From: a virus
IMG/VR virus record: IMGVR_UViG_3300044731_001604
Coordinates: 93,573-157,572 of that record
Reading direction: 5' to 3' (one strand)
Length of the DNA: 64,000 nt
The notes beneath the pieces are model-generated. The model was not told where the DNA came from and searched no databases. It saw only the letters and a program-made list of their open reading frames with translations. A program made the translations under genes and the position numbers. Positions within the stretch are counted from its first letter, which is position 1; each line of letters starts with the position of its first letter. Shown here in pieces: positions 1 to 64,000 of the stretch.

Positions 1-368
1 TCTTCAGGATCAAACAGCTCAATTTGATTTGTTAAAACAGATTTTTTTGCTGCCATTACTGCTTCATTTGGCGTTAATCCCATGCCAACTGACATTTTAG
101 TAGTGAACACATCTTTGTATCCAGCTAGTATTAATGGTAATTCTTCTGCCACGGTTACTGGCATTTCTAAAACTTGTCTAGAATACGTTGTAAGACGTAC
201 TGTTCCGCCACGCTCAGATATAAGAGAGTTAATTTTGTCTGATATTGCAAATAACTGATCATTTAAGCTTGTTGCTTCAAAAAACATTCCAGCGTCAATC
301 ATTTCATTGATTTTATCTTGAACACCATCAGAATTTACTACACACCATACAGAACTTTGAGTACTCAC
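1..368 (-). CDS. Partial protein resembling a minimal nucleotide-cyclase/polymerase (GGDEF-like) fold
   Basis: This gene runs off the left edge of the window, so only about 122 N-terminal residues are seen. A GTG start at 366-368 sits behind a GAGGTG ribosome site. A short strand, NSDGVQDKI, is followed by a helical stretch, a strand with RGGTVRLTTYS, and then SVGMGLTPNEAVMAAKKS. The last segment resembles the 'SVGIG...EA..A...AK' element of GGDEF, GTP cyclohydrolase III and minimal CRISPR-polymerase-like palm domains. The positions where active enzymes carry DGD and GGDD acids read NSDG and TTYS, so catalysis is doubtful. It is the most downstream gene seen in the leftward structural block. 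The fold call is inference. Confidence 0.6.
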   Translation of the reverse strand, partial: MSTQSSVWCVVNSDGVQDKINEMIDAGMFFEATSLNDQLFAISDKINSLISERGGTVRLTTYSRQVLEMPVTVAEELPLILAGYKDVFTTKMSVGMGLTPNEAVMAAKKSVLTNQIELFDPE

Positions 369-382
369 TTTACACCTCGATA

Positions 383-1963
383 TTAAATACCACGTTTTTT
401 GAGTAACAATTTAGTTTTTAGTGTTAGAAGAAATAACTTAACTGTTTCTGGATCTGCGTCTGGAGCAAATTGCAAAGAAAAGGTTCCATCGTTTTTTTGA
501 ATTGCTTCTACGAATTTATACGGTTGACCTTTTTCGTTTTTGTTTAAAACTTTAAAGCAAGCACATGGTGTAAATTTTGGTTTGCCTGACTCGTCTTTAG
601 AGAATTCAGGTCTTCCACAATCAAAGCAAGTTGATTTAAATAATTCTTGACTTGTTGCAACTGCTTTTATTGATTTAGAAATCGAAGATTTATTTAATTT
701 TTTTCTAAAGTATCCTTCAGATTTCATTGCTGGCATTTTAGGGCCTTGTGGTTTAGGAATACTAGGCACAGCAACTTTTCCTTGTCCAGATGCTTGAGCT
801 TGTTTTGCTGCGGCAGCTTGAGGATTTTTGCTTTGTGGAACTGGTGGTAGTGGTTTTCCAGGTTGAACCGGTTGACCTGCGCCTCTTGGCATTTCACCCT
901 TACCGATCTCTTCTTTTGAAACTTTTTCAGGAAGATCCTTCCCTTTTGATTCTTTATCCCAATGCTTTACTTTTTCCTTGCCACCTAAAGCTTTTGTTCC
1001 AGCTTCAGTATGAGCCCAACGTCTTTGAGCATCAGAAGCGTAAGGCTTCATTAGTGGCTCTACTTTTTTAGCGGTTGGTTTAGGGAAAGGTAGGACTTTT
1101 TTAGATTCTTTTAAAGACTCTTTGCTCAATCCTTGGTTTTCTTTTTCCATTTTATTATCATTTGGAGATGGATATTTTTTAATCTCTGGGATTTCTTGAT
1201 CTACAGAATCTGTTGTTTTAATTTTATCCATTTCTTTTTGAGACGCACCTTCTGAAATTATCGCAGGATTATTCTCTTTGTCTTTGATATCTTCTTTTTG
1301 TTTTTCTTCTGGGGTTGTAGCTTTTTCAGGAAAAGACTTGTCCCCATCGACTTCTTTTATAGCCATTTTGTCCAACTCTTCTTCTAATTTGTCGGTTTTA
1401 AGTTTTTTACCGATTAAAGCATCAACTAATTTACCAATAACGCTTGTTAATTCTTTTGTTGTTTCATGAGCAATTTGCATCTTAGAGGTATCTACATCTT
1501 GTTTTTCTGGTATAACCATAGATAGCATATGCTTAATTGCTGAAAAATCTTGTTTTGGCTCTTCTTTTTGCTCAATAGCATTGGTTTTTAAATCGCCTTC
1601 ATACATCTCGCCAATTGACATGAGATGTCCAACAATTGCAGGAATTCCTTGCTTATCAAAAGTATGTATTATTTTTCCACCTTGAACAAATTCAGCTCTG
1701 AAAACATCCATATCCTGTCTTTCAAAGTGGATAGTGATTCCTTCGTCGCCTGGGAATTTTACATCTTTATATTCACCAATTTTCATTGGCTTTACAGTTT
1801 GAACTACCCAACTTACTAAAGCACGTGGTGCTACCATTAAAGGTAAGTACATTTCAAGTGGGTCAGAAACAGATCTAGATCTTTGGTGAAAAATAGCCTT
1901 TTCGAGAGTTTCAAACCCTCGCTCACCGACTAAATCTGTCAAAAACGGCTTGATAGTTTTCAT
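383..1963 (-). CDS. Hypothetical virion-associated protein with C-terminal Cys cluster
   Basis: A 526-aa protein I cannot assign. The N-terminal 120 residues look folded. A long charged Lys/Glu/Pro-rich middle (about 140-400) looks disordered and contains the phage-type motif SDAQRRWAH (around 310), which I have the impression recurs in phage structural or scaffold-like proteins. The C-terminus has a probable zinc site (CFDCGRPEF followed by CACF, around residues 445-475) and ends in KKRGI. It lies 3 bp downstream of a small virion-like gene in the second structural block, so a virion or assembly role is inferred from context only. Confidence 0.6.
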   Translation of the reverse strand: MKTIKPFLTDLVGERGFETLEKAIFHQRSRSVSDPLEMYLPLMVAPRALVSWVVQTVKPMKIGEYKDVKFPGDEGITIHFERQDMDVFRAEFVQGGKIIHTFDKQGIPAIVGHLMSIGEMYEGDLKTNAIEQKEEPKQDFSAIKHMLSMVIPEKQDVDTSKMQIAHETTKELTSVIGKLVDALIGKKLKTDKLEEELDKMAIKEVDGDKSFPEKATTPEEKQKEDIKDKENNPAIISEGASQKEMDKIKTTDSVDQEIPEIKKYPSPNDNKMEKENQGLSKESLKESKKVLPFPKPTAKKVEPLMKPYASDAQRRWAHTEAGTKALGGKEKVKHWDKESKGKDLPEKVSKEEIGKGEMPRGAGQPVQPGKPLPPVPQSKNPQAAAAKQAQASGQGKVAVPSIPKPQGPKMPAMKSEGYFRKKLNKSSISKSIKAVATSQELFKSTCFDCGRPEFSKDESGKPKFTPCACFKVLNKNEKGQPYKFVEAIQKNDGTFSLQFAPDADPETVKLFLLTLKTKLLLKKRGI

Positions 1964-1966
1964 GTA

Positions 1967-2365
1967 TTAGTTATTGATTCCAGAATTTGGATTGTAATTT
2001 AAGTCGCCTTTAATTTCGTATCCAAAACAAGTTGCTGTAGAAGAAATAATATGAGTATCGGTACCCATAGCAATAACTGTATAGCTATTTGGTGGCAAGC
2101 AGATACCATCTGCACCGCCAGTTGGAGCTGTAACGCCAGAAGTTCCAGTTTTAACAAATGCAGTTAACGTACTGTTGTTATAAATAGCAACATTGGCACC
2201 TGCCACTGAGATGCTTTTGGCAGTATTTAAAGCGCCCATAATGGTCACTTTGCCTAAAGTTGGGCCAACAGTTACTAGTCCACCTGCGTATTGGTTAAAT
2301 GAATAGTCTGTTGAGTCTGCACCAGAGTATCTGTTTTCGCTAGCTTTTGATCTTAAATTTCCCAT
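1967..2365 (-). CDS. Small hypothetical, probable virion (decoration-like) protein
   Basis: A 132-aa protein rich in Gly, Thr, Ala and Asn with alternating beta-type segments, for example SISVAGANVAIYNN, and no catalytic motif. The composition resembles phage decoration or fibre-associated proteins. It starts with ATG behind an AGAGG site and is followed almost directly by the 526-aa gene. The role is inferred from composition and from its position in the structural block; no family is recognised. Confidence 0.55.
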   Translation of the reverse strand: MGNLRSKASENRYSGADSTDYSFNQYAGGLVTVGPTLGKVTIMGALNTAKSISVAGANVAIYNNSTLTAFVKTGTSGVTAPTGGADGICLPPNSYTVIAMGTDTHIISSTATCFGYEIKGDLNYNPNSGINN

Positions 2366-2399
2366 TATTAACCTCTTTTACTATTTAAAGATTAGGGTG

Positions 2400-3308
2400 T
2401 TACAGCATTCCTGCCGGTCCGGATTTATTTCCTGGAGTGTCGTCATCTGAAACTGGCCAAGCTGATTGATATCTATTGTCCATTATATTGCTATTTGGAT
2501 CTCTATTAACGTCAAATAAAATATGTTCTCTGATTGCCATGGCTTGATAGGGCATTCTTTCCACTGATCGCTCAAACGTATTAGGGTCTGTTATTTGAGT
2601 TACTCGTATCTCGTGTAAAAGTCTTGCAATTATATAATATGGGGTATATCTGTATCTAACTGCATAAACTGTACCGCGACCTGTCTTAATGTTAAAACCA
2701 GGTCTTTCTTGAGTTAACCACTTAAGCCAGCCTTCATTTGTAATTTCAAAATGAACTCCACACTTATAGTCTTTTCCATCTGCATCCATAATGCTTTCTA
2801 CATGAGTTGCTGGATATTGCAATCTATCAATTCCTGTAGTTGATGCTTCCACATACTGATTTGTTATTGTATGTAATTCAATATTTTTTAAATAAATTCT
2901 GTCATATGGAGCAAGGACTACTTCTTTATCTGGGCAATCTTCATATGATCTACTGAATGTCATTTGTACAGTATCATGTTTTAATAAACCTTGAGTTTCA
3001 ATTTCCCAGTTGCTTGAATTAGATGAAAATGAAGCCCAGAATGTTCCAGCAGATTTATAGATGTATCCATCCGAACTTGCTCTTCTGGCTTGAACTGCAT
3101 GGTTGTCACCTCTTGATGCCATTCCACTTGGGTCTAGGCAAGCTCTCATGTGTTCACACAACACGCCTTGGCTTTTAATTAAAGCGTCAAAAGCGTTCTT
3201 ATCAAATGATTGTTGAAACTGGCTTAATGTAAAATATTGCTGCGTACCTTCGGCATGCTGGCTTTCTCTTTCTCTAGGTCCACCTTTTCTGTTTTGATTT
3301 TCTGACAT
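2400..3308 (-). CDS. Hypothetical structural protein (302 aa)
   Basis: I place the start at the ATG at 3306-3308, preceded by AAGGCGG and overlapping the upstream stop as TAATG. The reading frame stays open for 24 codons further upstream, but that stretch lies inside the preceding gene and has no ribosome site. The protein begins MSENQNRKGG, is hydrophilic, and has an aromatic core (YRYTPYYIIARLLHEIRV, residues about 230-250). It resembles no enzyme I know. Position between two structural-block genes suggests a virion or head-tail joining part. Confidence 0.6.
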   Translation of the reverse strand: MSENQNRKGGPRERESQHAEGTQQYFTLSQFQQSFDKNAFDALIKSQGVLCEHMRACLDPSGMASRGDNHAVQARRASSDGYIYKSAGTFWASFSSNSSNWEIETQGLLKHDTVQMTFSRSYEDCPDKEVVLAPYDRIYLKNIELHTITNQYVEASTTGIDRLQYPATHVESIMDADGKDYKCGVHFEITNEGWLKWLTQERPGFNIKTGRGTVYAVRYRYTPYYIIARLLHEIRVTQITDPNTFERSVERMPYQAMAIREHILFDVNRDPNSNIMDNRYQSAWPVSDDDTPGNKSGPAGML

Positions 3309-3760
3309 TACGACCGCCTTGAGAAATATTTTAATGGTACAGCTGGTTCTGTTAAGGCTAGCGACCTTACTAGGGCCCACTCGCTGATGTTTTTTGAAAG
3401 AAGCTCTTCAGAATACATTATTTCTATTTCAGATTTACTAATATCATATACCGCAAAAAGATTTTCATCTCCAACTGGCTCAGGTAAGCTAGGCATAAAT
3501 ATGGCATCTCTTAGTCTATCAAATAATGAAATTTCTTCAGATTTTTTAATTTCATTCCACTCTATGTCTTCTTTTTTTTCTGCCAAGAACTTTGCTATTG
3601 CTGCATGTGGAGCTGCACCTAATGCAGATATTTTACCATCTTCATCTTTGCAAAAGAAGGCATGCAATCCGCCTACAGTTTCTATATAAACCACAGGTCT
3701 ACCATCTTTGGTCTCCCCAGCTATTTCTTTTGTTTTTATTTCTTCTGCTGGAATTTTCAT
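3308..3760 (-). CDS. Hypothetical protein (150 aa)
   Basis: A small acidic protein starting MKIPAEEIKTKEIAGE with no recognised domain. The middle (HAAIAKFLAEKKEDIEW) is helical. It overlaps the upstream gene by 4 bp and the downstream gene by 1 bp, so it is translationally coupled in the same operon. A role with its structural neighbours is the only inference available. Confidence 0.55.
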   Translation of the reverse strand: MKIPAEEIKTKEIAGETKDGRPVVYIETVGGLHAFFCKDEDGKISALGAAPHAAIAKFLAEKKEDIEWNEIKKSEEISLFDRLRDAIFMPSLPEPVGDENLFAVYDISKSEIEIMYSEELLSKNISEWALVRSLALTEPAVPLKYFSRRS

Positions 3761-4806
3761 TTATTGTTCGCCTGTTTAATTTTTGATTTTAATTTTTCTT
3801 CACTAGTTAGCATAGAATCTGGCTTAACTTCATCTAGTTTATCATCTCTTAGTCTACCTGGATCTAATCCAAAATTTGTAGATCTAGTTGGATTTGCGGT
3901 TATTTGATCTTCTCTTAATTTGTACCACTTTTTAACTTTTTCAGCAAAGTCTGCGTCGTGGAACACAACATCTGATTTGAACATAAATTTAAAATTAAGC
4001 TCATTTGGTTTTTGTGCTTTAAATGGATTGTGTTTATCAATTTTTTTATATTTATCTACATAAGTTGAATGTAATAGCTTGTCTTTGGTAATACTTTCTG
4101 GATATAAATTGTGGCCATTTAGCCATGCAAATGCTGCCTTATGCTCATTCCCGTTGTTTCTTGTTAAAACGTGATCTGCTAATTTTCTAGCTAATTCTAA
4201 TTCTAATTTTGGATTCTTATTAATGTGTGCTTCTAAGGTGCTATTTGACATCGTTGCAAGCTTGTCTATTTCTGGTCTAGACTTTCCAGATATCTTATAT
4301 CTGTTAACTATTTCTTTAATAGTTTTTGGAAGCAATCCCCATTGGCCCATTGCTTTTTCTCCAACAGACAATCCAGTTTTAACTGTTTTATGATTTATAT
4401 TTTTACCGTTGTTAGACTCTAATACTTTTAAATTCCACAAAAAAGCATCTCTTGGATGAGATCCAAAGCCAGATAAGTCTATTGGAGAATTTTGTACTTG
4501 TGGGACATTGTTTTGTACACCAATATGGCTAGTCGCTACTGGCGTAATTGCAGCAGCTAATCCTAGACCTAAAGACAAAGCCTTCTCTCTTAGAGATTTA
4601 GATAGGTCTGAGCCTTCTACCCAGGCATTCATGTTATGCGAAGATAAGTATTCTGCAATGTTGTTTAAAGCATCTTGTAAAGAGTCAGATTCAGTCGCAA
4701 TATCGTATGTTCTAGGATATAAATCGAACAGAGGTTGGAGGTCATCGAATTCATTAATTCTAAAATGTTTTCTTTCTTTATTTATAGATTCAACAAACAG
4801 CACCAT
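3757..4806 (-). CDS. Putative lysozyme-like (transglycosylase-fold) protein
   Basis: A 349-aa protein. Residues about 75-95 (SLGLGLAAAITPVATSHIG) form a hydrophobic patch. The segment SVGEKAMGQWGLLPKTIKEI (about 145-165) resembles the 'GAMGLMQ...P.T' part of lytic transglycosylase and lysozyme-like domains, here with a Gln-Trp. A later AAFAWLNGHNL segment would match the helix that carries the usual 'AYNAG'. If so, it acts on peptidoglycan, either carried in the virion or at lysis. The match is by motif only and no catalytic Glu can be fixed with certainty. The neighbour upstream is a kinase-like protein 1 bp away. Confidence 0.55.
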   Translation of the reverse strand: MVLFVESINKERKHFRINEFDDLQPLFDLYPRTYDIATESDSLQDALNNIAEYLSSHNMNAWVEGSDLSKSLREKALSLGLGLAAAITPVATSHIGVQNNVPQVQNSPIDLSGFGSHPRDAFLWNLKVLESNNGKNINHKTVKTGLSVGEKAMGQWGLLPKTIKEIVNRYKISGKSRPEIDKLATMSNSTLEAHINKNPKLELELARKLADHVLTRNNGNEHKAAFAWLNGHNLYPESITKDKLLHSTYVDKYKKIDKHNPFKAQKPNELNFKFMFKSDVVFHDADFAEKVKKWYKLREDQITANPTRSTNFGLDPGRLRDDKLDEVKPDSMLTSEEKLKSKIKQANNK

Positions 4807-4807
4807 A

Positions 4808-6571
4808 TTAACCTGCCTTTTGAGCCAAATTGCGTCTAAATAAATTAGACCAATGGCCCAGAATTTCTCGCTTCTCTTTTGGCAGACTGTCTATTACGTC
4901 TGCTATTTTAGATTGGTGTTCCAACTTTTTAGATGGAGTGTCTCCAACCCAATGAGTGTCTGCGAAATGGTTTAACATCATGTTCCTTACATTTAGCTCA
5001 TTTTGCTTCATAGTTTCACTATTAAAGTGAGGGTTATGAATAATGCTATTAAAAGTTTGAGCCGCCTGATCAGGATTCATCTTCTCTATTATACCATTTA
5101 CGGTGCCTGTAATCAAGTCTTTCTGTTTTGGCGTTAGTTTTTTCTTATTATGCACTATGTCAGAAACAGCGTTTAAGGCCATAGTAGGGTCTTCTGGCAA
5201 TGACTTCAATTGTGCCGAACTTATTGATTGCACTGGTTTTCTAATAACTCTAGTATGTGGAAAACCTTGTCCAAGCTCATCTAAAGAGTACATCTTACTG
5301 TCATCTATATCGTTTAGACCTTTGACCCAGTTATTCATATTGTGCCAACGGTGATTGAAGTTGTCTCTGATATGTTCTCTAGTTGGCTGATCTTTAATTG
5401 CGCCTAATTGCTCTTCTAGTTTGTCTTTAATTTTGTGACCATTATTATGCCACCAGTCAGCCAGATTTTCGTGAGAATGCCACCCTCTTGCTGAATCTTT
5501 ATACAAGTTTCTGGTTCCATACGAATGTTTTAAATACGCTTCTGGGGAATCTGGAGTTGCAAAATCTAAATTTGTTGCCCCCACAGTTTTAATATATTGA
5601 AAATTTCTTTCATGATCAATACCAAGTAATTTATTAAAACCCTCTTCTTTGTTTTTAGATACTAATAAATTACCAGCGTGTCTATCTAAGTTATTCATTA
5701 GATAGTCCATTACGCCTATTTTGTGTAATTCTTCTGGATTAACATGGGTCTTATTGTTTTTTAAATCTATTGATGTTACTTCATGGTGATTTGGTGCAAA
5801 TTTGTGTATGGTAAATGGATGTCCATCTTTTTCATGCATTGACACGTCTTCTGCTAAATGTCCAATTCCGCCGGCGTTATACAATGCTTTTGTGGCCATA
5901 GTTGACCATCCAGAAATTGGAGCTTTCATAAAAGATCTTGTGGCAGTCTCTAGTTTTTTATGATACGGCTTAGACATAAACGTTGATTCAGATTGTGGCG
6001 TTGAAACAAAGCTACCGCCTTCATCTGTATAGCCTCTATATAAATGAACGTTTTTAGCAGCTATACCTTGTTGACTCAATGTCTGTTCATTTTTATGTTC
6101 AGCTGGATCTAAGTGAATTGATTTATATTCCTGTGGGGCTGGAAATTGTTGTAGATGCATAGAATGGTCTACCGTATCTGGCGCCTTGGTATCAATCTTA
6201 GATGTCATTTTTTTCCAAGCTTTTGGCTCAACTGATTTATTCAAATCTGAAGGGATTAAATTTTGTAATTTGAATGCTAGTTCGCCGGCTACTTTCTTAA
6301 CAGCCTCTTCAATCATTATTTTGTGTAAATTTTCTTTTTGTGCATTTAAAATATTTTTCTTAAATTCTGGATTATTAACATAATTAAATACAAAAGATAA
6401 TGGATCGTTCGTTTGTTTTTGTAATATTTTAGGGATACTAGTTTCTGAGACAAATTCTTTTAATGAATTTTCCCCAAACTCAGATTTAATCAATGAAAAG
6501 ACGTCTTCCAATGATGCACTGGAGACTTGTTTACGGTCATTAATATACTGTTTAAGATTAAGTCTTTTCAT
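4808..6571 (-). CDS. PI3/4-kinase/HipA-like fold protein (putative phage kinase)
   Basis: A 587-aa protein. The central domain has the catalytic signature of the PI3/4-kinase/HipA-like superfamily: MDYLMNNLDRHAGNLLV (residues about 287-304, the D-R-H-x-G-N catalytic loop), followed by LLGIDHERNF (about 315-324) supplying the metal-binding Asp. An ATP-grasp region upstream (FTIHKFAPN, about 253) could supply the Lys. The N-terminal 120 residues are helical and the C-terminus is all-helical. A second protein at 27063-28733 shares the same signature, so two kinases are encoded. Protein-kinase versus small-molecule activity cannot be told. Membership of the structural operon suggests that it is packaged, which is inference. 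Confidence 0.65.
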   Translation of the reverse strand: MKRLNLKQYINDRKQVSSASLEDVFSLIKSEFGENSLKEFVSETSIPKILQKQTNDPLSFVFNYVNNPEFKKNILNAQKENLHKIMIEEAVKKVAGELAFKLQNLIPSDLNKSVEPKAWKKMTSKIDTKAPDTVDHSMHLQQFPAPQEYKSIHLDPAEHKNEQTLSQQGIAAKNVHLYRGYTDEGGSFVSTPQSESTFMSKPYHKKLETATRSFMKAPISGWSTMATKALYNAGGIGHLAEDVSMHEKDGHPFTIHKFAPNHHEVTSIDLKNNKTHVNPEELHKIGVMDYLMNNLDRHAGNLLVSKNKEEGFNKLLGIDHERNFQYIKTVGATNLDFATPDSPEAYLKHSYGTRNLYKDSARGWHSHENLADWWHNNGHKIKDKLEEQLGAIKDQPTREHIRDNFNHRWHNMNNWVKGLNDIDDSKMYSLDELGQGFPHTRVIRKPVQSISSAQLKSLPEDPTMALNAVSDIVHNKKKLTPKQKDLITGTVNGIIEKMNPDQAAQTFNSIIHNPHFNSETMKQNELNVRNMMLNHFADTHWVGDTPSKKLEHQSKIADVIDSLPKEKREILGHWSNLFRRNLAQKAG

Positions 6572-6595
6572 AATTAATAGATTAAGGTTCTGTCC

Positions 6596-6650
6596 TGTCT
6601 ATGTATAAATAGACAAATAGATCTACAAAGTCTATGTATAGAGAGACTTT
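6596..6650. repeat. Two tandem inverted repeats (hairpins)
   Basis: TGTCTA (6596-6601) pairs with TAGACA (6610-6615) across an 8-nt loop. AAAGTCT (6627-6633) pairs with AGACTTT (6644-6650) across a 10-nt loop. Both loops begin with (A)TGTATA, so the two units look like diverged copies of one element. They fill the 98-bp gap between the 75-aa gene and the kinase-like gene. No T-run follows on the minus strand, so this is not a classical terminator; an operator or an RNA-processing site is possible. Confidence 0.6.
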
Positions 6651-6669
6651 TGTATATAGGTGCAGGATT

Positions 6670-6894
6670 TCACGATTTTACCTTTCCATTAAGTTTCTTT
6701 TGGAAAAGCTCTCTAGCTACCGACTCTTCAACATCTTTTACGCAGTAGCACCAACTTTTTGCCACTCCGCCTTTTACGTGGCCAGCATAATTATGCTTAA
6801 GAATATAAACTCCGAATTTTCCATTAGGAAGGAGCGCTAGCCCATAAGTTGTGCCAGATTTGTTTTGTGCTTTTTCAATAAATTTTACTTTCAT
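6670..6894 (-). CDS. Small hypothetical protein (74 aa)
   Basis: A basic protein starting MKVKFIEKAQNKSGTTYGLA. The ATG at 6892-6894 has a GAGAGGTG site at good spacing; the in-frame GTG two codons upstream overlaps that site and is rejected. It has its own promoter candidate (6913-6941) and is followed by paired hairpins. No family is recognised. Confidence 0.6.
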   Translation of the reverse strand: MKVKFIEKAQNKSGTTYGLALLPNGKFGVYILKHNYAGHVKGGVAKSWCYCVKDVEESVARELFQKKLNGKVKS

Positions 6895-6912
6895 AAGCAC
6901 CTCTCTGAAATC

Positions 6913-6941
6913 AGTACATCCTAACTCCTATCTATAGTCAA
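6913..6941 (-). promoter_or_regulatory. Sigma70-like promoter (TTGACT-N17-TGTACT)
   Basis: On the minus strand a TTGACT -35 (6936-6941) is spaced 17 nt from a weak -10, TGTACT (6913-6918), just upstream of the 74-aa gene. The -10 is poor, so the call is moderate to low. Confidence 0.35.
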
Positions 6942-6957
6942 TGGTGCTTATCTAGTA

Positions 6958-7845
6958 TTAGATGTTGCTAGTAAACATATTTTGTCCATAATATGTTTTT
7001 AATTTCTTCATAAGCCCTTGATATCTTTGATCTAATGTAGTTATTTTTTGAGTTAACACATTTATCATTTGGTCATTGATGCTTTGGCTCATGGCATCAA
7101 CTGAAAGAGATTGAGACGCCGTTCTATACAAAGGAATAAGATTCTCAGCAAGTAACATAGCTGCTGCGCATCCAATTGCTTCATTTACTATTACAGGAAG
7201 TTGTCCAGCCGGGTCCATAAGTCCACATTCATATTCAACTGTCCAAAATGACGGTATAAACGCACCAACGCCTAAAATTGATAATAATGTAGCGCCGGCT
7301 TGAGATGCACTAGTACTGAACGAAATAGCTCCATAAGCTGGAGATATCGGAATAACGTTTAAAAGGCCCCTTGTTGCGTTAGACGGGTCTACCCATGAGT
7401 TTGGTATAGTGTATATTGCTCCACCAGATGGGAACTCTTTATCTGCCTCTAAAACGCCTTTTTCGTCAACAACTTGATCGTAGTTTGCTGATGCCAAGGC
7501 AAGTCTTACAACTCTTTTAATTGGCTTGTTCGGTATTTCAAGATGAATGAACTGTTTGTATAGAGCGGCATCAAACGGTAATCTTGAGCGCATTACTTTT
7601 GTTTGTATTTGAATTTTAGAGTCAAATTGAAGTCTAGCCATACCACGTTTGACAAAATCCTCTAGATCTTCTGATTGAATCTTTTCTTTTGTCATAGGTG
7701 ATATCATTGGTATACCAAAGAAAAACCGTCTACGGAAAGTATCTGCATCTAATAATGGCTCTACTTCGGCCATTATGCCAGAAGATTCTATTACATTCTG
7801 GGGAAATGCTGCGCCGACCGGTTTTTTACTATCTGTAAAGTCCAT
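6958..7845 (-). CDS. Putative neck/head-completion-like virion protein
   Basis: A 295-aa protein. The N-terminal part contains RFFFGIPMISPMTKEKIQSE and then FVKRGMARLQFD (residues about 40-75), an arrangement reminiscent of phage head-tail connector or neck proteins. The C-terminal 60 residues are a helical coiled-coil-like stretch (INVLTQKITTLDQRYQGLMK). I recognise no enzyme motif. It is first after a cluster that includes a ClpP-like protease, inside the second structural block. The neck assignment is tentative. Confidence 0.55.
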   Translation of the reverse strand: MDFTDSKKPVGAAFPQNVIESSGIMAEVEPLLDADTFRRRFFFGIPMISPMTKEKIQSEDLEDFVKRGMARLQFDSKIQIQTKVMRSRLPFDAALYKQFIHLEIPNKPIKRVVRLALASANYDQVVDEKGVLEADKEFPSGGAIYTIPNSWVDPSNATRGLLNVIPISPAYGAISFSTSASQAGATLLSILGVGAFIPSFWTVEYECGLMDPAGQLPVIVNEAIGCAAAMLLAENLIPLYRTASQSLSVDAMSQSINDQMINVLTQKITTLDQRYQGLMKKLKTYYGQNMFTSNI

Positions 7846-7854
7846 TTTAAATTC

Positions 7855-8262
7855 CTAACAATGAAATCGGCTAGAATCTGTGCTAGAAACTTTGATTCTG
7901 CCATCTAGTAAAATTGTTTCTGAAATTCCATTATCTGTCAAAATTGCCTTAATAGCACCAGAGATTTTATCTGTTGATAGCAAAGTGACTTTAAATATTG
8001 ATCTGTCGTCATTAGGATATACCATTGTAGCATATCTTGTGATTTGTAAGGCTTCGTCAAGATTTTCAAACATTACTTGTAGGGTAGCTGATGAGCTTGG
8101 CAAAAATCTTAAATTGTCACAATCTTCGCAACTAGTTGAATTCTTTTGAATAATACGAAAATATAAGTCAGTTTGATTGCCATTAACAACTTCCAGAGTT
8201 TTGATTTCACAAAACGAGTTATAACTTGTAACGCTATCAAGCGATTTTAGCATTTTTTTCAT
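7855..8262 (-). CDS. Hypothetical protein (135 aa)
   Basis: Starts MKKMLKSLDSVTSYN with a GAGG site directly ahead. It contains three Cys in the SCEDCDN region (around 44-50) and is otherwise beta-rich. Its place between the ClpP-like protease and a neck-like protein, with a 9-bp gap to the latter, suggests a head-tail joining role by analogy with phage gene order. No family is recognised. Confidence 0.5.
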   Translation of the reverse strand: MKKMLKSLDSVTSYNSFCEIKTLEVVNGNQTDLYFRIIQKNSTSCEDCDNLRFLPSSSATLQVMFENLDEALQITRYATMVYPNDDRSIFKVTLLSTDKISGAIKAILTDNGISETILLDGRIKVSSTDSSRFHC

Positions 8263-8295
8263 AAAACCTCACTCTGGATAGATTAGGTGCCTATC

Positions 8296-9093
8296 TTACT
8301 TTTTTGAGGCAGTTTTTTTCTTAGCCTTGCTTTTAGTTTTCTTTGTATCTTCTTTTTTGGCAGCTTCTTCTTTCTTAGCAGCCTCTTCTTTTTTAATAGC
8401 CTCTGTTAAGCCATTAATAAGCCCTTGCTCTAATTTAGATTTTTCTTTCTGCTTTCTTTTTTTCAAAGCCTTTTGAGCTTTAGTTTGATATGGCAAAACG
8501 GTAGATAGATACATTTCACCAGGACTATAATTTAATCTAGGGATTGCAACGTGGTCAACTAAACCCAAAGTTTGAGCTTCTTGAGCAGTTACGGTCCAAT
8601 CAGTGTTATGTTTTGAATGGATCATTTTAGATAAGAACTCTGGTTTTTTACCCATATCTTCAGCTAGATTTTTAATCATTAACGAATTGATTGATTCATA
8701 AGTTTTTGCTGACTCTACGATATCGCTTGCTTTACCACCAGCCATACCAGATACTTGATGGATCATGATCTGAGCATCTTTTGATGCAAACCTAAATCCT
8801 TTAGTTCCTGCTGCTAATAATAATGCCCCACAGCTAAAAGCCATACCAACAGCAACTGTTGCAACTGGTTTGCTTGATGATTTAATTAAATCTCTCATTG
8901 CAGTCAAAGAGAATACTTCTCCACCATAGCTTGAAATATAGACGACTATAATCGGGATATGTGGATTTTTTTCTAATTCTGAAAATTGCTCATAAAATTG
9001 TACGGTAGCATCTTGGTCAAAATGCGTAACCCAAATTTCGTTGCTGTGTCTACCTGCGCCGCTGAGATCAATTATGTGTCCAGCATTTTTCAT
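8296..9093 (-). CDS. clpP: ClpP-like serine protease with basic C-terminal tail
   Basis: A 265-aa ClpP-family serine peptidase. The triad is visible: Ser87 in GMAFSCGALLLAAGTKG, His112 in AQIMIHQ and Asp165 in NTDWTVTAQEAQ. The ClpP substrate loop, ISSYGGEVFS, is at 54-62. Phage ClpP-like proteins often act as head maturation proteases but can also be general proteases; a separate prohead-protease-like domain at 27063-28733 makes the role here uncertain. After about residue 195 the sequence is a Lys/Glu-rich tail with repeats of AAKKEE, absent from bacterial ClpP. It overlaps the upstream gene by 4 bp. Confidence 0.85.
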   Translation of the reverse strand: MKNAGHIIDLSGAGRHSNEIWVTHFDQDATVQFYEQFSELEKNPHIPIIVVYISSYGGEVFSLTAMRDLIKSSSKPVATVAVGMAFSCGALLLAAGTKGFRFASKDAQIMIHQVSGMAGGKASDIVESAKTYESINSLMIKNLAEDMGKKPEFLSKMIHSKHNTDWTVTAQEAQTLGLVDHVAIPRLNYSPGEMYLSTVLPYQTKAQKALKKRKQKEKSKLEQGLINGLTEAIKKEEAAKKEEAAKKEDTKKTKSKAKKKTASKK

Positions 9094-9383
9094 AAGTTCT
9101 CCATATTTATTTGTTTTGATTCGCTGCTTAGTTTTTTATCACTTAATGTTAAAGATATTATTTCGCCGACCAATTTTTCTGGCGTTAGCCATACTGAATC
9201 GCCTGCTGTTAATCTGAGAGACTCAGGATACCCGGTTTTTGCTATTGAGCATCTCCAAACTGGTCCATCATCTACCGCAAAGGTACCTACTAGAACTCCT
9301 GAAGTTTCCGAATATATTGGGAAAGTTTCAAAAGCTGATGACCATCCGTCAAAGGACGTTGTAAATTGTACAAGGTTACTCAT
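9090..9383 (-). CDS. Small hypothetical virion-context protein (97 aa)
   Basis: I start this at the ATG at 9381-9383 (MSNLVQFTTS), which has GAGGTT at ideal spacing, rather than four codons upstream. The protein is beta-rich with several Trp and no catalytic motif. It overlaps the membrane-protein gene by 8 bp and the ClpP-like gene by 4 bp, so the three are coupled. The role is unknown. Confidence 0.55.
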   Translation of the reverse strand: MSNLVQFTTSFDGWSSAFETFPIYSETSGVLVGTFAVDDGPVWRCSIAKTGYPESLRLTAGDSVWLTPEKLVGEIISLTLSDKKLSSESKQINMENL

Positions 9384-9630
9384 CTGTAACCTCATTTCCG
9401 TCTCTATCCAATTTGTAGATAGACATTATTTTTTGTATAGCATTTTCATTTAAAAACCATGCCAAAGCTTGGATCGCGGCAATGATTAGAACAACTTTTG
9501 AATATATTGGCTTGTCTGATGGAATTGTAAAGTACCAAAGAACTAACGCAATTGCTAGAAATCTTGAGAATTTACTAGCACTTACAGTTTTTTTAAGTTC
9601 TTTTTTAGCCAAATCTTTAAATTCTATCAT
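9376..9630 (-). CDS. Small two-helix membrane protein (holin candidate)
   Basis: 84 aa with two predicted membrane segments (about 22-38, FSRFLAIALVLWYFTIP; about 44-61, SKVVLIIAAIQALAWFL) and a charged C-terminus. Size and topology fit a holin or other small phage membrane protein; nothing in the sequence proves lysis function. A TGTGGTATAGA promoter-like motif lies just upstream (9647-9657), which would make it first in its transcript. Confidence 0.55.
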   Translation of the reverse strand: MIEFKDLAKKELKKTVSASKFSRFLAIALVLWYFTIPSDKPIYSKVVLIIAAIQALAWFLNENAIQKIMSIYKLDRDGNEVTDE

Positions 9631-9646
9631 TTTACCTCTTACAATA

Positions 9647-9657
9647 TCTATACCACA
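9647..9657 (-). promoter_or_regulatory. Extended -10 promoter motif (TGTGGTATAGA)
   Basis: Minus-strand TGTGG-TATAGA upstream of the two-helix membrane protein; one copy of the motif repeated across the window. No convincing -35 is seen (AATAAA at 17 nt). Confidence 0.45.
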
Positions 9658-10194
9658 TTATCCATTAGTTTTATTAGTGTTTTCTTTATATTTTTTATTT
9701 AATTCTTTTCTTTTTTGTTTAACTTGCGCATTACTTGGATATTCATCGTGTTCATAATAATGGTAATATATAAATATATCTAGTTCGATGTCAACTTTTA
9801 TTTTCCAAGTTGGAATTTTAATGCCAATCTCATGCGCAATGGTTTCTCTATATACAGAGTCATCCCTCTCTTCTTTAAAGACAGCATATCTTTCTTTTTT
9901 AGTTAGAGGTGAACCGTCATGATTTTTATTTAAGATTCGAGATAACTCGCTAGAGAACGATCTTTCTTGATAAACCCAGGCCATGTGATGAGCTAGCTCA
10001 TGCAAGAAGTTTAAAATCATTTGAGTTTTACTTTGATTTTTCCAAGCAAATAGGGTAAGCTCGACAGTATTGTCTTCTGCAACTGTCCATGTAGCGCCTG
10101 CAGAACCAGGCTTATGTTTTTTAAAAAACAGCTTGATTCCCAGACCTTCTGCGTATTTTATTAATCTTTCGATTTCATTATCTCTTATGCCCAT
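9658..10194 (-). CDS. Zinc metallopeptidase-like protein (HExxH)
   Basis: A 178-aa protein with a clear gluzincin signature, LNFLHELAHHMAW (HELAH at residues 65-69). A later RETIAHEIGIKIPTW could donate the third zinc ligand. The size and the 'ELAHH' form resemble SprT-like or ImmA/IrrE-like small zincins. Phage members may process virion or host proteins; the substrate is unknown. The C-terminus is Lys-rich and probably disordered. The ATG is preceded by AAGGCGG. Confidence 0.7.
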   Translation of the reverse strand: MGIRDNEIERLIKYAEGLGIKLFFKKHKPGSAGATWTVAEDNTVELTLFAWKNQSKTQMILNFLHELAHHMAWVYQERSFSSELSRILNKNHDGSPLTKKERYAVFKEERDDSVYRETIAHEIGIKIPTWKIKVDIELDIFIYYHYYEHDEYPSNAQVKQKRKELNKKYKENTNKTNG

Positions 10195-10262
10195 ATCGTA
10201 TTGCCGCCTTGTGATCCTATTAAGATTAGGAATAAGACCGTTGTTTAAAAACTTTAATTAAA

Positions 10263-10844
10263 TTAAACACTTAGCATTACTCTTGCTGCCTCTAAACACA
10301 ATAAAGCATCGTATTTCGCCGTGTGCAGCTCTCCCTTTTCTATATCTATTTTTAGGGCCTGAGCTAGCTTGCCCAAAGAGAGATACGTGTTCTTAGGCAA
10401 CTTCCCTTGTATCTTTAATGCTAGCCCCAGAGTCACTGTATCTAATGAGTGGTAGCTTATATAATTATTCCACAAAGATTCTTTTAGCAATTGATTAACA
10501 ATAAATGATATGTCAAATTTTACATTATGTCCCATTGGAATCAATTTATTTGTACCGTTATTAGACCTACTTTGAATAAATGTATATAGCGCTCTAGATG
10601 CATCTGTTAAAGATAGGGCCTCTGCGTCATGTTTTACTAGATCAATTTTATTTACCTTCATGGCCCCAGCAGTGACGTTATATGGGCTGTTGTTATCTGG
10701 TTTAATTTTAATATCTAATTCACTATGGATAGTCATATTTCCGTCTGAATTTCTTGTAACGATAGCTGCATACATAGACAATAGGCTATTAATCGTTGAA
10801 TCTAATCCACCAGTTTCAGTATCTAACAACAAAAACGTTTCCAT
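10263..10844 (-). CDS. DnaQ-like 3'-5' exonuclease (DEDDh)
   Basis: 193 aa from the ATG at 10842-10844 (METFLLLDTETGG), which follows GGGGAATAAA and sits directly after the upstream stop; an in-frame codon 7 residues earlier lacks a site. The three exonuclease motifs are present: DTETGGLD (Exo I), GHNVKFDISF (Exo II) and HTAKYDALLC (Exo III, H-x4-D). It could proofread for the DnaE-type polymerase, whose gene carries no such domain, or act in nucleotide salvage. It is coupled to the dNMP kinase gene. Confidence 0.85.
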   Translation of the reverse strand: METFLLLDTETGGLDSTINSLLSMYAAIVTRNSDGNMTIHSELDIKIKPDNNSPYNVTAGAMKVNKIDLVKHDAEALSLTDASRALYTFIQSRSNNGTNKLIPMGHNVKFDISFIVNQLLKESLWNNYISYHSLDTVTLGLALKIQGKLPKNTYLSLGKLAQALKIDIEKGELHTAKYDALLCLEAARVMLSV

Positions 10845-10845
10845 T

Positions 10846-11517
10846 TTATTCCCCAAGTAAGGCATCTACTTGCCCATAAAGATAATTTAAAGATCCTTTA
10901 TTATCTAGTATAGCATCAAAATTATAATTATCCAAGTCTCTTTCTGATGAGTCTATATTAGAGGTAGTATCAAATCTATTTACTCTTACAAATTTAATTG
11001 TACTTGAAAAATGTTCAAGAAGAGTATTGGCTTCGTTAATAAACCTTAAATCTGTTATTACTATGTTTCCAGACATAGTTTTTATTTTATTAATTCCGAC
11101 GTCTACCCAATAATTTGGGTTAACAGATCTGGCCATGGCTCCTTGTATTAAAAGGAGTGACCTTGGCGTGTGAAATAGCTTTTTCATGCCGTCTGCGAAA
11201 AAGCCCTCCATTGATCCGGTTGTTTTATTTAGCATTATGTTAACTGCTTTTTTGTTATCGCTTGTTTTAAAGTGTTGAACCAGTTCATTGCAGACTAATT
11301 TTGAAACTCCGTCTTGCGGTACGACTGGATATTTTTCCAGCGCCGAGTCTTTCAATAGTCTATCGTCAAAATAATTTCTTGGAATTTGAAAAGTTTTTGA
11401 TGTAGCATCTTTGAGGGTATCTGCAAACGATACTCTAGCATAGCCATAATTGTTAACCAGATAGTCGGCCACTGTATCTTTACCAGATCCTGCCCACCCA
11501 CTTAATGCTATAATCAT
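10846..11517 (-). CDS. Deoxynucleoside monophosphate kinase (T4 gp1-like)
   Basis: 223 aa with an N-terminal P-loop, GWAGSGKDT (residues 7-15), and the family-typical segments TPRSLLLIQGAMARS, YWVDVGINKI and VITDLRFINEA. Enzymes of this family phosphorylate dNMPs to dNDPs for phage DNA synthesis, including modified nucleotides in some phages. Length matches the T4 gene 1 type. The next gene, a DnaQ-like exonuclease, begins 1 bp after its stop, so nucleotide metabolism genes are grouped here. Confidence 0.85.
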   Translation of the reverse strand: MIIALSGWAGSGKDTVADYLVNNYGYARVSFADTLKDATSKTFQIPRNYFDDRLLKDSALEKYPVVPQDGVSKLVCNELVQHFKTSDNKKAVNIMLNKTTGSMEGFFADGMKKLFHTPRSLLLIQGAMARSVNPNYWVDVGINKIKTMSGNIVITDLRFINEANTLLEHFSSTIKFVRVNRFDTTSNIDSSERDLDNYNFDAILDNKGSLNYLYGQVDALLGE

Positions 11518-11547
11518 GCCAACCTCTGTTTATTTAAAAATTTTATT

Positions 11548-11739
11548 TTATTTTTTATTTATAATGTGAAAATATATTTGCATGAAGAGCGTGGTATAAT
11601 GCTCTTCGTATATTTTATACCTAATCCCATAATAAATATCTTTGCTACGTATGTTTTCATCAACTTGATGATGAGTTTGTATCTTCAATTGTTCATAAAT
11701 GAAGTTGCTAAAATTTTCAAATTGCTCGCGCTTTTTCAT
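11548..11739 (-). CDS. Small hypothetical protein (63 aa)
   Basis: A short charged, Tyr-rich protein (MKKREQFENFSNFIYEQ) following the KOW-like gene after 8 bp, with a weak AGGG site. The gene body includes a 7-bp inverted repeat (11584-11607). No family is recognised. Confidence 0.45.
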   Translation of the reverse strand: MKKREQFENFSNFIYEQLKIQTHHQVDENIRSKDIYYGIRYKIYEEHYTTLFMQIYFHIINKK

Positions 11740-11747
11740 TTAATGCC

Positions 11748-11975
11748 CTATACGGAATCACTTTTAACTAATTCAAAACAACTTGTATACCACCAGTCTT
11801 CATTTCCAAGTTCATTTTTTTCTATATACAACTGGTCTTTATATTTACAGTCTACATGTTTTACGACTTTAGATACTTTGTAGATGCCATTTTCTTTAAT
11901 AGTTACACCGAAACGAGATTCAAAACCTTCTGGCTCTATGCATTTAACGATGTCTCCAACTTTAAATTCACTCAT
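11748..11975 (-). CDS. Small SH3/KOW-like protein (75 aa)
   Basis: Begins MSEFKVGDIVKCIEPEGFE, a pattern common in small phage proteins with an SH3-like beta barrel, and ends with a Trp/Tyr-rich segment (NEDWWYTSCFELV). GGAGG lies 5 nt before the ATG. It is the first gene after promoter 11994-12022 and the terminator at 12034-12062. The function is unknown. Confidence 0.6.
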   Translation of the reverse strand: MSEFKVGDIVKCIEPEGFESRFGVTIKENGIYKVSKVVKHVDCKYKDQLYIEKNELGNEDWWYTSCFELVKSDSV

Positions 11976-11993
11976 AAAACCTCCGATATTTAT

Positions 11994-12022
11994 ATAATAT
12001 CAAAGTATGATTTAAAATGCAA
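11994..12022 (-). promoter_or_regulatory. Sigma70-like promoter TTGCAT-N17-TATTAT
   Basis: Minus-strand -35 TTGCAT (12017-12022), 17-nt spacer ending in ACTTTGA, and -10 TATTAT (11994-11999), giving an extended -10 of TGA-TATTAT. The same ACTTTGATATT core occurs in the promoter at 15279-15307. The promoter starts a transcript just after a terminator. Confidence 0.6.
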
Positions 12023-12033
12023 GAATTATTTTG

Positions 12034-12062
12034 AAAAAAGAACTGGCCGGTCGCTACCCCAG
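12034..12062 (-). terminator. Rho-independent terminator
   Basis: On the minus strand CTGG-GGT-loop-ACC-(GG)-CCAG forms a hairpin (12043-12062), followed by TTCTTTTTT. It ends the transcript of the lipoprotein and Com-like genes. Confidence 0.65.
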
Positions 12063-12080
12063 CAATACACTTACTAAAGT

Positions 12081-12197
12081 TCAATATAATTGAGTATTTA
12101 TACGATTACCTTTGCATTCAGCGCAGTCTATTGTCTTTCCCATGCGTTCTAGCAGTATCTTTTTGATACTACAGCTTCCGCATCTCAGTTCTAAAAT
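12081..12197 (-). CDS. Com-like mini zinc finger (38 aa), apparent ATT start
   Basis: A 38-aa protein with two CxxC knuckles, RCGSCSIKK and DCAECKG, spaced as in phage Mu Com-like zinc fingers. The frame follows directly on the TAA of the lipoprotein gene. There is no ATG, GTG or TTG ahead of the first Cys pair: the codons are ATT-TTA-GAA-CTG-AGA-TGC. Initiation at ATT (12195-12197), CTG, or stop-codon read-through of the preceding gene are the options. The Cys spacing and the terminator right behind it support a real gene. The role is probably nucleic-acid binding. Confidence 0.55.
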   Translation of the reverse strand: MLELRCGSCSIKKILLERMGKTIDCAECKGNRINTQLY

Positions 12198-12419
12198 TTA
12201 TTTCTTTTCAATAATACCCTGCATAGCAGAGCAATAACTATAGGCTAAGTCAGACGATATGGCAGGATTCTCTCTTTTATAGCTATTAATACAATTAACT
12301 AGGCTAAAATCCATTTTTGTTGGTTCTGATGAACAGCCTGCTATAAGCGTTGCGATTACTACTATGAGCGCAATTGAGAACAGAATTGCTGCTATTGGGG
12401 CTACTATATATCTTTGCAT
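12198..12419 (-). CDS. Small putative lipoprotein (73 aa)
   Basis: From the ATG at 12417-12419 (AGAGG at good spacing) the protein starts MQRYIVAPIAAILFSIALIV and reaches a lipobox, LIAGC, at about residues 25-29, followed by SSEPTKMD. This is a typical type II signal peptide, although the hydrophobic part is long. The remaining 45 residues are short and contain two Cys. Phage lipoproteins of this size include outer-membrane spanins and superinfection-exclusion proteins; neither can be shown here. Confidence 0.6.
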   Translation of the reverse strand: MQRYIVAPIAAILFSIALIVVIATLIAGCSSEPTKMDFSLVNCINSYKRENPAISSDLAYSYCSAMQGIIEKK

Positions 12420-12439
12420 TTTAAACCTCTTTATATTAT

Positions 12440-12450
12440 CAAATACCACA
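12440..12450 (-). promoter_or_regulatory. TGTGGTATTTG promoter-like motif
   Basis: Minus-strand TTGTGGTATTTGATAATAT lies just upstream of the lipoprotein gene. Either TATTTG after TGTGG, or TAATAT after TGA, could be the -10. It is a copy of the window-wide motif. Confidence 0.4.
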
Positions 12451-12451
12451 A

Positions 12452-12736
12452 TTAATATTCATCTGCTAATTTATGTAGTTTTTTAGACAATTGCCATAAA
12501 TCACTTTGTGTTCGTTTATAGCACAGCTTATAGAACGCTGAGACTAATCTATCATCAAAGTCATGTGAGACATCTCTACATAATCTTCCAGATTTGTTTA
12601 TTGAAAGTGCTGGAATATCTCTACAGATTGTTTTTTTTAGGTTTTTTTCTGGAATATAGCAGGGCCATGCACCTTCTTCTAGGAAGTGGTGCAAATATCC
12701 ATAATATTTGTATGCCAATTTATCATATTTAGTCAC
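12452..12736 (-). CDS. Hypothetical protein (94 aa), GTG start
   Basis: Starts with GTG at 12734-12736, six bases after AGAGGC. The protein is basic, Tyr/Leu-rich and helical (LAYKYYGYLHHFLEEG) with four Cys scattered through it. No family is recognised. It sits in the accessory block of small genes. Confidence 0.5.
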   Translation of the reverse strand: MTKYDKLAYKYYGYLHHFLEEGAWPCYIPEKNLKKTICRDIPALSINKSGRLCRDVSHDFDDRLVSAFYKLCYKRTQSDLWQLSKKLHKLADEY

Positions 12737-12751
12737 AAAAGCCTCTTTTGA

Positions 12752-13147
12752 TTATTTACTCTCTATCTCTAATTGTGCGCTGTTAATATTATATATAGGA
12801 TAGTATTTTCCATCGCCATCAATAAAAAAGCCTCTTTCAAAGCAATAGGACAAATACTTTTCTGCGCGTCTTTTGCTAGTAAGCCTAATGTTGTGCGGTT
12901 CGCCAGTCTTTGTGTTTCTTGGCTCAAAACCAGTAACATGCTTTGTTTGTACGCCGTCTTTAGTTTCAAAAGAAACGCAATATTTCGGTTTTAATTTTTC
13001 TTCTTCTAACCACTGTTCATCTTCTCTTCTTATTTTTTCTCTATCTGGATTTTCAATCCGAATTATGTAATATATGCGTCCAGCTAAAGTTATTAAAAAT
13101 GCAAATGCAGCCAATGTGAAGTATATTACAAATGTATAAAAGTCCAT
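12752..13147 (-). CDS. N-terminally membrane-anchored protein (131 aa)
   Basis: One transmembrane segment at about residues 5-28 (TFVIYFTLAAFAFLITLAGRI), then a charged helical stretch (REKIRREDEQWLEEEKLK), then a soluble domain with KRRAEKYLSYCFERG. A good AAGGAAGG site precedes the ATG. The topology (one helix and a cytoplasmic or periplasmic domain) is clear; the function is unknown. Confidence 0.55.
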   Translation of the reverse strand: MDFYTFVIYFTLAAFAFLITLAGRIYYIIRIENPDREKIRREDEQWLEEEKLKPKYCVSFETKDGVQTKHVTGFEPRNTKTGEPHNIRLTSKRRAEKYLSYCFERGFFIDGDGKYYPIYNINSAQLEIESK

Positions 13148-13148
13148 A

Positions 13149-13523
13149 TCAACCTTCCTTTAAAAGGATGCCATTAAGATAATTCTTACATTTAATTAGT
13201 TCGTTGTCAATATAATTCTTATTATTTAGAAGTCTGTTTCTTGGTGACGGGTGTGGTAGTTTAAAGTGTTCTATTTTGAGACTTTCCAGTACTTTTGATG
13301 AATTGTTTCCAAGGGCGATACATTTAAATCCCTGAGATGCTAGGTCGAATATTTTCGACTTGTCTGCATCTGTATGGCTATTGAGTAGTAAGTATCCAGG
13401 TATACCCATATAATGGGTCCATTTTATTAAATTGGAATGTGATTTAGTACCAACAAACGGTACTTTTTGGTCTAAATTCTTTGAACTTGGTCTATCTCCA
13501 ATAAAAACAATTTTATGTTTCAT
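13149..13523 (-). CDS. Uracil-DNA glycosylase-superfamily-like protein
   Basis: 124 aa. The N-terminus VFIGDRPSS (residues 6-13) matches the GxxPs loop of the UDG superfamily, PFVGTKSH (22-29) the following substrate loop, and LPHPSPRNR (90-98) the C-terminal HPS motif that contacts DNA. It is shorter than bacterial UDGs (about 220 aa). Possible roles are uracil removal or, in phages with modified bases, recognition of unusual DNA; activity cannot be judged by eye. It is embedded among small accessory genes and overlaps the upstream gene by 11 bp. Confidence 0.6.
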   Translation of the reverse strand: MKHKIVFIGDRPSSKNLDQKVPFVGTKSHSNLIKWTHYMGIPGYLLLNSHTDADKSKIFDLASQGFKCIALGNNSSKVLESLKIEHFKLPHPSPRNRLLNNKNYIDNELIKCKNYLNGILLKEG

Positions 13524-13719
13524 TTTTTAATAAATCCTGTGGCTCGATCCAAGCTTTTAATTGGATTTCTAATTCCACTATACCACATTCTTCCCAACAA
13601 GGTCTAGCTTTTTTAAGCTCTTCTATACTAGAATATAGCGGCATTTTGCCCTCAAGATCTGGGGCTTCGCCAATTTCGCACTGCCAATCAATGCCGCAAG
13701 CATACAGCTTTCTACTCAT
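13513..13719 (-). CDS. Small hypothetical protein (68 aa)
   Basis: A compact protein, MSRKLYACGIDWQCEIGEA, with three Cys and an acidic middle. It overlaps neighbours on both sides (8 and 11 bp), as expected of a coupled phage operon. A TGTGGTATAGT promoter-like string occurs inside it (13574-13584) but codes for its residues. No family is recognised. Confidence 0.5.
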   Translation of the reverse strand: MSRKLYACGIDWQCEIGEAPDLEGKMPLYSSIEELKKARPCWEECGIVELEIQLKAWIEPQDLLKNET

Positions 13720-13933
13720 TTTCTGGTTCCCACTGGTTTACATGTTCAACATAGCTAAAAATATGATTTGGATCTTCCTTCTTTTCAAGAACTACTTTTC
13801 TTTTGATTTTAGGTGGCTCTGCGCCGACCTCTTCCATTTTTTGTAAAATCTTTTTTGCCAATTCATTAGGAGTAACTGCACCAAATGCAGAACATTGCGC
13901 TTTAATAATTTCGATCATCTCACTTCTCTTCAT
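13712..13933 (-). CDS. Small helical protein, MKRSE paralogue A (73 aa)
   Basis: I start at the ATG at 13931-13933 (MKRSEMIEIIKAQ) because GGGAGG lies just ahead; a longer frame exists but lacks a site. The N-terminus and the later GAEPPK motif match the next gene upstream (MKRSEIIEHIAAE ... GMEPPSK), showing a tandem duplication. The two genes overlap by 14 bp. The function is unknown. Confidence 0.6.
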   Translation of the reverse strand: MKRSEMIEIIKAQCSAFGAVTPNELAKKILQKMEEVGAEPPKIKRKVVLEKKEDPNHIFSYVEHVNQWEPENE

Positions 13934-14147
13934 CCTCAGCCTCCCATTCATTACCGCAGCCAATTTCAGAACATTTTCCAGTATCGCACTTTGATGGCGG
14001 CTCCATTCCAAAACCAAGCAGCATATCTAATATGCCAGAAGCTTTACGCTTATAATATGCCTGTTCTGTTTCGTTACTGTATTTTCTACTGGCAGCGGCA
14101 TCCACCATCTCAGCAGCAATATGTTCAATTATTTCACTTCGTTTCAT
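13920..14147 (-). CDS. Small helical protein, MKRSE paralogue B (75 aa)
   Basis: Begins MKRSEIIEHIAAEMVDAAA and shares N-terminal and EPPSK motifs with the adjacent downstream gene. It differs by a C-terminal Cys cluster (CDTGKCSEIGCGNE) that could bind zinc. AAAGGTAG precedes the ATG. The helical Ile/Glu-rich N-terminus is of a type frequent in small phage proteins of unknown role. Confidence 0.6.
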   Translation of the reverse strand: MKRSEIIEHIAAEMVDAAASRKYSNETEQAYYKRKASGILDMLLGFGMEPPSKCDTGKCSEIGCGNEWEAEDEEK

Positions 14148-14150
14148 AAT

Positions 14151-14288
14151 CTACCTTTTACTTCCGCAAGTTGCCCAATAAACTTGGGTTTCTCTTTTTT
14201 CAAATTTAATTAAACACGGAGCATCTGGAAAATGAACTGAACAATTCTTTTTTGCTGTTTGTAAATTTTGTGTATCAATTCTTGTCAT
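14151..14288 (-). CDS. Tiny hypothetical protein; possible longer lipoprotein from an ATT start
   Basis: From the only ATG in frame (14286-14288) the product is 45 aa, MTRIDTQNLQTAKKNCSVHF to the C-terminal TCGSKR, but no ribosome site precedes that ATG. The open frame continues upstream to 14354 through ITLILTISLSCPKTK, which looks like a short signal sequence with an SLSC lipobox. Its only start-like codons there are ATT, at 14352-14354 and 14343-14345; the second lies 8 nt after AAGGA. I report the ATG form conservatively. The Cys-containing C-terminus and the upstream coupling favour a real gene. Confidence 0.4.
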   Translation of the reverse strand: MTRIDTQNLQTAKKNCSVHFPDAPCLIKFEKRETQVYWATCGSKR

Positions 14289-14356
14289 ATTATTATTAAA
14301 GCCGATAATTTTTGTTTTCGGGCATGATAGTGATATTGTTAAAATTAATGTAATCC

Positions 14357-14611
14357 TTACTCGAACTCCATGGCCCTATCTACACAGTATTGTTTCAGTA
14401 TTTCAATAGGTACAATACTACAATCATTTGCCCAGCAATTGTAATTAATTGCCATCTCGCAACCCTCTTCATAGGACTCTTTGTTAGATCTTTTAATGAC
14501 GCCAGCACTTACTTGTTGCTCATCTAATGCACCATTTCTAAATCCAAGTTTATAAGCTAAGTTGCCCATAGATATTGTGTATAGTAGCAGTATAATTATA
14601 TTAGATCTCAT
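14357..14611 (-). CDS. Small exported or membrane-anchored protein (84 aa)
   Basis: The N-terminus MRSNIIILLLYTISMGNLAY is a signal-anchor or signal peptide. The mature part contains four Cys (CEMAI, CWANDC, YCVDRA), suggesting disulfides in the periplasm. No strong ribosome site is seen, but the start is 7 bp after the preceding stop, so coupling is likely. Together with the lipoprotein-like frame just downstream it could be an envelope-acting pair. Confidence 0.5.
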   Translation of the reverse strand: MRSNIIILLLYTISMGNLAYKLGFRNGALDEQQVSAGVIKRSNKESYEEGCEMAINYNCWANDCSIVPIEILKQYCVDRAMEFE

Positions 14612-14618
14612 ATAATGG

Positions 14619-14921
14619 CTATTTTCTTTTCAAATCTTTTTTTAATTGTTTAAAAATAATCTCAATTCTATTTAAGACTTTATCTATAAAATTTTTATTC
14701 TTTTTAAAAGTTCTAATGGTGACATAAGAATAGAACCCATTTTCTGCTTCCCACGCACCACGCTCTACGTTTTCACTTTGCTCTAATGGAACTTTCCATT
14801 TAGCGGCTCTATTTTTAATTTTTCTTTGTACTAATGGCAACGACATATAGGTCTCTAGCTCTTTTTCAGCCAAGTAGACCCCCGTATATTGGTAAATTTT
14901 TGCTTTCAATTTTAAAGACAT
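14619..14921 (-). CDS. Hypothetical basic protein (100 aa)
   Basis: Start chosen at the ATG at 14919-14921 (MSLKLKAKIYQYTG), which has GAGGGACCT ahead; an in-frame TTG five codons earlier overlaps that site. The protein is strongly basic with a Lys-rich C-terminal helix (IIFKQLKKDLKRK). A nucleic-acid or membrane-surface role would fit the charge but is not shown. It is in an operon with small membrane proteins. Confidence 0.5.
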   Translation of the reverse strand: MSLKLKAKIYQYTGVYLAEKELETYMSLPLVQRKIKNRAAKWKVPLEQSENVERGAWEAENGFYSYVTIRTFKKNKNFIDKVLNRIEIIFKQLKKDLKRK

Positions 14922-14936
14922 AGGTCCCTCTTGCAA

Positions 14937-15206
14937 TTATTTATTTGCATTTTTAAGCATTCTTCCAATTTTATTTAATTTGCGATCAACATCTGCTCTA
15001 AAAAGAGCTTGGTGCATTCTTTCGTAATCCTGTGTCATAATTTCTTGGGAAAGTCTTTCCGCGTCTCTGTCAACACCAAGAGCATTTCTTAAAATAACTT
15101 TAAGTTTATTTCTATTTTTATAAAGGATAACTACTGCCACAACTTCTGCTAAGATATATAATCCAAAAAGTGTTACAAGTACGAGGTTTAAATCAACTGA
15201 TTCCAT
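14937..15206 (-). CDS. Membrane-anchored helical protein (89 aa), i-spanin-like topology
   Basis: One transmembrane helix (about 6-28, LNLVLVTLFGLYILAEVVAVVILY) followed by a charged helical domain (ERLSQEIMTQDYERMHQALF). Topology and size resemble inner-membrane spanins, but this is topology only. AGGAG lies 6 nt upstream. It is the first gene behind promoter 15279-15307 and a structured leader with a 7-bp inverted repeat. Confidence 0.5.
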   Translation of the reverse strand: MESVDLNLVLVTLFGLYILAEVVAVVILYKNRNKLKVILRNALGVDRDAERLSQEIMTQDYERMHQALFRADVDRKLNKIGRMLKNANK

Positions 15207-15229
15207 AAAAGTCTCCTTATTAAAAGTTC

Positions 15230-15272
15230 GTAGACATCTTCCACCTGTAATTCGGCTACATCGCCTGTCTAC
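15230..15272 (-). promoter_or_regulatory. Structured 5' leader (inverted repeat)
   Basis: GTAGACA (15230-15236) pairs with TGTCTAC (15266-15272), with an inner GGC/GCC stem (15254-15265). It lies between the promoter at 15279-15307 and the 89-aa membrane protein, so it would be in the 5' untranslated RNA. A regulatory role is speculative. Confidence 0.4.
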
Positions 15273-15278
15273 AAAAAT

Positions 15279-15307
15279 AGAATATCAAAGTTTTAATAAA
15301 AAAACAA
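15279..15307 (-). promoter_or_regulatory. Sigma70-like promoter TTGTTT-N17-TATTCT
   Basis: Minus-strand -35 TTGTTT (15302-15307), 17-nt spacer ending ACTTTGA, and -10 TATTCT (15279-15284). It shares the ACTTTGATATT core with the promoter at 11994-12022. Confidence 0.5.
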
Positions 15308-15310
15308 GTA

Positions 15311-15991
15311 TTATTTCAATAATTTTTGGGATGTCTCATTTTGAGACGATTCAGTTACTTTAATTGATTCATTGAAGAGCAGTGCAAACCACAACCAGAT
15401 AGTTTGGCAAATTTGCTTGTTTGACATGCCAGTATCCAATTCTGTTTCGTGTACGTTTTCATCAACTATCATTATACTTGGATCTGAAGTATTAACCCAT
15501 ACAAAGCGGTTTATTTGTATATACCGCTCTCTGAGTTTGTCTATAGTTTCTGAGTATGTAATTGTTTTGGCTAACTCATTAGCCATTGTGATAAACTCTT
15601 CTACTGTATCGCCATGTTGCATGTTATGTTCTGCTAAATCTTCTGCTAATTCTTTTTTAAAATATTCAAGTGTTGCGATAGTGAAGCCGTGAACTTCTTT
15701 TGTTAATACTGGGGATTGGCTTTTTTTAAACAATCTATTAAAGATATTTTTAATAAATGTGAGTGATAACACTGGCACTTTAACTACAAAATACACCTGT
15801 GTGAATTGATGACCTTCTTTGCCAGATATATTTACTTTTGCTTCGTTGTTTGTAAGACATTTATTAATACTGTCCGAAAAATCTTTGTCACTCTTAAAAA
15901 GAACTTGTTTTTTAAGTTGTTCTTTTATTGAAATGTTAACTTTGTTGTGTGTATGTTTTTTAGATAAGTGACTATTGGGACCATCGGGCAT
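15311..15991 (-). CDS. Hypothetical protein (226 aa)
   Basis: The N-terminus MPDGPNSHLSKKHTHNKVN is polar. Residues about 70-90 (VYFVVKVPVLSLTFIKNIF) are hydrophobic and may be a membrane-associated segment. The C-terminus contains IWLWFALLFNESIK. GGAG precedes the ATG. It is transcribed away from the tRNA, probably by read-through or its own unseen promoter. No domain is recognised. Confidence 0.55.
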   Translation of the reverse strand: MPDGPNSHLSKKHTHNKVNISIKEQLKKQVLFKSDKDFSDSINKCLTNNEAKVNISGKEGHQFTQVYFVVKVPVLSLTFIKNIFNRLFKKSQSPVLTKEVHGFTIATLEYFKKELAEDLAEHNMQHGDTVEEFITMANELAKTITYSETIDKLRERYIQINRFVWVNTSDPSIMIVDENVHETELDTGMSNKQICQTIWLWFALLFNESIKVTESSQNETSQKLLK

Positions 15992-16039
15992 ATTTACTCC
16001 TGTATTAATATTGTCTCATACTTAACAGTTGCCGTCAAG

Positions 16040-16071
16040 AAAAAAAAATAATTGCTGTTTTAAAACAACAA
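16040..16071 (-). terminator. Rho-independent terminator downstream of tRNA-Ala
   Basis: On the minus strand TTGTTGTTTT pairs with AAAACAGCAA (16052-16071; one G-U pair), followed by TTATTTTTTTTT. It would end the tRNA transcript. Confidence 0.6.
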
Positions 16072-16073
16072 GA

Positions 16074-16149
<76 letters not shown>

Positions 16150-16151
16150 AC

Positions 16152-16178
16152 AAAAAAGCCCAGGCAAACACCTGGGCT
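16152..16178 (-). terminator. Strong rho-independent terminator after the capsid gene
   Basis: Minus-strand AGCCCAGG-TGTTTG-CCTGGGCT hairpin (16157-16178), perfect 8-bp stem, followed by TTTTT. It ends the transcript of the scaffold and major capsid genes. Confidence 0.9.
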
Positions 16179-16203
16179 GTCTAACTTTAAATAAAGCTAA
16201 TAA

Positions 16204-17595
16204 TTAGAACAAGTTATCAATGATAACGTTCTTACGTGGTTGATATCCAGCTAAAGTCAAGAAACGGAAGTGAGCTTCAGTTTCAGAAAGTTCAGCTTGA
16301 GCAAGTTTCATACGGCTGTATGGGCTAAGCTCATGGAATCCCCATGTATCTTTTTGGATCATGTAACCAGTTACGAAACCTGGAGCTTTGTTTCCAAGGT
16401 CAGTAAATACTTGTGATGCAGAACCATCTGATTTCATTCTTCCGATGAATTTAGCAGTAGCTGCAGAGCTTCCTCTGTAAACGTTGTAATGAGTAGCACC
16501 AGCAACGCCAGCGATAGTCAAGTCAACTCTTTCACCAAGAGTAACAGTTACAGCAGCAGAAGCAGTAGCAACGCCTTCGCCACGTTCATTTTCAGCAGTA
16601 ACTAAATAGATATAGCTTCCTGCAGGGATGATAGCACCAGATCCTGTGTGAGCGCCAGAAACAGTAGCTGGAGCAGCAGGAGATCCGATCATTGGACGTA
16701 ATGGGCTAGTTTTTCCAGACAAGAAACGGCTATCTTCGATAGCAACAGTTCCGTTAGAAACCCATTGTCTACGGAGGTCGGCACCAGAAGCATCTTGTGC
16801 AGAACCAGCAAGCATAATTCTTTGGATGCTGTTAGCACCTGTTCCAAGAGCGATAGCTTTATTGTATCCAGAAAGGATAACAGGGTCAACATAAAGAGTT
16901 TCAGCTTTACCCATGTTCATGCGTGAACGAAGAGCAGCATCTTCAATAATAGGTTGATCTAAAGCACCATTTTTAGAAAGAACTACTGATTGGTTTGATC
17001 CGTAAGAAGCAAACATTAAATCTTGTGTAGAAACAAGAATATCAGACATACGGATGTGAGAATCAACACCCATCATGTTTGGAAGTTCAGGGATAGCATT
17101 TGGATTACCGTCGAAAACACCATTGTTAGAAAAGTGAGCTTTTCCACCGAAAGCGTCGAATTCGATATCAGCAGCAAGTTTGATAGCTGCGTTTTCTGCT
17201 TCTCTATCAGCAGCTTTTTTACCGTCAATAGTTTCCATCATGTTTGCAGCGATAGTTACACGCTCAATACAAGAATAGAAGCACATTGGAACAGTCGCTC
17301 TGATATAATCGCCAACATTAAGATCGCCTACTGCGCCTTCACGTTGAGCAGATCCGCCGAAGCGTCCATAAGAAAGCTGTCTGTTGAATTGAACCAACAA
17401 AGACTTAGCTTTTTTAACTGGGAAGAGCTTTTGTAATTTAATGTGACTATCATCAAATGTCACATTGTGCATTACAGGCTCAAGGTTTTCGATTTGGAGG
17501 GCAGAACCTTGAACAAGTTGCGAAGGAGCAACGTTGTAGTTTCCAGCCTCAAGAGTTTTGACCAGACCCTCTAGAGTCTTAACTAGGTCATTCAT
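16204..17595 (-). CDS. Major capsid protein with an inserted Ig/FN3-like domain
   Basis: 463 aa. Context (overlapping the scaffold gene, followed by a strong terminator) and sequence support a HK97-fold capsid protein of the T4/large-phage kind. The N-terminus has two KTLE repeats and the segment VKTLEAGNYNVAPSQL (12-27), which recurs in the protease-kinase protein. SRMNMGKAETLYVDP and SRMKLAQAELSETEAHFRFL are typical core elements. Residues about 305-405 (SYIYLVTAENERGEG, THYNVYRGSSA) look like an inserted Ig/fibronectin-III-type domain on the capsid surface. N-terminal processing is likely. GGGGG precedes the ATG, which overlaps the scaffold stop. Confidence 0.9.
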   Translation of the reverse strand: MNDLVKTLEGLVKTLEAGNYNVAPSQLVQGSALQIENLEPVMHNVTFDDSHIKLQKLFPVKKAKSLLVQFNRQLSYGRFGGSAQREGAVGDLNVGDYIRATVPMCFYSCIERVTIAANMMETIDGKKAADREAENAAIKLAADIEFDAFGGKAHFSNNGVFDGNPNAIPELPNMMGVDSHIRMSDILVSTQDLMFASYGSNQSVVLSKNGALDQPIIEDAALRSRMNMGKAETLYVDPVILSGYNKAIALGTGANSIQRIMLAGSAQDASGADLRRQWVSNGTVAIEDSRFLSGKTSPLRPMIGSPAAPATVSGAHTGSGAIIPAGSYIYLVTAENERGEGVATASAAVTVTLGERVDLTIAGVAGATHYNVYRGSSAATAKFIGRMKSDGSASQVFTDLGNKAPGFVTGYMIQKDTWGFHELSPYSRMKLAQAELSETEAHFRFLTLAGYQPRKNVIIDNLF

Positions 17596-18419
17596 TTATT
17601 ACCCCCTTTAGAGTTAATTAATTTTTCGATTTCTTGTTGACCTTCTCCGTATAAGAAGAAAGTGTTTATCATTTCACGTTCATTTTTTGTTAAAGAAGCG
17701 TTTCTGCTGAGCTTAGTAGCTTCAGCTTTAACTTCTTCTTTGCTTAATTGTTTATTGCTATTCATTTCTGATTTAGCAACAAATTGGATATCTGTAATTG
17801 ATTTTCTAGAAGGTTTAGCTAGAACTTCAAAAGCTTTAGTAATTTGAGCTAAAGCGTGAGCTTGTTCTTGAACTTGTTTTTCTAGAGCAATAATTTTTTC
17901 AGATTTTTCCATTTCATCTTGTTGTTCCGGTTGTTCTTGTTCTTCAGGTTGTGCAGGAGTTTCTTCAGGTTGCTCTTGTGGAGCAGCTTGTTGGTCCTCT
18001 TGTCCATAAGCACTTTGCAATGCTTGTCTGATTACAGAATAATGCCGTTCTAACTCTTGATGATCCATGCTACCATAAATTTGACTAAGCTCTTCATCAG
18101 TAAGAGGAGCATCTTCTTGCTCTTCTTCTAATTGTTGATCAGGTTGCTCTTCAGGTTGTTCTTCTGGTTGTTCTTCTGGTTGTTGTTCCTGTTCAGGTTG
18201 AGCTTCTTGCTCAGGTGCTTGTTCTTGCTCAGGAGCAGCCATTTCTGGTTGTTCTTCAGCAGGAGCTGGAGCAGCTTCCTCTTCAGGTTGAGCTTGATCT
18301 TCTTGTGGAGGCATATCATCTTTTCTTAACGAGCTTTTTGACAAAAAAGATGCTTTAGCAAGGACTTCATCAACCCCTGCAATCAATGCATCTAATTCGC
18401 TTTCGCTGTAATTTTTCAT
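17592..18419 (-). CDS. Probable scaffold / prohead core protein
   Basis: 275 aa, strongly acidic. Residues about 35-165 are a low-complexity Glu/Gln/Pro tract with repeats of EQPEEQPE. The C-terminal third is helical (IALEKQVQEQAHALAQITKA) and basic at the end. An acidic helical protein directly upstream of the capsid gene and overlapping it by 4 bp is the usual place and composition of a phage scaffold. The AT-rich gene uses CAA/GAA runs that could be prone to length variation. The call rests on context and composition. Confidence 0.75.
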   Translation of the reverse strand: MKNYSESELDALIAGVDEVLAKASFLSKSSLRKDDMPPQEDQAQPEEEAAPAPAEEQPEMAAPEQEQAPEQEAQPEQEQQPEEQPEEQPEEQPDQQLEEEQEDAPLTDEELSQIYGSMDHQELERHYSVIRQALQSAYGQEDQQAAPQEQPEETPAQPEEQEQPEQQDEMEKSEKIIALEKQVQEQAHALAQITKAFEVLAKPSRKSITDIQFVAKSEMNSNKQLSKEEVKAEATKLSRNASLTKNEREMINTFFLYGEGQQEIEKLINSKGGNK

Positions 18420-18437
18420 GTTATATCTCCTCTTATT

Positions 18438-18460
18438 ACTTCTAATTATTAATTAGAAGT
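18438..18460. repeat. 10-bp stem hairpin at the junction before the scaffold gene
   Basis: ACTTCTAATT (18438-18447) and AATTAGAAGT (18451-18460) form a perfect 10-bp stem with a 3-nt loop. It spans the stop of the 142-aa gene and lies 19 bp ahead of the scaffold start. No T-run follows, so an mRNA-stability or processing element is more likely than a terminator. Confidence 0.65.
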
Positions 18461-18877
18461 TGTAAGTGGATTGATTTCGTCGCTAGGTAATTCACAAACT
18501 GTAGTTGCAGCAGCGAAAGCAGCGTCAAAAGTAGCAAGTGTTGCTGGTGAAATACTAGCTTCACGGATTTTGATTTTGCAACCCATTTTAGCAACTGCAG
18601 CAGTCATTTTAGCTGTAAGAACTGTATCAGCTGGAGTTTCTTGCAACATTTCGATAATGTGTGGACTGTAAACACGTTGTGGAAGACCGAGACCATCTAC
18701 ACGACCTGCGTTGCCATCAGTTACGATTTTAACAAGAGCTGTAGCAGCTCCAAGCGTTACTTCTAAAGCAGGAAATCCATCTGCATCTAGAGCTTCTCTA
18801 AATGTAGCAGTTGGCATTACTAGAGCCAGTCTTTGTTTTAATTCTCTTTCTTTGGCTTGAGCCGCGAAAACTGACAT
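18449..18877 (-). CDS. Probable abundant virion protein (decoration-like, 142 aa)
   Basis: An Ala/Thr-rich protein (MSVFAAQAKERELKQRLALV) with no enzyme motif. It is first in the scaffold-capsid transcript with a strong AAAGGAG site. Its Ala-rich composition and its codon choice, more GC-rich than that of its neighbours, suggest high expression. A decoration or minor capsid role is inferred. Confidence 0.6.
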   Translation of the reverse strand: MSVFAAQAKERELKQRLALVMPTATFREALDADGFPALEVTLGAATALVKIVTDGNAGRVDGLGLPQRVYSPHIIEMLQETPADTVLTAKMTAAVAKMGCKIKIREASISPATLATFDAAFAAATTVCELPSDEINPLTTSN

Positions 18878-19020
18878 TTTACTCTCCTTTGTTATTTGAG
18901 TTATTAATGTTGATTCTTTCTCAACTATAAATACATTAGGATTCTTCTCGAAAATATGGGCAGCTCAAATCCTATATATTAGATTTGGCAAATTAATTTC
19001 AATTAATTATTAGACAATAA
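18878..19020 (-). promoter_or_regulatory. Leader region of the capsid operon
   Basis: 143 bp without a gene. It holds an inverted repeat TAGGATT (18937-18943)/AATCCTA (18968-18974). A candidate promoter on the minus strand is TTGAAA followed 17 nt later by ATATAT, but this is weak. I cannot fix a start site by eye. Confidence 0.35.
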
Positions 19021-19428
19021 TCAATTTTTCAATTTGAGGGAGCCAACACACAAACCTTCTGGTTGTGACCCAAAGATCACATAGGATGGCGCATTGCTTG
19101 ATTTATTTAACGAAGCTTCAACAGGTAATAGGCCCCTTCTTTTTGCCCATTCCATCGCTTTTTGTTTTACTTTTTCGTCTGTGTTTTTTCCGAAATCTAA
19201 TCTTACTGATTTGTTTTCGTAAACACTTGCAAGTATTTCATTTTTCTTAAGAGAATTACGCTCTTCCAAGCTTTTTGCGACATTTGATACGGCAACTTTG
19301 GTTCTTTTAACACCAAATTTTTTATACCAAGACTGTAAGCGATACGCCAACTTAGGTGGAAGTTTTTTCTCTAAACTTTCCTCTGTTAGCATTTCAGTTA
19401 ATTCTACCGATAACTCATCAATTGTCAT
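19021..19428 (-). CDS. Hypothetical protein (135 aa)
   Basis: Begins MTIDELSVELTEMLTEESLE; helical and basic in the middle (LAYRLQSWYKKFGVKRTK), ending in a segment with SSNAPSYVIFGSQPEGL. GAGG precedes the ATG, 11 bp after the stop of the 2116-aa gene. No family is recognised. Position between the giant protein and the capsid operon suggests an assembly role. Confidence 0.5.
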   Translation of the reverse strand: MTIDELSVELTEMLTEESLEKKLPPKLAYRLQSWYKKFGVKRTKVAVSNVAKSLEERNSLKKNEILASVYENKSVRLDFGKNTDEKVKQKAMEWAKRRGLLPVEASLNKSSNAPSYVIFGSQPEGLCVGSLKLKN

Positions 19429-19439
19429 AAAATCCTCTA

Positions 19440-22400
19440 CTATTCTTTTAGTTTAGGCTTTCTTGGCTTTTTTACTTTTGCAGTTTTTTCTTTAGCTTGA
19501 ACTGGCTCATCAGTTAAGCTTAAGGCCCAGCAATGAGTAGGCAGTCCTTTTTTTCTTGTTTCATTTAATGTATCTACACTTTTATGAGGATAGTCTGTAT
19601 AATCTACTTTTGTAAATCCATATTTTTGTGCTGTACCATCGTAAATATCTGTAATTCTTGGGTTAATAAAATCTTTATTATATTCTCTTAATTGGCCATT
19701 TACCATAGATCCGCCAGACATGTGGCTTCTAATTCCTGCTCCGTGCATATAAAGAGTTTTAACTCCTTGTGCTTTTGCGTTTTCTATAACTGTATTCATA
19801 CCAGCTTTTGACCATTCACCTAGTTGAGCATCAATCTTTTTGATATAATCTTTTATTTCTTTTGGAGAAAGTTTGTGACCATCAATTTCTAATCCATTAG
19901 GAGAGTTAGCCAAGATAGTTCTAATATTTTTTCTAAACTTTTGCGCAAAATCAGATTGAAATTCTTCTATAATCCAACCATCTTTATTAGAACTTGTATC
20001 AACTCTTGACCAAGCTACCATTTGTGGCGTAGTTGGGTGCAGCCCAATAGATGATTCTCTAATACCATTAGTTTCTTTTAAAACCATTTGATATAATGCC
20101 CACAATTTTGGATCTTGAGACATTTCTTTTTCAGACTTTTCGGAATTGTTTAATTGAAAAACTAATGATGGCTTATTTGCATGTTGTTGTAACTTTAAAT
20201 CAAAAATAGAATACGTCATGTGGTATTCTTTTGCCTTATCTTGTATCTCTGCTGATTGCATAGCATTTACAAAATCTTCTGGCACAACTGGTTTATTGTT
20301 TTTTGACATAAAAATATTTTTAATAACTTTGTTGTTTTCTAGTTCTGGGTTCATTTTTTTGAAATCTGCCCACATGATACCATCTGCAGGTACTTTATTC
20401 ATTGTATTTTGTAATACATCGACATCTTTATCATGAACCGACACAGATTTAACTAATTTTTCTTCGCTTATTGTTTTTTTAAATTCTGACGGTAAAGCTG
20501 GCGCGAACTTTCTCATTAAATATCCGCCCCAAGTTGGATTTGCAAATGCTGGATGATACTGTCTACTTGGCAAGAATACTACTTGTTTATCATTTGAAGT
20601 CTCTTCGTATAATCTTTCTACAGACTCTTTTGATAAATTTGGATGTTTTAACAATACCATTGCTAAACTACTTGATTCTTGTTTATTAAGATTGTTATAT
20701 CCACTTTTATGATTCTCTATTAAAATATTTGATATTTTATCTAATGAGGATACATCAGTTCTATAATTTCTTAATAACTTGTCAACAATTTCTGTTGATT
20801 TTAAATCTTTTTCCCAATTATTAACAATTTCATTTGAGTGTTTTTTGTCTATAAATAAAGACGATGCGTATACTTCGTCTACGCCACGCTCTTTTACGTA
20901 CGAGTCGGCCAGGTCTTGGCCGCCAACACCATATTGTAATGCTATTGCTTGCGTATTGTATTTTTGAGCATGATCAAGATCTTGAACTAGATCTTGAAAT
21001 TCACTATAAGATACTTTATCTCCAAGGGCTTTAAACGGTGCTGACAAATCTGGTGGAGTTACATCTGGATCTGTAAAAACGTTAACAACTTTAGACAGTA
21101 CACCTTTTCCGTATTTATCTAATGTGTTATCGTCCATTCTTCCAATCATTTTGACGGCAGAGTGTACGGCTGATTGCGGATCAGCTTCATAAGCTTTTTC
21201 AAATGAATAAGCTCCTAATACATTAGAGTTTAATTCTTGAACGCCATCTAAACAGAAGTTAAACTCTGGATGTTTTTCAAAATGTATTTGCCAATCTGAT
21301 AACTGAGCGTCTTTTGCTCTGTTAATTAACTTTTTGTAATCTCTTATGTCTACTGGATATGAAAGACTTATATCATATCCACCTTGTTTTGACATACTGA
21401 TTATATTGCTTATATGGTTTAAATCTTCATTGCTTATGTCTAAGCTTGAATAAGTAACATCTCTTAGCACTTCGCTTGCGATTTCTGCATTTTTTTTGAC
21501 ATCTTCTGGTTTGCTATTTTTTAAAATAGTGCCTAAATGTTTGTCTAAGCTTTCGTATACTTTGCTATATGTTTGTAATTTACTTTTAACATCAGTAGAG
21601 CTTTCGTCAAAGAAAGTTCCGCCAACAAATTTAGCTAGTGGTGTTAAATGTTTTTTAATTTCGGATAAATGTGACTCGCTAAGATATTCGCTTCCAAAGT
21701 ACGGAGATCCTTCGTCTTGTGGTACCATTAGCTTGTCTAATTCATCAATTTTAGATTCTACAAGCTGATGTAACGCTGTACTTAATGAATTTAATTTTTC
21801 TTTAATACCTGATTTAGATAAAGAGAATATAACGCCTATTTGAGCAGAGTACACGTTGTGTGGTATTGACCTTCCAAGTTTTGCTAGAGACTCTGGGGAA
21901 ACAACTGGGTTCGTAGATAAATCACCAAATGCAGTTATTCTGTCACTTTCATTTATTTCATTATCTAAAAATAATCTATTAGTAACTACATCTATATTTT
22001 GTTTTGTCAATTTCCCAAAATTTTCTGAGTCAGACAGGAACTTTCTTAGCTTATGCCCTGTTATATTTTCCAAAATATCTGGATTGTTTGTATCTAAATT
22101 TCCATATTCGATATTATTAGCTATCTCTGGTGTATTTGGTAAATTTTTAAATATACTTGTCTTTTCTTCTTTAGGAATCTTTGAGTATAGCATTTTTGCT
22201 AGACTTTTATTAGCATATTCAGATGTAATAGGGTCTTCGCTAAGAGTGTGCTTTTTAAGAAAATTTGTAATACTTTGTAATTTTGACTGATCTTCAGTGT
22301 GCGCTTGAGAAAGTCTAGTAAAAAGGTTTTTTTGCTTGTCATAATCTTTATGTTGATCTATACTTTTTTGGGCTTCTTTATCTAAAGTATTAACGAAAGT

Positions 22401-25400
22401 TTCTGCTAATTTTTGATTAGAATCATCATGTCCTATGGAAGTAGCACCTGATAAAAGCGTACCAGATCCGAAAGATTCTGGGGACGTTTGTAACATATTA
22501 ATCAAATGTTTATTATATGTTGATGGTAGAATTTTTTTATCTATCATATCGTATAACAAATCTCCATTTTTATTTGAGATTGTGCTATCTACCATTTTTT
22601 TGGCCAAATCTTTTACTTGTTTTACTGGTCCTAAGCTTTCGTAAACTTTTTTAAAAAATCTATCTTTTAGGGCGTTAAGCCCTTCGTTCGACCAATTTTG
22701 TAAATTGTTAATTTTTTCAAACAATGGATTGATTAAATTTGGTAATATTTTTTTTGTGTTACTATCTAAATCAGTGTCAAATAGTTTAGTTATATAGAAT
22801 GCTTTATCATCATCTGCAACATGATCAAAAAAGTTTAACATATCGTTAGATACTTCTTCATGATCATTGTTAAATTTATGATTATAAAGATACATATCTG
22901 GTTGAAATTGGTTTACAGCAGCTTCAAAATCAGGTTGAGATAGGCTTTTACCTTTAACAGAATTAAGAATGTAATCCATTTTTTTAGAATGTTCTATTGA
23001 ATCTAATTTTTCCGTAAAGCTTTTTTTACTTTCTAATTCTGCTTTTTTCTCTTCAGATAACAAACCATCTTTTAGTAAAATCCGATTTAGTTCGTTTCCT
23101 TGTTCTGATCCACTAGAATCAACTAAATCATCAAATACTTTTCCAGCCTTATTAGCGACTCTTGTGGATGCTCTGCTATATAGTATGTCTTTCCATGTTT
23201 TTGTAATATAATCCTGTTTTTCTTGTGGATTTTCTATTTTATCTGCATGTGATTTAATAAAATCTTTTAAATTAGATACAACACCTTGAAGTTTATCTGC
23301 TCCAGAATGTTCATTTTCAAGCAAATGCTCTATTGCGGCAGTTGTTCCAATAGACTCTACTTTATCTTCTGGTACAATATTAAGGATATTTTTATGTTTT
23401 TTAAAATCTCGATCTAGACTTGATATTATACTATTAGATTTACTATCTTCTGAATTCTTAATTGTATCTTTTAAAATTGAGACATGAGATTTATTTGAGG
23501 GGCTCATACCGCTTATAACTGATTTTTCTAAATTCCCTAAAATATGTCTAGGTTTCATGTCTTCCGGAAGAAGATCGTTATAGTGACCAGATAGTATTTT
23601 TTTATTTTCTTCATGGTTGTTTAAATCGTGTGGATTAAAATAGTATTTTCCACCAGTTACTAAGTCATGTTTTTCTGGTGGAGTTAATTTATCCCAAAGC
23701 TCATTTTTTACTTTTTCTGGAGTATTTTTTGTCGCTATTATTAGCGGCGCAGCTCCTCCATTTGAGATTTCTAATAAATCGTTAATATTTTTTTCTTTTT
23801 CAGAATCGCTCATGTCTTCAAACTTATCTGAGAGCCAAGTTTGATTTTCGTTATTTTTTGATCCCCAGTCATGAGTATCAAGAACACCAGGATAGTCTTT
23901 AACTATTTTTTTAACAGTACCCATTGATGAATAGTCATTGTGTATTAATTTCCATGCGTCAGACGAATATTTATCTGGCATTCCATATTGATCATATATT
24001 TGTGTATTATTTTCTTTATTTGCTTTATCTGCATCATAAAGCTTGTCTAAGAAACTTGCCGATGTCCTAGATTTACTATCTAGTAGATCTTTAGTTAATC
24101 CTGGGTGTTGTAAAGCAAAATCCTCTGCTTTTTTATTGCCATTTGATATTAAGTCTTTTACTGATTGTTTTAAATCTAACTTGTGTTCCTGTGAAGAATA
24201 GTACCCAGATCTTGGGTCATTTCCACTATATATGCTCATGTTTTTTGGATGAGACTCAGAAAACATTTGTAAAAGATCATCCGTATTTGAATCTCTTTCA
24301 TCTTGTGATAGTTCTGGGCTTTTAATTAAATCAAGTTTATTTTGAACAACATCACTTAAGCTTTGCTTGCTTTTTTTGGAAATTTCTTCTAGATCTGTTC
24401 CTTTAAGCTTTTCATGCATGGTTCTTAGAGATAGGTGCTTATCTTCTGGCGACATTTTGTCCCAAGCTTCCATAGCCTTACTATCTTTCCACATGTCATG
24501 TAGATTTCTTTTTCCTTGCTTAAATTCATTTGTATATATATCATGTCCAGCTAGTGGGTGCTGTTTGGCTGCTTCGTATACATCTAAAGCTTTTCTTTTT
24601 AATGCAGTGTCAACTACATCTTTATTAACATTTTTATGTTTCAATGCATCTATTGCGATATTTTTACTTTTATGATTAACAATTTCTTTTAAAACATCGG
24701 GTGGTAAATTTTTATAGCCAAGCATTTTTCTTGCTGCGTCGGTATCTTTACTGCTTAAATCCCAAGCTTTTTTAATTGAATCTGGATTCGTATTTTTATG
24801 ACCTAAGAATTCTTTGTGGCCATTAGACACCAGTTTATCTATTTGGTCTGGCGATAAATTTTCATTAAGATTTAGGGCCTCTTTTTCGTGCCAATCTAAT
24901 TCTGGTTTTTCTACTACGGAGCTTAAAACTTCATTTGGCAAATTTGAATGCCCTAATGCGTGTCTCAATAAGCTTCTTTTATTATGATCTGATTCTTCTG
25001 AATTATAAGTCTTAACAATTTTTCCTAAAAGCGTCGGATCGGCATTTTTATGGGAAACAATGGAGCTAATCGTGTTTGGATAATCTTTTGATGAACTTTC
25101 ATAAACATTGTGTAATCTATTTAATTGATCTTTTGATAAATCATTGTTACCTATAAAATCAGACACAAGATCATCAGAATCAATTGTGCTAGACGGATTA
25201 GTTGGGGCGTTAAATCCATATATTGGGCCCTTTTCAAAAATTTTTACGCCTCTTTCAATTGAATCAGGTGTGTGATGCTTTGTTGTTGCATAACCAAGAC
25301 GAACTATTTCATCTTCGTTGTCTGTTTTTGCATTAGGCTCATCTTCTGTGTGATTTTTTCTATTGTTTAATAAATTTTCGTAGAACTCTGGCGTTAAATT

Positions 25401-25790
25401 TTTAACAGGTGGTCTTGATCCGTATGTTTCATTAATATATTTATTGGCTCTATCTTCAAGAACTTTTGTGTCAACATTTGGGTGTACGCTTGCCCCTTTT
25501 GACCTGTAAGCTGTATCGTTCATAGCAATATGGTTAACTACATCTGACGGTGTATTTGGATTATTAAGCATGCCATCAACAATTGAGTTGATCTCATGTT
25601 CTCCTACTTTTGGAGCAATATGGTTATATAATTTAGAGATAGACTCTTTTGGCGCATTCGCATGTTCTGCAATATCAGACATAAAAGCATGATCGTATAT
25701 GGTTTTATCCTCATGCGGAGTATTAATATAATTTTCAACATGAGAATTTAGAACATCTGATGGCGTATCTGTAGTTAATTCTTTGCTCAT
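19440..25790 (-). CDS. Giant (2116-aa) polyvalent-type protein with LRV-like repeats
   Basis: The longest gene in the window. The first 420 residues contain repeats such as HKNADPTLLGKIV, HSNLPNEVLSSVV and YKNLPPDVLKEIV, resembling the leucine-rich-repeat-variant (LRV) solenoid. A long helical, Lys/Asp/Ser-rich middle follows. The C-terminus (from about 1930) has DGWIIEEFQSDF and SKAGMNTVIENAKAQGVKTL, matching the 'EEiQSD' domain of phage and mobile-element polyvalent proteins. Such proteins are thought to be packaged and injected to act early in the host. No tail tape-measure features (long hydrophobic segments, lysozyme domain) are visible. GGGAG precedes the ATG; it overlaps an HNH gene by 4 bp. 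Confidence 0.7.
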   Translation of the reverse strand: MSKELTTDTPSDVLNSHVENYINTPHEDKTIYDHAFMSDIAEHANAPKESISKLYNHIAPKVGEHEINSIVDGMLNNPNTPSDVVNHIAMNDTAYRSKGASVHPNVDTKVLEDRANKYINETYGSRPPVKNLTPEFYENLLNNRKNHTEDEPNAKTDNEDEIVRLGYATTKHHTPDSIERGVKIFEKGPIYGFNAPTNPSSTIDSDDLVSDFIGNNDLSKDQLNRLHNVYESSSKDYPNTISSIVSHKNADPTLLGKIVKTYNSEESDHNKRSLLRHALGHSNLPNEVLSSVVEKPELDWHEKEALNLNENLSPDQIDKLVSNGHKEFLGHKNTNPDSIKKAWDLSSKDTDAARKMLGYKNLPPDVLKEIVNHKSKNIAIDALKHKNVNKDVVDTALKRKALDVYEAAKQHPLAGHDIYTNEFKQGKRNLHDMWKDSKAMEAWDKMSPEDKHLSLRTMHEKLKGTDLEEISKKSKQSLSDVVQNKLDLIKSPELSQDERDSNTDDLLQMFSESHPKNMSIYSGNDPRSGYYSSQEHKLDLKQSVKDLISNGNKKAEDFALQHPGLTKDLLDSKSRTSASFLDKLYDADKANKENNTQIYDQYGMPDKYSSDAWKLIHNDYSSMGTVKKIVKDYPGVLDTHDWGSKNNENQTWLSDKFEDMSDSEKEKNINDLLEISNGGAAPLIIATKNTPEKVKNELWDKLTPPEKHDLVTGGKYYFNPHDLNNHEENKKILSGHYNDLLPEDMKPRHILGNLEKSVISGMSPSNKSHVSILKDTIKNSEDSKSNSIISSLDRDFKKHKNILNIVPEDKVESIGTTAAIEHLLENEHSGADKLQGVVSNLKDFIKSHADKIENPQEKQDYITKTWKDILYSRASTRVANKAGKVFDDLVDSSGSEQGNELNRILLKDGLLSEEKKAELESKKSFTEKLDSIEHSKKMDYILNSVKGKSLSQPDFEAAVNQFQPDMYLYNHKFNNDHEEVSNDMLNFFDHVADDDKAFYITKLFDTDLDSNTKKILPNLINPLFEKINNLQNWSNEGLNALKDRFFKKVYESLGPVKQVKDLAKKMVDSTISNKNGDLLYDMIDKKILPSTYNKHLINMLQTSPESFGSGTLLSGATSIGHDDSNQKLAETFVNTLDKEAQKSIDQHKDYDKQKNLFTRLSQAHTEDQSKLQSITNFLKKHTLSEDPITSEYANKSLAKMLYSKIPKEEKTSIFKNLPNTPEIANNIEYGNLDTNNPDILENITGHKLRKFLSDSENFGKLTKQNIDVVTNRLFLDNEINESDRITAFGDLSTNPVVSPESLAKLGRSIPHNVYSAQIGVIFSLSKSGIKEKLNSLSTALHQLVESKIDELDKLMVPQDEGSPYFGSEYLSESHLSEIKKHLTPLAKFVGGTFFDESSTDVKSKLQTYSKVYESLDKHLGTILKNSKPEDVKKNAEIASEVLRDVTYSSLDISNEDLNHISNIISMSKQGGYDISLSYPVDIRDYKKLINRAKDAQLSDWQIHFEKHPEFNFCLDGVQELNSNVLGAYSFEKAYEADPQSAVHSAVKMIGRMDDNTLDKYGKGVLSKVVNVFTDPDVTPPDLSAPFKALGDKVSYSEFQDLVQDLDHAQKYNTQAIALQYGVGGQDLADSYVKERGVDEVYASSLFIDKKHSNEIVNNWEKDLKSTEIVDKLLRNYRTDVSSLDKISNILIENHKSGYNNLNKQESSSLAMVLLKHPNLSKESVERLYEETSNDKQVVFLPSRQYHPAFANPTWGGYLMRKFAPALPSEFKKTISEEKLVKSVSVHDKDVDVLQNTMNKVPADGIMWADFKKMNPELENNKVIKNIFMSKNNKPVVPEDFVNAMQSAEIQDKAKEYHMTYSIFDLKLQQHANKPSLVFQLNNSEKSEKEMSQDPKLWALYQMVLKETNGIRESSIGLHPTTPQMVAWSRVDTSSNKDGWIIEEFQSDFAQKFRKNIRTILANSPNGLEIDGHKLSPKEIKDYIKKIDAQLGEWSKAGMNTVIENAKAQGVKTLYMHGAGIRSHMSGGSMVNGQLREYNKDFINPRITDIYDGTAQKYGFTKVDYTDYPHKSVDTLNETRKKGLPTHCWALSLTDEPVQAKEKTAKVKKPRKPKLKE

Positions 25791-26452
25791 ACTCTACTCC
25801 CCTTTTTAAGATTATCAGCGGCCCACAGCGGTTGTAAATTAGTATAATGACACAATTTAATCATATCTTCTGGTGTTTTTGCCGAGCTTAATGGAACAAT
25901 GTGATCTACATGCCAACCATTACTTGACCAATTTTCCCAAGTCATACCTGGTTGAAATTTTGACTCTAAATAATTTTTTAAAAAATCACTAGTACATCCA
26001 ATATCTTTTATTGCTGATCCAATTTTTTTATATCCAGTTGCCTTTAAAAAATTATTAAGTCTTGCCCTTAGAGTTTTTGCTAATCTATACATAATATCTT
26101 TTTCTTTTCTAATTCTATGTATCTCTCTGCGTCTTTCAAGAACTTTTGGATGATTCTGCTTTAATTTTCTAAGTATTGGATTTTCTCTATCTCTCTTTTT
26201 TTTATTTTTTTCTCTAGACAGTTTAGGATTTTCCCAATACCTATCTCTGTATCTTTTTCTTTCTGACTCTAAATTTTTAAGTCTCCAAATTCTTGAATAT
26301 TCTCTAGCTTTTTCTCTGTTATTTGAATTTTTCAAATTTTGTCTTAAATTAATACACTTTTTACACTGAGAAACGCGGCCACTTTTTTTATGTTTGTCCT
26401 TAGAAAACTCACTTTCATTTTTTTCAATTTTACACTTGGTACAAGTCTTCAT
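25787..26452 (-). CDS. HNH endonuclease (free-standing homing type), copy 1
   Basis: 221 aa. An N-terminal zinc knuckle pair (CTKCKIEK, CKKCINL) is followed by a very basic helical linker (residues about 50-120) and the C-terminal HNH core: SNGWHVDHIVPLSSA with the distal YTNLQPLWAADNLKKG. These enzymes cut DNA and spread as free-standing mobile genes. The gene is inserted between two structural genes with 4-bp overlaps on both sides, so it causes no operon disruption. It is a paralogue of the HNH gene at 57984-58682. Confidence 0.88.
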   Translation of the reverse strand: MKTCTKCKIEKNESEFSKDKHKKSGRVSQCKKCINLRQNLKNSNNREKAREYSRIWRLKNLESERKRYRDRYWENPKLSREKNKKKRDRENPILRKLKQNHPKVLERRREIHRIRKEKDIMYRLAKTLRARLNNFLKATGYKKIGSAIKDIGCTSDFLKNYLESKFQPGMTWENWSSNGWHVDHIVPLSSAKTPEDMIKLCHYTNLQPLWAADNLKKGSRV

Positions 26453-27066
26453 TGGTCCAACCTAGATGGACTGGACCCATACTTCATTTTATATAAAATT
26501 CGTTTTACGTAGTTAGGAGATTCAGCGCCGCGATAATCCCCTGACTCAATTTCATAGTCATATTCTGGTGTGCTTAATTTCCCAGCTTCAATCGCTTGTT
26601 TTTGTTCTTTTCTAATGTTATCTAAAGCAGCTTTGGATATAAAGTTTTTTTCTTGTTTTCTTTCTGTAGGTTTAATAGACGGCATAATTGGGTAAGGTTG
26701 CGTTCCATCAGTTTTTCTAGTTACAGATATTTCTCCACGCTTAATTGCTGCAAATAACGCATCTTTTTCTTCTGGATCTAACATTTTACCATTTAAGATA
26801 CAAGTGTGCCCGTCAGAAGATATCTCAGCTACGTCACCGTTGCTTAAAATATATCTAAACATTGTTATGGAAGATTTGGTAGGTTCTTCCAAAGAAAGGT
26901 GGGACGATGCAGATACTTTTCTAGAAAGCTCTTTAAAAGAATTATTAGCCATTTTTGGCACAAAGCCATTAGAATTATCAACTATAAATTCAATCTGGTC
27001 TCCCTCAACTCTAATTTCAGCTAATGGTACTTTAGATTGCGTGGATTTTACTACATAGATTTTCAT
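26449..27066 (-). CDS. Hypothetical protein (205 aa)
   Basis: Starts MKIYVVKSTQSKVPLAEIR; the N-terminal half is beta-rich with ISSDGHTCILNGKML, the C-terminal half Lys/Glu-rich and probably disordered, ending in SPSRLDQ. It overlaps the protease-kinase gene by 4 bp and the HNH gene by 4 bp. No family is recognised; an assembly-associated role is suggested by position. Confidence 0.5.
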   Translation of the reverse strand: MKIYVVKSTQSKVPLAEIRVEGDQIEFIVDNSNGFVPKMANNSFKELSRKVSASSHLSLEEPTKSSITMFRYILSNGDVAEISSDGHTCILNGKMLDPEEKDALFAAIKRGEISVTRKTDGTQPYPIMPSIKPTERKQEKNFISKAALDNIRKEQKQAIEAGKLSTPEYDYEIESGDYRGAESPNYVKRILYKMKYGSSPSRLDQ

Positions 27067-28733
27067 TTGTCATCTCCTGGCAATAAAAGACTTTTTTGAT
27101 TAATTGTGTCACTTACAGCTTGGGCTCTGTCCCATGCGTTTTGCATAGTGATCGGTCTTTTAGAGTCTGCCTGATATGATTTTAACACACCTAGAGACTT
27201 TTGTATAGTTTTTTTATCAAAACCATGATGTTTCATGCGTAAAGCCAATACTTTAGGGTCAACGCTTTGAATCCATTTAGATGCTTCTGGGTGTATTGCT
27301 GAACTATCATTTTCTAAATAATCTGGCTTCATATACACATGGCTAAAAGCATAATCATTATCAATATTTAAAAGATGCCCGTCTGGATGAATTAAAACAT
27401 TACCAAGGTGTCTGTCGCTATTTTGAAGAACGTGGTCTAATATCGCTAATTTATGCAGACTTCCATCTTCCGTAGCTTTTTTATGCGCATTGTCCCAAGC
27501 TTCTTGGGACTCTAGTGGAGTTTTAGACCCCTTGATATACTCCACTGCTTGAGTTGAAAGCCCACCATGTACTTCTGGGTGCTTAATGGCTGCAGTTGTA
27601 GGAACATGTTTTTCCATGCCAAATACATTTCTTGCAATATCAGAATAGTGTGAGGCATTGTGATTTTGAGATTCCTGATTTTCGCCCATTGATAAACTGC
27701 TTGGGCCTTTTAAAAATACATCTTGCCCATTGTCGTTTCTTAAAATATGTAATTGTTTATCTGGACGGTATGAATCATGTCCAGGTGAGAATTTTTGCTT
27801 ATTATCAAAATACAAACCTTCAACCAAGTTTTTTTGATCATGATTTGCATTAATATGAGAATGAGTTTGATTAATTCTAGTTAACTTAGGCTCGCCTTTT
27901 TTTAGAGCAAGGTCTTCAGCAACATCAGCAAAGTGTTCTATATAAGTATCAGATATTTCAGGAAGAGCCGCCTTAAGAACTTCTTTAAGTGGTCTTTTTC
28001 TGTCCCAATCTCTAATTGCCGCTTTGATTTTATTCTTATTGGTTTTATTAACTATTTGTTCTCTAACTAAAGCTGCGCCGCCTGTAAGTTGTCCTGGTGC
28101 GACATTACCCATTCCGGCTTCTAGAGTTTTATTAAGCTCGTCAATAGCCTTTTTCATATCAGTAAAGTCTATTGCATCATCAGATAGAACGATTGAGTCG
28201 ATTGTTACTGTTGAAATTGATGAGCTTTCAAATTTTTTAACGATCTCTTCTGATTCTTTGTCAGTCATAACATCAATCCAGCATTGCTTATTACATGGAG
28301 TTAATGTGATCGCTACCTTTTTCATCATAGCTCTTTTAAGGATATTGCCATCTCGCTCAAGAGTCACGCCTTCGATTGAGGCTCCAACTTGGATTGGTTC
28401 TTTTTTATTATGAAAGTAACGAATCATTGCTGCAATTGCCAAAGCTCCATGGTGTTCTTCTTCATCAAAAAGCTCAAGTGCCCCATAGATAAACGGAACT
28501 TTTACTTGATCCCAGAATTTACGTTGACGATCAGTTTCACAATCGCCCTTTTTTAAAATTTTTTTTGCATATTTAAATACGCCAATTGCTGCAACTTCAG
28601 GAGAGTCGTTTTTGTGTTCAAAATTGGCAAACACTTGCCCTTTTTCAACAAGAGATATGTCTACGTTTTCAATTAATAGCGATTCGCCACTAGAATCAAT
28701 AGCTTGTGTCGCAATAGGCATGTCTATTATCAT
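27063..28733 (-). CDS. Prohead-protease-like domain fused to a PI3/4-kinase/HipA-like kinase
   Basis: 556 aa. Residues 1-165 look like a phage head maturation protease: FANFEHKND (candidate His39), KVPFIYGALELFDEEE, VGASIEGVTL (candidate Ser119) and KRAMMKKVAITLTPCN, in the order seen in prohead proteases. Residues 200-222 (LNKTLEAGMGNVAPGQL...) nearly repeat the N-terminal segment of the major capsid protein. From about 330 the protein is kinase-like: DVFLKGPS, then LQNSDRHLGNVLI (catalytic loop, about 435-447) and LLNIDNDYAF (about 453-462). A fused maturation protease and kinase, joined by a capsid-type tag, is unusual. Ribosome site GGAG; the promoter may be TATGGTATATG about 20 bp upstream. 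Confidence 0.75.
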   Translation of the reverse strand: MIIDMPIATQAIDSSGESLLIENVDISLVEKGQVFANFEHKNDSPEVAAIGVFKYAKKILKKGDCETDRQRKFWDQVKVPFIYGALELFDEEEHHGALAIAAMIRYFHNKKEPIQVGASIEGVTLERDGNILKRAMMKKVAITLTPCNKQCWIDVMTDKESEEIVKKFESSSISTVTIDSIVLSDDAIDFTDMKKAIDELNKTLEAGMGNVAPGQLTGGAALVREQIVNKTNKNKIKAAIRDWDRKRPLKEVLKAALPEISDTYIEHFADVAEDLALKKGEPKLTRINQTHSHINANHDQKNLVEGLYFDNKQKFSPGHDSYRPDKQLHILRNDNGQDVFLKGPSSLSMGENQESQNHNASHYSDIARNVFGMEKHVPTTAAIKHPEVHGGLSTQAVEYIKGSKTPLESQEAWDNAHKKATEDGSLHKLAILDHVLQNSDRHLGNVLIHPDGHLLNIDNDYAFSHVYMKPDYLENDSSAIHPEASKWIQSVDPKVLALRMKHHGFDKKTIQKSLGVLKSYQADSKRPITMQNAWDRAQAVSDTINQKSLLLPGDDK

Positions 28734-28811
28734 CTCAATCTCCTAGATACATATACCATAAAAAGGTTTTTTTATAAGTATTTGTATTACCTATAGATTA
28801 AGATTTTTATA

Positions 28812-28964
28812 TTAAATTGGGAGGGTAAAGTAAAACGATACTATTAAAAAGGCAAAAAGAGAAGTTAGTATTACAAGGTAATATTTTTCGTCTAAGAGTG
28901 GCGTAGAGAAGTATTCGTTACCGTCTTTATCTTTAAAGATATAGTCTTTTGTTTCAAATTCCAT
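28812..28964 (-). CDS. Small tail-anchored membrane protein (50 aa)
   Basis: A short frame starting MEFETKDYIFKDKDGNEYF with GGAGG 6 nt ahead and a promoter at 28984-29012. The C-terminal 22 residues (YYLVILTSLFAFLIVSFYF) are one membrane helix, giving a tail-anchored topology. A dedicated promoter and good ribosome site support a real gene. The function is unknown. Confidence 0.65.
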   Translation of the reverse strand: MEFETKDYIFKDKDGNEYFSTPLLDEKYYLVILTSLFAFLIVSFYFTLPI

Positions 28965-28983
28965 ACTAGCCTCCGATATAATA

Positions 28984-29012
28984 ATATTACCTCAACTGGA
29001 GGCAAAAATCAA
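28984..29012 (-). promoter_or_regulatory. Sigma70-like promoter TTGATT-N17-TAATAT
   Basis: Minus-strand -35 TTGATT (29007-29012) and -10 TAATAT (28984-28989), 17-nt spacer, upstream of the 50-aa membrane protein. Confidence 0.6.
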
Positions 29013-29014
29013 TA

Positions 29015-29266
29015 TTATTTTAAATAATTATCAATTCGAGACTTTCCATACGTTAATACGAGATTTCGTAAATGTCTTTCAATATTATATGCTGCAGTGT
29101 ATCTATCTGATTTTAATATGTTTTCCATTTTATCATCATCTTTTTCTACTAAAGCATTGTAATAACTCTTAACAACGGAAAGAGGTACATCGTGACAAAT
29201 ATTGTCAATTTGAATAATAATTGCTTTATCTGGCGTTAAAAGACTATCATAAATTGATTTTGACAT
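29015..29266 (-). CDS. Small hypothetical protein (83 aa)
   Basis: A helical, charged protein (MSKSIYDSLLTPDKAIII) with a Lys/Asp-rich middle (VEKDDDKMENILKSD). It has its own strong promoter at 29285-29313 and a CGGAGG ribosome site, set between portal-cluster genes, so it may be expressed earlier or independently. No family is recognised. Confidence 0.6.
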   Translation of the reverse strand: MSKSIYDSLLTPDKAIIIQIDNICHDVPLSVVKSYYNALVEKDDDKMENILKSDRYTAAYNIERHLRNLVLTYGKSRIDNYLK

Positions 29267-29284
29267 TTTTCCTCCGTTTTAATG

Positions 29285-29313
29285 ATAATACCAGAGGTTT
29301 GTTTTAAAGTCAA
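29285..29313 (-). promoter_or_regulatory. Strong sigma70-like promoter TTGACT-N17-TATTAT
   Basis: Minus-strand -35 TTGACT (29308-29313), 17-nt spacer ending CTGG, and -10 TATTAT (29285-29290) with extended TGG. One of the best promoter matches in the left arm; it drives the 83-aa gene. Confidence 0.75.
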
Positions 29314-30192
29314 CTAGTGATTGCATCCTTCGTGACATTGATGCGGATTTTCTAAATTTTGTGACCATTCTAAGTATTCGTCATAATCCATAAATTGCTC
29401 TGCTTTGATTAATCGTTCACCTGTAGGCTCTTCAGATTTATGTACGCTATAGTATTCAGAGTAATAATCATGCGTAAATGATTTAAAGTCAGAAATACCT
29501 TGTTCATTAAAAGTAAAACCTGGGGCAACCATGGTCATAGTGTGTCTGCAGTTGGGGTGAGCGCCGTCAAATGGAGTTTTACCATCCCATAACTTTGGCT
29601 TAAAATATCCATGTGCTAATTGTGATAATTTATATGGTCTTGGTTTTCTAATATTGTTAGGATCATGGTACATCTGTTTGCAATATTTGCAAATTTTATC
29701 ATCCACCACTCCACGAAAAACTATGGTTGGATCAGATACGCCAATATCACTTGCGACTCTGGCGATACCTTCTCGGTTTGCATAGGCAATGACACTTCTA
29801 GTTTCGTTTCCTGTCAACATTTCGACATATTTACTAGCTTTATCAAAATGATCTTTAACTGATGCCATTGCTTCTTTGTGATCTTTGGCTGCTAAAATAG
29901 CGTTTAATATATGATTTTTAACTTTAAGCTTTTGAGAATCAAAATAATTGCCCGTTATTTCCGCTAAATTTTCTATAGTTTTTTGATCTGGTCTAATACC
30001 GGCACCATACATCATAGCTAATGCCCAAGTATACAAACCTTCAATGCTATCTAATGGATCTGATTGCCCTAATACTTCAAAAATAATATGAGGTCCCTTG
30101 AAATATCTTCCAAGAAGTCTAGCTTTTGTTGTTTCAAAAAGCTTTTCAATTCTTTGTAGAATAGTTTTTCTTTGAGAATCACTTAATTTCAT
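29314..30192 (-). CDS. Mu F-like / SPP1 gp7-like minor head protein
   Basis: 292 aa. The N-terminal 150 residues are helical. The C-terminal half has the phage head-morphogenesis zinc-like signature: DKICKYCKQMYHDP (CxxC), then GAHPNCRHTMTMV (HPNCRH). This pattern marks Mu gpF/SPP1 gp7 minor head proteins, which are usually encoded next to the portal and present in a few copies in the capsid. Here the gene directly follows the portal gene. The C-terminus ends with a His/Cys cluster (HQCHEGCNH). A TGTAGTATAAT motif lies just upstream. Confidence 0.8.
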   Translation of the reverse strand: MKLSDSQRKTILQRIEKLFETTKARLLGRYFKGPHIIFEVLGQSDPLDSIEGLYTWALAMMYGAGIRPDQKTIENLAEITGNYFDSQKLKVKNHILNAILAAKDHKEAMASVKDHFDKASKYVEMLTGNETRSVIAYANREGIARVASDIGVSDPTIVFRGVVDDKICKYCKQMYHDPNNIRKPRPYKLSQLAHGYFKPKLWDGKTPFDGAHPNCRHTMTMVAPGFTFNEQGISDFKSFTHDYYSEYYSVHKSEEPTGERLIKAEQFMDYDEYLEWSQNLENPHQCHEGCNH

Positions 30193-30207
30193 TGGCCCTC
30201 TTATGCT

Positions 30208-30218
30208 ATTATACTACA
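30208..30218 (-). promoter_or_regulatory. Extended -10 promoter motif (TGTAGTATAAT)
   Basis: Minus-strand TGTAG-TATAAT with a perfect -10 (30208-30213), about 18 bp ahead of the ribosome site and start of the Mu-F-like gene. No good -35 is seen. Confidence 0.5.
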
Positions 30219-30222
30219 AATA

Positions 30223-32265
30223 TTAATCTTTTTTATCTTTTAAGATTTTAGACATTTCTTCTAAAGCCTTTTTAGACTCTTCTTTCCACTTATCCATATG
30301 ATTATTAACTAATTCTTTGTGTCTTCTTAGTAATTGTCTAGTAAGAGAATTGTGATTATTTTTTAAAGATTTATCTAGTGCCGCATAGTTAACTAATTGA
30401 AACTCTGTTTTTTGCATTTGATCTTGTTCGCCATCCTGTTGTTCTTCTTGTTGTCCATCTTGCTGCTCTTCTGGTTGTCCTTGCGCCATCATTGCTTGTT
30501 GCTGCATTTGTTGTTGCATCATCATCTGTTGTTGCATTGCAGCCTGTGCTTTTTGTAAATCCATTTGTGCTTTTTGGAAATAAAACGGATCTCTTACGTA
30601 ATTCCATCTAGGGTCTTGAGCCGCACCTTTGATTTTAAAGAAATTCTCTAGTATAACACCAACCGGAACATATTTATCTAAAATTTGTTGATATTGAGGA
30701 TTCATTGGCAAATCTGCACCAAGTTCAGTTGGTACTAAGTTCTTTTCTACTGCCTTCATAATATCATTATATGACATATGAACGGCCATATCTTGTTGCA
30801 ATCTAGTGTTTTCTTTTTCCGGAGAATCTTTTTCTAATCCAGTCAAAACTATTTGATGTGTTTTTGCTAATTCTGGGTCAATTTTAGGAAGAATGTGAGT
30901 ATTAAGGAAATCTTGAAAATCATACAAAAGAGGTCTGATACCGATATCTCTTGCAGCATTTAATTTCCACTCATTATCACTTTCGCCCAAAGCTTGTGTG
31001 TTTGTTCCTCTAGCTAAATATCCCATTGAAGGAACTTCTTCTGGGGACATTTGGAATGCTGATAATATAACCCTGGCATTATTATCCATTAGATACTGGA
31101 ATTCAGCATCTCTTCCGCCTTGATCCATTTGCTGCCAAGATATTTCATCTTCTTGGCCAACAGCAAATACTGGAGTTCTCCAACTATTGCTTACAGAATT
31201 GATTGATTGCTGAAATTGTAGTCTTGTTCTTTGTAACATTGCTTCATCGGCAGAATCTGATTTAAAAATTAACATACCCTTAGCAGCACGTCCATTTTGG
31301 AAGTAAAGCTTATTATGCATAGTTATGTTAATATGCGTAGTAATGGCATTTAATGCTTGATCAATTGGAGTAAGTGGGTAGCCATTGTGTTCAATATTTG
31401 TTGTTGGGTATAAATTGTATACAACTAATTCTTCTTCAGTAAAAGCTTGCACTGGCTTAAGATCGACAACTTGAACATATCTATATTCATCTTTTGTGTA
31501 TTTTTCTACATCAATTTTTTTGTTTTTTAATTGCTGTAATTGTCTTAAAGCTTCTCTTCTTAAAGATTGGTCTTGTTCTTTTTGTGGCAACATTTTATAA
31601 ATTGTGCCAGCATCAGCAGCTCTCCATGCATACAATTCTTTTTGAGCAGTCTTTGGGTTTATATGCCAGATAAACTCTGTAGCAAATCTTCCATAAGCAA
31701 CGCCATCTCTAGTAGATAGTTTTAAGAACTGAGACAAATTCATTCTATCAGTCTCTTCGTCTAGAGTTCCTTTGCCACAATTCCAGAGCATTTTTTTAAC
31801 TTTTTCTATTTTTTCTTGAAGTATCTTTTGTTCTTCTGGACTTCTGACGGCATTTTTGTCCATGTCTTGAACGTCAAAACCATTTGAAAATCTATCAATT
31901 CTAGGTCTACCAAAAGAAGATACATGATTTGATCTGATTTGCAAAATTTGATTAACTAATTCGTCTCCACCTGGGCCTGTAATCTTTTTAATGATTGAAT
32001 CTGGAGTTAAATTTTGCTTAAGCTTATAGAAACCCATCGCACCTTGATAATTTGCGTGAGGATCTACTTCAAAAGCCATTCTTTCAACTTGATTAATACT
32101 TTGCTGATTAATTGATTTAACTATTTGACCTAAAATGCCATATGGTTCATTTTTAGAACCTAAAGCTTCTGCTTCTTCAGCCTTTTTCAATTCAGAAATA
32201 GCAACTGGATCAATTGCTATAACTGGCTGGGCTTTCTTTTTTTCGGTTTTCTTTAAATCAGACAC
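30223..32265 (-). CDS. Portal protein
   Basis: 680 aa, starting with GTG behind TGGAG. The order terminase, one virion gene, portal, Mu-F-like protein is the standard phage head cassette. Recognisable portal features are FLKLSTRDGVAYGRFATEFI and LYPTTNIEHNGYPLTPI, and MSPEEVPSMGYLARGTNTQA in the C-terminal third, as in large-phage portals. After about residue 580 there is a Gln/Met-rich tract (MQQQMMMQQQMQQQAMMAQ), probably a disordered internal tail. It would form the dodecameric DNA channel. Confidence 0.85.
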   Translation of the reverse strand: MSDLKKTEKKKAQPVIAIDPVAISELKKAEEAEALGSKNEPYGILGQIVKSINQQSINQVERMAFEVDPHANYQGAMGFYKLKQNLTPDSIIKKITGPGGDELVNQILQIRSNHVSSFGRPRIDRFSNGFDVQDMDKNAVRSPEEQKILQEKIEKVKKMLWNCGKGTLDEETDRMNLSQFLKLSTRDGVAYGRFATEFIWHINPKTAQKELYAWRAADAGTIYKMLPQKEQDQSLRREALRQLQQLKNKKIDVEKYTKDEYRYVQVVDLKPVQAFTEEELVVYNLYPTTNIEHNGYPLTPIDQALNAITTHINITMHNKLYFQNGRAAKGMLIFKSDSADEAMLQRTRLQFQQSINSVSNSWRTPVFAVGQEDEISWQQMDQGGRDAEFQYLMDNNARVILSAFQMSPEEVPSMGYLARGTNTQALGESDNEWKLNAARDIGIRPLLYDFQDFLNTHILPKIDPELAKTHQIVLTGLEKDSPEKENTRLQQDMAVHMSYNDIMKAVEKNLVPTELGADLPMNPQYQQILDKYVPVGVILENFFKIKGAAQDPRWNYVRDPFYFQKAQMDLQKAQAAMQQQMMMQQQMQQQAMMAQGQPEEQQDGQQEEQQDGEQDQMQKTEFQLVNYAALDKSLKNNHNSLTRQLLRRHKELVNNHMDKWKEESKKALEEMSKILKDKKD

Positions 32266-32268
32266 AAA

Positions 32269-33243
32269 TTACTCCACTGAGAAGAATTTAATATTGCAAT
32301 TGTTTACTGACTTATTTACAATTTCACAGCTATAAGAATCGCCCATTTTTGATAAATACCCTTTGAGGTATCTGTCGCCAGATTTTAATGGAGTAATTCT
32401 GTTTGAGTCATCAGTTGCATCATTAAATCTAACAGAGCATTCTTGATCACATTCGATACTAACCATTTTTTTAACAGAAGTATATATAGTGATGCTTGAA
32501 GCAACGTAAGTTAGATTGCTTTCTTCTGGGATGGCTTCTGTTGAAAGAAAGTCGATAGTTGTTGGTGTAGATGAAACAATTTCATAAGTTTTATGAGAAA
32601 CTGATGAGAAAGTTCCAGAAATTTGCATTTTTTGTCCTGGCCTTACTAAATCATCTGCAAAAAATTGAACATCTGATGCTGTAGATGTAGAGATAGTTTC
32701 TTGAATTCCTTCAAAAGCTACGCCAGTTTCTCTGATTGCTGAAATTTTAGTTCCAGAAACACCAATTATTTTCCAAATACCTGAATTAATTGGATTAAAT
32801 GCATAAGGACCAGCATCATTGAGACCTGGACCTTTAATTCTCATTAAGTCGCCAACAACAATAGAAGTTAAAGTCGCGCCAGAAAAATCAAACACTGCTA
32901 GTGCTGAATTATTAATTGTTACATTGCAAGTATTGATTCCAGAAACAGATCTGATTGTTCTAAAGCCAGCTCCAGCAGAAGTTAGTCTGTAAATAGAATC
33001 TGTCTGAGAAGCAACAGCAATTGAAACAGTTGACGCTGGTGATAGCGAAGTTGTTACTGTAGAAGAAAACAGCTTAAAAGATTCGCCTGGCGCAAGAGTT
33101 TTTGTGCTACCTTGTGGATTTTTAACAAGAATTGATTCCAATCTTAATCTGTTGTCGATATCTCTTTGATATGGAGAATCAGTAACTGCTGGATCGCTGT
33201 AGCATAAAATGTGATTAGTTATATTTAATATACTATCGGCCAT
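32269..33243 (-). CDS. Hypothetical virion protein (324 aa)
   Basis: A beta-rich Ser/Thr-heavy protein (MADSILNITNHILCYSD) with two similar halves of alternating strands and no enzyme motif. It lies between terminase and portal, separated from the portal by 3 bp, and has its own promoter motif TGTGGTATATA inside the end of the terminase region. A structural role (decoration or tail/neck) is inferred. Confidence 0.55.
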   Translation of the reverse strand: MADSILNITNHILCYSDPAVTDSPYQRDIDNRLRLESILVKNPQGSTKTLAPGESFKLFSSTVTTSLSPASTVSIAVASQTDSIYRLTSAGAGFRTIRSVSGINTCNVTINNSALAVFDFSGATLTSIVVGDLMRIKGPGLNDAGPYAFNPINSGIWKIIGVSGTKISAIRETGVAFEGIQETISTSTASDVQFFADDLVRPGQKMQISGTFSSVSHKTYEIVSSTPTTIDFLSTEAIPEESNLTYVASSITIYTSVKKMVSIECDQECSVRFNDATDDSNRITPLKSGDRYLKGYLSKMGDSYSCEIVNKSVNNCNIKFFSVE

Positions 33244-33309
33244 GAGTTTCTCCTGTAATTCTATGTATCTAAAAGATTAGGAAATCTATAGAAATCTAAG
33301 TCTTTTTTA

Positions 33310-33338
33310 TATATACCACATTTTTATTAATCTGTATC
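33310..33338 (-). promoter_or_regulatory. Extended -10 promoter (TGTGGTATATA)
   Basis: Minus-strand -10 TATATA (33310-33315) preceded by TGTGG, with a weak -35 GATACA at 17 nt (33333-33338). It overlaps the 3' end of the terminase gene and would transcribe the 324-aa and portal genes with a leader of about 60 nt. Confidence 0.5.
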
Positions 33339-35192
33339 GTCTGACCCAAAATCCCATATTATTAGGCCATCTGAAGATTTACCTTTTGATTCAAAACCCT
33401 GACCGTCTGTCAATTCTCTAACCTTTTGACTTAGCCAGTCTGGATATTGTTTATTATAAATATCTGCTGGTGGAGGTTGCGACGGCGCAGCAGATAGCTT
33501 ACCTTTGGCTTTGAACATGTTTTGAGCAGCATACCTTAAGGCATCTGCTATATCTGCAACTTCTGAATCATCTGGCTCTTGTGTTAAATCTCCAAGTGTA
33601 TCTAATTTAAATGAATGTTCTGCAAACATAGACATAAGAATTTTAGTTCTTGCGTGTTTAACAACTTTCAACTTGCGAATACCCTTTGCATTTATAATTT
33701 GCCCACGAACAGCTTCTATACCGCCCCTAACATCTTTTTTAAAGTCTGAACAAACCATTCCGTTTTTTCTAAATGTTTTAATAAACATAGGTTCAGCAGT
33801 ATCAAGATGCCATCTTGTTGGTTTGTACATTGCCTTAATTTTAAGTGCTAGGTCTAATATCTCGTCGAATTCTAATCCAGGAATAGAGTAGGCATCGACT
33901 AGCCACCATTCTTGACTTGGTAACAACGCTGTTACAACAAATGCTTGGGCATGGGCATGACCCCAGTCGCCGCCAACTTGAAACTTAACTCCAGCTTCAA
34001 TCATTTTTTGTACCAGATCTTCTATTTCAATATCTTTGTGCATTGTTGTGCCAGTATATCGCTCCCAAGCTTGTTTCAATGTATACGTATTACCAGATCC
34101 GTCATCTTTATCTAAGAACCTTGGGTATACCATACCTTGAGAACTTGGCTTCCAGCACATTAACTGAGCTTCTGCTAAATCTGGGTCGGTTTTAGCAAAC
34201 TGACTGATGACGAAATCAATTGGTTTCCACAATCCACCAACATCTTTCTCACTTCTGTTTGCCAACCGACCCCTGCAAACTGGGGCAAGTTTACAAGTTG
34301 CACATCCACCCATCACTGTTATCTCGTCGTAATTCTCTTGTACTTTTGTTTGTAATCTACCGTATCCTTCTTTATCTAAAGTTTCTAGTGGCAAATTTTT
34401 GTTTACATATATAGTTTTATGAGGCAAATCTGGTCTATGTCTTTCTGGTTGGCATTTTTCTGTGATATCAATTATGTTCCAGCGATACACATTCCAATTA
34501 TTTTCTACGGCCTTTTCCATTTCTTTACTAAACAGTCCTCCAGGAAACTTCATGGTAGAAGTCTTAATTGTTAATGGGTGCTGTCCGTTAAATACACCTG
34601 GAATAAATTCTGCTTCTTTAAACGCTCTAATTCCCTCTGCGCTTCTAATAGTATCTACTTCATCTACGCATAACAAATTTGAATGCGAGCTATTAGCTCC
34701 TGTTATAGTAGCAACAACAATTTTCATCCAAGACGAACTACCGTCTTTGTTTTTAATAGTAATTTCTTTGCTGTTTTGTGTATTTAAAAACATTCCATGG
34801 TGTTCTAAGTACGGAGCCATTTTAGTTAAAAAGGTATTTGTATAACTTTTTGCTGCTGTAGCTTGCGGAACGATGGCAGCCATGTGACATATTGTGGCTC
34901 CAAAGTGAGCCATCAAAATCACGGAAAGTATTGATTCGGTTAAGGTTTTATAACTTTCTCTTGAAGAAATTGTAATTACAGACGGTGATTTCCAACTTTC
35001 ATTTTTTCTATACATGTCATATACATCATACATCCATTCAATAGGACTAGAATTTGAATCTGGATCTATAGATGAATCTGGTAAATCAAGTCCGAGGAAA
35101 TTGTGTACCCAATTTTTCAAATGTTCTTTGTCATGAAATTTCACGAGAAATGTTTTTGCTAAATTTTCATCAAATTTAAAGTCTACACTCAT
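33327..35192 (-). CDS. terL: Terminase large subunit
   Basis: 621 aa, ATPase plus nuclease. A Walker-A-like segment, SSRESYKT (76-83), is of the divergent phage type; Walker B is LLCVDEVD (173-180). The RNase-H-fold nuclease acids are in GGDWGHAHA (Asp409), RWHLDTAEP (Asp464) and VADIADALRY (Asp549). Residues about 297-306 (CATCKLAPVC) with a nearby Arg-rich segment suggest an inserted zinc site between the two domains. It overlaps the small subunit by 4 bp. It would cut and pump phage DNA through the portal. Confidence 0.92.
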   Translation of the reverse strand: MSVDFKFDENLAKTFLVKFHDKEHLKNWVHNFLGLDLPDSSIDPDSNSSPIEWMYDVYDMYRKNESWKSPSVITISSRESYKTLTESILSVILMAHFGATICHMAAIVPQATAAKSYTNTFLTKMAPYLEHHGMFLNTQNSKEITIKNKDGSSSWMKIVVATITGANSSHSNLLCVDEVDTIRSAEGIRAFKEAEFIPGVFNGQHPLTIKTSTMKFPGGLFSKEMEKAVENNWNVYRWNIIDITEKCQPERHRPDLPHKTIYVNKNLPLETLDKEGYGRLQTKVQENYDEITVMGGCATCKLAPVCRGRLANRSEKDVGGLWKPIDFVISQFAKTDPDLAEAQLMCWKPSSQGMVYPRFLDKDDGSGNTYTLKQAWERYTGTTMHKDIEIEDLVQKMIEAGVKFQVGGDWGHAHAQAFVVTALLPSQEWWLVDAYSIPGLEFDEILDLALKIKAMYKPTRWHLDTAEPMFIKTFRKNGMVCSDFKKDVRGGIEAVRGQIINAKGIRKLKVVKHARTKILMSMFAEHSFKLDTLGDLTQEPDDSEVADIADALRYAAQNMFKAKGKLSAAPSQPPPADIYNKQYPDWLSQKVRELTDGQGFESKGKSSDGLIIWDFGSDDTD

Positions 35193-35824
35193 CGTTTTTT
35201 AGCCTCTGATAGAATAGCCAATATTTTAGCTGCATCTTCTGATGATAGTTCACCATTGCCAGACTTATCCGCATGAACTGAAACATTTATATCTTGCGTA
35301 TTCGTTATCTCAACTTTAGAGTTTTTATCTTGGCCTGTTATTTTTAACAAACCTTCAGTAATCTTTAAGAGGTTTTGAAGAGACCCGATTGCCATTGTTC
35401 CCTCTAGATCTTTTTCATCACCTGATTGCAAATATTTTTTAAGTTTATCAGATTGCTGTTTTCTTGCAACGGCTAATAAATCTGCATACAATTCTGTTGT
35501 TTCAAGTTGTGCTTTAGCAACTTTATCCCTGATTCGTCTTTGAAGCATCATTGCGTATGCGTCTTTGTTTTCATCCCAACGGTATTTAATTCTAGCATCA
35601 ATTATTGCTTCTACCGGAAACGCTTTGTTAAGTCTATGGATTTCTTCAATTGATGAGCCGTTTAGGAATAATTCAAACATTTTTGCTGCAGATTCTGGAG
35701 CTAGTCCTTTTCCGCCATTTGCGATATATCTTTCTAAGTCTATGATTTCTTTGGACGTTAAAATACCTGCCGCAAGATCAGCATAATCTCCAGGTCGATA
35801 TAATTGAAGCCCTTTTTGTTCCAT
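35189..35824 (-). CDS. terS: Probable terminase small subunit
   Basis: 211 aa directly upstream of terL with a 4-bp overlap. Residues about 45-80 contain a helix-turn-helix-like region (MFELFLNGSSIEEIHRLNKA). The middle is helical, and ITEGLLKITGQDK (about 155-167) is like the oligomerisation part of small terminases. There is no ribosome site: TATATATTATACT abuts the ATG, and the TGTGG-TATATA promoter would start RNA at or next to the start codon (leaderless). Assignment rests on position plus composition. Confidence 0.7.
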   Translation of the reverse strand: MEQKGLQLYRPGDYADLAAGILTSKEIIDLERYIANGGKGLAPESAAKMFELFLNGSSIEEIHRLNKAFPVEAIIDARIKYRWDENKDAYAMMLQRRIRDKVAKAQLETTELYADLLAVARKQQSDKLKKYLQSGDEKDLEGTMAIGSLQNLLKITEGLLKITGQDKNSKVEITNTQDINVSVHADKSGNGELSSEDAAKILAILSEAKKR

Positions 35825-35829
35825 AGTAT

Positions 35830-35844
35830 AATATATACCACATT
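35830..35844 (-). promoter_or_regulatory. Extended -10 promoter abutting the terS start (possible leaderless mRNA)
   Basis: Minus-strand AATGTGGTATATAT: -10 TATATA (35832-35837) lies only 7 bp before the ATG at 35824. A weak -35 TTCAAA sits 18 nt upstream. The predicted start of RNA falls at the start codon. Confidence 0.5.
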
Positions 35845-36172
35845 AATCTATATCATTTGAATCTATGACCTTTTTTTTGCCAAAATAGACAATTACCCTA
35901 GTTTCATTCCACAAAAGAGATTGAGTCCACCTGCAGATGGCTACTAACGCCGAATTAAGCTGTTCTTTTGTGAATACATCTCCCTTTTGAGTCTTGCAGC
36001 GATATGTGACCGTTTTTGTTTCTATGTCTACATTTGCCTCAGATGATTTTACCGATGGAATGAGCAATGGCCATCTTTTTAATTGCAAAGCTTGCGCTTC
36101 ATGAATTGCGCCAATTCTTACCGTAACGCCTTTTAAATATAGTAATTGTTCTCTTACTTTTTGAGAATCCAT
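35843..36172 (-). CDS. Hypothetical protein (109 aa)
   Basis: Begins MDSQKVREQLLYLKGVTVR, beta-rich with an Arg/Trp-containing helix (ICRWTQSLLW). AAGGAG precedes the ATG and the gene is 1 bp from the SbcD stop. Because of its position between recombination and terminase genes the role is open. No family is recognised. Confidence 0.5.
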   Translation of the reverse strand: MDSQKVREQLLYLKGVTVRIGAIHEAQALQLKRWPLLIPSVKSSEANVDIETKTVTYRCKTQKGDVFTKEQLNSALVAICRWTQSLLWNETRVIVYFGKKKVIDSNDID

Positions 36173-36173
36173 T

Positions 36174-37184
36174 CTACACTCCTTGTTTTAAACTTGGGCA
36201 ATTTTCGTAAATTTTTCTTAATATTTGTTCTTTGTGATTTTGTAACTGGTTCTCTTCAAAGAATCTATTAGAGAACTGACTAAAAGCTTTGCTAATACCA
36301 TCTGATTCTTTAATATCAATAACTTTCATCTCGTCAGTATACTCTGTTTTAATTTTAACTGAATCTGGAAGTGTCTTAGATATTTTTTTAATAAAGTCTC
36401 TTGTACCTTTTAATTCTACGTAAGTTCTGTTTGATGGCGGCACATCTGGTATTTCTTGTCCTTCTTCAATAACAACTTTTGTAAATGGTTCAGATACGCT
36501 TGATGGTGTTGGAAAGAATTTTCTATTCCCAGAGCTGTACAATGCAGTTATTCCTTTGACTTCTCCAATATCAGATCTAGTTAAATGCCTAGTTGTTCCT
36601 ACATAAAGTACTTTGTCAAATTCTTGAGATTTATGTATATGACCAGATATAAATTTGATATCAGTTGGGTACTGTGAAAGATCAAATCCATGAGGTGCAT
36701 AGAAACCATTCTCATACATACAACCTTGAAATTCAGTATGACAAAGGATTGTTTTGATTCCTTTGGAGTATGCCTCTAAAACTTTTTCTTTAAAAACGTC
36801 TTCTTTGCGAATATAACCAATCGCCCCTACTCCGTTTGCTATCTGTATAACGTCTTCTTTAATTATATTTATTTGATCATCGTGGGCTCTCATAGCCGAT
36901 GCTGTTCCATCTTGGTTCATATCGTGATTGCCTTCTAAAGCAAACACTTTTACTGATTTGTTCTGGTTAAACTTATTAAATTGTTTTCGCCAAAAATTCA
37001 TTACCTCTACTCTGGTAACTGCGAAATCGTTATATTGATCTCCCATAAACACAACATGAACTTCAGATTCTTTGCTGAAATCATTGGCAATTCCAATAAT
37101 CCAATCAATAATTTTGGATACTTCTTCAGTGTCCTCTTTTCTTACGTGCATGTCGCCTATAGGCAATATAACATAATTATCCAA
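36174..37184 (-). CDS. sbcD: SbcD/Mre11-like nuclease subunit (T4 gp47-like)
   Basis: 336 aa, TTG start at 37182-37184 with AGGAT ahead. The metallophosphoesterase motifs are all visible: PIGDMHVR, FMGDQYND, LEGNHDM, ILCHTEF and SGHIHKS. With its partner SbcC (44894-46603, opposite arm) it would form a Mre11-Rad50-type complex that processes DNA ends and hairpins during phage replication and recombination. The length fits the short phage-type subunit. It overlaps the GroES-like gene by 8 bp. Confidence 0.88.
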   Translation of the reverse strand: MDNYVILPIGDMHVRKEDTEEVSKIIDWIIGIANDFSKESEVHVVFMGDQYNDFAVTRVEVMNFWRKQFNKFNQNKSVKVFALEGNHDMNQDGTASAMRAHDDQINIIKEDVIQIANGVGAIGYIRKEDVFKEKVLEAYSKGIKTILCHTEFQGCMYENGFYAPHGFDLSQYPTDIKFISGHIHKSQEFDKVLYVGTTRHLTRSDIGEVKGITALYSSGNRKFFPTPSSVSEPFTKVVIEEGQEIPDVPPSNRTYVELKGTRDFIKKISKTLPDSVKIKTEYTDEMKVIDIKESDGISKAFSQFSNRFFEENQLQNHKEQILRKIYENCPSLKQGV

Positions 37185-37464
37185 TTTTATATCCTATTAT
37201 TTCATTTTCTGGACATAAAACAAAGTTATTTTCTTCAAATGAAAACAATGTCTTAGCCCATGGTTTTAAACCAGAATCTCCACGAATAATTACTTTGTCT
37301 CCTGGTTTTAAATCTGTCTCACCTAATTTATAGCACATAACAAGTTCACAGTCAATTAGATTGATACGTTGAGAGATTCTTACTAGACCTCCTGACGTAT
37401 CCGACTCTATTTTTTTAAATTCTGGTTGCTTAATTGCTAATAAACCTTTATTTGTACCTAACAT
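37177..37464 (-). CDS. GroES-like co-chaperonin
   Basis: 95 aa, the size of GroES and close to T4 gp31. SDTSGGLVRI (about 21-30) lines up with the GroES mobile loop (SAGGIVL), LKPGDKVII (about 53-61) with 'VKVGDIVIF', and NNFVLCPENEIIGYKIG at the end with 'EEVLIMSESDILAIV'. The resemblance is in pattern, not high identity. A GroEL homologue is encoded in the same phage (41855-43636), on the other arm, making a cognate pair likely. Other small beta-barrel proteins cannot be excluded. Confidence 0.55.
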   Translation of the reverse strand: MLGTNKGLLAIKQPEFKKIESDTSGGLVRISQRINLIDCELVMCYKLGETDLKPGDKVIIRGDSGLKPWAKTLFSFEENNFVLCPENEIIGYKIG

Positions 37465-37472
37465 ATTGTCTC

Positions 37473-38471
37473 CTAAAACATTTCTTTAATATCGCCAATT
37501 TTTAAAAACAATACTTTTTGCTCTAGCGGCGTTAGTGTTTTTAAGATTTTTAGTATTTTTAATTTTAAATCATTGTTTTCTATCTCATTTAACAAGTCTA
37601 AGCCACTTACTAACTTTTCGCCAAGTGTTAGATTGTTATCGTATTTTTCATCAATGCTACATACTTGATTTGCTGCTGCATCAATTAAAGATAGATCGTC
37701 TGCTGTTGTTCCTGCGAAACTTTCATTAACAAATGATTTTAAGTCTTCGCCAGAGATATCTGCATCCTTTAATTTTGCCTTCCTAGCTCTATATAGTATT
37801 CTTTTGTCTTTAGGCGGTAATTTGACCAAAGTCGCTGAATAATCTTCTGACATATTTAAAGTCATTCTGCCGATTGCAACAGATCTAAACACTGTTTTAT
37901 AAGGAGGAACAAAATTATCTATGGCTTCTAATAAACCCCTTGAAGCATCTTGTATGAGGTCCATATAATCTACGTGGTGTTCTGAGGTTTTAGACCAAAA
38001 CAACTTAGCTCTATTAATAGCTAGCGGTAAATTAGTTTCGCAAAGGCTCTTTCTTAATGAAAGTATTTCTTCGTAAGTATTTTGAAGTTCTTTTTTATGA
38101 GGTCCTTCGTAGTTATCTAGGACCCATTTAACAAATAGATAGTTAATTCTAAATCTGTGTAGTTTTTTGGCGTCTTTTGATAAAAGTATTGGAAACATCT
38201 TTTTAGAAAAAGTATCTTGTCTTTCTCTAAAATAAGGTCTTACAGACAATTTGTTTTTCTTTACTTCCAATATATAGTATATAAAATCTTCGTATGTTTT
38301 TTCTCCGTGCGAAGTGGACAATAAAGTGGATTTAAATGTTCTTTCTAGTTTAAATAGTTTGTTAAGGTTCTCTTTTTGAGACTTTCCATTTAAACTATCG
38401 CTATCTTTTAGCGCAACATCTAAATCTGCTATAAATTTTTTAAAAAGTGTAGGCTGTTGTTTCTGTTTCAT
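37473..38471 (-). CDS. Sigma70-family-like factor lacking region 4.2
   Basis: 332 aa from the ATG at 38469-38471 (MKQKQQPTLFKKF). Residues about 145-220 carry sigma region 2: NLPLAINRAKLFW, then YMDLIQDASRGLLEAIDNFV and FRSVAIGRMTLNMS. The C-terminus ends at LTPLEQKVLFLKIGDIKEMF, which is sigma region 4.1; the DNA-binding helix-turn-helix (4.2) is absent. A separate 67-aa protein (50371-50574) looks like that missing part. The start has no ribosome site and sits 6 bp after a TGTGG-TATGTG motif. It would redirect host RNA polymerase to phage promoters. Confidence 0.7.
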   Translation of the reverse strand: MKQKQQPTLFKKFIADLDVALKDSDSLNGKSQKENLNKLFKLERTFKSTLLSTSHGEKTYEDFIYYILEVKKNKLSVRPYFRERQDTFSKKMFPILLSKDAKKLHRFRINYLFVKWVLDNYEGPHKKELQNTYEEILSLRKSLCETNLPLAINRAKLFWSKTSEHHVDYMDLIQDASRGLLEAIDNFVPPYKTVFRSVAIGRMTLNMSEDYSATLVKLPPKDKRILYRARKAKLKDADISGEDLKSFVNESFAGTTADDLSLIDAAANQVCSIDEKYDNNLTLGEKLVSGLDLLNEIENNDLKLKILKILKTLTPLEQKVLFLKIGDIKEMF

Positions 38472-38476
38472 AAACA

Positions 38477-38487
38477 CACATACCACA
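38477..38487 (-). promoter_or_regulatory. Extended -10 motif abutting the sigma-like gene (possible leaderless mRNA)
   Basis: Minus-strand TGTGG-TATGTG ends 6 bp before the ATG at 38471. No ribosome site is present. A -35 is not evident. Confidence 0.4.
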
Positions 38488-38490
38488 TTT

Positions 38491-39978
38491 TTATATCTCT
38501 TGTACGTCTCCCAGTTGTTCGTATATACCAATTCGCGTATCACAGTGCCTTTCCATTGATGGAGAGCCATTTACTTTGAAATCTACTACTATTACGTCTT
38601 CTTTTCCTGGTACGATCCTAGTGCCCCTGCCTATAGCTTGTTTTATTTTGATTTCTGACATCCCACCCTGTAAATATATTAGACAGCCAGTTGGTCTCAA
38701 ATCAACTCCAGTAGCAATTGCTGAGGTTCCTATTAATAGTTTTGTTTCTCCAGAATTGAATCTTTCTATAATAGCTTCATTATCAGGGTCCCAGTATTCT
38801 TTTGGCAAGATGTCTCTGAGTTTCGTTCCATCTGCATTTTCTCTATTTGAAGCTCCGCCATGGGCAAACTCAAACGGTATTGTTATATAGTTTTTTAATG
38901 CAAGGAATTGGCCAAATTCTTCAATTAGTATTACAGTTGGTCTATTGGCTAAAGTTATAGCTTTATAAGCAAAATCTGCTGCTAGTTTGTTTACATTTGG
39001 ATTTAAATACAGTTGATTTTGAGTTTCTTTATTTATATCCTTTGCGCCAGCAAACCCTTTTGATGGAACATTAAATACTTTAAAAAAAGGTCTTGCAAGA
39101 TATTTTTCTTCTACTAGATCTTTAAAGTCTTTTCTATATACTACTGGTCCAGTGATTCCTTTTAGGACCATATCTGACCCGTCATTTCTCATTTGAGTTG
39201 CAGAAACAAAGAATCTGTATTGAGCATTTTTAAGCGCACCTAGGCACACTTTTTCAAAAGTTTCGCTTGGTGTAGTATGGGCTTCGTCGGCTATAAACAT
39301 TTCTGTTTTACTGAAAAACTCATATTCTTCTGTTCCTGGCTCAATTCTTGTTAACGCCTGACCTGTTGCTATAGTGAATAGTTTTTTAATTTCTTTCTTT
39401 CCGTCACCATATTTACCAACGAATTTTTTACCAAATAAGTGTACCATTTCTTCGTATATTTGGTTTGTTATTGTTTTTGCTGGTGTCATTATAACCGTTT
39501 GAACTGGAAGTTCTTTGCAGAGAGTAAACAAACATAGAGTTTTTCCTGCTCCAGTTGGTAATTCTATTGCACCATGGCCAGTTTTGATTAAAGCATCGAC
39601 TGCAGCTCTTTGATATGTTCTTGGTGGAAACTTAGGGGCATGTTCCCATGGGATTTGTCTTTTTGGTTCTGGCTTTAATGGAGCCTGTTCTAATTCCCAT
39701 CCAAATATATTTTGCAAATCTTGCCAAAGACCAGAGTAGGTACATGGTAACCCATCTTTGTTATAAAATAGTAAAGATCTTGTTTGATTCTTTTTTAATT
39801 CTTCTATTCTAGATTCAAATGCTTCTGGATCTTTTTTCTTCCAAAATATATTTTGTTTCATTTTTTGAAGTTGATAACCAACGCTTCTGTCTGTAAAAGA
39901 CAAAAATCTTTTAACTTTATCGGAATCATCTGGGAGAATGATAACTGCTGGTGAATCGTATCTCATAATGTTGCTCAT
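38491..39978 (-). CDS. Superfamily 2 DNA helicase (UvsW-like)
   Basis: 495 aa with the SF2 motif order: ELPTGAGKTLCLF (Walker A, about 137-149), FIADEAHTTPSE (DEAH box), FFVSATQMRND, LLIGTSAIATGVDLRP (motif V) and KQAIGRGTRIVPG (motif VI). The layout resembles T4 UvsW, a branch-migration helicase used in recombination-dependent replication. The N-terminal 120 residues carry an accessory domain. AGGAG precedes the ATG; it overlaps the upstream gene by 4 bp. Confidence 0.85.
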   Translation of the reverse strand: MSNIMRYDSPAVIILPDDSDKVKRFLSFTDRSVGYQLQKMKQNIFWKKKDPEAFESRIEELKKNQTRSLLFYNKDGLPCTYSGLWQDLQNIFGWELEQAPLKPEPKRQIPWEHAPKFPPRTYQRAAVDALIKTGHGAIELPTGAGKTLCLFTLCKELPVQTVIMTPAKTITNQIYEEMVHLFGKKFVGKYGDGKKEIKKLFTIATGQALTRIEPGTEEYEFFSKTEMFIADEAHTTPSETFEKVCLGALKNAQYRFFVSATQMRNDGSDMVLKGITGPVVYRKDFKDLVEEKYLARPFFKVFNVPSKGFAGAKDINKETQNQLYLNPNVNKLAADFAYKAITLANRPTVILIEEFGQFLALKNYITIPFEFAHGGASNRENADGTKLRDILPKEYWDPDNEAIIERFNSGETKLLIGTSAIATGVDLRPTGCLIYLQGGMSEIKIKQAIGRGTRIVPGKEDVIVVDFKVNGSPSMERHCDTRIGIYEQLGDVQEI

Positions 39979-41501
39979 TTATTCTCCTGATCTTTATTAT
40001 TAAGCAATGTTAAATTAACACTTTTTTCTGCTAATCTTTTAGCATTTTCTTTTAAAGCTATTGATTCTTTTTCCATCATTTCTTGAATATTACTTATAAG
40101 TAATTCTAAAGATTTAACTTCGGTTTTAGACATTTCTCTTTCTTTTTGTGTAGTTTCTTCTTTTACTATATGTAGAGAAGATTGCTTAGAGTTTCTCTTT
40201 TTCTCTATATCTTCTAACATTTTTTTATGAAATTCTAATGCTTCAGATACATTTTCGTTTTCTGTGGAAATTCCTTCATCAAGAGGTTTGCCATTTAGTT
40301 TGTTAGTAACATTTTGTATTCTTTTGCGTTCATTTTCTATCCAAAGATGTTTATTCGCAACTTCGGCTTTTATTAGAACTGGAAGTTTTTCTGTCAAAAT
40401 ATCATTTATAATAGATTCTGCATTTTCCCACAAAATAAACTTATTGCCAAAGAAGAATGAATCTGGACCAGGGAACCTTCTGGTATAACCAGACACTTGT
40501 CTTAATCCACTTGAGTCTAATTGCCAGAAGTTTTCTCCATCATATACCTGCATTGGTATCCAATCGTCTTTTTTGTCATAATTTGCAGTTCTTTCTTCAT
40601 TTTTGAACAATGGGGAATATTCGATGTTAAATGTTTTTTGATATTCATTTTTAATGAATTCTTTAATTTTATCTATTTTTTCGTTTACTGTCATAGATGA
40701 TACTGTGGTTTCAAGTTGTTCAATTCTGTTTTTAGATTGTACATCTTTATTTTTTGGAGATGTTGCAATTAATCTTTTAAGTACTTCTAGCTGTTTTTTA
40801 CTGACACCGTTTCCAGATTTTAGTTGAGATATACACGTATCGACCATACTTTTATGGAATTGTGACGGTTCTATTTCTTCTAATTCTGTTAATAATTTTG
40901 TATTTTCTGTTTCTTTTTCTGGCGCTTCTAATGTAGTTTTTGTGTCTAATATTGGAATTGTTTTTGTAGATGTCTTTTTTAAACCCTTTTCAATATAAGA
41001 AAGTCTTTCTAGTAGGATTGCATCCCTTTGTGCCGAAATGTCTAAAATAGAGTTTAAATTTAATGCGTTTATAACACTATCATTAATTGTCATTACATAC
41101 ATTACTCGTTTTATTACATCGTGTCCTTGTTCTAATATTGGAAAAACACCTTTTGTAATAGACATGAATGTATATCCCCAGTTAGGACCATCAAACACAA
41201 CTTTTTTCTTAAATTTCTTTTTTACATTTTTATCGTTAAAGAAAATGTCCATTGCAAGTTTTTTAGAGAAAAAGAAAGTAAATTTTTTTTGGGTAAGTGC
41301 TGCATTAAGTAGACTGGCAGTCAGGATAGAGTTTACCGAAGTACTTTTATATCCTCCCTTAAGGACTTCTACCATCATTTCATTTAATTCTTTGTTTTTA
41401 GGCAAATGAGTAGTAATATCGGTAAGTTTGCCAATTGATTCATTCCCTTTTTTATTAACTTTTTCTATTAACTTTGATAAATCATTGAGATCATTTTTCA
41501 T
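39975..41501 (-). CDS. Hypothetical 508-aa protein, first gene of the leftward operon
   Basis: No domain recognised. It is Lys/Glu-rich, with a helical N-terminal part (LSKLIEKVNKKGNESIGKL), a compact middle with Trp/Phe/Gly residues (WGYTFMSITKGVFP; SGYTRRFPGPDSFFFGNKF), and a long coiled-coil-like C-terminus (VKSLELLISNIQEMMEKES). It has the best promoter of the left arm (41522-41550), a GGAG site, and sits next to the divergent intergenic region, so it is probably made early. Coupling with the helicase suggests a DNA-metabolism partner. Confidence 0.6.
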   Translation of the reverse strand: MKNDLNDLSKLIEKVNKKGNESIGKLTDITTHLPKNKELNEMMVEVLKGGYKSTSVNSILTASLLNAALTQKKFTFFFSKKLAMDIFFNDKNVKKKFKKKVVFDGPNWGYTFMSITKGVFPILEQGHDVIKRVMYVMTINDSVINALNLNSILDISAQRDAILLERLSYIEKGLKKTSTKTIPILDTKTTLEAPEKETENTKLLTELEEIEPSQFHKSMVDTCISQLKSGNGVSKKQLEVLKRLIATSPKNKDVQSKNRIEQLETTVSSMTVNEKIDKIKEFIKNEYQKTFNIEYSPLFKNEERTANYDKKDDWIPMQVYDGENFWQLDSSGLRQVSGYTRRFPGPDSFFFGNKFILWENAESIINDILTEKLPVLIKAEVANKHLWIENERKRIQNVTNKLNGKPLDEGISTENENVSEALEFHKKMLEDIEKKRNSKQSSLHIVKEETTQKEREMSKTEVKSLELLISNIQEMMEKESIALKENAKRLAEKSVNLTLLNNKDQENK

Positions 41502-41521
41502 TTTAGCTCCGATATACTAGA

Positions 41522-41550
41522 ATTATACCACATTATAAATAAATTTGCAA
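41522..41550 (-). promoter_or_regulatory. Strong promoter TTGCAA-N17-TATAAT (extended TGTGG)
   Basis: Minus-strand -35 TTGCAA (41545-41550), 17-nt spacer ending AATGTGG, perfect -10 TATAAT (41522-41527). It drives the leftward operon with a leader of about 14 nt containing GGAG. Confidence 0.8.
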
Positions 41551-41570
41551 ATATTTAGAAAATTTTGAGC

Positions 41571-41605
41571 AACTTTTCAAAAGTTTTCAGAAGTTTTTAA
41601 AACTT
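41571..41605. repeat. Pair of adjacent AT palindromes
   Basis: AACTTTTCAAAAGTT (41571-41585) and AAGTTTTTAAAACTT (41591-41605) are each near-perfect palindromes, separated by TTCAG; a third related half-site (TTTTCAGAACTTTTT) follows. They are candidate protein-binding sites or a cruciform element. Confidence 0.7.
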
Positions 41606-41690
41606 TTCAGAACTTTTTTAGGTTCAAAACTGATTATTATTTAATAAAACTATGCATTTATAAAGGAATTTTAAAATAAAAACTCGGTAT

Positions 41691-41734
41691 TGATATTGGT
41701 TTTGATATTGATAATGATAATGATATTGATAATG
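41691..41734. repeat. Tandem 6-bp array (TGATAW), iteron-like
   Basis: Units of TGATAT/TGATAA start at 41691, 41703, 41709, 41715, 41721 and 41727, all in 6-bp phase (one degenerate unit, TGGTTT, at 41697). Spacing of a half helical turn makes it a plausible binding array or simple unwinding element near the strand switch. Confidence 0.7.
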
Positions 41735-41826
41735 TATTGTATTAGAATTTTTATTATAATATTATTTTTTTAAAACAGCCAAATCCTCAAATAAATTCAA
41801 CAGCTCGTTCCGCCGCCGCCAGTTTT

Positions 41827-41837
41827 TGTAGTATATA
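41827..41837 (+). promoter_or_regulatory. Extended -10 promoter motif of the GroEL operon (TGTAGTATATA)
   Basis: Plus-strand TGTAG-TATATA (41832-41837) followed by AGGAGG and the GroEL ATG. No recognisable -35 at 17 nt (TTCCGC). Confidence 0.5.
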
Positions 41838-41854
41838 TCTTAGCAGGAGGTGTT

Positions 41855-43636
41855 ATGTCTTTATTTCAAGCATCAAAACCAAAATCGGCAGGAAAAGTTA
41901 CGGTTCCATCCTCAAATCAATTATCTGAGGTAGTGTGTAAAACTCTTAATCATATGGCACAAATGGCAGGAGCAACTCTTGGTCCCGGCGGTAAACAAGT
42001 TTTGATTGAACGCGGTGAAATTGGCATGAAACCAATCTTAACAAAAGATGGTGTGTCTGTTATTAAATCCCTAGGGTATGATGGCGCGACTCAGCAATTA
42101 ATCCTTGAGGCTGCTAGAGATGCTGCAATCAGAACTGCTACAGAGGCAGGAGATGGTACGACTACTGCTACTGTACTTTCTGCTGCAATTACAAATGCTA
42201 CTGCCCATGTTGTTGCTAATAACCCAAAAGTGTCCCCACAAAAAATAGTACGCGAATTACAAAAAATCGTCCCTGTGCTGATCAAGATGATTAGCGATCT
42301 TAAGATTGACGTTACTGGAGAGAATTACCAAGAAGTTCTGTTAAAAGTTGCCACTTTGTCGGCTAATGGTGATACTGAGTTATCTTCAAAAGTACTTGAA
42401 GGTTTAGATTTAGTTGGAGATGAAGGCGACCTCACAATAGTTGAAGGTACTGGAGAGAGCAGATACTCTATCAATAGAATTAACGGTTACACAGTAGATA
42501 GAGGTCTTGAGGAATCTTGCAGAAATCTAGCTCAGGGTTTTATTAATGACAAATCTGGAACAATGGTAGTACTGGATAATCCGATCTTTATCCTCTATGA
42601 TGGTGTTATTAATGATTTTGGTCAAATTTTTGATGGACTTAGTAAATTAAATGCTACTTTGGAAGCTTCTGGTCGTCCAGATAGAAATGTAGTAGTAGTT
42701 GCTCATGGATTCGGCGAAATGGTATTAGGAGACCTTCACCATAACTGGAATCACCCGAAAGCTCCTCTTAAAGTTTACCCAATGCTAACTCCTGAAAAAG
42801 CAATTGCTAATTGGAGAACACAATTTCTTTATGATTTACAGGCATACACAGGTGCAACTGTGTTCAATCCAGTTGATAGACCTGTAATAGATATTATACC
42901 AGAATCAGTTATTGAATCTAATAGAGCAACTCGCGTAGAAATATCTAGATTCAAATCAATGGTTTTTGCAAAAGAAGATGTTGATGCTGTAAGCATTCGC
43001 GTTGATGAGCTTAAATTTCAAAAAAATGCTCCAGAAAGCGAATATGAGCTTAATGACTTAAATGTTAGAATCGGTAAGTTAACATCTGGAATTGTTAGAC
43101 TTGAAATATTTGGCCCTAGCTCTGGCGAAACTAGAGAGAAACGTGATAGAGCTGAAGATGCTTGGATGGCATTAAAAGGCGCTACTAAATATGGAGCAGT
43201 TCCTGGTGGAGGGTATGTACTTGTAAGACTGGCTGCTGCATTACAATTACAAGTAGATAAAATTCCACCGTCTGCTAAAAAATATGCTTATCAAATTCTT
43301 GCAGAAGCTTTATTAGAGCCAGTTAAATTATTATATAAAAATTATGGTTTTAATGATGAAGAAACTACTGAGCAAATATTTAAAATGTTAAATAATGACG
43401 ATCAAGCATACGACATTTTAGAAGAAATGTGGGTTCCAAAAGAACAATTATTAGATAGCGTTCCTGCTGTTAGCGAAGCGATCAGAAATAGTATTTCAAT
43501 TGCTTCATTGCTCGGTACGTTAGGTGGCATAGTTGCATTTAAACGCGATTATGATTCTGATAAAGAAGAAGAAAGACTTATTCGCAATTTTGAAGCCTCT
43601 ATTGGCGAACGTGGTTCTTTAGCTCAAGGAGAATAA
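41855..43636 (+). CDS. groEL: Phage GroEL-like chaperonin
   Basis: 593 aa, longer than bacterial GroEL (about 545). Conserved ATP-site segments are present: GATLGPGGKQVLIE (about 39-52), TKDGVSVIKSL (63-73), EAGDGTTTATV (97-107, with the Asp87 equivalent), RDRAEDAWMALKGAT (Asp398 equivalent) and AVPGGGYVLVRLA. The apical domain is divergent and the C-terminus lacks the GGM tail, ending GERGSLAQGE. Phage chaperonins are known to fold capsid or other large proteins. It has AGGAGG 5 nt before the ATG and starts the rightward operon. A GroES-like partner is at 37177-37464. Confidence 0.93.
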   Translation: MSLFQASKPKSAGKVTVPSSNQLSEVVCKTLNHMAQMAGATLGPGGKQVLIERGEIGMKPILTKDGVSVIKSLGYDGATQQLILEAARDAAIRTATEAGDGTTTATVLSAAITNATAHVVANNPKVSPQKIVRELQKIVPVLIKMISDLKIDVTGENYQEVLLKVATLSANGDTELSSKVLEGLDLVGDEGDLTIVEGTGESRYSINRINGYTVDRGLEESCRNLAQGFINDKSGTMVVLDNPIFILYDGVINDFGQIFDGLSKLNATLEASGRPDRNVVVVAHGFGEMVLGDLHHNWNHPKAPLKVYPMLTPEKAIANWRTQFLYDLQAYTGATVFNPVDRPVIDIIPESVIESNRATRVEISRFKSMVFAKEDVDAVSIRVDELKFQKNAPESEYELNDLNVRIGKLTSGIVRLEIFGPSSGETREKRDRAEDAWMALKGATKYGAVPGGGYVLVRLAAALQLQVDKIPPSAKKYAYQILAEALLEPVKLLYKNYGFNDEETTEQIFKMLNNDDQAYDILEEMWVPKEQLLDSVPAVSEAIRNSISIASLLGTLGGIVAFKRDYDSDKEEERLIRNFEASIGERGSLAQGE

Positions 43637-43637
43637 A

Positions 43638-43913
43638 ATGCCTTGGTTTACTTACAAATGCAAAGAACATGGAGAGTTCAAGGCATCACTATCTAAAAGA
43701 GAGCAGACTCAAAAATGTCCAGAATGTGATAACACTTGTTATTCTGTGATAAAGTCTGCTTCTATATCTATAGTTGAAAGATTAGATAATGGGGCAATGG
43801 CAAGAACAGTTGAAAGATTACACAACATTGAAGATATTATGAACGAAAGAGCTGATAAACATAGTGCAGAGAATAGTAGCCCAATAGAGGAGTTGGAAAA
43901 TGAGCAAAATTGA
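43638..43913 (+). CDS. FmdB-like zinc-ribbon protein (91 aa)
   Basis: N-terminal zinc ribbon: FTYKCKEHGEF followed by KCPECDNTC, as in FmdB/regulatory zinc-ribbon proteins of about 90 residues. The C-terminal half is helical and acidic. It starts 1 bp after the GroEL stop (GGAGAATAAA-ATG) and overlaps the PLP-enzyme gene by 14 bp, so it is part of a tight operon. Possible roles are DNA/RNA binding or partner binding; none is proven. Confidence 0.65.
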   Translation: MPWFTYKCKEHGEFKASLSKREQTQKCPECDNTCYSVIKSASISIVERLDNGAMARTVERLHNIEDIMNERADKHSAENSSPIEELENEQN

Positions 43914-44925
43914 TGTTGGTTTTGGCATACCGCTTTATATGCAACCATATTGGGATGAATCCGGAGAATATTTTCCTCACGCACTAGATAGCGTATTTAT
44001 CAATGAAGAGCTTAGCTATACTCATGGAGACATTGACGTATCTTTAGAGAATATAATTAGAATAACACACGAAATGGTCGGTAATGCTGTCACAGAAGGT
44101 TCTACTATAGTGGTAGGAAATGGCGCATCTCAAGTAATTTCTTCCGTAGGGTACGCTTCTAAAGCTTTGGGATATGATGATTTCAGCTTAAACGCACCGT
44201 TCTGGGGTAGATTAGAGTTTCTATTGACAGTTGGCCAAAAGGCGTATGATTTTACAAATGCTAAACCAAGAAAAACTCCTAAAAAACCAATATTTGATTT
44301 TGTAACTAGACCAAATAATCCGGATTCAAGTATGAGAGGGGCGGATGAATCCTTCTCGGTTGTTGACATGTGCTATAATTGGCCTCAGTACGTCCCTCAA
44401 GTAGAAAAAGGCGATTATGATGTTATGATTTTTAGCCTAGCGAAGGCTACAGGACATGCTGGAACAAGAATTGGCTGGGCAGTTGTAAAAGATCCAGAAG
44501 TTGCAGCAATAATGAAAGATTATATGGAGCTATCAACATGTGGAGTGTCGGTAGATTCTCAAAGAAAAGCTGATGGAGTCTTCACAAGAATCCTGTCTTT
44601 ATCAAGATTCTTTAAATCTCCGTTTGATTACGCAAAAGAAGAGCTATCATTAAGATGGGAAGTATTTAAAAATGGCGTAAAAGACAATACTGACTTTAAA
44701 CTACTAAATCAACATGGTATGTTTGCATTTTGTGAATTGTCATCTAATGATGAGCCTGTTGGTTTTATGGACAACAAATATGACTTAATAGTTACCCCAG
44801 GAAGAAATCTAGGATTGACAAGCGATTCAAATTGCTTTAGAATAAATCTTGGATGTTCTGAAGAGAACTTTACCAAAATGATGGGGTCTTTACGTGCAAA
44901 TAAACCTAGTATCACTGGAAATTGA
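43900..44925 (+). CDS. Alliinase/TAA1-like PLP-dependent enzyme
   Basis: 341 aa, fold-type I aminotransferase/lyase. The cofactor residues all appear: GNGASQ (73-78, phosphate loop), TRPNNPD (136-142), VVDMCYNWPQY with Asp156 and Tyr159, SLAKATGHAGTRIGWA with Lys182 as the Schiff-base lysine, and CFRINLG with Arg314 for the substrate carboxylate. 'K-x-TGHAGTRIGWA' and 'D..Y.WPQY' are hallmark segments of the alliinase/tryptophan aminotransferase (TAA1) family, which is rare in phages as far as I know. It is slightly short relative to plant TAA1. The substrate is unknown; amino-acid metabolism or base modification are candidates. GGAG site; overlaps neighbours on both sides. Confidence 0.82.
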   Translation: MSKIDVGFGIPLYMQPYWDESGEYFPHALDSVFINEELSYTHGDIDVSLENIIRITHEMVGNAVTEGSTIVVGNGASQVISSVGYASKALGYDDFSLNAPFWGRLEFLLTVGQKAYDFTNAKPRKTPKKPIFDFVTRPNNPDSSMRGADESFSVVDMCYNWPQYVPQVEKGDYDVMIFSLAKATGHAGTRIGWAVVKDPEVAAIMKDYMELSTCGVSVDSQRKADGVFTRILSLSRFFKSPFDYAKEELSLRWEVFKNGVKDNTDFKLLNQHGMFAFCELSSNDEPVGFMDNKYDLIVTPGRNLGLTSDSNCFRINLGCSEENFTKMMGSLRANKPSITGN

Positions 44926-46603
44926 AGGATTTAGAAGTTTTAGGCAATATACAAAGATTGATTTTCCTAAAAACGATTCCTTAGTACTTATTTCAGGTAA
45001 ATGGAAGGATACTGATGTTTCTTCCGGATCTGGAAAGTCTTCTATATTAGAAGCCATTGCATTCTGTCTTGATATTTCAACAGCAAGTGCTACCTCATTA
45101 AAAAATTGGGATTCTAAAAAGATGCTAGTCAAACTCACCTTGTCAAAAGGTGATGATATTATACAAATAACTAGAGATCCAAAGCTTTCTATATCTGTCA
45201 ATGGTGTTCCTTATGAAGGACTTGTAAAAGGCTCTAAGGAAAGATTGCAAGAACTATTAGGTGTTAATCCAGATATGCTTAAAACAATGACGTATAGAAA
45301 ACAACGAGTTGCAGGAAAAATAATAAGATCAACAGATTCACAAATAAAAGAGTTTTTAACCCAAACCCTTGGTTTAGATGAAATAGAAAATTTTATAGAA
45401 GAAAATTCAAAGCTGATTAATACTACCTCTAGATCTTTAGATATCATAAGAGCAAATTATGAGTCTGCAACAAAAAATTTATCAAGCAGCAATATATCAG
45501 ATGAAGAAATTCAATCATTGAAAAACGGCGTTATTGAAGCCGAAAGTACTTTTGAAAAATATAAAGATGACACTGCTAACAAAAATTTAACTACGGAAAT
45601 CAATAATTTAACAATTGAATATAAGAAAAGTATTGAAATAAAAAACAATGTTGAAAAAGCAAAATATTCTAATGATAATATTAAAAAAACAATTATTAAT
45701 TTAATAAATGAAATAGAACACCTTTCAAAATCATCTTGCCCAACATGCCTTAGAGATTGGCAAGAATCCAAGCAATTGTTAGATATTAAAACAAAAGAAA
45801 AAGATGCTTTAATTTTAAAATTTCAAGATAATTTATCATATATCAAAGATTCAGAATCTGTAATTTCTAATTATTCCAAATTGGAATATAAAATAAATGA
45901 GTTAAATAAACAACTTGCGATGATATCAGCTCCAAAAAACATGGCGTACCAATCATTACTCAATGCTAAGTCAGCTTTATCTATGGGAATGTCAAAAAGA
46001 AACTCATATATAGAACTAACAAATAGAGTTTCAGAATTATTTAACGAAGGCAGAATCAAGCAGCAAGAGTTAGAAGTGTTAGAATCAACTAACAAGCTTC
46101 TTGGCAGAACTGGATTTTTAGGCAATATTTTTGATGAAATTTTAGCCGACATTCAAATAAGAACAAATGATATGCTTTCAAATTTTCCAAATGCAAGTCA
46201 ATTTACGGTACAAATAAGCTCTACCAAAGAAGTTAAATCAAAGGGCACCACAAAAAAAGAAATATCTATTACCATAAATAACAATGGTAACGAAATCGGA
46301 ATAGATGACTTGTCAGGTGGTCAACAATCTGCTATAGAACTCTGCTCTGATTTAGCAGCCGCTGAGGTTATAAGAGCAAGATCTGGGTGCGGTTTAGGTT
46401 GGATATGCCTAGACGAAGTTATGGACGGCTTAGGCGCTGTTGAAAAAGAGGCTGCTGTAAATATGATAAGACAGCGAGTTAAGGGCCTAGTATTAATGAT
46501 TGAGCATTCAACTGAGATTAAAGAATCGTTTAATGAAGTAATAGAAATAGAGTTTTCCGGCAAAGAAAGCCGTTTAACTATAACAAATAATGTGGTATAT
46601 TAG
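44894..46603 (+). CDS. sbcC: SbcC/Rad50-like ATPase (T4 gp46-like)
   Basis: 569 aa, GTG start within the end of the PLP gene (GGGG ahead). Walker A is SSGSGKSSILEAIAF (about 49), a coiled-coil region spans about 170-400 with a central zinc hook SCPTCLRDW, and the C-terminal lobe has DDLSGGQQSAIELC (signature), LGWICLDEVMDGLG (Walker B) and MIEHS. It is the partner of SbcD at 36174-37184. Short coiled coils and size match phage gp46 rather than full bacterial SbcC (about 1050 aa). Confidence 0.9.
   Translation: MQINLVSLEIEGFRSFRQYTKIDFPKNDSLVLISGKWKDTDVSSGSGKSSILEAIAFCLDISTASATSLKNWDSKKMLVKLTLSKGDDIIQITRDPKLSISVNGVPYEGLVKGSKERLQELLGVNPDMLKTMTYRKQRVAGKIIRSTDSQIKEFLTQTLGLDEIENFIEENSKLINTTSRSLDIIRANYESATKNLSSSNISDEEIQSLKNGVIEAESTFEKYKDDTANKNLTTEINNLTIEYKKSIEIKNNVEKAKYSNDNIKKTIINLINEIEHLSKSSCPTCLRDWQESKQLLDIKTKEKDALILKFQDNLSYIKDSESVISNYSKLEYKINELNKQLAMISAPKNMAYQSLLNAKSALSMGMSKRNSYIELTNRVSELFNEGRIKQQELEVLESTNKLLGRTGFLGNIFDEILADIQIRTNDMLSNFPNASQFTVQISSTKEVKSKGTTKKEISITINNNGNEIGIDDLSGGQQSAIELCSDLAAAEVIRARSGCGLGWICLDEVMDGLGAVEKEAAVNMIRQRVKGLVLMIEHSTEIKESFNEVIEIEFSGKESRLTITNNVVY
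46573..46601 (+). promoter_or_regulatory. Extended -10 promoter (TGTGGTATATT), possible leaderless start
   Basis: -10 TATATT (46596-46601) preceded by TGTGG, weak -35 TTTAAC (46573-46578) at 17 nt. The next start codon is only 6 bp downstream (46607). Confidence 0.5.
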
Positions 46604-46606
46604 GTT

Positions 46607-47038
46607 ATGCAAAATAATAATATTGAATTCAAAGACTATATCCCAGAAGACGAAATGAGAAACTATTTCTCAATTATCGAAAAAGATAAAGATGTCTCCG
46701 TATGCCTTTTAGCAAGTGCAGATGGGGCTGGTTCTTCTGTTTATATCGAAACTACAGCAGATAATGAATATATTGAAGGTGTGATTAAAGTGTTCTTAAA
46801 TGCAACAGATATAAGACGATACGGCAAAACGGTTGCAATAGATGAGCATGTTGAAAACGATAGAGTTAGAAAATGGGAAATGCCGTACAGTTCATTCCTA
46901 TCATACATTAAAGAAATCAATGAAAAGCGTATTGCTAAAAACCAAAAAGGTATTAAAGCAGTAGCAACTATAATCTTAAATAATAAATTAGTTGACATAG
47001 ATGTAATTTATACACCAGAAAAAAATTTTAGTAACTAA
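46607..47038 (+). CDS. Hypothetical protein (143 aa)
   Basis: Starts MQNNNIEFKDYIPEDEMRNYF; alpha/beta, no motif recognised. The start has only a weak TTAGG ahead and is 6 bp after a TGTGG-TATATT promoter that overlaps the SbcC stop. Placement in the recombination operon suggests a DNA-metabolism role. Confidence 0.5.
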   Translation: MQNNNIEFKDYIPEDEMRNYFSIIEKDKDVSVCLLASADGAGSSVYIETTADNEYIEGVIKVFLNATDIRRYGKTVAIDEHVENDRVRKWEMPYSSFLSYIKEINEKRIAKNQKGIKAVATIILNNKLVDIDVIYTPEKNFSN

Positions 47039-47049
47039 AAGGAGGACTT

Positions 47050-47232
47050 TTGGAAGAATTAAAAATTTTAAGAAGCCAATTTCAAGAACAACTAGATGAA
47101 ACAGTTAAAAGTATTCAAAATTTAAATCAAAAATTGCAATCCGAAGGGGAAAAAGTCAACCAACTTAGAGGCGCTTTGTACGCATTGGATGTATTAGCTT
47201 CAAAACTTGAACAAGAAAAGAAAGAAGGTTAA
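47050..47232 (+). CDS. Small coiled-coil protein (60 aa), TTG start
   Basis: TTG start at 47050-47052 with GGAGG 5 nt ahead. Almost the entire protein is a heptad-like helix (LDETVKSIQNLNQKLQSEGE). It may be an oligomerisation partner of the neighbouring genes. No family is recognised. Confidence 0.5.
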   Translation: MEELKILRSQFQEQLDETVKSIQNLNQKLQSEGEKVNQLRGALYALDVLASKLEQEKKEG

Positions 47233-47234
47233 TT

Positions 47235-47531
47235 ATGGCTAAAAAAGCAAAAAAGGGCCCAAAAGATTTATACGATAAGGTTAAGGATATTGATCCATAT
47301 TTTGCGGAAGAAGCATATTCTGCAACAGACGAAAAATTAAATGAAAAAATGGCTGGTTTTAGCAAAACATTAACTGAGATTGAAGAAGCTAGAGATATGG
47401 ACGAATCTCTTAAACAATTAAGAGAACAATTAAAAGTTGCTGGTCAAACATATTCAGAGCCAATTAAGGGCATTAAACTTAAGCGCAAATTGGTATACAA
47501 GATTCTTAAAGAGAGAGGCAAAGTACCTTGA
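47235..47531 (+). CDS. Small basic hypothetical protein (98 aa)
   Basis: Lys-rich start (MAKKAKKGPKDLYDKVKDI), helical acidic middle and basic C-terminus (IKLKRKLVYKILKERGK). It begins 2 bp after the coiled-coil gene and overlaps the resolvase gene by 4 bp. The role is unknown; coupling to a Holliday-junction enzyme suggests recombination. Confidence 0.5.
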   Translation: MAKKAKKGPKDLYDKVKDIDPYFAEEAYSATDEKLNEKMAGFSKTLTEIEEARDMDESLKQLREQLKVAGQTYSEPIKGIKLKRKLVYKILKERGKVP

Positions 47532-48121
47532 AAATTTTAGGGTTAGATATGGCAACAAAAACTGGGTTTGCTATCATAGAAGATGGCAAACTCACGCACT
47601 ATGGCCTTCTCAAAGAAGAGAAGGTCAATTTGCCAGATTTGGCTGAAGACTTCTCATTCCTTAAAAGAGCTATTGGGGCTACGAAACAAATATCTGATCT
47701 GATAAAAGAACACAAACCTGATAAAATTTTTATAGAACAAACAAATACTGGCAAATTCAGACAAAGCCAAAAACAACTAGAGATGCTACATTGTTGTTTT
47801 TTGCAAGAAATATTAAAGCTTGGCGAACATTATCCAAAAAACGTATTCTATGTAGATACCAGCAAATGGAGATCTGTATTAAAAATACGCCTATCTAAAG
47901 AACAAAGAGAACACAATAAAAAGGTTAAAAATAGAGTAGCTAAAGGCAAAATCACAAGCAAGCACTTAGCGGTCCTGTGGGTAAATCAAACTTATGGACT
48001 ATCGCTTAAACAAAAAGATCACGATATCTGCGATGCAATATGCCTATCTTCATTTGGGTTATTAAAATCAAAAGAAGTAAAAAAAGATATAGATTTTGAA
48101 GAAATCCTCAAAATCAATTAA
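47528..48121 (+). CDS. RuvC-like Holliday-junction resolvase
   Basis: 197 aa, RNase-H-fold resolvase. The acidic residues are in ILGLDMATKTGFA (Asp7), KIFIEQTN (Glu70) and KDHDICDAICL (C-terminal Asp pair). It would resolve four-way junctions created by UvsX/UvsW recombination so that concatemers can be packaged. Length matches RuvC. It overlaps the preceding gene by 4 bp. Confidence 0.82.
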   Translation: MKILGLDMATKTGFAIIEDGKLTHYGLLKEEKVNLPDLAEDFSFLKRAIGATKQISDLIKEHKPDKIFIEQTNTGKFRQSQKQLEMLHCCFLQEILKLGEHYPKNVFYVDTSKWRSVLKIRLSKEQREHNKKVKNRVAKGKITSKHLAVLWVNQTYGLSLKQKDHDICDAICLSSFGLLKSKEVKKDIDFEEILKIN

Positions 48122-48141
48122 AAAATATAGTATATATCAGT

Positions 48142-48972
48142 ATGAATAATTATAACAACTATAACAATAATTTTCTTGATAATGACAGTCAATACACTTC
48201 TTCTTCAAATGAAGTGTTTGAAGAAATTTATGAAGAATACGAAGAAGAAGTTGCAGAAGCAGAGGCCCAAGCGGTTGTCTTATCAGAAGCTTTAAAAAGA
48301 ATTCAACAAGCAAAGCTGTACGAAGCCTTATTAAATCATCAATTATTTTCACCAGGCTCTGCAAGTCCAGAAATTATCAAAATTGTATCTAAAGAATTCA
48401 AGGACTTCATCCTGTCTAGACTTGAGAACCTTCTTGGTATTAAATCTGATAAAACTCAAATTTCATCACAACAAGTATTTAATGATCAAGAAATTAATGC
48501 TTTAAAAGCAATTTCTAAAAGATTGATTGAAAAAGATAGCTTGCAACAGGTACAAACACAGCAAGTTCAGACAGCTCAGACTCAAACATCTGCTCAAGCA
48601 ATTTTAACTAATCAAGTTCCAGTAATTACACCAGTGCAGGCACAACCGGAAGCTATTTCCGAAGTTCAACAAACTGAACCTAAAAGAGTTATTAAGCGTG
48701 TGGTTAAGAAAGTTTCTAAACAACCACAACAAGAGTATGTAGAATCTGAAAAAACTAGAACACCAAGAGCTAAAACTCAAAATATTGGCGCAGTATCTGG
48801 ACAAGATCTTGGACAAGTATCTTCTCCAGAAAGACCACCAATGAAAATGCCGTCAGCATCTGAAATGGATGCAATAAATGCTAGACAGGCAGATTTCAAT
48901 TCGTCTAGGTCAAGTGCTACTAATTTAGCTGGATCAAATTTAACAAGTTTAGTATCAAAATTAACAAAATAA
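48142..48972 (+). CDS. Hypothetical protein with Gln-rich, low-complexity middle (276 aa)
   Basis: The N-terminus is Asn/Tyr-rich (MNNYNNYNNNFLDND) and then Glu-rich; helices follow. Residues about 130-190 have VQTQQVQTAQTQT and similar Gln/Thr/Val repeats. The C-terminus is Ser/Ala-rich. No ribosome site is seen; TATAGTATATATCAGT abuts the ATG, another possible leaderless start. Low complexity suggests a scaffold, tether or phase-forming role, but nothing specific is shown. Confidence 0.5.
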   Translation: MNNYNNYNNNFLDNDSQYTSSSNEVFEEIYEEYEEEVAEAEAQAVVLSEALKRIQQAKLYEALLNHQLFSPGSASPEIIKIVSKEFKDFILSRLENLLGIKSDKTQISSQQVFNDQEINALKAISKRLIEKDSLQQVQTQQVQTAQTQTSAQAILTNQVPVITPVQAQPEAISEVQQTEPKRVIKRVVKKVSKQPQQEYVESEKTRTPRAKTQNIGAVSGQDLGQVSSPERPPMKMPSASEMDAINARQADFNSSRSSATNLAGSNLTSLVSKLTK

Positions 48973-48984
48973 CAAGGAGACCCT

Positions 48985-49626
48985 ATGAGTACATTACAAA
49001 AATTAGAAGATGCGTTCGCGAAAATTAACGAATTACAAACAAAAATTACTCAACTTGAGCAAGAAAATGGACAAACAAAACAAGCTACTCAAAATATTAT
49101 TAATGCAATTAACTCTATCGTAGAAGGAGTTAACGGTAAAAATAGAGAATTATCTGAGATGGGAAATGCAACCATTAACAGATTAATGGGATTAGAGCAA
49201 GCTCATGCTGCTATCTCAAAAACAATTTCTGCTGTAGTGTCAGAATTGTCTGATTCTGGAAATTTAGATCAAAATTCAGTTATGACAAGACTTAGAAAAT
49301 CTGACGAGGCTGCTGATAAATCTAGAATTGATCAAATGTTGCAATTAGGAGTTATCGCTGAATCAAATACAGTTAATTCTGACTCTTTAATCACTGTTAG
49401 CCAAACTTTTACACCAGAAGGAAAAGAAGCTACAGTTATTGCTGAATACAGATCTTATGAACTATCTAGCGAATTATTAGACGAAGCTGCAAGAGAGAAA
49501 TATGTTGGTAAAAACGTTGGCGATGTAGTAGAAATTGATGTAGATGGCGGTAAGTTATCAACTACAATTATTGGTTCATATAGCCTTGTAAATCAAGAAA
49601 AAACAAGCGAAACAGTAGGCGCCTAA
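48985..49626 (+). CDS. Coiled-coil protein with GreA-like C-terminal domain
   Basis: 213 aa. The first 120 residues are coiled coil (KLEDAFAKINELQTKITQLE). The C-terminal part, SSELLDEAAREKYVGKNVGDVVEIDVDGGKLST, follows the pattern of the GreA/GreB FKBP-like domain ('SPLGRALLGKKVGDVVEV...G'). Gre factors act on stalled RNA polymerase, so a phage Gre-like regulator is possible. It is divergent and longer in the coil. AAGGAG precedes the ATG. Confidence 0.45.
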   Translation: MSTLQKLEDAFAKINELQTKITQLEQENGQTKQATQNIINAINSIVEGVNGKNRELSEMGNATINRLMGLEQAHAAISKTISAVVSELSDSGNLDQNSVMTRLRKSDEAADKSRIDQMLQLGVIAESNTVNSDSLITVSQTFTPEGKEATVIAEYRSYELSSELLDEAAREKYVGKNVGDVVEIDVDGGKLSTTIIGSYSLVNQEKTSETVGA

Positions 49627-49643
49627 TTAGATCGGAGGTTCCT

Positions 49644-50009
49644 ATGGGTCGGAAACCTAACGGCGGAAGAACCGAAAGAATCAGCAGAAGTAAGGATAAG
49701 TCGGGCGGCGATGACAAGATTAGAAAATTAAAAATTGAAATCGACGCCCTTAAAAGAGAGAATTTACAACTAAGAAAGCTTCTAAATAAGACAGAAAATG
49801 AAATGGCTCAGTATATTAATCGTTTAGAAGCAAGTAACGATCCTCAAGCTAACGATGAAGTGGATGATAATATTAAGGGCGATGAACAACATTGTGAAGA
49901 TTGCGGCAAAGGTTTAATGATTAAGACAACCGAAATAATCATTAGAGACTCTGTTAAAAAATTTTATACATGTAATGTCTGTGGCCACGGAAAGGTAATT
50001 AAAGAATAA
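49644..50009 (+). CDS. Coiled-coil and zinc-ribbon protein (121 aa)
   Basis: Basic N-terminus (MGRKPNGGRTERISRSK), a coiled-coil (LKIEIDALKRENLQLRKLL), an acidic linker and a C-terminal zinc ribbon: CEDCGKGL ... CNVCGHGK. The arrangement suggests a DNA- or RNA-polymerase-binding adaptor. GGAGG lies 6 nt before the ATG. The function is unknown. Confidence 0.6.
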   Translation: MGRKPNGGRTERISRSKDKSGGDDKIRKLKIEIDALKRENLQLRKLLNKTENEMAQYINRLEASNDPQANDEVDDNIKGDEQHCEDCGKGLMIKTTEIIIRDSVKKFYTCNVCGHGKVIKE

Positions 50010-50381
50010 ATGTTTTTCTTTGGAGAGAATTCTGAACATTTAAAGGCAGTAGTCGTGCTGGAGACCTTGAAAGAGGATTTAGCAAGAAGTACGCTATTTC
50101 TCTCCAAAGAAGAAGTTTTGATACAAAAAACAAAGTCTTTAATATCATTCCTAACAGCAGCATTAGATCATTTGAAACATGAAGCTCAAATAGTTAGCAT
50201 GAGAGAATATCAAAAAATGAGATATGAGCTAGTCGAAGAGCTTCAAAGAATGGAACGAATTAAAGAAAGGTCCTATTTCTATAAGCAGCAGATAGTCGAC
50301 CTGACTGAAAGAATTGATAGACAACGACTACTTATTAGTACCTTAAAATCTAAGGTTTTGGAGTTTAAACGTGATAGATAA
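50010..50381 (+). CDS. Coiled-coil hypothetical protein (123 aa)
   Basis: Begins 1 bp after the previous stop and overlaps the next gene by 11 bp. Almost all helical, with Arg/Glu-rich heptads (YELVEELQRMERIKERSYF). No catalytic motif is seen. Probably an assembly or transcription partner of its coupled neighbours; inference only. Confidence 0.5.
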   Translation: MFFFGENSEHLKAVVVLETLKEDLARSTLFLSKEEVLIQKTKSLISFLTAALDHLKHEAQIVSMREYQKMRYELVEELQRMERIKERSYFYKQQIVDLTERIDRQRLLISTLKSKVLEFKRDR

Positions 50382-50574
50382 AAAAAATGATGTCGATTAC
50401 ATAAATTCACCTAAATACTCCAATTCTTTAAGTCTTTTCTTGAAAGACAACCCAAATGGTGTAAAAGATAAAGTTATATGCAGATTACTTGATATTAATC
50501 AAGATCAGTTAGAAGACATTTTTAAATCTGCAATGAGCAAATTACGTCAAAAAATCGTAAATACAAATAAATAA
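50371..50574 (+). CDS. Mini-protein resembling sigma70 region 4.2 (67 aa)
   Basis: GTG start at 50371-50373. The C-terminal half, DKVICRLLDINQDQLEDIFK followed by SAMSKLRQKIV, lines up with the sigma70 4.2 helix-turn-helix ('LEEIGKRF.VTRERIRQIE.KALRKLR'). Isolated region-4 subunits are known, such as RsoA, which pairs with SigO in Bacillus subtilis. The phage sigma-like protein at 37473-38471 lacks region 4.2, so the two could form a split sigma. It lies directly ahead of the dnaE promoter. Confidence 0.5.
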   Translation: MIDKKNDVDYINSPKYSNSLSLFLKDNPNGVKDKVICRLLDINQDQLEDIFKSAMSKLRQKIVNTNK

Positions 50575-50585
50575 TTCCAAATTAA

Positions 50586-50615
50586 TTGACAAGACATTAA
50601 GAACTATGGTATCCT
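50586..50615 (+). promoter_or_regulatory. Strong promoter TTGACA-N18-TATCCT for dnaE
   Basis: Consensus -35 TTGACA (50586-50591), 18-nt spacer ending CTATGG and -10 TATCCT (50610-50615), then AAGGCGGAGG and the dnaE ATG. A leader of about 12 nt is predicted. Confidence 0.8.
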
Positions 50616-50633
50616 GTTAAGGCGGAGGTCCTT

Positions 50634-53600
50634 ATGTCTAAATTTAAACAATTGATTAATTGCCATTCTCACAGCGATTCTTCATTAGATGGTGCTTCCA
50701 CCGTATCAGATATATTAAAAAGAAATCAAGAACTTGGAGCAACTCACACAAGCTTAACTGAACATGGTAATTTAAATTCTGCCATGGATCTGTATACAAA
50801 AGCGAAAAAATATGATCAAATCCCAATACTTGGAATGGAAGCTTATTTAGTTAACCCATTCCATGAGGAATATGTTCAAATGTACAGAAAAGCTTATCAG
50901 CAAGGTGTGTGGAAGCCTAGAATCAAGGATACTAACCTTGAGGCAATTGAGAGAGCTATTCAAGCAAAGGCAATGAACCAATACCTCCACATAACTATTC
51001 ATTTTAAAGATAAGTGGGCATACCAGTATTTTTGCGGCCTTTCTAAGGCTATGTGGGATAGAGCAATTAAGAAGTTTGATGAATTAAAGCCAATGTTAAC
51101 CATGGATGAATTGCGAGGAGCAGCAGGGCACATAACAATTGGTTCTGGGTGTCTTAAAGGTCCTCTTCAGAACTTTTTATTGTCGTCAAAAGATGGAATT
51201 ATTAAGGCTGATCCAGAAAAATCCCAACAAATGTATAGATGGTTAAAAGAAATTTCTGGTGAAGACTTTTTTGTTGAAGTTTTTCCACACGAAATAACGT
51301 CTACATGGGTAGCACCAGAAAAAGACCACTCTGGAAACATTATTAAGCAGGGTTATTTTAAACCACATGAGTGTACTTGCGATATGCCTGATGGAGATTT
51401 GCAGCATGTGCCAAATCAATTTGTTTTAAATTTAGCAGAACAAAATAAAGAAAAAGTACTGATATCCCTTGATAGCCACTTTGCTTATGAGCGCCAAAGA
51501 GTTGTCCAAGAAGCAAGATTGGGCCAAGGCGATGAGCAATGGAAATTTTCTAACAGCTATCATGTAATGTCTACAGATGAGGCTGCTAATATCTTACAAA
51601 AGAAATTAAAAGTTTCAGATAAAAAAATTGAAGAATGGGTTGATAACTCGCATGAGTGGGCGTCTAAATTTAATAATTTCAAATTAGAGACATCAAAAGA
51701 TAGATGGGTTTTAGTCGGAGATAGTGAAAGATTTCTTAGCAAAATGAAGTCTACAATAGATAAATGGGGCAGGATGGATTGGTCCGACAAACAAATGATG
51801 GATCGACTTAAATATGAAATCCAAGTACTTGCCTATAACGGAACAGTGAACCTTCTGTCATATTTTGAGACCATAGAAGACATATCATCTTTTTGTAAAG
51901 AAAATAATGTACTAATGAACGTTAGGGGTAGCGCCTCTGGGTCTTTGTTACTATACTTAATCGGCGTGAGTGCAGTAAATCCTCTCAAACATGATCTTTC
52001 TTTTGCCAGATTCCTAACTGAGGGTCGTATTAACGCAAATTCTATCCCAGACGTTGATATGGACGTTTCTAATCAAGAGAAAGTAATAGATTACATTAAA
52101 AATAAATACGGAGAGTCATATTGCCGCCTCTCAACAGACCTTCTTTTAAGATTAAAATCATCTATAAAAGATGCAGAAAGAGCAGTTTTTGGAAAAGTTA
52201 ATCCAGAAACAGAGAAAATGTGTACAAAGTTACCATCTGCTCCACAAGGAACTGATGATCATTCGTTTGTTTTTGGATACGAAGATTCTGGTAACCATTT
52301 ACCTGGTTTATTAGAAACAAATCCAGCATTAAATAGCTATGCTGCAAAAAATCCAACAATTTGGAATACTGTTGTCGAAATGATGGGTATACAAAGATCG
52401 AAAAGCAGCCATGCTTGTGGATTATTGATTGCAGACGCGCCTATTACAAACTATATTCCAATTATTAAAGTTGGAGACGAATGGGTAACAGCATTCTCTC
52501 CAAAAGCTGCAGAGGCTGCTGGATTGGTTAAATTTGACTTACTTGGCCTTAATACTTTGAGAGACATACAATTAACCGTACAATCAATTAAAGAGCGTAC
52601 TGGAGAAGTCGTAGATCCATTTAACTTACCTCAAGATCCATTGTGTTACGAAAAATTCGCACAAGGTATCACAGATGGAGTTTTTCAATTTGACACTCCA
52701 ACCGTAAGACCATTTTTAATGAAAGTTAAACCACAAGATGTGGAAGGATTAGCAGCTCTCACAAGCTTATGCAGACCAGGAACCTTAGATGCTCCAAATG
52801 GAGATGGAAGAACTCTTGCTGAAGTGTATGTGGCCAGAGCATTGGGTGAGCCAATAACTTATGTACATAATGATTTAGAGCCAATCTTAAAAAGTACGTA
52901 TGGAGTTCAATTGTTTCAGGAGCAAACTATTAGAATTTTCCAAGATATTGGCGGAATGACGGATGCTGAGGCAGATGAAGTTCGTCGCGGTATCGGTAAG
53001 AAAGATAGAAAAGTTCTTGATAAAGCCTCTTCTATTTTAAGAGAAAAATGTTTATCTAGAGGCTGGACAGAAGAGCAAGTTAACCTATTAGTTGATCAGA
53101 TTCTAGCGTCTTCAAATTATGGATTTAATAAAAGCCATGCAATTTCATACAGCTATACAGCGTATGCTTGTATGTATTTAAAAACTCATTATAAATTAGA
53201 CTGGTGGAAAGCTTTATTAACTAATTCAACTAAAGAAGAACTTGCAACAAAATTCTGGAAAAGCGTACAAGATTTCACCGATCTCCCAGACATTAATATG
53301 TCATCTGATGAATATAAAATTATTGGTGATAGAATTATAACTCCGCTTTCAATCTTAACTGGCGTCGGCGAAAAGGCTTATGAAGATTTAATTAGGCACA
53401 GACCGTATACTTCTTTAGAGCATTTTGTTAGTTGTCATTTTGTAACTAAAGAAGAAGATAAAGCCAAAAAATTAGCAAAAAAAGCAAAGCAAGAAACTGG
53501 CGAAAGTACAAAATCTGTTAAAAAATCAGCAGTAAATGTCGGAATAGTCCATAAAATTATTGCCGCAGGCATTTTGGATTCACTATTTGAACCAGACCTC

Positions 53601-54374
53601 CTAATTGAAGAGAAGTTATTATCTTTTGAGCGTATGAGGGGTGAAGTGACTGGTAAAAAAGTGGAAAAAGTTCCAGAAGAATATACTGGTACATCGCAAC
53701 TTGGAAAGTATTTACTTAAAAAACAACTTATACAAGTATATTCTCAGGACCTTAGATCAATTGTTCTTCCTAATAGAGGAGGAAAATGTTCTGCTGCGAA
53801 AGTCTCTCCAGATTCTGAAATGTGGTACACCCAAGATGGAATTCCCGTTTTAGATGGAAATCAATTGGAATATTTTAAAAACAAATTTAATCAAGGTGTT
53901 CCAACTTACCTACTTGTAAATCAGTTTGACAAGCTTTTGCCGGCAAATTCTAATAATGTTAACTTAAGCCAAATCAGCCAAGATGAGAGACGTTTTTATA
54001 CTGTTGCGTATGTTATTAGCGAAAAATCTTTTCCGTATAAAAATAAAACAAAATATGCAAATAAGCTTGTTTTGGATATAAACGGGTTCTTCTCGGAAGA
54101 AATTTTGTGGCCAACTAGAGTTGATTACAAAGAAAGAGACAGAAAAGAAGAGCTTGAAGCAAAGCGTATTAGAGATGGCAAACCGCCAAGAGTTTTTACA
54201 CAAGAAGAAATTGAAATTGAAAAAAGAAAATTATTAGAGCAAGATGTTGCCCCAATAGGATTCAAAAAACTACCAGTCCTAGCGTCGTTTTACTTGAGTA
54301 AACGAGGGGTTGCGCTTGGAAGTATTACTCCGCTAATTAAAGAAGAAGACTTAGAACGATTCAATATGACTTGA
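50634..54374 (+). CDS. dnaE: DNA polymerase III alpha (DnaE-type) replicative polymerase
   Basis: 1246 aa. The N-terminal PHP domain has NCHSHSDSSLDG and LTEHGNLNSA. The C-family core shows RGSASGSLLLYLIGVSAVNP, NSIPDVDMDVSNQ (catalytic Asp pair), GLVKFDLLGLNTLRD and YGFNKSHAISYSYTAY. The length is near that of bacterial DnaE (about 1160) with an insertion in the PHP region (HECTCDMPDGD). No clamp, clamp loader or epsilon subunit is adjacent; a DnaQ-like exonuclease is at 10263-10844. GGCGGAGG precedes the ATG; it overlaps no gene upstream and stands behind its own promoter. Confidence 0.93.
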   Translation: MSKFKQLINCHSHSDSSLDGASTVSDILKRNQELGATHTSLTEHGNLNSAMDLYTKAKKYDQIPILGMEAYLVNPFHEEYVQMYRKAYQQGVWKPRIKDTNLEAIERAIQAKAMNQYLHITIHFKDKWAYQYFCGLSKAMWDRAIKKFDELKPMLTMDELRGAAGHITIGSGCLKGPLQNFLLSSKDGIIKADPEKSQQMYRWLKEISGEDFFVEVFPHEITSTWVAPEKDHSGNIIKQGYFKPHECTCDMPDGDLQHVPNQFVLNLAEQNKEKVLISLDSHFAYERQRVVQEARLGQGDEQWKFSNSYHVMSTDEAANILQKKLKVSDKKIEEWVDNSHEWASKFNNFKLETSKDRWVLVGDSERFLSKMKSTIDKWGRMDWSDKQMMDRLKYEIQVLAYNGTVNLLSYFETIEDISSFCKENNVLMNVRGSASGSLLLYLIGVSAVNPLKHDLSFARFLTEGRINANSIPDVDMDVSNQEKVIDYIKNKYGESYCRLSTDLLLRLKSSIKDAERAVFGKVNPETEKMCTKLPSAPQGTDDHSFVFGYEDSGNHLPGLLETNPALNSYAAKNPTIWNTVVEMMGIQRSKSSHACGLLIADAPITNYIPIIKVGDEWVTAFSPKAAEAAGLVKFDLLGLNTLRDIQLTVQSIKERTGEVVDPFNLPQDPLCYEKFAQGITDGVFQFDTPTVRPFLMKVKPQDVEGLAALTSLCRPGTLDAPNGDGRTLAEVYVARALGEPITYVHNDLEPILKSTYGVQLFQEQTIRIFQDIGGMTDAEADEVRRGIGKKDRKVLDKASSILREKCLSRGWTEEQVNLLVDQILASSNYGFNKSHAISYSYTAYACMYLKTHYKLDWWKALLTNSTKEELATKFWKSVQDFTDLPDINMSSDEYKIIGDRIITPLSILTGVGEKAYEDLIRHRPYTSLEHFVSCHFVTKEEDKAKKLAKKAKQETGESTKSVKKSAVNVGIVHKIIAAGILDSLFEPDLLIEEKLLSFERMRGEVTGKKVEKVPEEYTGTSQLGKYLLKKQLIQVYSQDLRSIVLPNRGGKCSAAKVSPDSEMWYTQDGIPVLDGNQLEYFKNKFNQGVPTYLLVNQFDKLLPANSNNVNLSQISQDERRFYTVAYVISEKSFPYKNKTKYANKLVLDINGFFSEEILWPTRVDYKERDRKEELEAKRIRDGKPPRVFTQEEIEIEKRKLLEQDVAPIGFKKLPVLASFYLSKRGVALGSITPLIKEEDLERFNMT

Positions 54375-54399
54375 TTAATAATATTAAATGTGGTATATT
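54371..54399 (+). promoter_or_regulatory. Promoter TTGATT-N17-TATATT (extended TGTGG)
   Basis: -35 TTGATT (54371-54376), 17-nt spacer ending AATGTGG and -10 TATATT (54394-54399). Its -35 overlaps the dnaE stop codon. A leader of about 13 nt with AAAGGAG leads to the ATG at 54419. Confidence 0.75.
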
Positions 54400-54418
54400 T
54401 ATAACAAAGGAGACTACG

Positions 54419-55168
54419 ATGTTAAAAGATATTTTAAAAAGATTGTCAGACAAAGAGGCTGAAGCAGCAATTAATCCAGAGGATGTTGACCCACGTGTTA
54501 GAGCCGGTGTTGAGGCAATTGTAAGAAATGCTAAAGTAGATCTAGTGGCTATTGAAAAAGAATACAAAGAAGCCGTTATGAATAATGTAGTTCTTATTGG
54601 TGTTTATGGCGATTATTCAAAAGAATTTGTTAACATTGCAGAAGGCATGGGCGCTCTAGCTGTGAATTTCACTGAAATCGTAGAAACTTTATCAAACAAT
54701 TTGTTGTCAGCTCAATTAGGAAATGTGTACACTTCAAATGTACATTTCGCCTTATTAGGAGAATTGTCTAGAATTCGCTTAAAATATGATATAGTATCTT
54801 TACCAACTCCTATAATTAACAATTATAATGATAATGTTTATGATCAACCAATTGAAGTTGCTGTACGTAGACTTTTAGAAAAGAATTACGGTTCTAGTTT
54901 ACAATCAGCAGTTACCAGAAGAGAAATTGGTAGAAAAGCTTTAGAAGCAAGATTTTCAGGAAAGAAACTTCCAGTCATGGTATATAACCTACTAGAAAGA
55001 GTCGATACAAGATTTCTTCCTGACCCATCTGCTGACATTGTTTCAAATTCAGTGCCAAATGAAACAGTAGTTAAAAAGAAATTAACAGAGGTTAAAAACC
55101 TCTTGAATAAATCCCAAAACAATGGCCAAAGTGCCCAAACAGACGAGGAGTTAGAAGATGAGCAATAG
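54419..55168 (+). CDS. Hypothetical replication-operon protein (249 aa)
   Basis: Start at 54419 (MLKDILKRLSDKEAEA) behind AAGGAG; a longer frame reaching into dnaE has no ribosome site. The middle is helical with a hydrophobic patch (NNVVLIGVYGDYSKEFVNI), the C-terminus acidic. First in a transcript with ssb and a following helical gene, so it may be a loader or mediator. No family is recognised. Confidence 0.55.
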   Translation: MLKDILKRLSDKEAEAAINPEDVDPRVRAGVEAIVRNAKVDLVAIEKEYKEAVMNNVVLIGVYGDYSKEFVNIAEGMGALAVNFTEIVETLSNNLLSAQLGNVYTSNVHFALLGELSRIRLKYDIVSLPTPIINNYNDNVYDQPIEVAVRRLLEKNYGSSLQSAVTRREIGRKALEARFSGKKLPVMVYNLLERVDTRFLPDPSADIVSNSVPNETVVKKKLTEVKNLLNKSQNNGQSAQTDEELEDEQ

Positions 55169-56243
55169 TAATGTTTTAATCGGTAAAAGTAGCTGGGGTA
55201 AAGGAAACTTCGGAAATTCAGGAGTAAGTTCTGGATCTTCATGGTTTTATGTTGAAGACAACAAAGATAATGTGTATAGAGTGTTACCTCCAATCAAAAG
55301 CCTTGCTCAAGAAGGAAAGGTGTTGAAATATTACAGAACACACCGTGGATTTCGTGGATCAGATGGTCGTCAAAAACCATTTATTTGTATTGAACAATCT
55401 GATTATAAAACAAAGCTAATTAGAACGCATTGTCCAGTTTGTGATTTAGTTTCAGAATTAACACAAGAGTTAGAAAAGGCACGTGCAAAAGGTGCAACTC
55501 AAGAACAATTAACTGAATTCCGTAACAAAAACATTTTTCCTATCCAAGTTGAAAGCAAGTACTATTTAAATGTTGTTAATCAAGATGGTAAAATTGGAAT
55601 TTTGCCAATTGGTTCAAAAATGAAAAATGCCCTTGAAGCTTTAGCAAAAGAGCAAGAGAAAAAAGGACGCGACATTTCTGGTATGGAAGGTGTTTTCATT
55701 AACTTTAAAAAAGCTACACGTTATAAAGGCGACAGAGATGCTGTCCATAGCGTAGAGATTTTCATGAGACCAGATAATGATGGATCTTTCAGATATGCAA
55801 CTCATACAATTACGGCTGAATTTGCAGAAAGAATTGGAAAAGAAGCTGCAGATTTAAATAACATCTTTAAGTCATTAGATGCTGACCAAATTGCTAGAAT
55901 TGTTTCTCTTGAAGGAGAAGACAGAGCTGCTTATGTTGATTCATTGTTCCTCGCTCCAGAGCGTCAAGAGTCTACACAATCAACTGTTCCTGGTGGTAAT
56001 TTTACTGCAGTTTCACGCGTAGAATCATCAGAAAACGGCGGTTTTACAGTTCAGCAACCAACTTTGCCAACTAATTTTTATTCAGGATCTACAACTATGC
56101 CAGATAATTCTGGATCTTTCCAAGGAAATCAAAGAGTAAGCACTCCAGATTTATTTGGAAGTCCTAAAGCTTCATCTGCACCTATTAGCAGTTTGAGTGA
56201 TGATGATTTCATGGCAATGGTTAAACCTCAAAGCAGAGGTTAA
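55158..56243 (+). CDS. Single-stranded DNA-binding protein (T4 gp32-like)
   Basis: 361 aa. The N-terminal part is followed by IRTHCPVCDLV (zinc-type Cys/His, about residues 88-98, gp32-like), then an alpha/beta domain with VESKYYLNVVNQDG. A flexible Ser/Gly/Gln-rich linker precedes the acidic C-terminal tip SLSDDDFMAMVKP, typical of SSB and gp32 tails that recruit partners. It lies in the replication operon between the 249-aa gene and uvsX. It overlaps the upstream gene by 11 bp. Confidence 0.78.
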   Translation: MSNSNVLIGKSSWGKGNFGNSGVSSGSSWFYVEDNKDNVYRVLPPIKSLAQEGKVLKYYRTHRGFRGSDGRQKPFICIEQSDYKTKLIRTHCPVCDLVSELTQELEKARAKGATQEQLTEFRNKNIFPIQVESKYYLNVVNQDGKIGILPIGSKMKNALEALAKEQEKKGRDISGMEGVFINFKKATRYKGDRDAVHSVEIFMRPDNDGSFRYATHTITAEFAERIGKEAADLNNIFKSLDADQIARIVSLEGEDRAAYVDSLFLAPERQESTQSTVPGGNFTAVSRVESSENGGFTVQQPTLPTNFYSGSTTMPDNSGSFQGNQRVSTPDLFGSPKASSAPISSLSDDDFMAMVKPQSRG

Positions 56244-56244
56244 T

Positions 56245-56796
56245 ATGTCAAGGACATTAACCGTTCCTAGAGGTGTTGCTGGAAAGCCGCCTCTAGAATT
56301 AGAAATGTCCCTAATAGATGATGCTGAGAGTCGCCTTCACGAAGTGCGGCTCTCTTCTTCTGCTACTTCTAAAGATCTTGAAGGTTTATTTAACGAGGCT
56401 GCTAATATGGTAACAAAATATTTAGCATGGGTTAAATACGAACTTTTGAGAGCTGAAAAAGAGCATGAGCTTAATAGAGCTACTGTTATTTTAGATAAAG
56501 CTCCAGAAGAAGCAAAGCGTCTAAAAGATGCTGGTATAAAGCTAAATGAAGATATTAGAGAAGCGTTAATTGCTAGAGATGAGGATTGTCAAAAGTCATT
56601 AGACGTTTTGAATTCATTGAAAGCAGTTGAGGCGCTACTTCTCGCTTCATCTCAAACATTTATTAGGGCACACTATAGTGCTAGATCTGTAGCATCAGCA
56701 AAAGAAACTGCACCAACACCAAATCTTGGCTATAGCGTAGGCGATCTTACAGAAAAAGAACAACCCAATTTTATGGGAAAGTCTAATTGGAAATAG
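56245..56796 (+). CDS. Hypothetical helical protein between ssb and uvsX (183 aa)
   Basis: Start at 56245 (MSRTLTVPRGVAGKPPLEL) one base after the ssb stop, with AGAGG ahead; an earlier in-frame ATG lies within ssb. The middle is long helical (KYELLRAEKEHELNRATVIL). Position suggests a recombination mediator analogous to UvsY, which is speculative as no signature is seen. Confidence 0.55.
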   Translation: MSRTLTVPRGVAGKPPLELEMSLIDDAESRLHEVRLSSSATSKDLEGLFNEAANMVTKYLAWVKYELLRAEKEHELNRATVILDKAPEEAKRLKDAGIKLNEDIREALIARDEDCQKSLDVLNSLKAVEALLLASSQTFIRAHYSARSVASAKETAPTPNLGYSVGDLTEKEQPNFMGKSNWK

Positions 56797-56800
56797 AAAT

Positions 56801-56829
56801 TTGACAAGTATACCTTTAAATGGTATGCT
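56801..56829 (+). promoter_or_regulatory. Strong promoter TTGACA-N17-TATGCT for uvsX
   Basis: Consensus -35 TTGACA (56801-56806), 17-nt spacer ending AAATGG and -10 TATGCT (56824-56829), followed by AAGGAG and ATG at 56850. Confidence 0.8.
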
Positions 56830-56849
56830 TGTCTTACAAGGAGATTTTA

Positions 56850-57935
56850 ATGGGCAAATTTTTATCAAAATTACGTAATTTAGAAGGCGCAGTTAAACCA
56901 GAAGATGGAGAAGCAGCGTTATTAAATTGTCTTAAAACACCAAGTCCAAGTGTTAACTGGACTTTTGCTGCTCCTGGAGCCGGAATTCCGTTTGGAACAG
57001 GTACTTTACTATATGGTCCTCCCAAATCTGGAAAATCAGTTTTCATCTCTTCTATCGTCGGACAATTACATCAAGACGATCCGGAAGCGATAGTTGTTAA
57101 ATTTGATACAGAGCTTAGAGGTACATTTCAAAATAATTCTCATAATTTAGCTAAATTTGGTATTGATCAAGATAGATATATTATGTATGATGCTAATTCA
57201 CCAGAAATGATTTTTGACAGAATTGAGCATGATATCGCTGCAGCTTGCCAAGACGGTGAGAAAATTAAAATGATCGTAATCGACTCATTGAGCGGTATTG
57301 CAGGTAGACGCTCACTAAATGCAACTTCAGTTAATACACAGCAAATTGGGGACCAAGCTGCAACGATCAAAGACGGTCTTGCTAGAATTTTACCAGTAAT
57401 CAGAAAATATAAAATTGCTCTTGTTTGTACAGCTCATATTCGCGCTGAAATGGATATTAAAGAGCAAATGAGAGGAAATACTGTTAAAATGCAAGCAAGT
57501 TTTGCAACTAAACACGTTTTCGAGTACTTCTGTTCAATTGAACCGAATCGTTCTAAGGACGGAAAAGTTAATCTAGCTGGTGAAGAGTTTGTAGATAAAG
57601 ATATCGTTGATTTTATGGATAAGAGCCAAAAAACAGGCCATAAGATTAGATTTAAAGTAGTAGATTCATCGTTTGCTTATTCGGGCAGAACGGCTGAGTT
57701 TACCCTTGATTATGCCAACGGGATTGTAAATCAATATGAAGAAATCTTTACTTTATCAGTTAATATGGGTATCATCGAACGACCTAATAATGTTACTTAT
57801 AAATACGGCGAAAATACGTATAGAGGTATTGTGGCCATGTTAACAGCAATTAGAGATAATGAAGGATTGTATAAAGAATTGGAAACAAAAATCATAGAAC
57901 ATGATTTCAATTATCTAAGAAGCCCTAAAAAATAA
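56850..57935 (+). CDS. uvsX: RecA/UvsX-like recombinase
   Basis: 361 aa, starting at 56850 behind AAGGAG. Walker A is LLYGPPKSGKSVFIS, the following strand has VVKFDTELRG, Walker B is KMIVIDSLSGIAG, and the switch region has ALVCTAHIRAEMD. Layout and length agree with phage UvsX rather than bacterial RecA, since typical RecA L1/L2 loops are not evident. It would catalyse strand exchange for recombination-dependent replication with UvsW and SbcCD. It is followed by a strong terminator-like hairpin. Confidence 0.88.
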   Translation: MGKFLSKLRNLEGAVKPEDGEAALLNCLKTPSPSVNWTFAAPGAGIPFGTGTLLYGPPKSGKSVFISSIVGQLHQDDPEAIVVKFDTELRGTFQNNSHNLAKFGIDQDRYIMYDANSPEMIFDRIEHDIAAACQDGEKIKMIVIDSLSGIAGRRSLNATSVNTQQIGDQAATIKDGLARILPVIRKYKIALVCTAHIRAEMDIKEQMRGNTVKMQASFATKHVFEYFCSIEPNRSKDGKVNLAGEEFVDKDIVDFMDKSQKTGHKIRFKVVDSSFAYSGRTAEFTLDYANGIVNQYEEIFTLSVNMGIIERPNNVTYKYGENTYRGIVAMLTAIRDNEGLYKELETKIIEHDFNYLRSPKK

Positions 57936-57953
57936 TTTTTAATTAAAAAGGTT

Positions 57954-57983
57954 CTCCTGTGGAAACACTCCACAGGAGTTTTT
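57954..57983 (+). terminator. Terminator-like hairpin that also covers the HNH ribosome site
   Basis: CTCCTGTGG (57954-57962) pairs perfectly with CCACAGGAG (57970-57978), loop AAACACT, then TTTTT up to the HNH ATG at 57984. The AGGAG of the 3' arm is the only ribosome site for the HNH gene, so the element can both terminate uvsX transcription and hide that site. Confidence 0.85.
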
Positions 57984-58682
57984 ATGAAAAATTGTAAAAA
58001 ATGTAATAATATTTTTGATAAAAGTTTTTTTAATAAAAGCAATCAAACAAAAGATGGACTTACTTTTTATTGTAAGTCATGCATTTCTATAAAAAAAGCT
58101 GATTATTATATTAGAAATAGAGAAAAAATTAAACAAAAATCTTCAGAAATAAGCAAAACTGATTACGCAAAAGAAAAAAGAAAAGAAAGAGAATCATCCA
58201 AAGAATACAAAGATAGAATGAAAGAATACAGATCTACAGAAGCGTATAAAAATAAAATAAAAGAAAGACGCCATTTGATAAGACAATATCAGGCTAAATG
58301 TAGATCAAAACTAGAGCAAAAAGAAAAGCGAAGAGCTAGACAGAGGAAGCGTATAACTAGCGACGTTGATTTTAAACTGGCAAGAAATTTAAGAAAGAGA
58401 CTGAATATGGCAATTAAAAAGTGTCAAAAATCCGGCTCAACAGTCAAAGATTTAGGATGTTCTATACCTGAATTAAAATTATATTTAGAATCAAAATTCC
58501 AACCAGGTATGTCTTGGGATAATTATGGGCTTTATGGCTGGCATATAGACCATATTATACCGTTATCAAGTTTTAATCTCTCAATTAGAGAAGAGTTTCT
58601 TAAAGCTTGTAATTATACCAACTTACAACCAATGTGGGCAGTAGATAACCTCATTAAAGGGGCTAAAATATATGCGTTATAA
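57984..58682 (+). CDS. HNH endonuclease (free-standing homing type), copy 2
   Basis: 232 aa. Cys pair CKKCNNIFD and CKSCISI at the N-terminus, a highly basic helical linker, and the HNH core LYGWHIDHIIPLSS with YTNLQPMWAVDNLIKG. LESKFQPGMSWDNYG also matches copy 1 at 25787-26452. It is inserted between uvsX and the primase gene and overlaps the latter by 11 bp. Its AGGAG site is enclosed in the hairpin at 57954-57983, suggesting translational repression, as described for some phage homing-endonuclease genes. Confidence 0.9.
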   Translation: MKNCKKCNNIFDKSFFNKSNQTKDGLTFYCKSCISIKKADYYIRNREKIKQKSSEISKTDYAKEKRKERESSKEYKDRMKEYRSTEAYKNKIKERRHLIRQYQAKCRSKLEQKEKRRARQRKRITSDVDFKLARNLRKRLNMAIKKCQKSGSTVKDLGCSIPELKLYLESKFQPGMSWDNYGLYGWHIDHIIPLSSFNLSIREEFLKACNYTNLQPMWAVDNLIKGAKIYAL

Positions 58683-59673
58683 GATTATAGATTTCCTGTC
58701 TGAAAATGGATTGGAATACAAAGAAAAAAGCAGAACAATTCATACAGAATGTCCTGTATGTCACAGTAGCGATAAATTCAGTATTCTAAAAGAAAATGGA
58801 TCTTGTATTTGTTATAGAGGCTCTTGCTCTTTCGGTCGCCAGTGGTTCCCAAGTTTTGTATCATTGGTATCTGGAATAACAGAAAAAGAAGCAAGAAAAA
58901 TGCTATATGGAAAAGATGAAAGAATTAAACAAGTAAAATCATCGGATTGGCAAATTAAACTTGAGTTAGATGATGAAGAACAGCACAGTGAACCATCTCC
59001 ATTAGATGGAATACCAACCGTTACGTATCCAGAATGGTTTATGCTAGATATTGATTCATCGGAATCATCAGATGGCCTTAATTATTTGCTTTCGAGAGGT
59101 ATTACCCTTGAAATGGCCAAAAAATATGATATTAAATATTCAAAATTCTATAGAAGAGTTTACCTTCCAATAAAAATGAATGGCGAAGTATACGGATATC
59201 AAGGAAGAGCAATAGATAAAGTTGCTGAAAAAGATAGAATGAGAAATAACGAAGGATTCAGACGTGACACTTTTGTCATGTTTGCGGATAATTTAATTGG
59301 TGCAGAACATGTTATAATATCTGAAGGCCCTTTTGATGCAATGAAATTTGAACAAGTTGGTGGAAGCGTTTCTACACTTGGAAAAGTGGTGACAAATAAG
59401 CAGTTGCAGATCATAAAAAATTATGGCATAATGAAAGTGTACCTTGCCCTGGATGAAGATGCTGCAAGCGAAATTAATGAACTTGGAAACATTTTAAGAA
59501 GAGATGGACTAGAAGTTTATCGAATAGAAGTGCCGCAATCTTGCATAGATAGATGTGAAAAGCTTGGAAAAAAGGCAGATATTGGCGAATGTACGTTTGA
59601 AGAGGCTGCACTGGCATTTAAAAACGCCTACAAGCTAGATAGAATGAAACTGTTATTACACCTAAGAGGTTAG
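58672..59673 (+). CDS. DnaG-like primase
   Basis: 333 aa. A zinc-binding domain (ECPVCHSSDKF ... CICYRGSC) at the N-terminus is followed by a TOPRIM domain with IISEGPFDAMKFE and VYLALDEDAASEIN. It would synthesise primers for lagging-strand synthesis with the helicase encoded at 60371-62014. It is shorter than bacterial DnaG (about 580) because the helicase-interaction domain is lacking or reduced, as in many phage primases. AAAGGGG precedes the ATG. Confidence 0.85.
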   Translation: MRYKIIDFLSENGLEYKEKSRTIHTECPVCHSSDKFSILKENGSCICYRGSCSFGRQWFPSFVSLVSGITEKEARKMLYGKDERIKQVKSSDWQIKLELDDEEQHSEPSPLDGIPTVTYPEWFMLDIDSSESSDGLNYLLSRGITLEMAKKYDIKYSKFYRRVYLPIKMNGEVYGYQGRAIDKVAEKDRMRNNEGFRRDTFVMFADNLIGAEHVIISEGPFDAMKFEQVGGSVSTLGKVVTNKQLQIIKNYGIMKVYLALDEDAASEINELGNILRRDGLEVYRIEVPQSCIDRCEKLGKKADIGECTFEEAALAFKNAYKLDRMKLLLHLRG

Positions 59674-59674
59674 A

Positions 59675-60367
59675 ATGGTTAAGAAAAACAACGTAAAAGA
59701 TTCATTTGAATTATGCTACTTAAGATCCAGAGCAGCTAAATCAGCATTTGATAAAAAAGATAAGATTAATGTATTGCTGCAGCAGCCATTCTTTGAGAAG
59801 GCTGTACAAGTTGCTTCAAAAGAAGTATATCGTAAAGCTGAGAATTCATTAAATCACTTTGGGTACTTCCTAGAAGACATTAGAAGTATTGCCAGAGTCT
59901 ATGGTTTACAATTTGCAAATCATGAATTTTCAAATAAAAAGAATTCTGATCTAACAATTCCTTTAACAAAGTTTATTATTCAAAGATTGAACACATTTAT
60001 CACGCTTCTTAATAGAAAATTTGAAACAAATGAATTTTCAATATCAAATACAGACACTTCACTCCTATTGGATATTGTTCCAGATGATTCTTTATCGCCA
60101 ATAAAGGATGATGATGTAGTTATTTTGGAACCAGTAAAAACTAAAAATAGTAAAAAAGAAACAAAAGCTTTAAGTAAAAAGATTCAAAAAAACATAGACT
60201 TATATGCACCAAGGTTGGCCGAACTCGCCACATCTAAGCATACTGGGTACTTTATTAGAAAAAAAGCCAGATCAATTTGTAAAAAATGTGGTATAAATTA
60301 CTTAGAGATAACTTTGGCCAAAATTAAGAAACATAATTTGGACCCAAACCAATTTGCATTGAGGTAA
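59675..60367 (+). CDS. Hypothetical protein between primase and helicase (230 aa)
   Basis: Starts MVKKNNVKDSFELCYLRSR; helical throughout. HFGYFLEDIRSIARVYGLQF (about 61-80) and RLNTFITLLNRKF are conserved-looking amphipathic helices, and CKKCGINYLEI near the C-terminus holds a CxxC. It starts 1 bp after the primase stop, so a helicase-loader or primosome role is reasonable by position only. A TGTGGTATAAA string occurs inside it (60287-60297). Confidence 0.5.
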   Translation: MVKKNNVKDSFELCYLRSRAAKSAFDKKDKINVLLQQPFFEKAVQVASKEVYRKAENSLNHFGYFLEDIRSIARVYGLQFANHEFSNKKNSDLTIPLTKFIIQRLNTFITLLNRKFETNEFSISNTDTSLLLDIVPDDSLSPIKDDDVVILEPVKTKNSKKETKALSKKIQKNIDLYAPRLAELATSKHTGYFIRKKARSICKKCGINYLEITLAKIKKHNLDPNQFALR

Positions 60368-60370
60368 GAA

Positions 60371-62014
60371 ATGGCTGACAATAGTTCTAACTATTTTGAA
60401 GTTACTGATGCCACGATGCAGGCGGTGCTCGGTCACTGCCTACTCAATCAAGCATTTCTAAGAGATTGCGCATCTACACTTCAAAAAGAACATGTAGAAA
60501 ATCCATTGATTGGAAACCTATATAGTTGGGTTATAGAATATTATAAGCGCAGAAAAGCTAAACCTTCAGTTCAAGAGGTGGAAGCTTACATTAATACTGA
60601 ATTTAAATATGATGCGCCAATTCGTAGTAAATACATAAGAATTCTAGGTGAGTCTGTAGACTTGCATGCAAAAAACTTCAATAGAGATGAGCTTGCATTC
60701 CAAGTACATGGGTGGATTAGAGCAAATATCCTTAAAAACTTTATGCAAAGAGCCGTTAACTCTTTCAATAAAAAAGGATACATTGAAACAGAGAATCAAA
60801 TTAAAAAGCTCGAAAGAGATCTAAGAGACGCTGAATTTAACAAAGAAGAACGCGTAGACATGTCTGACATGGCTAACATCGTTAATAGTATGTTAGTTGT
60901 AAGAGATAAGGCATGCACTCTTGGACATCCTGAATTTGATGAATTGATTCTTGCTGGTGCCTCTAGATTACCAACTGACGTTCTATACAATGAAAATACA
61001 ATCAAAGGAAGAACTAAGGGTAGTCTAGTAGCTGGGGCACAGACCATTATGATGGGTCCATCTAATACTGGTAAAACCACTGCTATGGTTACAATTGCTG
61101 TGTCAAACCTGGCTTTCGAGAAGAAAGTTTGTTATATCTCTTGCGAAGACCCAAAAGAACAAGTTTCAATGAAAATGATGCAAAGCTTCTTTTCAATAAC
61201 TGCAAAAGAAATTAGTAATACGTCATCAAGAAATTTTGAAGAACAAAGCGCTCAATGGGCGGAAGTTGCTAATAAATATTTACACTTATTTGAATGGATT
61301 AAGCCAGGTAAAATGTATGTAGAAGATGTTATTGCATTAATTGAAGTTGAGCAAGAAAAACTCGTAGAACGCGGAGAATCTGGATTCGATTTAGTTATAG
61401 TAGACTATCCTGGTATCTTAAGCTCTAGAGATTTAAAGGGTACAAAAGAAGAGTGGACAGAGAAAAGATATATATACTCTCAATTTAGACTCTTGGCAAG
61501 AAAGCACTCTTGGCACTCATTAGTACCTATTCAAACCAATAGAGAAGGTTTTAAAATGAACATGGGCCAAAATTATACATTAGAAATATCTGATGTAGCC
61601 CAAGGTTTCGGTATTACAAATGATGCTGATAACGTTATCACTATTAATAGAAGTAACGAAGATTATACCGTAATGAGAGTTAGATTCTTTGTAGCTAAAA
61701 CTAGAACTGCCGAAGCTAGGAGTACATTCATGTCTGAAACTAGATATGATTTAAGTAGAACTCACGGTCTTGCCTTTGGTTGCTCTGTGTTATCTGCGTC
61801 TGAATTAAAAGATTTAAACGAGCCAGGGTTGTTGGCCACTAGAATTAAACGCAACATGACGTCTCAAATGCTTGGTGCTAAATCAGATGAGTATACTAAA
61901 AATTCAGTTGCGTTTAATATGGCAGATGGTGGACCGCCAATTAAAACTGTTATGTCGACTACTAGCTCTAGTTGGAATGTGCCAGTAGACCCACAGGATC
62001 TAAAAAGAAATTAA
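60371..62014 (+). CDS. DnaB-like replicative helicase (T4 gp41-like)
   Basis: 547 aa. An N-terminal DnaB-type helical domain (MQAVLGHCLLNQAFLRD) precedes the RecA-fold motor: MMGPSNTGKTTAMVTIA (Walker A), VCYISCEDPKEQVSMKM, DLVIVDYPGILSS (Walker B) and SLVPIQTNREG. It would unwind the fork as a hexamer with the adjacent primase. Close spacing with the primase and 230-aa genes makes a primosome operon. Confidence 0.87.
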   Translation: MADNSSNYFEVTDATMQAVLGHCLLNQAFLRDCASTLQKEHVENPLIGNLYSWVIEYYKRRKAKPSVQEVEAYINTEFKYDAPIRSKYIRILGESVDLHAKNFNRDELAFQVHGWIRANILKNFMQRAVNSFNKKGYIETENQIKKLERDLRDAEFNKEERVDMSDMANIVNSMLVVRDKACTLGHPEFDELILAGASRLPTDVLYNENTIKGRTKGSLVAGAQTIMMGPSNTGKTTAMVTIAVSNLAFEKKVCYISCEDPKEQVSMKMMQSFFSITAKEISNTSSRNFEEQSAQWAEVANKYLHLFEWIKPGKMYVEDVIALIEVEQEKLVERGESGFDLVIVDYPGILSSRDLKGTKEEWTEKRYIYSQFRLLARKHSWHSLVPIQTNREGFKMNMGQNYTLEISDVAQGFGITNDADNVITINRSNEDYTVMRVRFFVAKTRTAEARSTFMSETRYDLSRTHGLAFGCSVLSASELKDLNEPGLLATRIKRNMTSQMLGAKSDEYTKNSVAFNMADGGPPIKTVMSTTSSSWNVPVDPQDLKRN

Positions 62015-62040
62015 AACAAAGCGTATTTTTTAAGCAAAAA

Positions 62041-62051
62041 TGTGGTATTAA
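62041..62051 (+). promoter_or_regulatory. Extended -10 promoter motif (TGTGGTATTAA)
   Basis: TGTGG-TATTAA (62046-62051) directly after the helicase gene, followed by TAAAGGAG and the ATG at 62073. No clear -35 is visible. Confidence 0.4.
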
Positions 62052-62072
62052 ATAATAAATAAAGGAGTCAAG

Positions 62073-63053
62073 ATGCGTAATTTTCTTAAATCTGTTCACG
62101 AGAAGCTCGGTAGTTTCATGTTTGGTGGCCTTAAAATAGGATTGGCTGTAGCTCTTGTGCTAGCAATTGCCCCAATCATTTCAATTGTTGGAGCTTATGT
62201 TTTTGGAACCAAGCAACACCCATCTCAAGTTACAGTTATGATCACAAACTTCAAACAAACTTCTGGCGGAACTGGCGTTGTAATTAAGCACACACCTACT
62301 AAATCTTTAATTTTAACAAACGCCCACGTGTGTGGACTAGTGTCTGAAAAAGGTGGTTTAGTTAAACAAACTGATAATCATACATATTTTGTTACAGGAA
62401 CTATGACATCAAAAAATCATGATTTGTGCGTAATCTCTGTGGCGGAAGATTTAGGTACATCTGTTAAAATTGCTAGTGAACCACCGGAATTGTACAGTGA
62501 GGCTACAATTACTGGTCACCCAGCTTTATTACCAAACATTATTTCAAAAGGTCATTTTGGCGGAAGACAAGTTATTTCAATTATTACCGGAGTTAAACCT
62601 TGTACTCAAGACGATTTTAATGGTCAAAATGCACTTCTTTGCATGTTCTTAGGTGGCCTTCCAATCGTTAAAATGTTCGATTCTCAAGTAGTGTCTGCTA
62701 CTATCCAAGGTGGATCTTCTGGTTCAGCTGTATTAAATTCTAATGGAGAATTGTCTGGATTAGTTTTTGCTGGAGCAGGAAATGGATTAAGCTACGCATC
62801 AATCGTTCCTTATGAGTATGTAATTGAATTTCTTTATGGAGAGTTTAGTGAGGCTGGTCTAGTTAAACCACCGGCTGAATTCGTTGCATCTGCCGATAAA
62901 CAAGAAGAGATTAACCTACCAAAACAAATCACTGGTGATATTATTAGAAAATGTAAAACATCTGACATTAAAAACCCTAAAATCAAATCAATCTGTAAGC
63001 TGCTTCTAAATGATTCAGCATACAGAGAAGAAGATTCAAATGGAAATAAATAA
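62073..63053 (+). CDS. Membrane-anchored trypsin-like serine protease
   Basis: 326 aa. A membrane segment is at about 20-45 (KIGLAVALVLAIAPIISIVGAY). A chymotrypsin/DegP-type domain follows with triad His85 (LILTNAHVC), Asp117 (KNHDLCVI) and Ser216 (IQGGSSGSAVLNSNGEL). No PDZ domain is recognised; the C-terminal part may be a Cys-containing anchor. Such enzymes are more usual in bacteria and eukaryotes. In a phage it could cleave envelope or virion proteins, or act in host take-over. AAAGGAG precedes the ATG. Confidence 0.75.
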   Translation: MRNFLKSVHEKLGSFMFGGLKIGLAVALVLAIAPIISIVGAYVFGTKQHPSQVTVMITNFKQTSGGTGVVIKHTPTKSLILTNAHVCGLVSEKGGLVKQTDNHTYFVTGTMTSKNHDLCVISVAEDLGTSVKIASEPPELYSEATITGHPALLPNIISKGHFGGRQVISIITGVKPCTQDDFNGQNALLCMFLGGLPIVKMFDSQVVSATIQGGSSGSAVLNSNGELSGLVFAGAGNGLSYASIVPYEYVIEFLYGEFSEAGLVKPPAEFVASADKQEEINLPKQITGDIIRKCKTSDIKNPKIKSICKLLLNDSAYREEDSNGNK

Positions 63054-63531
63054 AAGAACAGTAGTAATTGTATCCTTGCTCCTAGTATCACTTGGGGCAG
63101 GGATCGGCAAATATGCCTCTCCAGAAAAAGTTGTCACAAAAACTGAAACTATTACTGTTGAAAAAGAAGTTATTAAGTACAAAGAGTCCGGTTCTGAAAA
63201 CACTAAAGTAGACAAAGTAACAGTTATAGTTGAAGATATTAGTAAAGATGGGACTATCCACAGAGAGACAGTGCAGGTAGATAAAACTCAAATTGATAAG
63301 TTTATCAGTAAAGAGCTTGATAAGAAAAAAGAAACAGATACGACAGTTGTTACAGAGACAGAAAAAACAAATCAAGCTTTGTGGCATATATCAGCTTTAG
63401 CCTCAGTAAAACAAGGAGAAATTCCTTCTTACGGGGCCCTTGTAGAAAAAAGAGTTTTGGGACCAATTAGCGTTGGGGCATTCGGATTAACAAATAAAAC
63501 TGCCGGCATTACAATAGGATATTCATTTTAA
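63040..63531 (+). CDS. Membrane-anchored phage protein with beta-rich C-terminus (163 aa)
   Basis: Start at 63040 (MEINKRTVVIVSLLLVSLGA) overlapping the protease end. An N-terminal membrane helix is followed by a Lys/Glu/Thr-rich stalk (KTETITVEKEVIKYKES) and a C-terminal beta segment ending SVGAFGLTNKTAGITIGYSF. I have the impression that this pattern of anchored stalk plus outer-membrane-like C-terminal strand recurs in phages; the function is unknown. Confidence 0.55.
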   Translation: MEINKRTVVIVSLLLVSLGAGIGKYASPEKVVTKTETITVEKEVIKYKESGSENTKVDKVTVIVEDISKDGTIHRETVQVDKTQIDKFISKELDKKKETDTTVVTETEKTNQALWHISALASVKQGEIPSYGALVEKRVLGPISVGAFGLTNKTAGITIGYSF

Positions 63532-63541
63532 GGAATTAGAA

Positions 63542-64000
63542 ATGTTTGCTAATAAAATTACTTACTGTCTAAATTCAGCCGCTGTGGGAGATCTAGTTGC
63601 AGCGGCACCTTCCCTCAAGTGGGCAATCGAAAATTTCCACCACAAAACAGATTATCAAGTTGGAATGTACAAAGATTTTAAAGATCTGTTTCCTTTTGTT
63701 CCGGAAGAAAAAATAGTGGACATCCAAGGAAGTTATTCAAACGAATTCTCGGTTAGGCATCTTAATATGCTTGGAGTCGGTGGCAATGTTTGCAAATTAA
63801 CTCCGTCACGCATGAAATTAACTCAATATGGAAGTATTGGATTATTAGGTAGAGTATTACCAGACCATTTAACAAAATATGTCCCACTTCAAGAAGTTGA
63901 TGTTAGTCATTATGGTGTTGATTTTTCAAAAGCCGTTGTGATTATATCTACCTATAGAGATCCACAAAGAACAATAATTGCAAGTGAAATTAAAAAAATA
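63542..64000 (+). CDS. Partial glycosyltransferase (GT9 / heptosyltransferase-like)
   Basis: Runs off the right edge; 153 residues are visible. The start SAAVGDLVAAAPSLKWAIEN is the typical N-terminal signature of GT9 family ADP-heptose-LPS glycosyltransferases ('GD...a.P.l..l'). AAGGAA precedes the ATG. A phage GT9-like enzyme could modify host LPS or a virion glycan. The catalytic part is mostly outside the window, so the call is moderate. Confidence 0.6.
   Translation, partial: MFANKITYCLNSAAVGDLVAAAPSLKWAIENFHHKTDYQVGMYKDFKDLFPFVPEEKIVDIQGSYSNEFSVRHLNMLGVGGNVCKLTPSRMKLTQYGSIGLLGRVLPDHLTKYVPLQEVDVSHYGVDFSKAVVIISTYRDPQRTIIASEIKKI

Follow-up and report, generated by a model that had tools for sequence, protein, structure and literature searches.

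The maturation protease of large phages related to SPO1 and Mx1 carries a copy of the N-terminal arm of the phage's own major capsid protein (MCP), and in the virus described here the same ORF continues into a kinase of the PI3K/PI4K type. That this tag is real and family-wide is held with very high confidence. Recurrence of the arm copy in SPO1-family and Mx1-like proteases makes it the probable route by which the protease, together with whatever enzyme it is fused to, reaches the phage head. The DNA analysed, here called the window, comprises the last 64,000 nucleotides of an IMG/VR virus record 157.6 kb in length. Its head genes are ordered terminase-like, portal, MuF-like, fusion ORF, EndoVII-like, 2116-aa ORF, scaffold and MCP, and the features used below are as follows.

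30223..32265, minus strand: portal protein (profile match)
29314..30192, minus strand: head morphogenesis (MuF-like) protein (phrog_4728, 1.1e-4)
27063..28733, minus strand: protease-tag-helix-kinase fusion ORF P0001, 556 aa, ATG start with AGGAG 6 nt upstream
28239..28733, minus strand: S78-type prohead protease catalytic domain, residues 1-165 (His40, Ser119), from homology, alignment and model
28053..28160, minus strand: capsid-arm tag, residues 192-227, from alignment to the MCP and the arm profile; low-confidence (flexible) in the model at 200-228
28125..28130, minus strand: predicted scissile bond Lys202-Thr203, from the invariant Lys and Lys-Ser/Ala enrichment in scaffolds
27894..28046, minus strand: helical domain, residues 230-280, following the tag and shared by most relatives
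27078..27881, minus strand: PI3K/PI4K-like kinase domain, residues 285-552 (Lys342, Asp440-Arg-His, Asn445, Asp458), from Pfam and fold match
17592..18419, minus strand: probable scaffold, acidic, directly upstream of the MCP, with Lys-Ser/Ala sites
16204..17595, minus strand: MCP, 463 aa (phrog_752, 5.6e-34)
17482..17592, minus strand: MCP N-terminal arm, residues 2-38, partner of the tag by alignment, with a predicted Lys13-Thr14 site

The original prediction of a prohead protease joined to a kinase is borne out for both halves. Residues 1-165 match the PHROG head maturation protease family (PHROG 1028, 2.4e-6), and tblastn relates the protein to the Mx1 prohead protease (39%, 9e-52) and to SPO1-type proteases (3e-6 to 3e-5; SPO1 gp3.2 about 3e-5). 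His40 and Ser119 are invariant in a four-protease alignment; Ser119 had been named correctly as a catalytic candidate, and the His39 named with it should read His40 (in NFEH). The kinase half matches Pfam PI3_PI4_kinase (PF00454) at 5e-11, with 43.4 bits against a curated cut-off of 27.1, and possesses the catalytic Lys, a DRHLGN loop and the metal-binding ID. In an AlphaFold model of the fusion ORF (24 sequences, mean pLDDT 80.5) both halves are predicted to fold, joined by the tag (residues 200-228) as a disordered linker. Foldseek pairs the modelled protease half with known prohead protease folds (best TMt 0.62, 3.6 A), and PI3K/PI4K folds are among the top PDB matches of the modelled kinase half.

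The peptide reported to be common to enzyme and capsid subunit lies where the original prediction placed it, with both genes on the minus strand: residues 200-222 of the fusion ORF (coding 28068-28136) read LNKTLEAGMGNVAPGQLTGGAAL, and MCP residues 11-33 (coding 17497-17565) read LVKTLEAGNYNVAPSQLVQGSAL. A whole-protein local alignment, run unprompted and with no region preset, pairs about residues 192-227 of the fusion ORF with MCP residues 3-38 over 36 residues without a gap. Its score of 83 compares with a mean of 38 and a maximum of 64 in 1000 shufflings (extreme-value P about 6e-6). A tag profile built solely from MCP N-arms finds the fusion ORF at i-E 1e-7 among 18,985 ORFs. In the other direction, a protease profile searched against all PDB sequences has a sole match, the SPO1 capsid protein gp6.1 (9vel), and the match falls precisely on the tag (E=4e-5). 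The peptide is short and rich in small residues, which would suit a resemblance due to chance or composition, or a misassembly that joined unrelated genes. Such an explanation is extremely improbable in view of the P value obtained from the window alone and of full-length orthologs that have the same protease-kinase fusion at 45-49% identity, and it is already refuted by retention of the tag across dozens of phages and in cultured, unrelated isolates.

The window had no match among phages by Megablast, and a single-sequence search of IMG/VR returned no relatives; a profile search did recover them. A scan of a genome collection added one relative, in a MAG labelled Saccharibacteria. The IMG/VR relatives were gathered with protease and MCP patterns that excluded the tag peptide. 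Run on the 18,985 ORFs, the MCP-arm profile matches 112 of 127 related protease ORFs (a set with redundancy), 94 of them with i-E below 0.01, and hardly any other ORF, so that the peptide is conserved in homologous phages. Several of the protease ORFs without a match appear by eye to be truncated or to have a decayed tag. That the tag has been lost or has decayed in a few proteases counts against the mechanism proposed below. A two-protein tag profile hits two places, MCP and protease, in each of 27 records with three exceptions: a third ORF in one, the MCP alone in the covered part of another, and the MCP with a non-protease ORF in the last.

Cultured phages agree. Read by eye, the tag is present in MCP and protease of all eight Herelleviridae inspected (MSA6, LMTA-94, Riverwalk, Iacchus, Troll, SPO1, EalM-132 and LysYB1), whose hosts are Staphylococcus, Listeria, Enterococcus, Lactobacillus, Bacillus, Exiguobacterium and Lysinibacillus, and in both proteins of Myxococcus phage Mx1. 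Every lineage has a version of its own that is common to its two proteins: MSA6 has KSFLTGHGTSPDTQVDAGALRKE and KSFQTGYGITPDTQIDAGALRRE, and Pseudomonas phage Touem01 has AGYGSDM..LSGGSA.R.QSLD in its MCP and in an ORF at the protease position that weakly matches the catalytic-domain profile. Over 75 own-pairs (window, SPO1 and EalM-132 each entered twice) the tag scores 74.3 against the arm of its own phage and 51.9 when pairs are permuted (P=2e-4). The tag tracks its own phage's MCP arm, which is not proof of selection, given the duplicate entries and a contribution from shared descent. In the stretches read of Bacteroides phage SJC03 and Chryseobacterium phage MA9V-3, which have related MCPs, there was no clear tag match outside the MCP, and the tag is therefore probably not universal for the capsid family of the window's MCP.

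The original prediction offered two functions for the peptide, cleavage or scaffold binding. Cleavage gains indirect support. All 244 register-matched tags open with Lys, the next residue being Ala, Thr or Ser; nearly fixed within the tags are Gly, Pro, Leu, Gly, Ala, Leu and Glu. Scaffolds are proteins that proteases of this type shred, and across 96 scaffold ORFs adjoining the MCP, Lys-Ser occurs 692 times against 260 expected (z=29); the reverse order Ser-Lys is near expectation (z=3.4), Lys-Glu is depleted and Lys-Thr is not enriched (108 vs 121). Kinase domains have no Lys-Ser enrichment of this kind, and the window's own scaffold has a weak one (P=0.03). From these patterns the protease is predicted to cut on the C-terminal side of a Lys where the next residue is Ser or Ala and, by extension, where it is Thr. 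The invariant tag Lys together with the scaffold enrichment places the cut in the fusion ORF at the Lys202-Thr203 bond, a placement judged somewhat better than even; its weak point is the Thr in P1' of the window, given that Lys-Thr is not enriched in scaffolds. The matching predicted site in the MCP is Lys13-Thr14. Cleavage after Glu (LE-AG, by analogy with T4) was considered and rejected, as this Glu is replaced in the staphylococcal MCP and in most protease tags, where it becomes Thr, Asp or Ser. A literature search found no published mature MCP N-terminus for Herelleviridae. The capsid protein of Listeria phage A511 presumably loses 23 residues, which would fit a Lys23-Ser24 site.

Scaffold binding, as originally proposed, lacks support, since the extended motif is on no scaffold, and docking on the capsid lattice looks like the better reading: the 25 conserved residues after the Lys exceed what a cleavage site needs and resemble a copied capsid arm. 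The tag could instead be only a shared cleavage or substrate-recognition site, its copy in the protease serving self-cleavage or autoinhibition with no capsid docking, and the kinase being a passive C-terminal propeptide. This alternative would explain the invariant Lys and the position of the tag after the catalytic domain in every tagged protease, and it has a precedent in the SPN3US protease, which removes its own 64-residue C-terminal propeptide (PMC10052503). It is nonetheless considered unlikely, as Lys-Ser-rich scaffolds do without the extended 25-residue motif and the tag is also seen outside proteases, on a protein of its own and, extended by some more of the MCP, in a small unrelated ORF (L220, L218). 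The protease of record G024 has no tag; there the tag is carried by a separate 893-aa multidomain protein with a weak GNAT match and motifs like those of ADP-ribosyltransferases (a label from motifs only; the predicted model has pLDDT 46). In L218 about 54 residues of the MCP arm lie inside an otherwise unrelated 339-aa ORF (906-1922, minus strand). Both cases fit a docking module. MCP N-arm sequence is also seen inside another otherwise unrelated small ORF (L118:7384-8325, plus strand).

The proposed mechanism combines capsid-arm docking, self-cleavage and head-delivered cargo. The tag, as a copy of the MCP N-terminal arm, would dock the maturation protease and its fused partner inside the assembling shell, and would include the protease's own cleavage site. 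At maturation the protease would cut the MCP after Lys13 and itself after Lys202, so that the kinase half would begin with a sequence like that of the mature MCP; the freed half would then stay in the head and be delivered with the DNA. As a whole this explanation is given even weight for and against. Packaging of the kinase in the head is judged somewhat more likely than not, and its delivery to the host is put a little below an even chance. Mass spectrometry has found prohead protease in the virions of two large myophages that infect Gram-positive bacteria, Listeria phage CKA15 (PMC12282133) and Staphylococcus phage JS1 (PMC12977511). In T4 the prohead protease drops from 72 copies to 3 as the head matures (PMC9026906); a partner fused to the protease might likewise leave, which counts against retention in the head.

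The kinase may have other uses. A profile seeded with the P0001 kinase finds 60 ORFs in the loci collected; about twenty lineages have the domain joined to the protease, and it also occurs within other large ORFs of the same phages, some of which also have NUDIX domains. Most fusions retain Lys, DRxxxN and ID. About five fused orthologs (L008, L009, L078, L079 and L123 lineages) have lost the catalytic Asp or Asn, so kinase activity is not always needed; this too counts against the proposed mechanism. The cargo varies, and one protease fusion ends in GGDEF (L032, 9848-13948, plus strand). Orthologs that keep the domain despite the lost catalytic residues, and its place in a late head gene cluster, would suit a kinase that works on head proteins during assembly or is a structural core domain, with no host delivery. 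This is rated slightly less probable still than a tag that is only a substrate: retention of the catalytic residues in most fusions speaks against it, and recurrence of the kinase elsewhere and the varied cargo fit effectors better than a fixed assembly role. Besides these, the window has a second PI3K-like kinase ORF, P0004 (4808-6571, minus strand, 587 aa, Pfam 2.1e-9), in which no tag was found. Mx1 has a separate GGDEF gene near its protease gene (L004:16127-16858, plus strand), and the protease fusion at L029:9926-14266 (plus strand) seems by eye to be interrupted in its middle region by two intein-like insertions.

The tagged protease-kinase is a variant of known systems, namely T4-like head targeting and polyvalent proteins. 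T4 Alt and internal proteins enter the prohead via processed peptides (PMC9026906), and the proposed tag would by analogy resemble the T4 capsid targeting sequence, a peptide that directs enzymes to the interior of the prohead and is a substrate of the prohead protease. Packaged T4 proteins mostly have their propeptide at the N-terminus, with cleavage after Glu. The tag of the window differs in being internal (residue 192 onward), in copying the MCP arm and in that the cut probably follows Lys. Polyvalent proteins and MuF-effector fusions are large phage proteins in which head components are linked with enzymatic effectors, among them kinases (Iyer et al. 2017, PMC5512222). The fusion ORF likewise has at least two disparate enzymatic domains, protease and kinase, in one phage protein; it differs in that the carrier is the maturation protease and the kinase is PI3K/PI4K-like, not of the truncated Ser/Thr/Tyr type that the 2017 study describes. 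The SPO1/Herelleviridae head maturation protease (gp3.2 family, PHROG 1028) has the same catalytic domain, tag position and MCP family, but is 256-270 aa long with no fused enzyme; no description of its MCP-arm tag was found in the literature searched. The putative prohead protease of Mx1 (WNM70322) has protease, tag, helical domain and C-terminal kinase, and differs in its length of 1239 aa, an extra middle region and annotation as protease only.

In the literature searched there was also no explanation of how the maturation protease of the SPO1-type phage family, which includes SPO1 and many therapy phages, enters the procapsid, and the tag is a concrete, mutable candidate. Tentatively, SPO1-family and Mx1-like phages may use the MCP-arm copy as a general tag for capsid entry, which loads the protease into every prohead and, in Mx1-like phages, has become a port for swappable effectors that are cut free with the capsid arm and carried in the head into the host with the DNA. 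A single rule, after Lys and before a small residue, is predicted for cleavage of capsid, scaffold and protease. If the proposal is true, the tag would be a portable signal by which enzymes could be loaded into the heads of large phages. It also points to dozens of kinases and other enzymes in uncultured phages that have gone unrecognised and may be delivered from the head.

Other genes of the window include the 2116-aa ORF between the EndoVII-like gene and the scaffold (19440-25790, minus strand), which is without a Pfam match, a phage-encoded Cpn60-like chaperonin (41855-43636, plus strand, Pfam 1.6e-35) and a DNA polymerase III alpha-type protein with a PHP domain (50634-54374, plus strand).

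Follow-up and report, generated by a model that had tools for sequence, protein, structure and literature searches.

The window analysed here is the whole 64,000-nucleotide stretch, and forms the final 64 kb of a virus record that is 157,572 bases long. The two ends of this record (window positions 63807–64000 and the first 194 bases, L026:1–194) form a 194-base direct repeat with 192 identical positions, so that the genome (G000) is probably near-complete and either circular or circularly permuted. Genes coding for a terminase, a capsid protein, a ClpP-type protease and DNA polymerase III alpha were found in the genome, and portal, RecA-like and primase genes were recognized by eye and by synteny with Myxococcus phage Mx1, the nearest cultured phage found (capsid, GroEL and terminase 55%, 40% and 33% identical, respectively). 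The locus of interest contains the following features:

41855..43636, + strand: GroEL-like chaperonin gene (Pfam Cpn60, 1.6e-35; PHROG 5725, 1.3e-78)
43638..43913, + strand: gene for a small Zn-ribbon (FmdB-like) protein (Pfam Zn_ribbon_8, 5.8e-6, under the curated cut-off)
43887..43892, + strand: GAGGAG, a putative ribosome-binding site read from the sequence, 7 bases before the ATG
43900..44925, + strand: gene for an Alliinase_C/TAA1-like PLP enzyme of 341 aa (Pfam, PDB profile, AF2 and Foldseek)
44894..46603, + strand: SbcC-like ATPase gene with a GTG start (PHROG 77, 2.2e-44)

The ORF of the PLP enzyme starts with ATG; its first 14 bp also belong to the Zn-ribbon ORF and its last 32 bp to the SbcC-like ORF. 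These coordinates agree with the overlaps and the position behind GroEL given in the first-pass annotation, and the co-expression with the neighbouring genes proposed there is plausible, co-transcription being likely at this locus.

Several other features of the window were recorded. Two ORFs among the structural genes, at 27063–28733 and 4808–6571 (−), gave matches to PI3/PI4-kinase-like domains (5e-11 and 2e-9, respectively), and the ORF at 27063–28733 has homologues in further phages carrying the enzyme gene (L018, L019, L022). The only tRNA gene of the window, tRNA-Ala (TGC) at 16074–16149 (−), adjoins the major capsid gene (16204–17595), a trypsin-like serine peptidase (62073–63053, +; Pfam Trypsin_2, 5e-13) lies beside replication genes, and two similar Cys-rich ORFs with no Pfam match (25787–26452, −, and 57984–58682, +) have, by eye, the look of HNH-type homing endonucleases.

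The protein encoded at 43900–44925 matched the Pfam family Alliinase_C (PF04864, the TAA1/alliinase family) with an E-value of 9.8e-47 and 160 bits, well above the curated cut-off of 22 and better than the general aminotransferase model Aminotran_1_2, which reached only 46 bits. A single-sequence phmmer search of the PDB retrieved TAA1 (4e-35) and alliin lyase (4e-24) and no other match below 0.2. With a profile of 22 phage members (alignment A3), all of which match Alliinase_C, the PDB hits were TAA1 (2.2e-68), alliin lyase (7e-55) and, as the next aminotransferase, a protein at 5e-14, with ACC synthases among the remoter matches (1.9e-10). NCBIfam yielded weak generic aminotransferase matches only, and identity between the phage and plant enzymes is about 30–34%. 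An AF2 model of the window enzyme (mean pLDDT 88.6, pTM 0.89) confidently gave a TAA1-like fold: Foldseek ranked TAA1 first (E = 1e-26, TM 0.84) and alliinase second (1e-23, TM 0.82), followed by kynurenine aminotransferase (3e-15), so that the nearest solved fold is that of TAA1/alliinase, clearly before other aminotransferases. Among predicted viral structures (BFVD) the top match was a giant-virus aminotransferase with 14% identity, which indicates that a close viral relative is absent from that catalogue. Family models and predicted fold thus bear out the alliinase/TAA1 assignment of the first-pass annotation and confirm the ORF as a real, intact gene whose product is a predicted Alliinase_C member with a fold-type I PLP-enzyme architecture.

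In fold-type I enzymes a lysine binds PLP and a C-terminal arginine binds the alpha-carboxylate of the substrate; the aspartate and tyrosine contact the pyridine nitrogen and O3' of PLP, the aspartate activating the pyridine nitrogen, and in the aminotransferases the asparagine of NNPD also contacts O3'. The corresponding codons of the window gene, with their conservation in the phage family described below, are:

44317..44319, + strand: N140 (NNPD), the same residue in 33 of 33 phage members
44365..44376, + strand: D156 to Y159, with D156 and Y159 each in 33 of 33
44443..44445, + strand: K182, predicted PLP Schiff-base lysine, in 33 of 33, aligned with K217 of TAA1
44467..44469, + strand: R190, predicted to bind the PLP phosphate, in 33 of 33
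44527..44529, + strand: E210, a phage-specific invariant residue, Glu in 33 of 33
44839..44841, + strand: R314, predicted to bind the substrate alpha-carboxylate, in 32 of 32 complete members

The complete fold-type I PLP active-site set (Lys, Asn, Asp, Tyr and two Arg) is therefore found in the phage members. Every residue listed earlier for the window enzyme (GNGASQ, NNPD, D156/Y159 with WPQY, K182 in KATGHAGTRIGW, and R314) is present, and there is no sign of a broken active site, the catalytic residues being intact within a confidently predicted TAA1-like fold. When the phage sequences are aligned with TAA1 and alliinase, the two plant enzymes whose structures are solved, the counterpart of E210 is Ile245 in TAA1, a hydrophobic position, and Thr in alliinase. 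E210 lies in the segment that follows the lysine loop; in several class I enzymes this segment takes part in substrate binding. Glu210 would probably shape a side-chain pocket unlike the indole pocket of TAA1, and its invariance suggests a substrate other than tryptophan, an acidic residue at this place pointing away from indole and towards a side chain that is polar or cationic.

Relatives of the enzyme were collected from metagenomic viral contigs of up to 169 kb, many of them incomplete. Among 2.9 million viral contigs, a degenerate TGHxGxRxGWA pattern had 11 hits, 11/11 of them within family members, alignment-based scans of viral contigs gave 30 and then 38 loci, and more members came from a GroEL scan and genome searches; dereplication at 95% left 33 distinct members. 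Many relatives thus carry the gene and several others lack it. Between close member pairs dN/dS was 0.04–0.12, which by this sequence measure shows the enzyme gene to be under strong purifying selection where present. The most divergent member (L093:1306–2379, +, contig G032, 357 aa) adjoins a ClpP-like ORF and lacks the WP and TGH signatures, with the K, R, YIE (Glu210) and GMF kept; in INPHARED its matches, at 24–27% identity, are limited to unannotated phage records and those of Listeria phages. The TGHxGxRxGWA signature scan found no member in the 84,980 bacterial and archaeal species genomes of GTDB, an absence defined by this one signature and one narrower scan, the signature having been run there without a separate positive control and having given 11 true members among viruses. 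No match to the enzyme was found among PLSDB plasmids, no annotated relative among INPHARED phages (queries P0001 and two other members), and no relevant report in a literature search for a phage alliinase or TAA1. In a phylogenetic tree, plant and phage enzymes grouped together, apart from ordinary aminotransferases (100/97); the tree did not settle the order within the plant and phage group and had very long outgroup branches, and for these reasons we make no claim on the direction of transfer between plants and phages. All carriers come from metagenomes and are large tailed phages. Their enzymes appear to form a real branch, carried by phages, of an enzyme family associated with plants; within the scope of our searches this branch had not been described before.

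The neighbourhood of the gene varies widely among carriers. In seven phages (the window, G003, G006, G014, G015, L072 and L073) it lies behind GroEL and directly upstream of SbcC, in most of them with a Zn-ribbon or other small ORF between GroEL and the enzyme gene. About eight phages (L065/G023, L066, L070, L071, L074, L075, L077 and Mx1) have the GroEL–Zn ribbon–SbcC core without it, including L065/G023, whose GroEL is 70% identical and whose 154.8 kb contig holds no copy of the enzyme gene. Some phages thus have the gene between Zn ribbon and SbcC, and close relatives, among them Mx1 and L065/G023, have nothing in that slot. In G016, GroEL and SbcC lie together at 76–80 kb and the PLP gene at the contig end, and in G010 and G013 the PLP gene is apart from SbcC. 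At least eight unrelated neighbourhoods were counted, most members lying outside the GroEL/SbcC setting: in seven phages the gene is beside a cluster of DUF3310, an M78-peptidase-like gene and a PD-(D/E)XK nuclease, in five it is upstream of a terminase-like ORF, and further neighbours are a HesB/IscA-like, deaminase-like, RNase H-like or tail gene. One carrier contig (G028) also has an FtsH-like ATPase/protease ORF, recognized by eye (L108:830–2629, −).

When the proteins of eight carrier and four non-carrier genomes were clustered, the enzyme was the sole family to separate all carriers from all non-carriers, in a set of 12 genomes of which several may be incomplete and with clusters at BLAST level. 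Paralogous AAA+ ATPases occur at one to two copies per genome in 6/8 carriers and 0/4 non-carriers (L156, L152, L168, L169, L145, L103, L113, L164), a group that is probably generic. Membership of the enzyme in a defence system was considered and rejected, as it had no PADLOC match. The occupied and empty slot, the relocation and the want of a constant partner mark the enzyme gene as accessory, stand-alone cargo: as read from gene order, large phages acquire it, lose it and carry it at changing places, and the enzyme looks autonomous. The first-pass description of a chaperonin operon consequently holds locally, for the window, and fails as a rule, since the core exists without the gene and the gene is mostly elsewhere.

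We propose, with a probability of roughly 55%, that the enzyme is a catalytically competent, stand-alone phage PLP enzyme that would transaminate a free host amino acid, accessory cargo shifting a host pool. K182 would hold PLP, D156, Y159, N140 and R190 would position it, and R314 would take the alpha-carboxylate of the free host amino acid; this would be converted into a 2-oxo acid by transamination, beta-elimination of the side chain being less likely, and the host amino-acid or 2-oxo-acid pool would probably be shifted in infection. Reactions of fold-type I enzymes include transamination, beta-elimination, decarboxylation, oxidation and cyclisation, among which the sequence does not decide; given the closest relationship to TAA1 and the conservation of R314, a free amino acid as the substrate and an aminotransferase reaction appear likeliest, with a beta-lyase reaction less likely. 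Of the roles suggested in the first-pass annotation, changing a host amino-acid pool is the best candidate.

A C–S beta-lyase like garlic alliinase, which would split cysteine S-conjugates or sulfoxides, for example to free sulfur or a reactive sulfenic product, is a rather unlikely reading: alliinase is the second closest solved structure by sequence and fold, but TAA1 is consistently nearer (2.2e-68 versus 7e-55), the EGF-like N-terminal domain is absent, and no sulfur-metabolism partner recurs, the HesB/IscA-like Fe–S gene being found in one context only. We regard as still less probable that the enzyme helps to hypermodify a DNA base or tRNA. PLP enzymes do serve thymidine hypermodification in other phages, and some neighbours act on nucleic acids (SbcC, the PD-(D/E)XK nuclease, a cytidine-deaminase-like ORF and ThyX); however, no neighbour is constant, ThyX-type genes were found in Mx1 and G030, both of them non-carriers, and in 0/8 of the carriers compared (including G000), and no modification cassette or partner enzyme co-occurs with the gene at BLAST sensitivity in the 12 genomes of varying completeness, results that speak against the role in DNA-base modification suggested earlier. 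A comparably low probability is given to a counter-defence enzyme destroying a metabolite of host immunity such as S-adenosylmethionine. Accessory, variably placed genes are often of this type, and ACC synthase, another fold-type I enzyme that can consume S-adenosylmethionine, is among the distant relatives (1.9e-10), but the phage enzyme is much nearer to TAA1/alliinase in both sequence and fold and matched nothing in PADLOC, a library of defence rather than anti-defence proteins. It is very doubtful that the enzyme works for the operon of the chaperonin or SbcC, be it as a client of GroEL or in regulating recombination: the genes are adjacent or overlapping in the seven phages named above, and no sense-strand terminator-like site was found between the genes, but the core lacks the enzyme in about eight phages and the gene is far from GroEL and SbcC in most members, slot occupancy and relocation largely ruling out such a partnership as a general rule. 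A contaminant, eukaryotic fragment or decayed relic, to which the plant origin of the closest named relatives might point, is already refuted by recurrence, the members being only about 30–34% identical to plant enzymes, intact, under purifying selection and located in syntenic phage genomes from many metagenomes.

The benefit to the phage can be guessed to lie in altered amino-acid or 2-oxo-acid pools, or in the removal of a metabolite used by host defence, and the enzyme points to an undescribed route by which phages may rework host amino-acid metabolism. The plant relatives are the makers of an auxin precursor and of garlic odour, and the diverse, intact phage set under purifying selection supplies a missing branch of the TAA1/alliinase family in the prokaryotic world, which is relevant to the debate on how auxin biosynthesis arose in plants. 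More tentatively, and on balance doubtfully, tailed phages rather than bacteria may be the main home of this family in the prokaryotic world, with a phage-only branch, a Glu210-dependent non-tryptophan substrate, use as a stand-alone tool of infection and a possible role as an ancient source of the eukaryotic genes.

The tryptophan aminotransferase clade has been described as nearly all plant (PMC9309667), with bacterial homologues of TAA1 reported at about 25% identity only and non-plant eukaryotic relatives in existence (PMC4754409). Ordinary bacterial class I aminotransferases (such as 2z61, 2o1b, HisC, GntC and VioD) share the scaffold and the PLP-binding residues with the phage enzyme, but their profile match (5e-14) is weaker by about forty orders of magnitude or more, and neither the YxWP nor the TGHxG signature is present in 2z61 and 2o1b when these are aligned. 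Other PLP enzymes of phages in BFVD (for instance NifS-like proteins and the aminotransferases of Gordonia phage Pupper and Mycobacterium phage Tonenili) have the same broad fold at about 10% Foldseek identity, far weaker than the match to TAA1. Garlic alliin lyase (PDB 1lk9, 2hor), the second best match, has the family and the active-site motifs in common with the phage enzyme and differs in its Thr in place of Glu210, at about 30% identity, and in its EGF-like N-terminal domain; the window protein has none, its Alliinase_C match beginning at residue 4 with no N-terminal extension, and judged by this domain the phage enzyme is not a strict alliinase (EC 4.4.1.4). The best match in sequence and fold is TAA1, the L-tryptophan aminotransferase of Arabidopsis (PDB 3bwn/3bwo), which likewise lacks the EGF-like domain and shares NNPD, D-x-x-Y-x-WP-x-Y and SK-x-TGHAG-x-R-x-GWA with the phage enzyme at about 33% identity, whereas Ile245 and PAF of TAA1 are replaced by the invariant Glu and by GMF in the phages.
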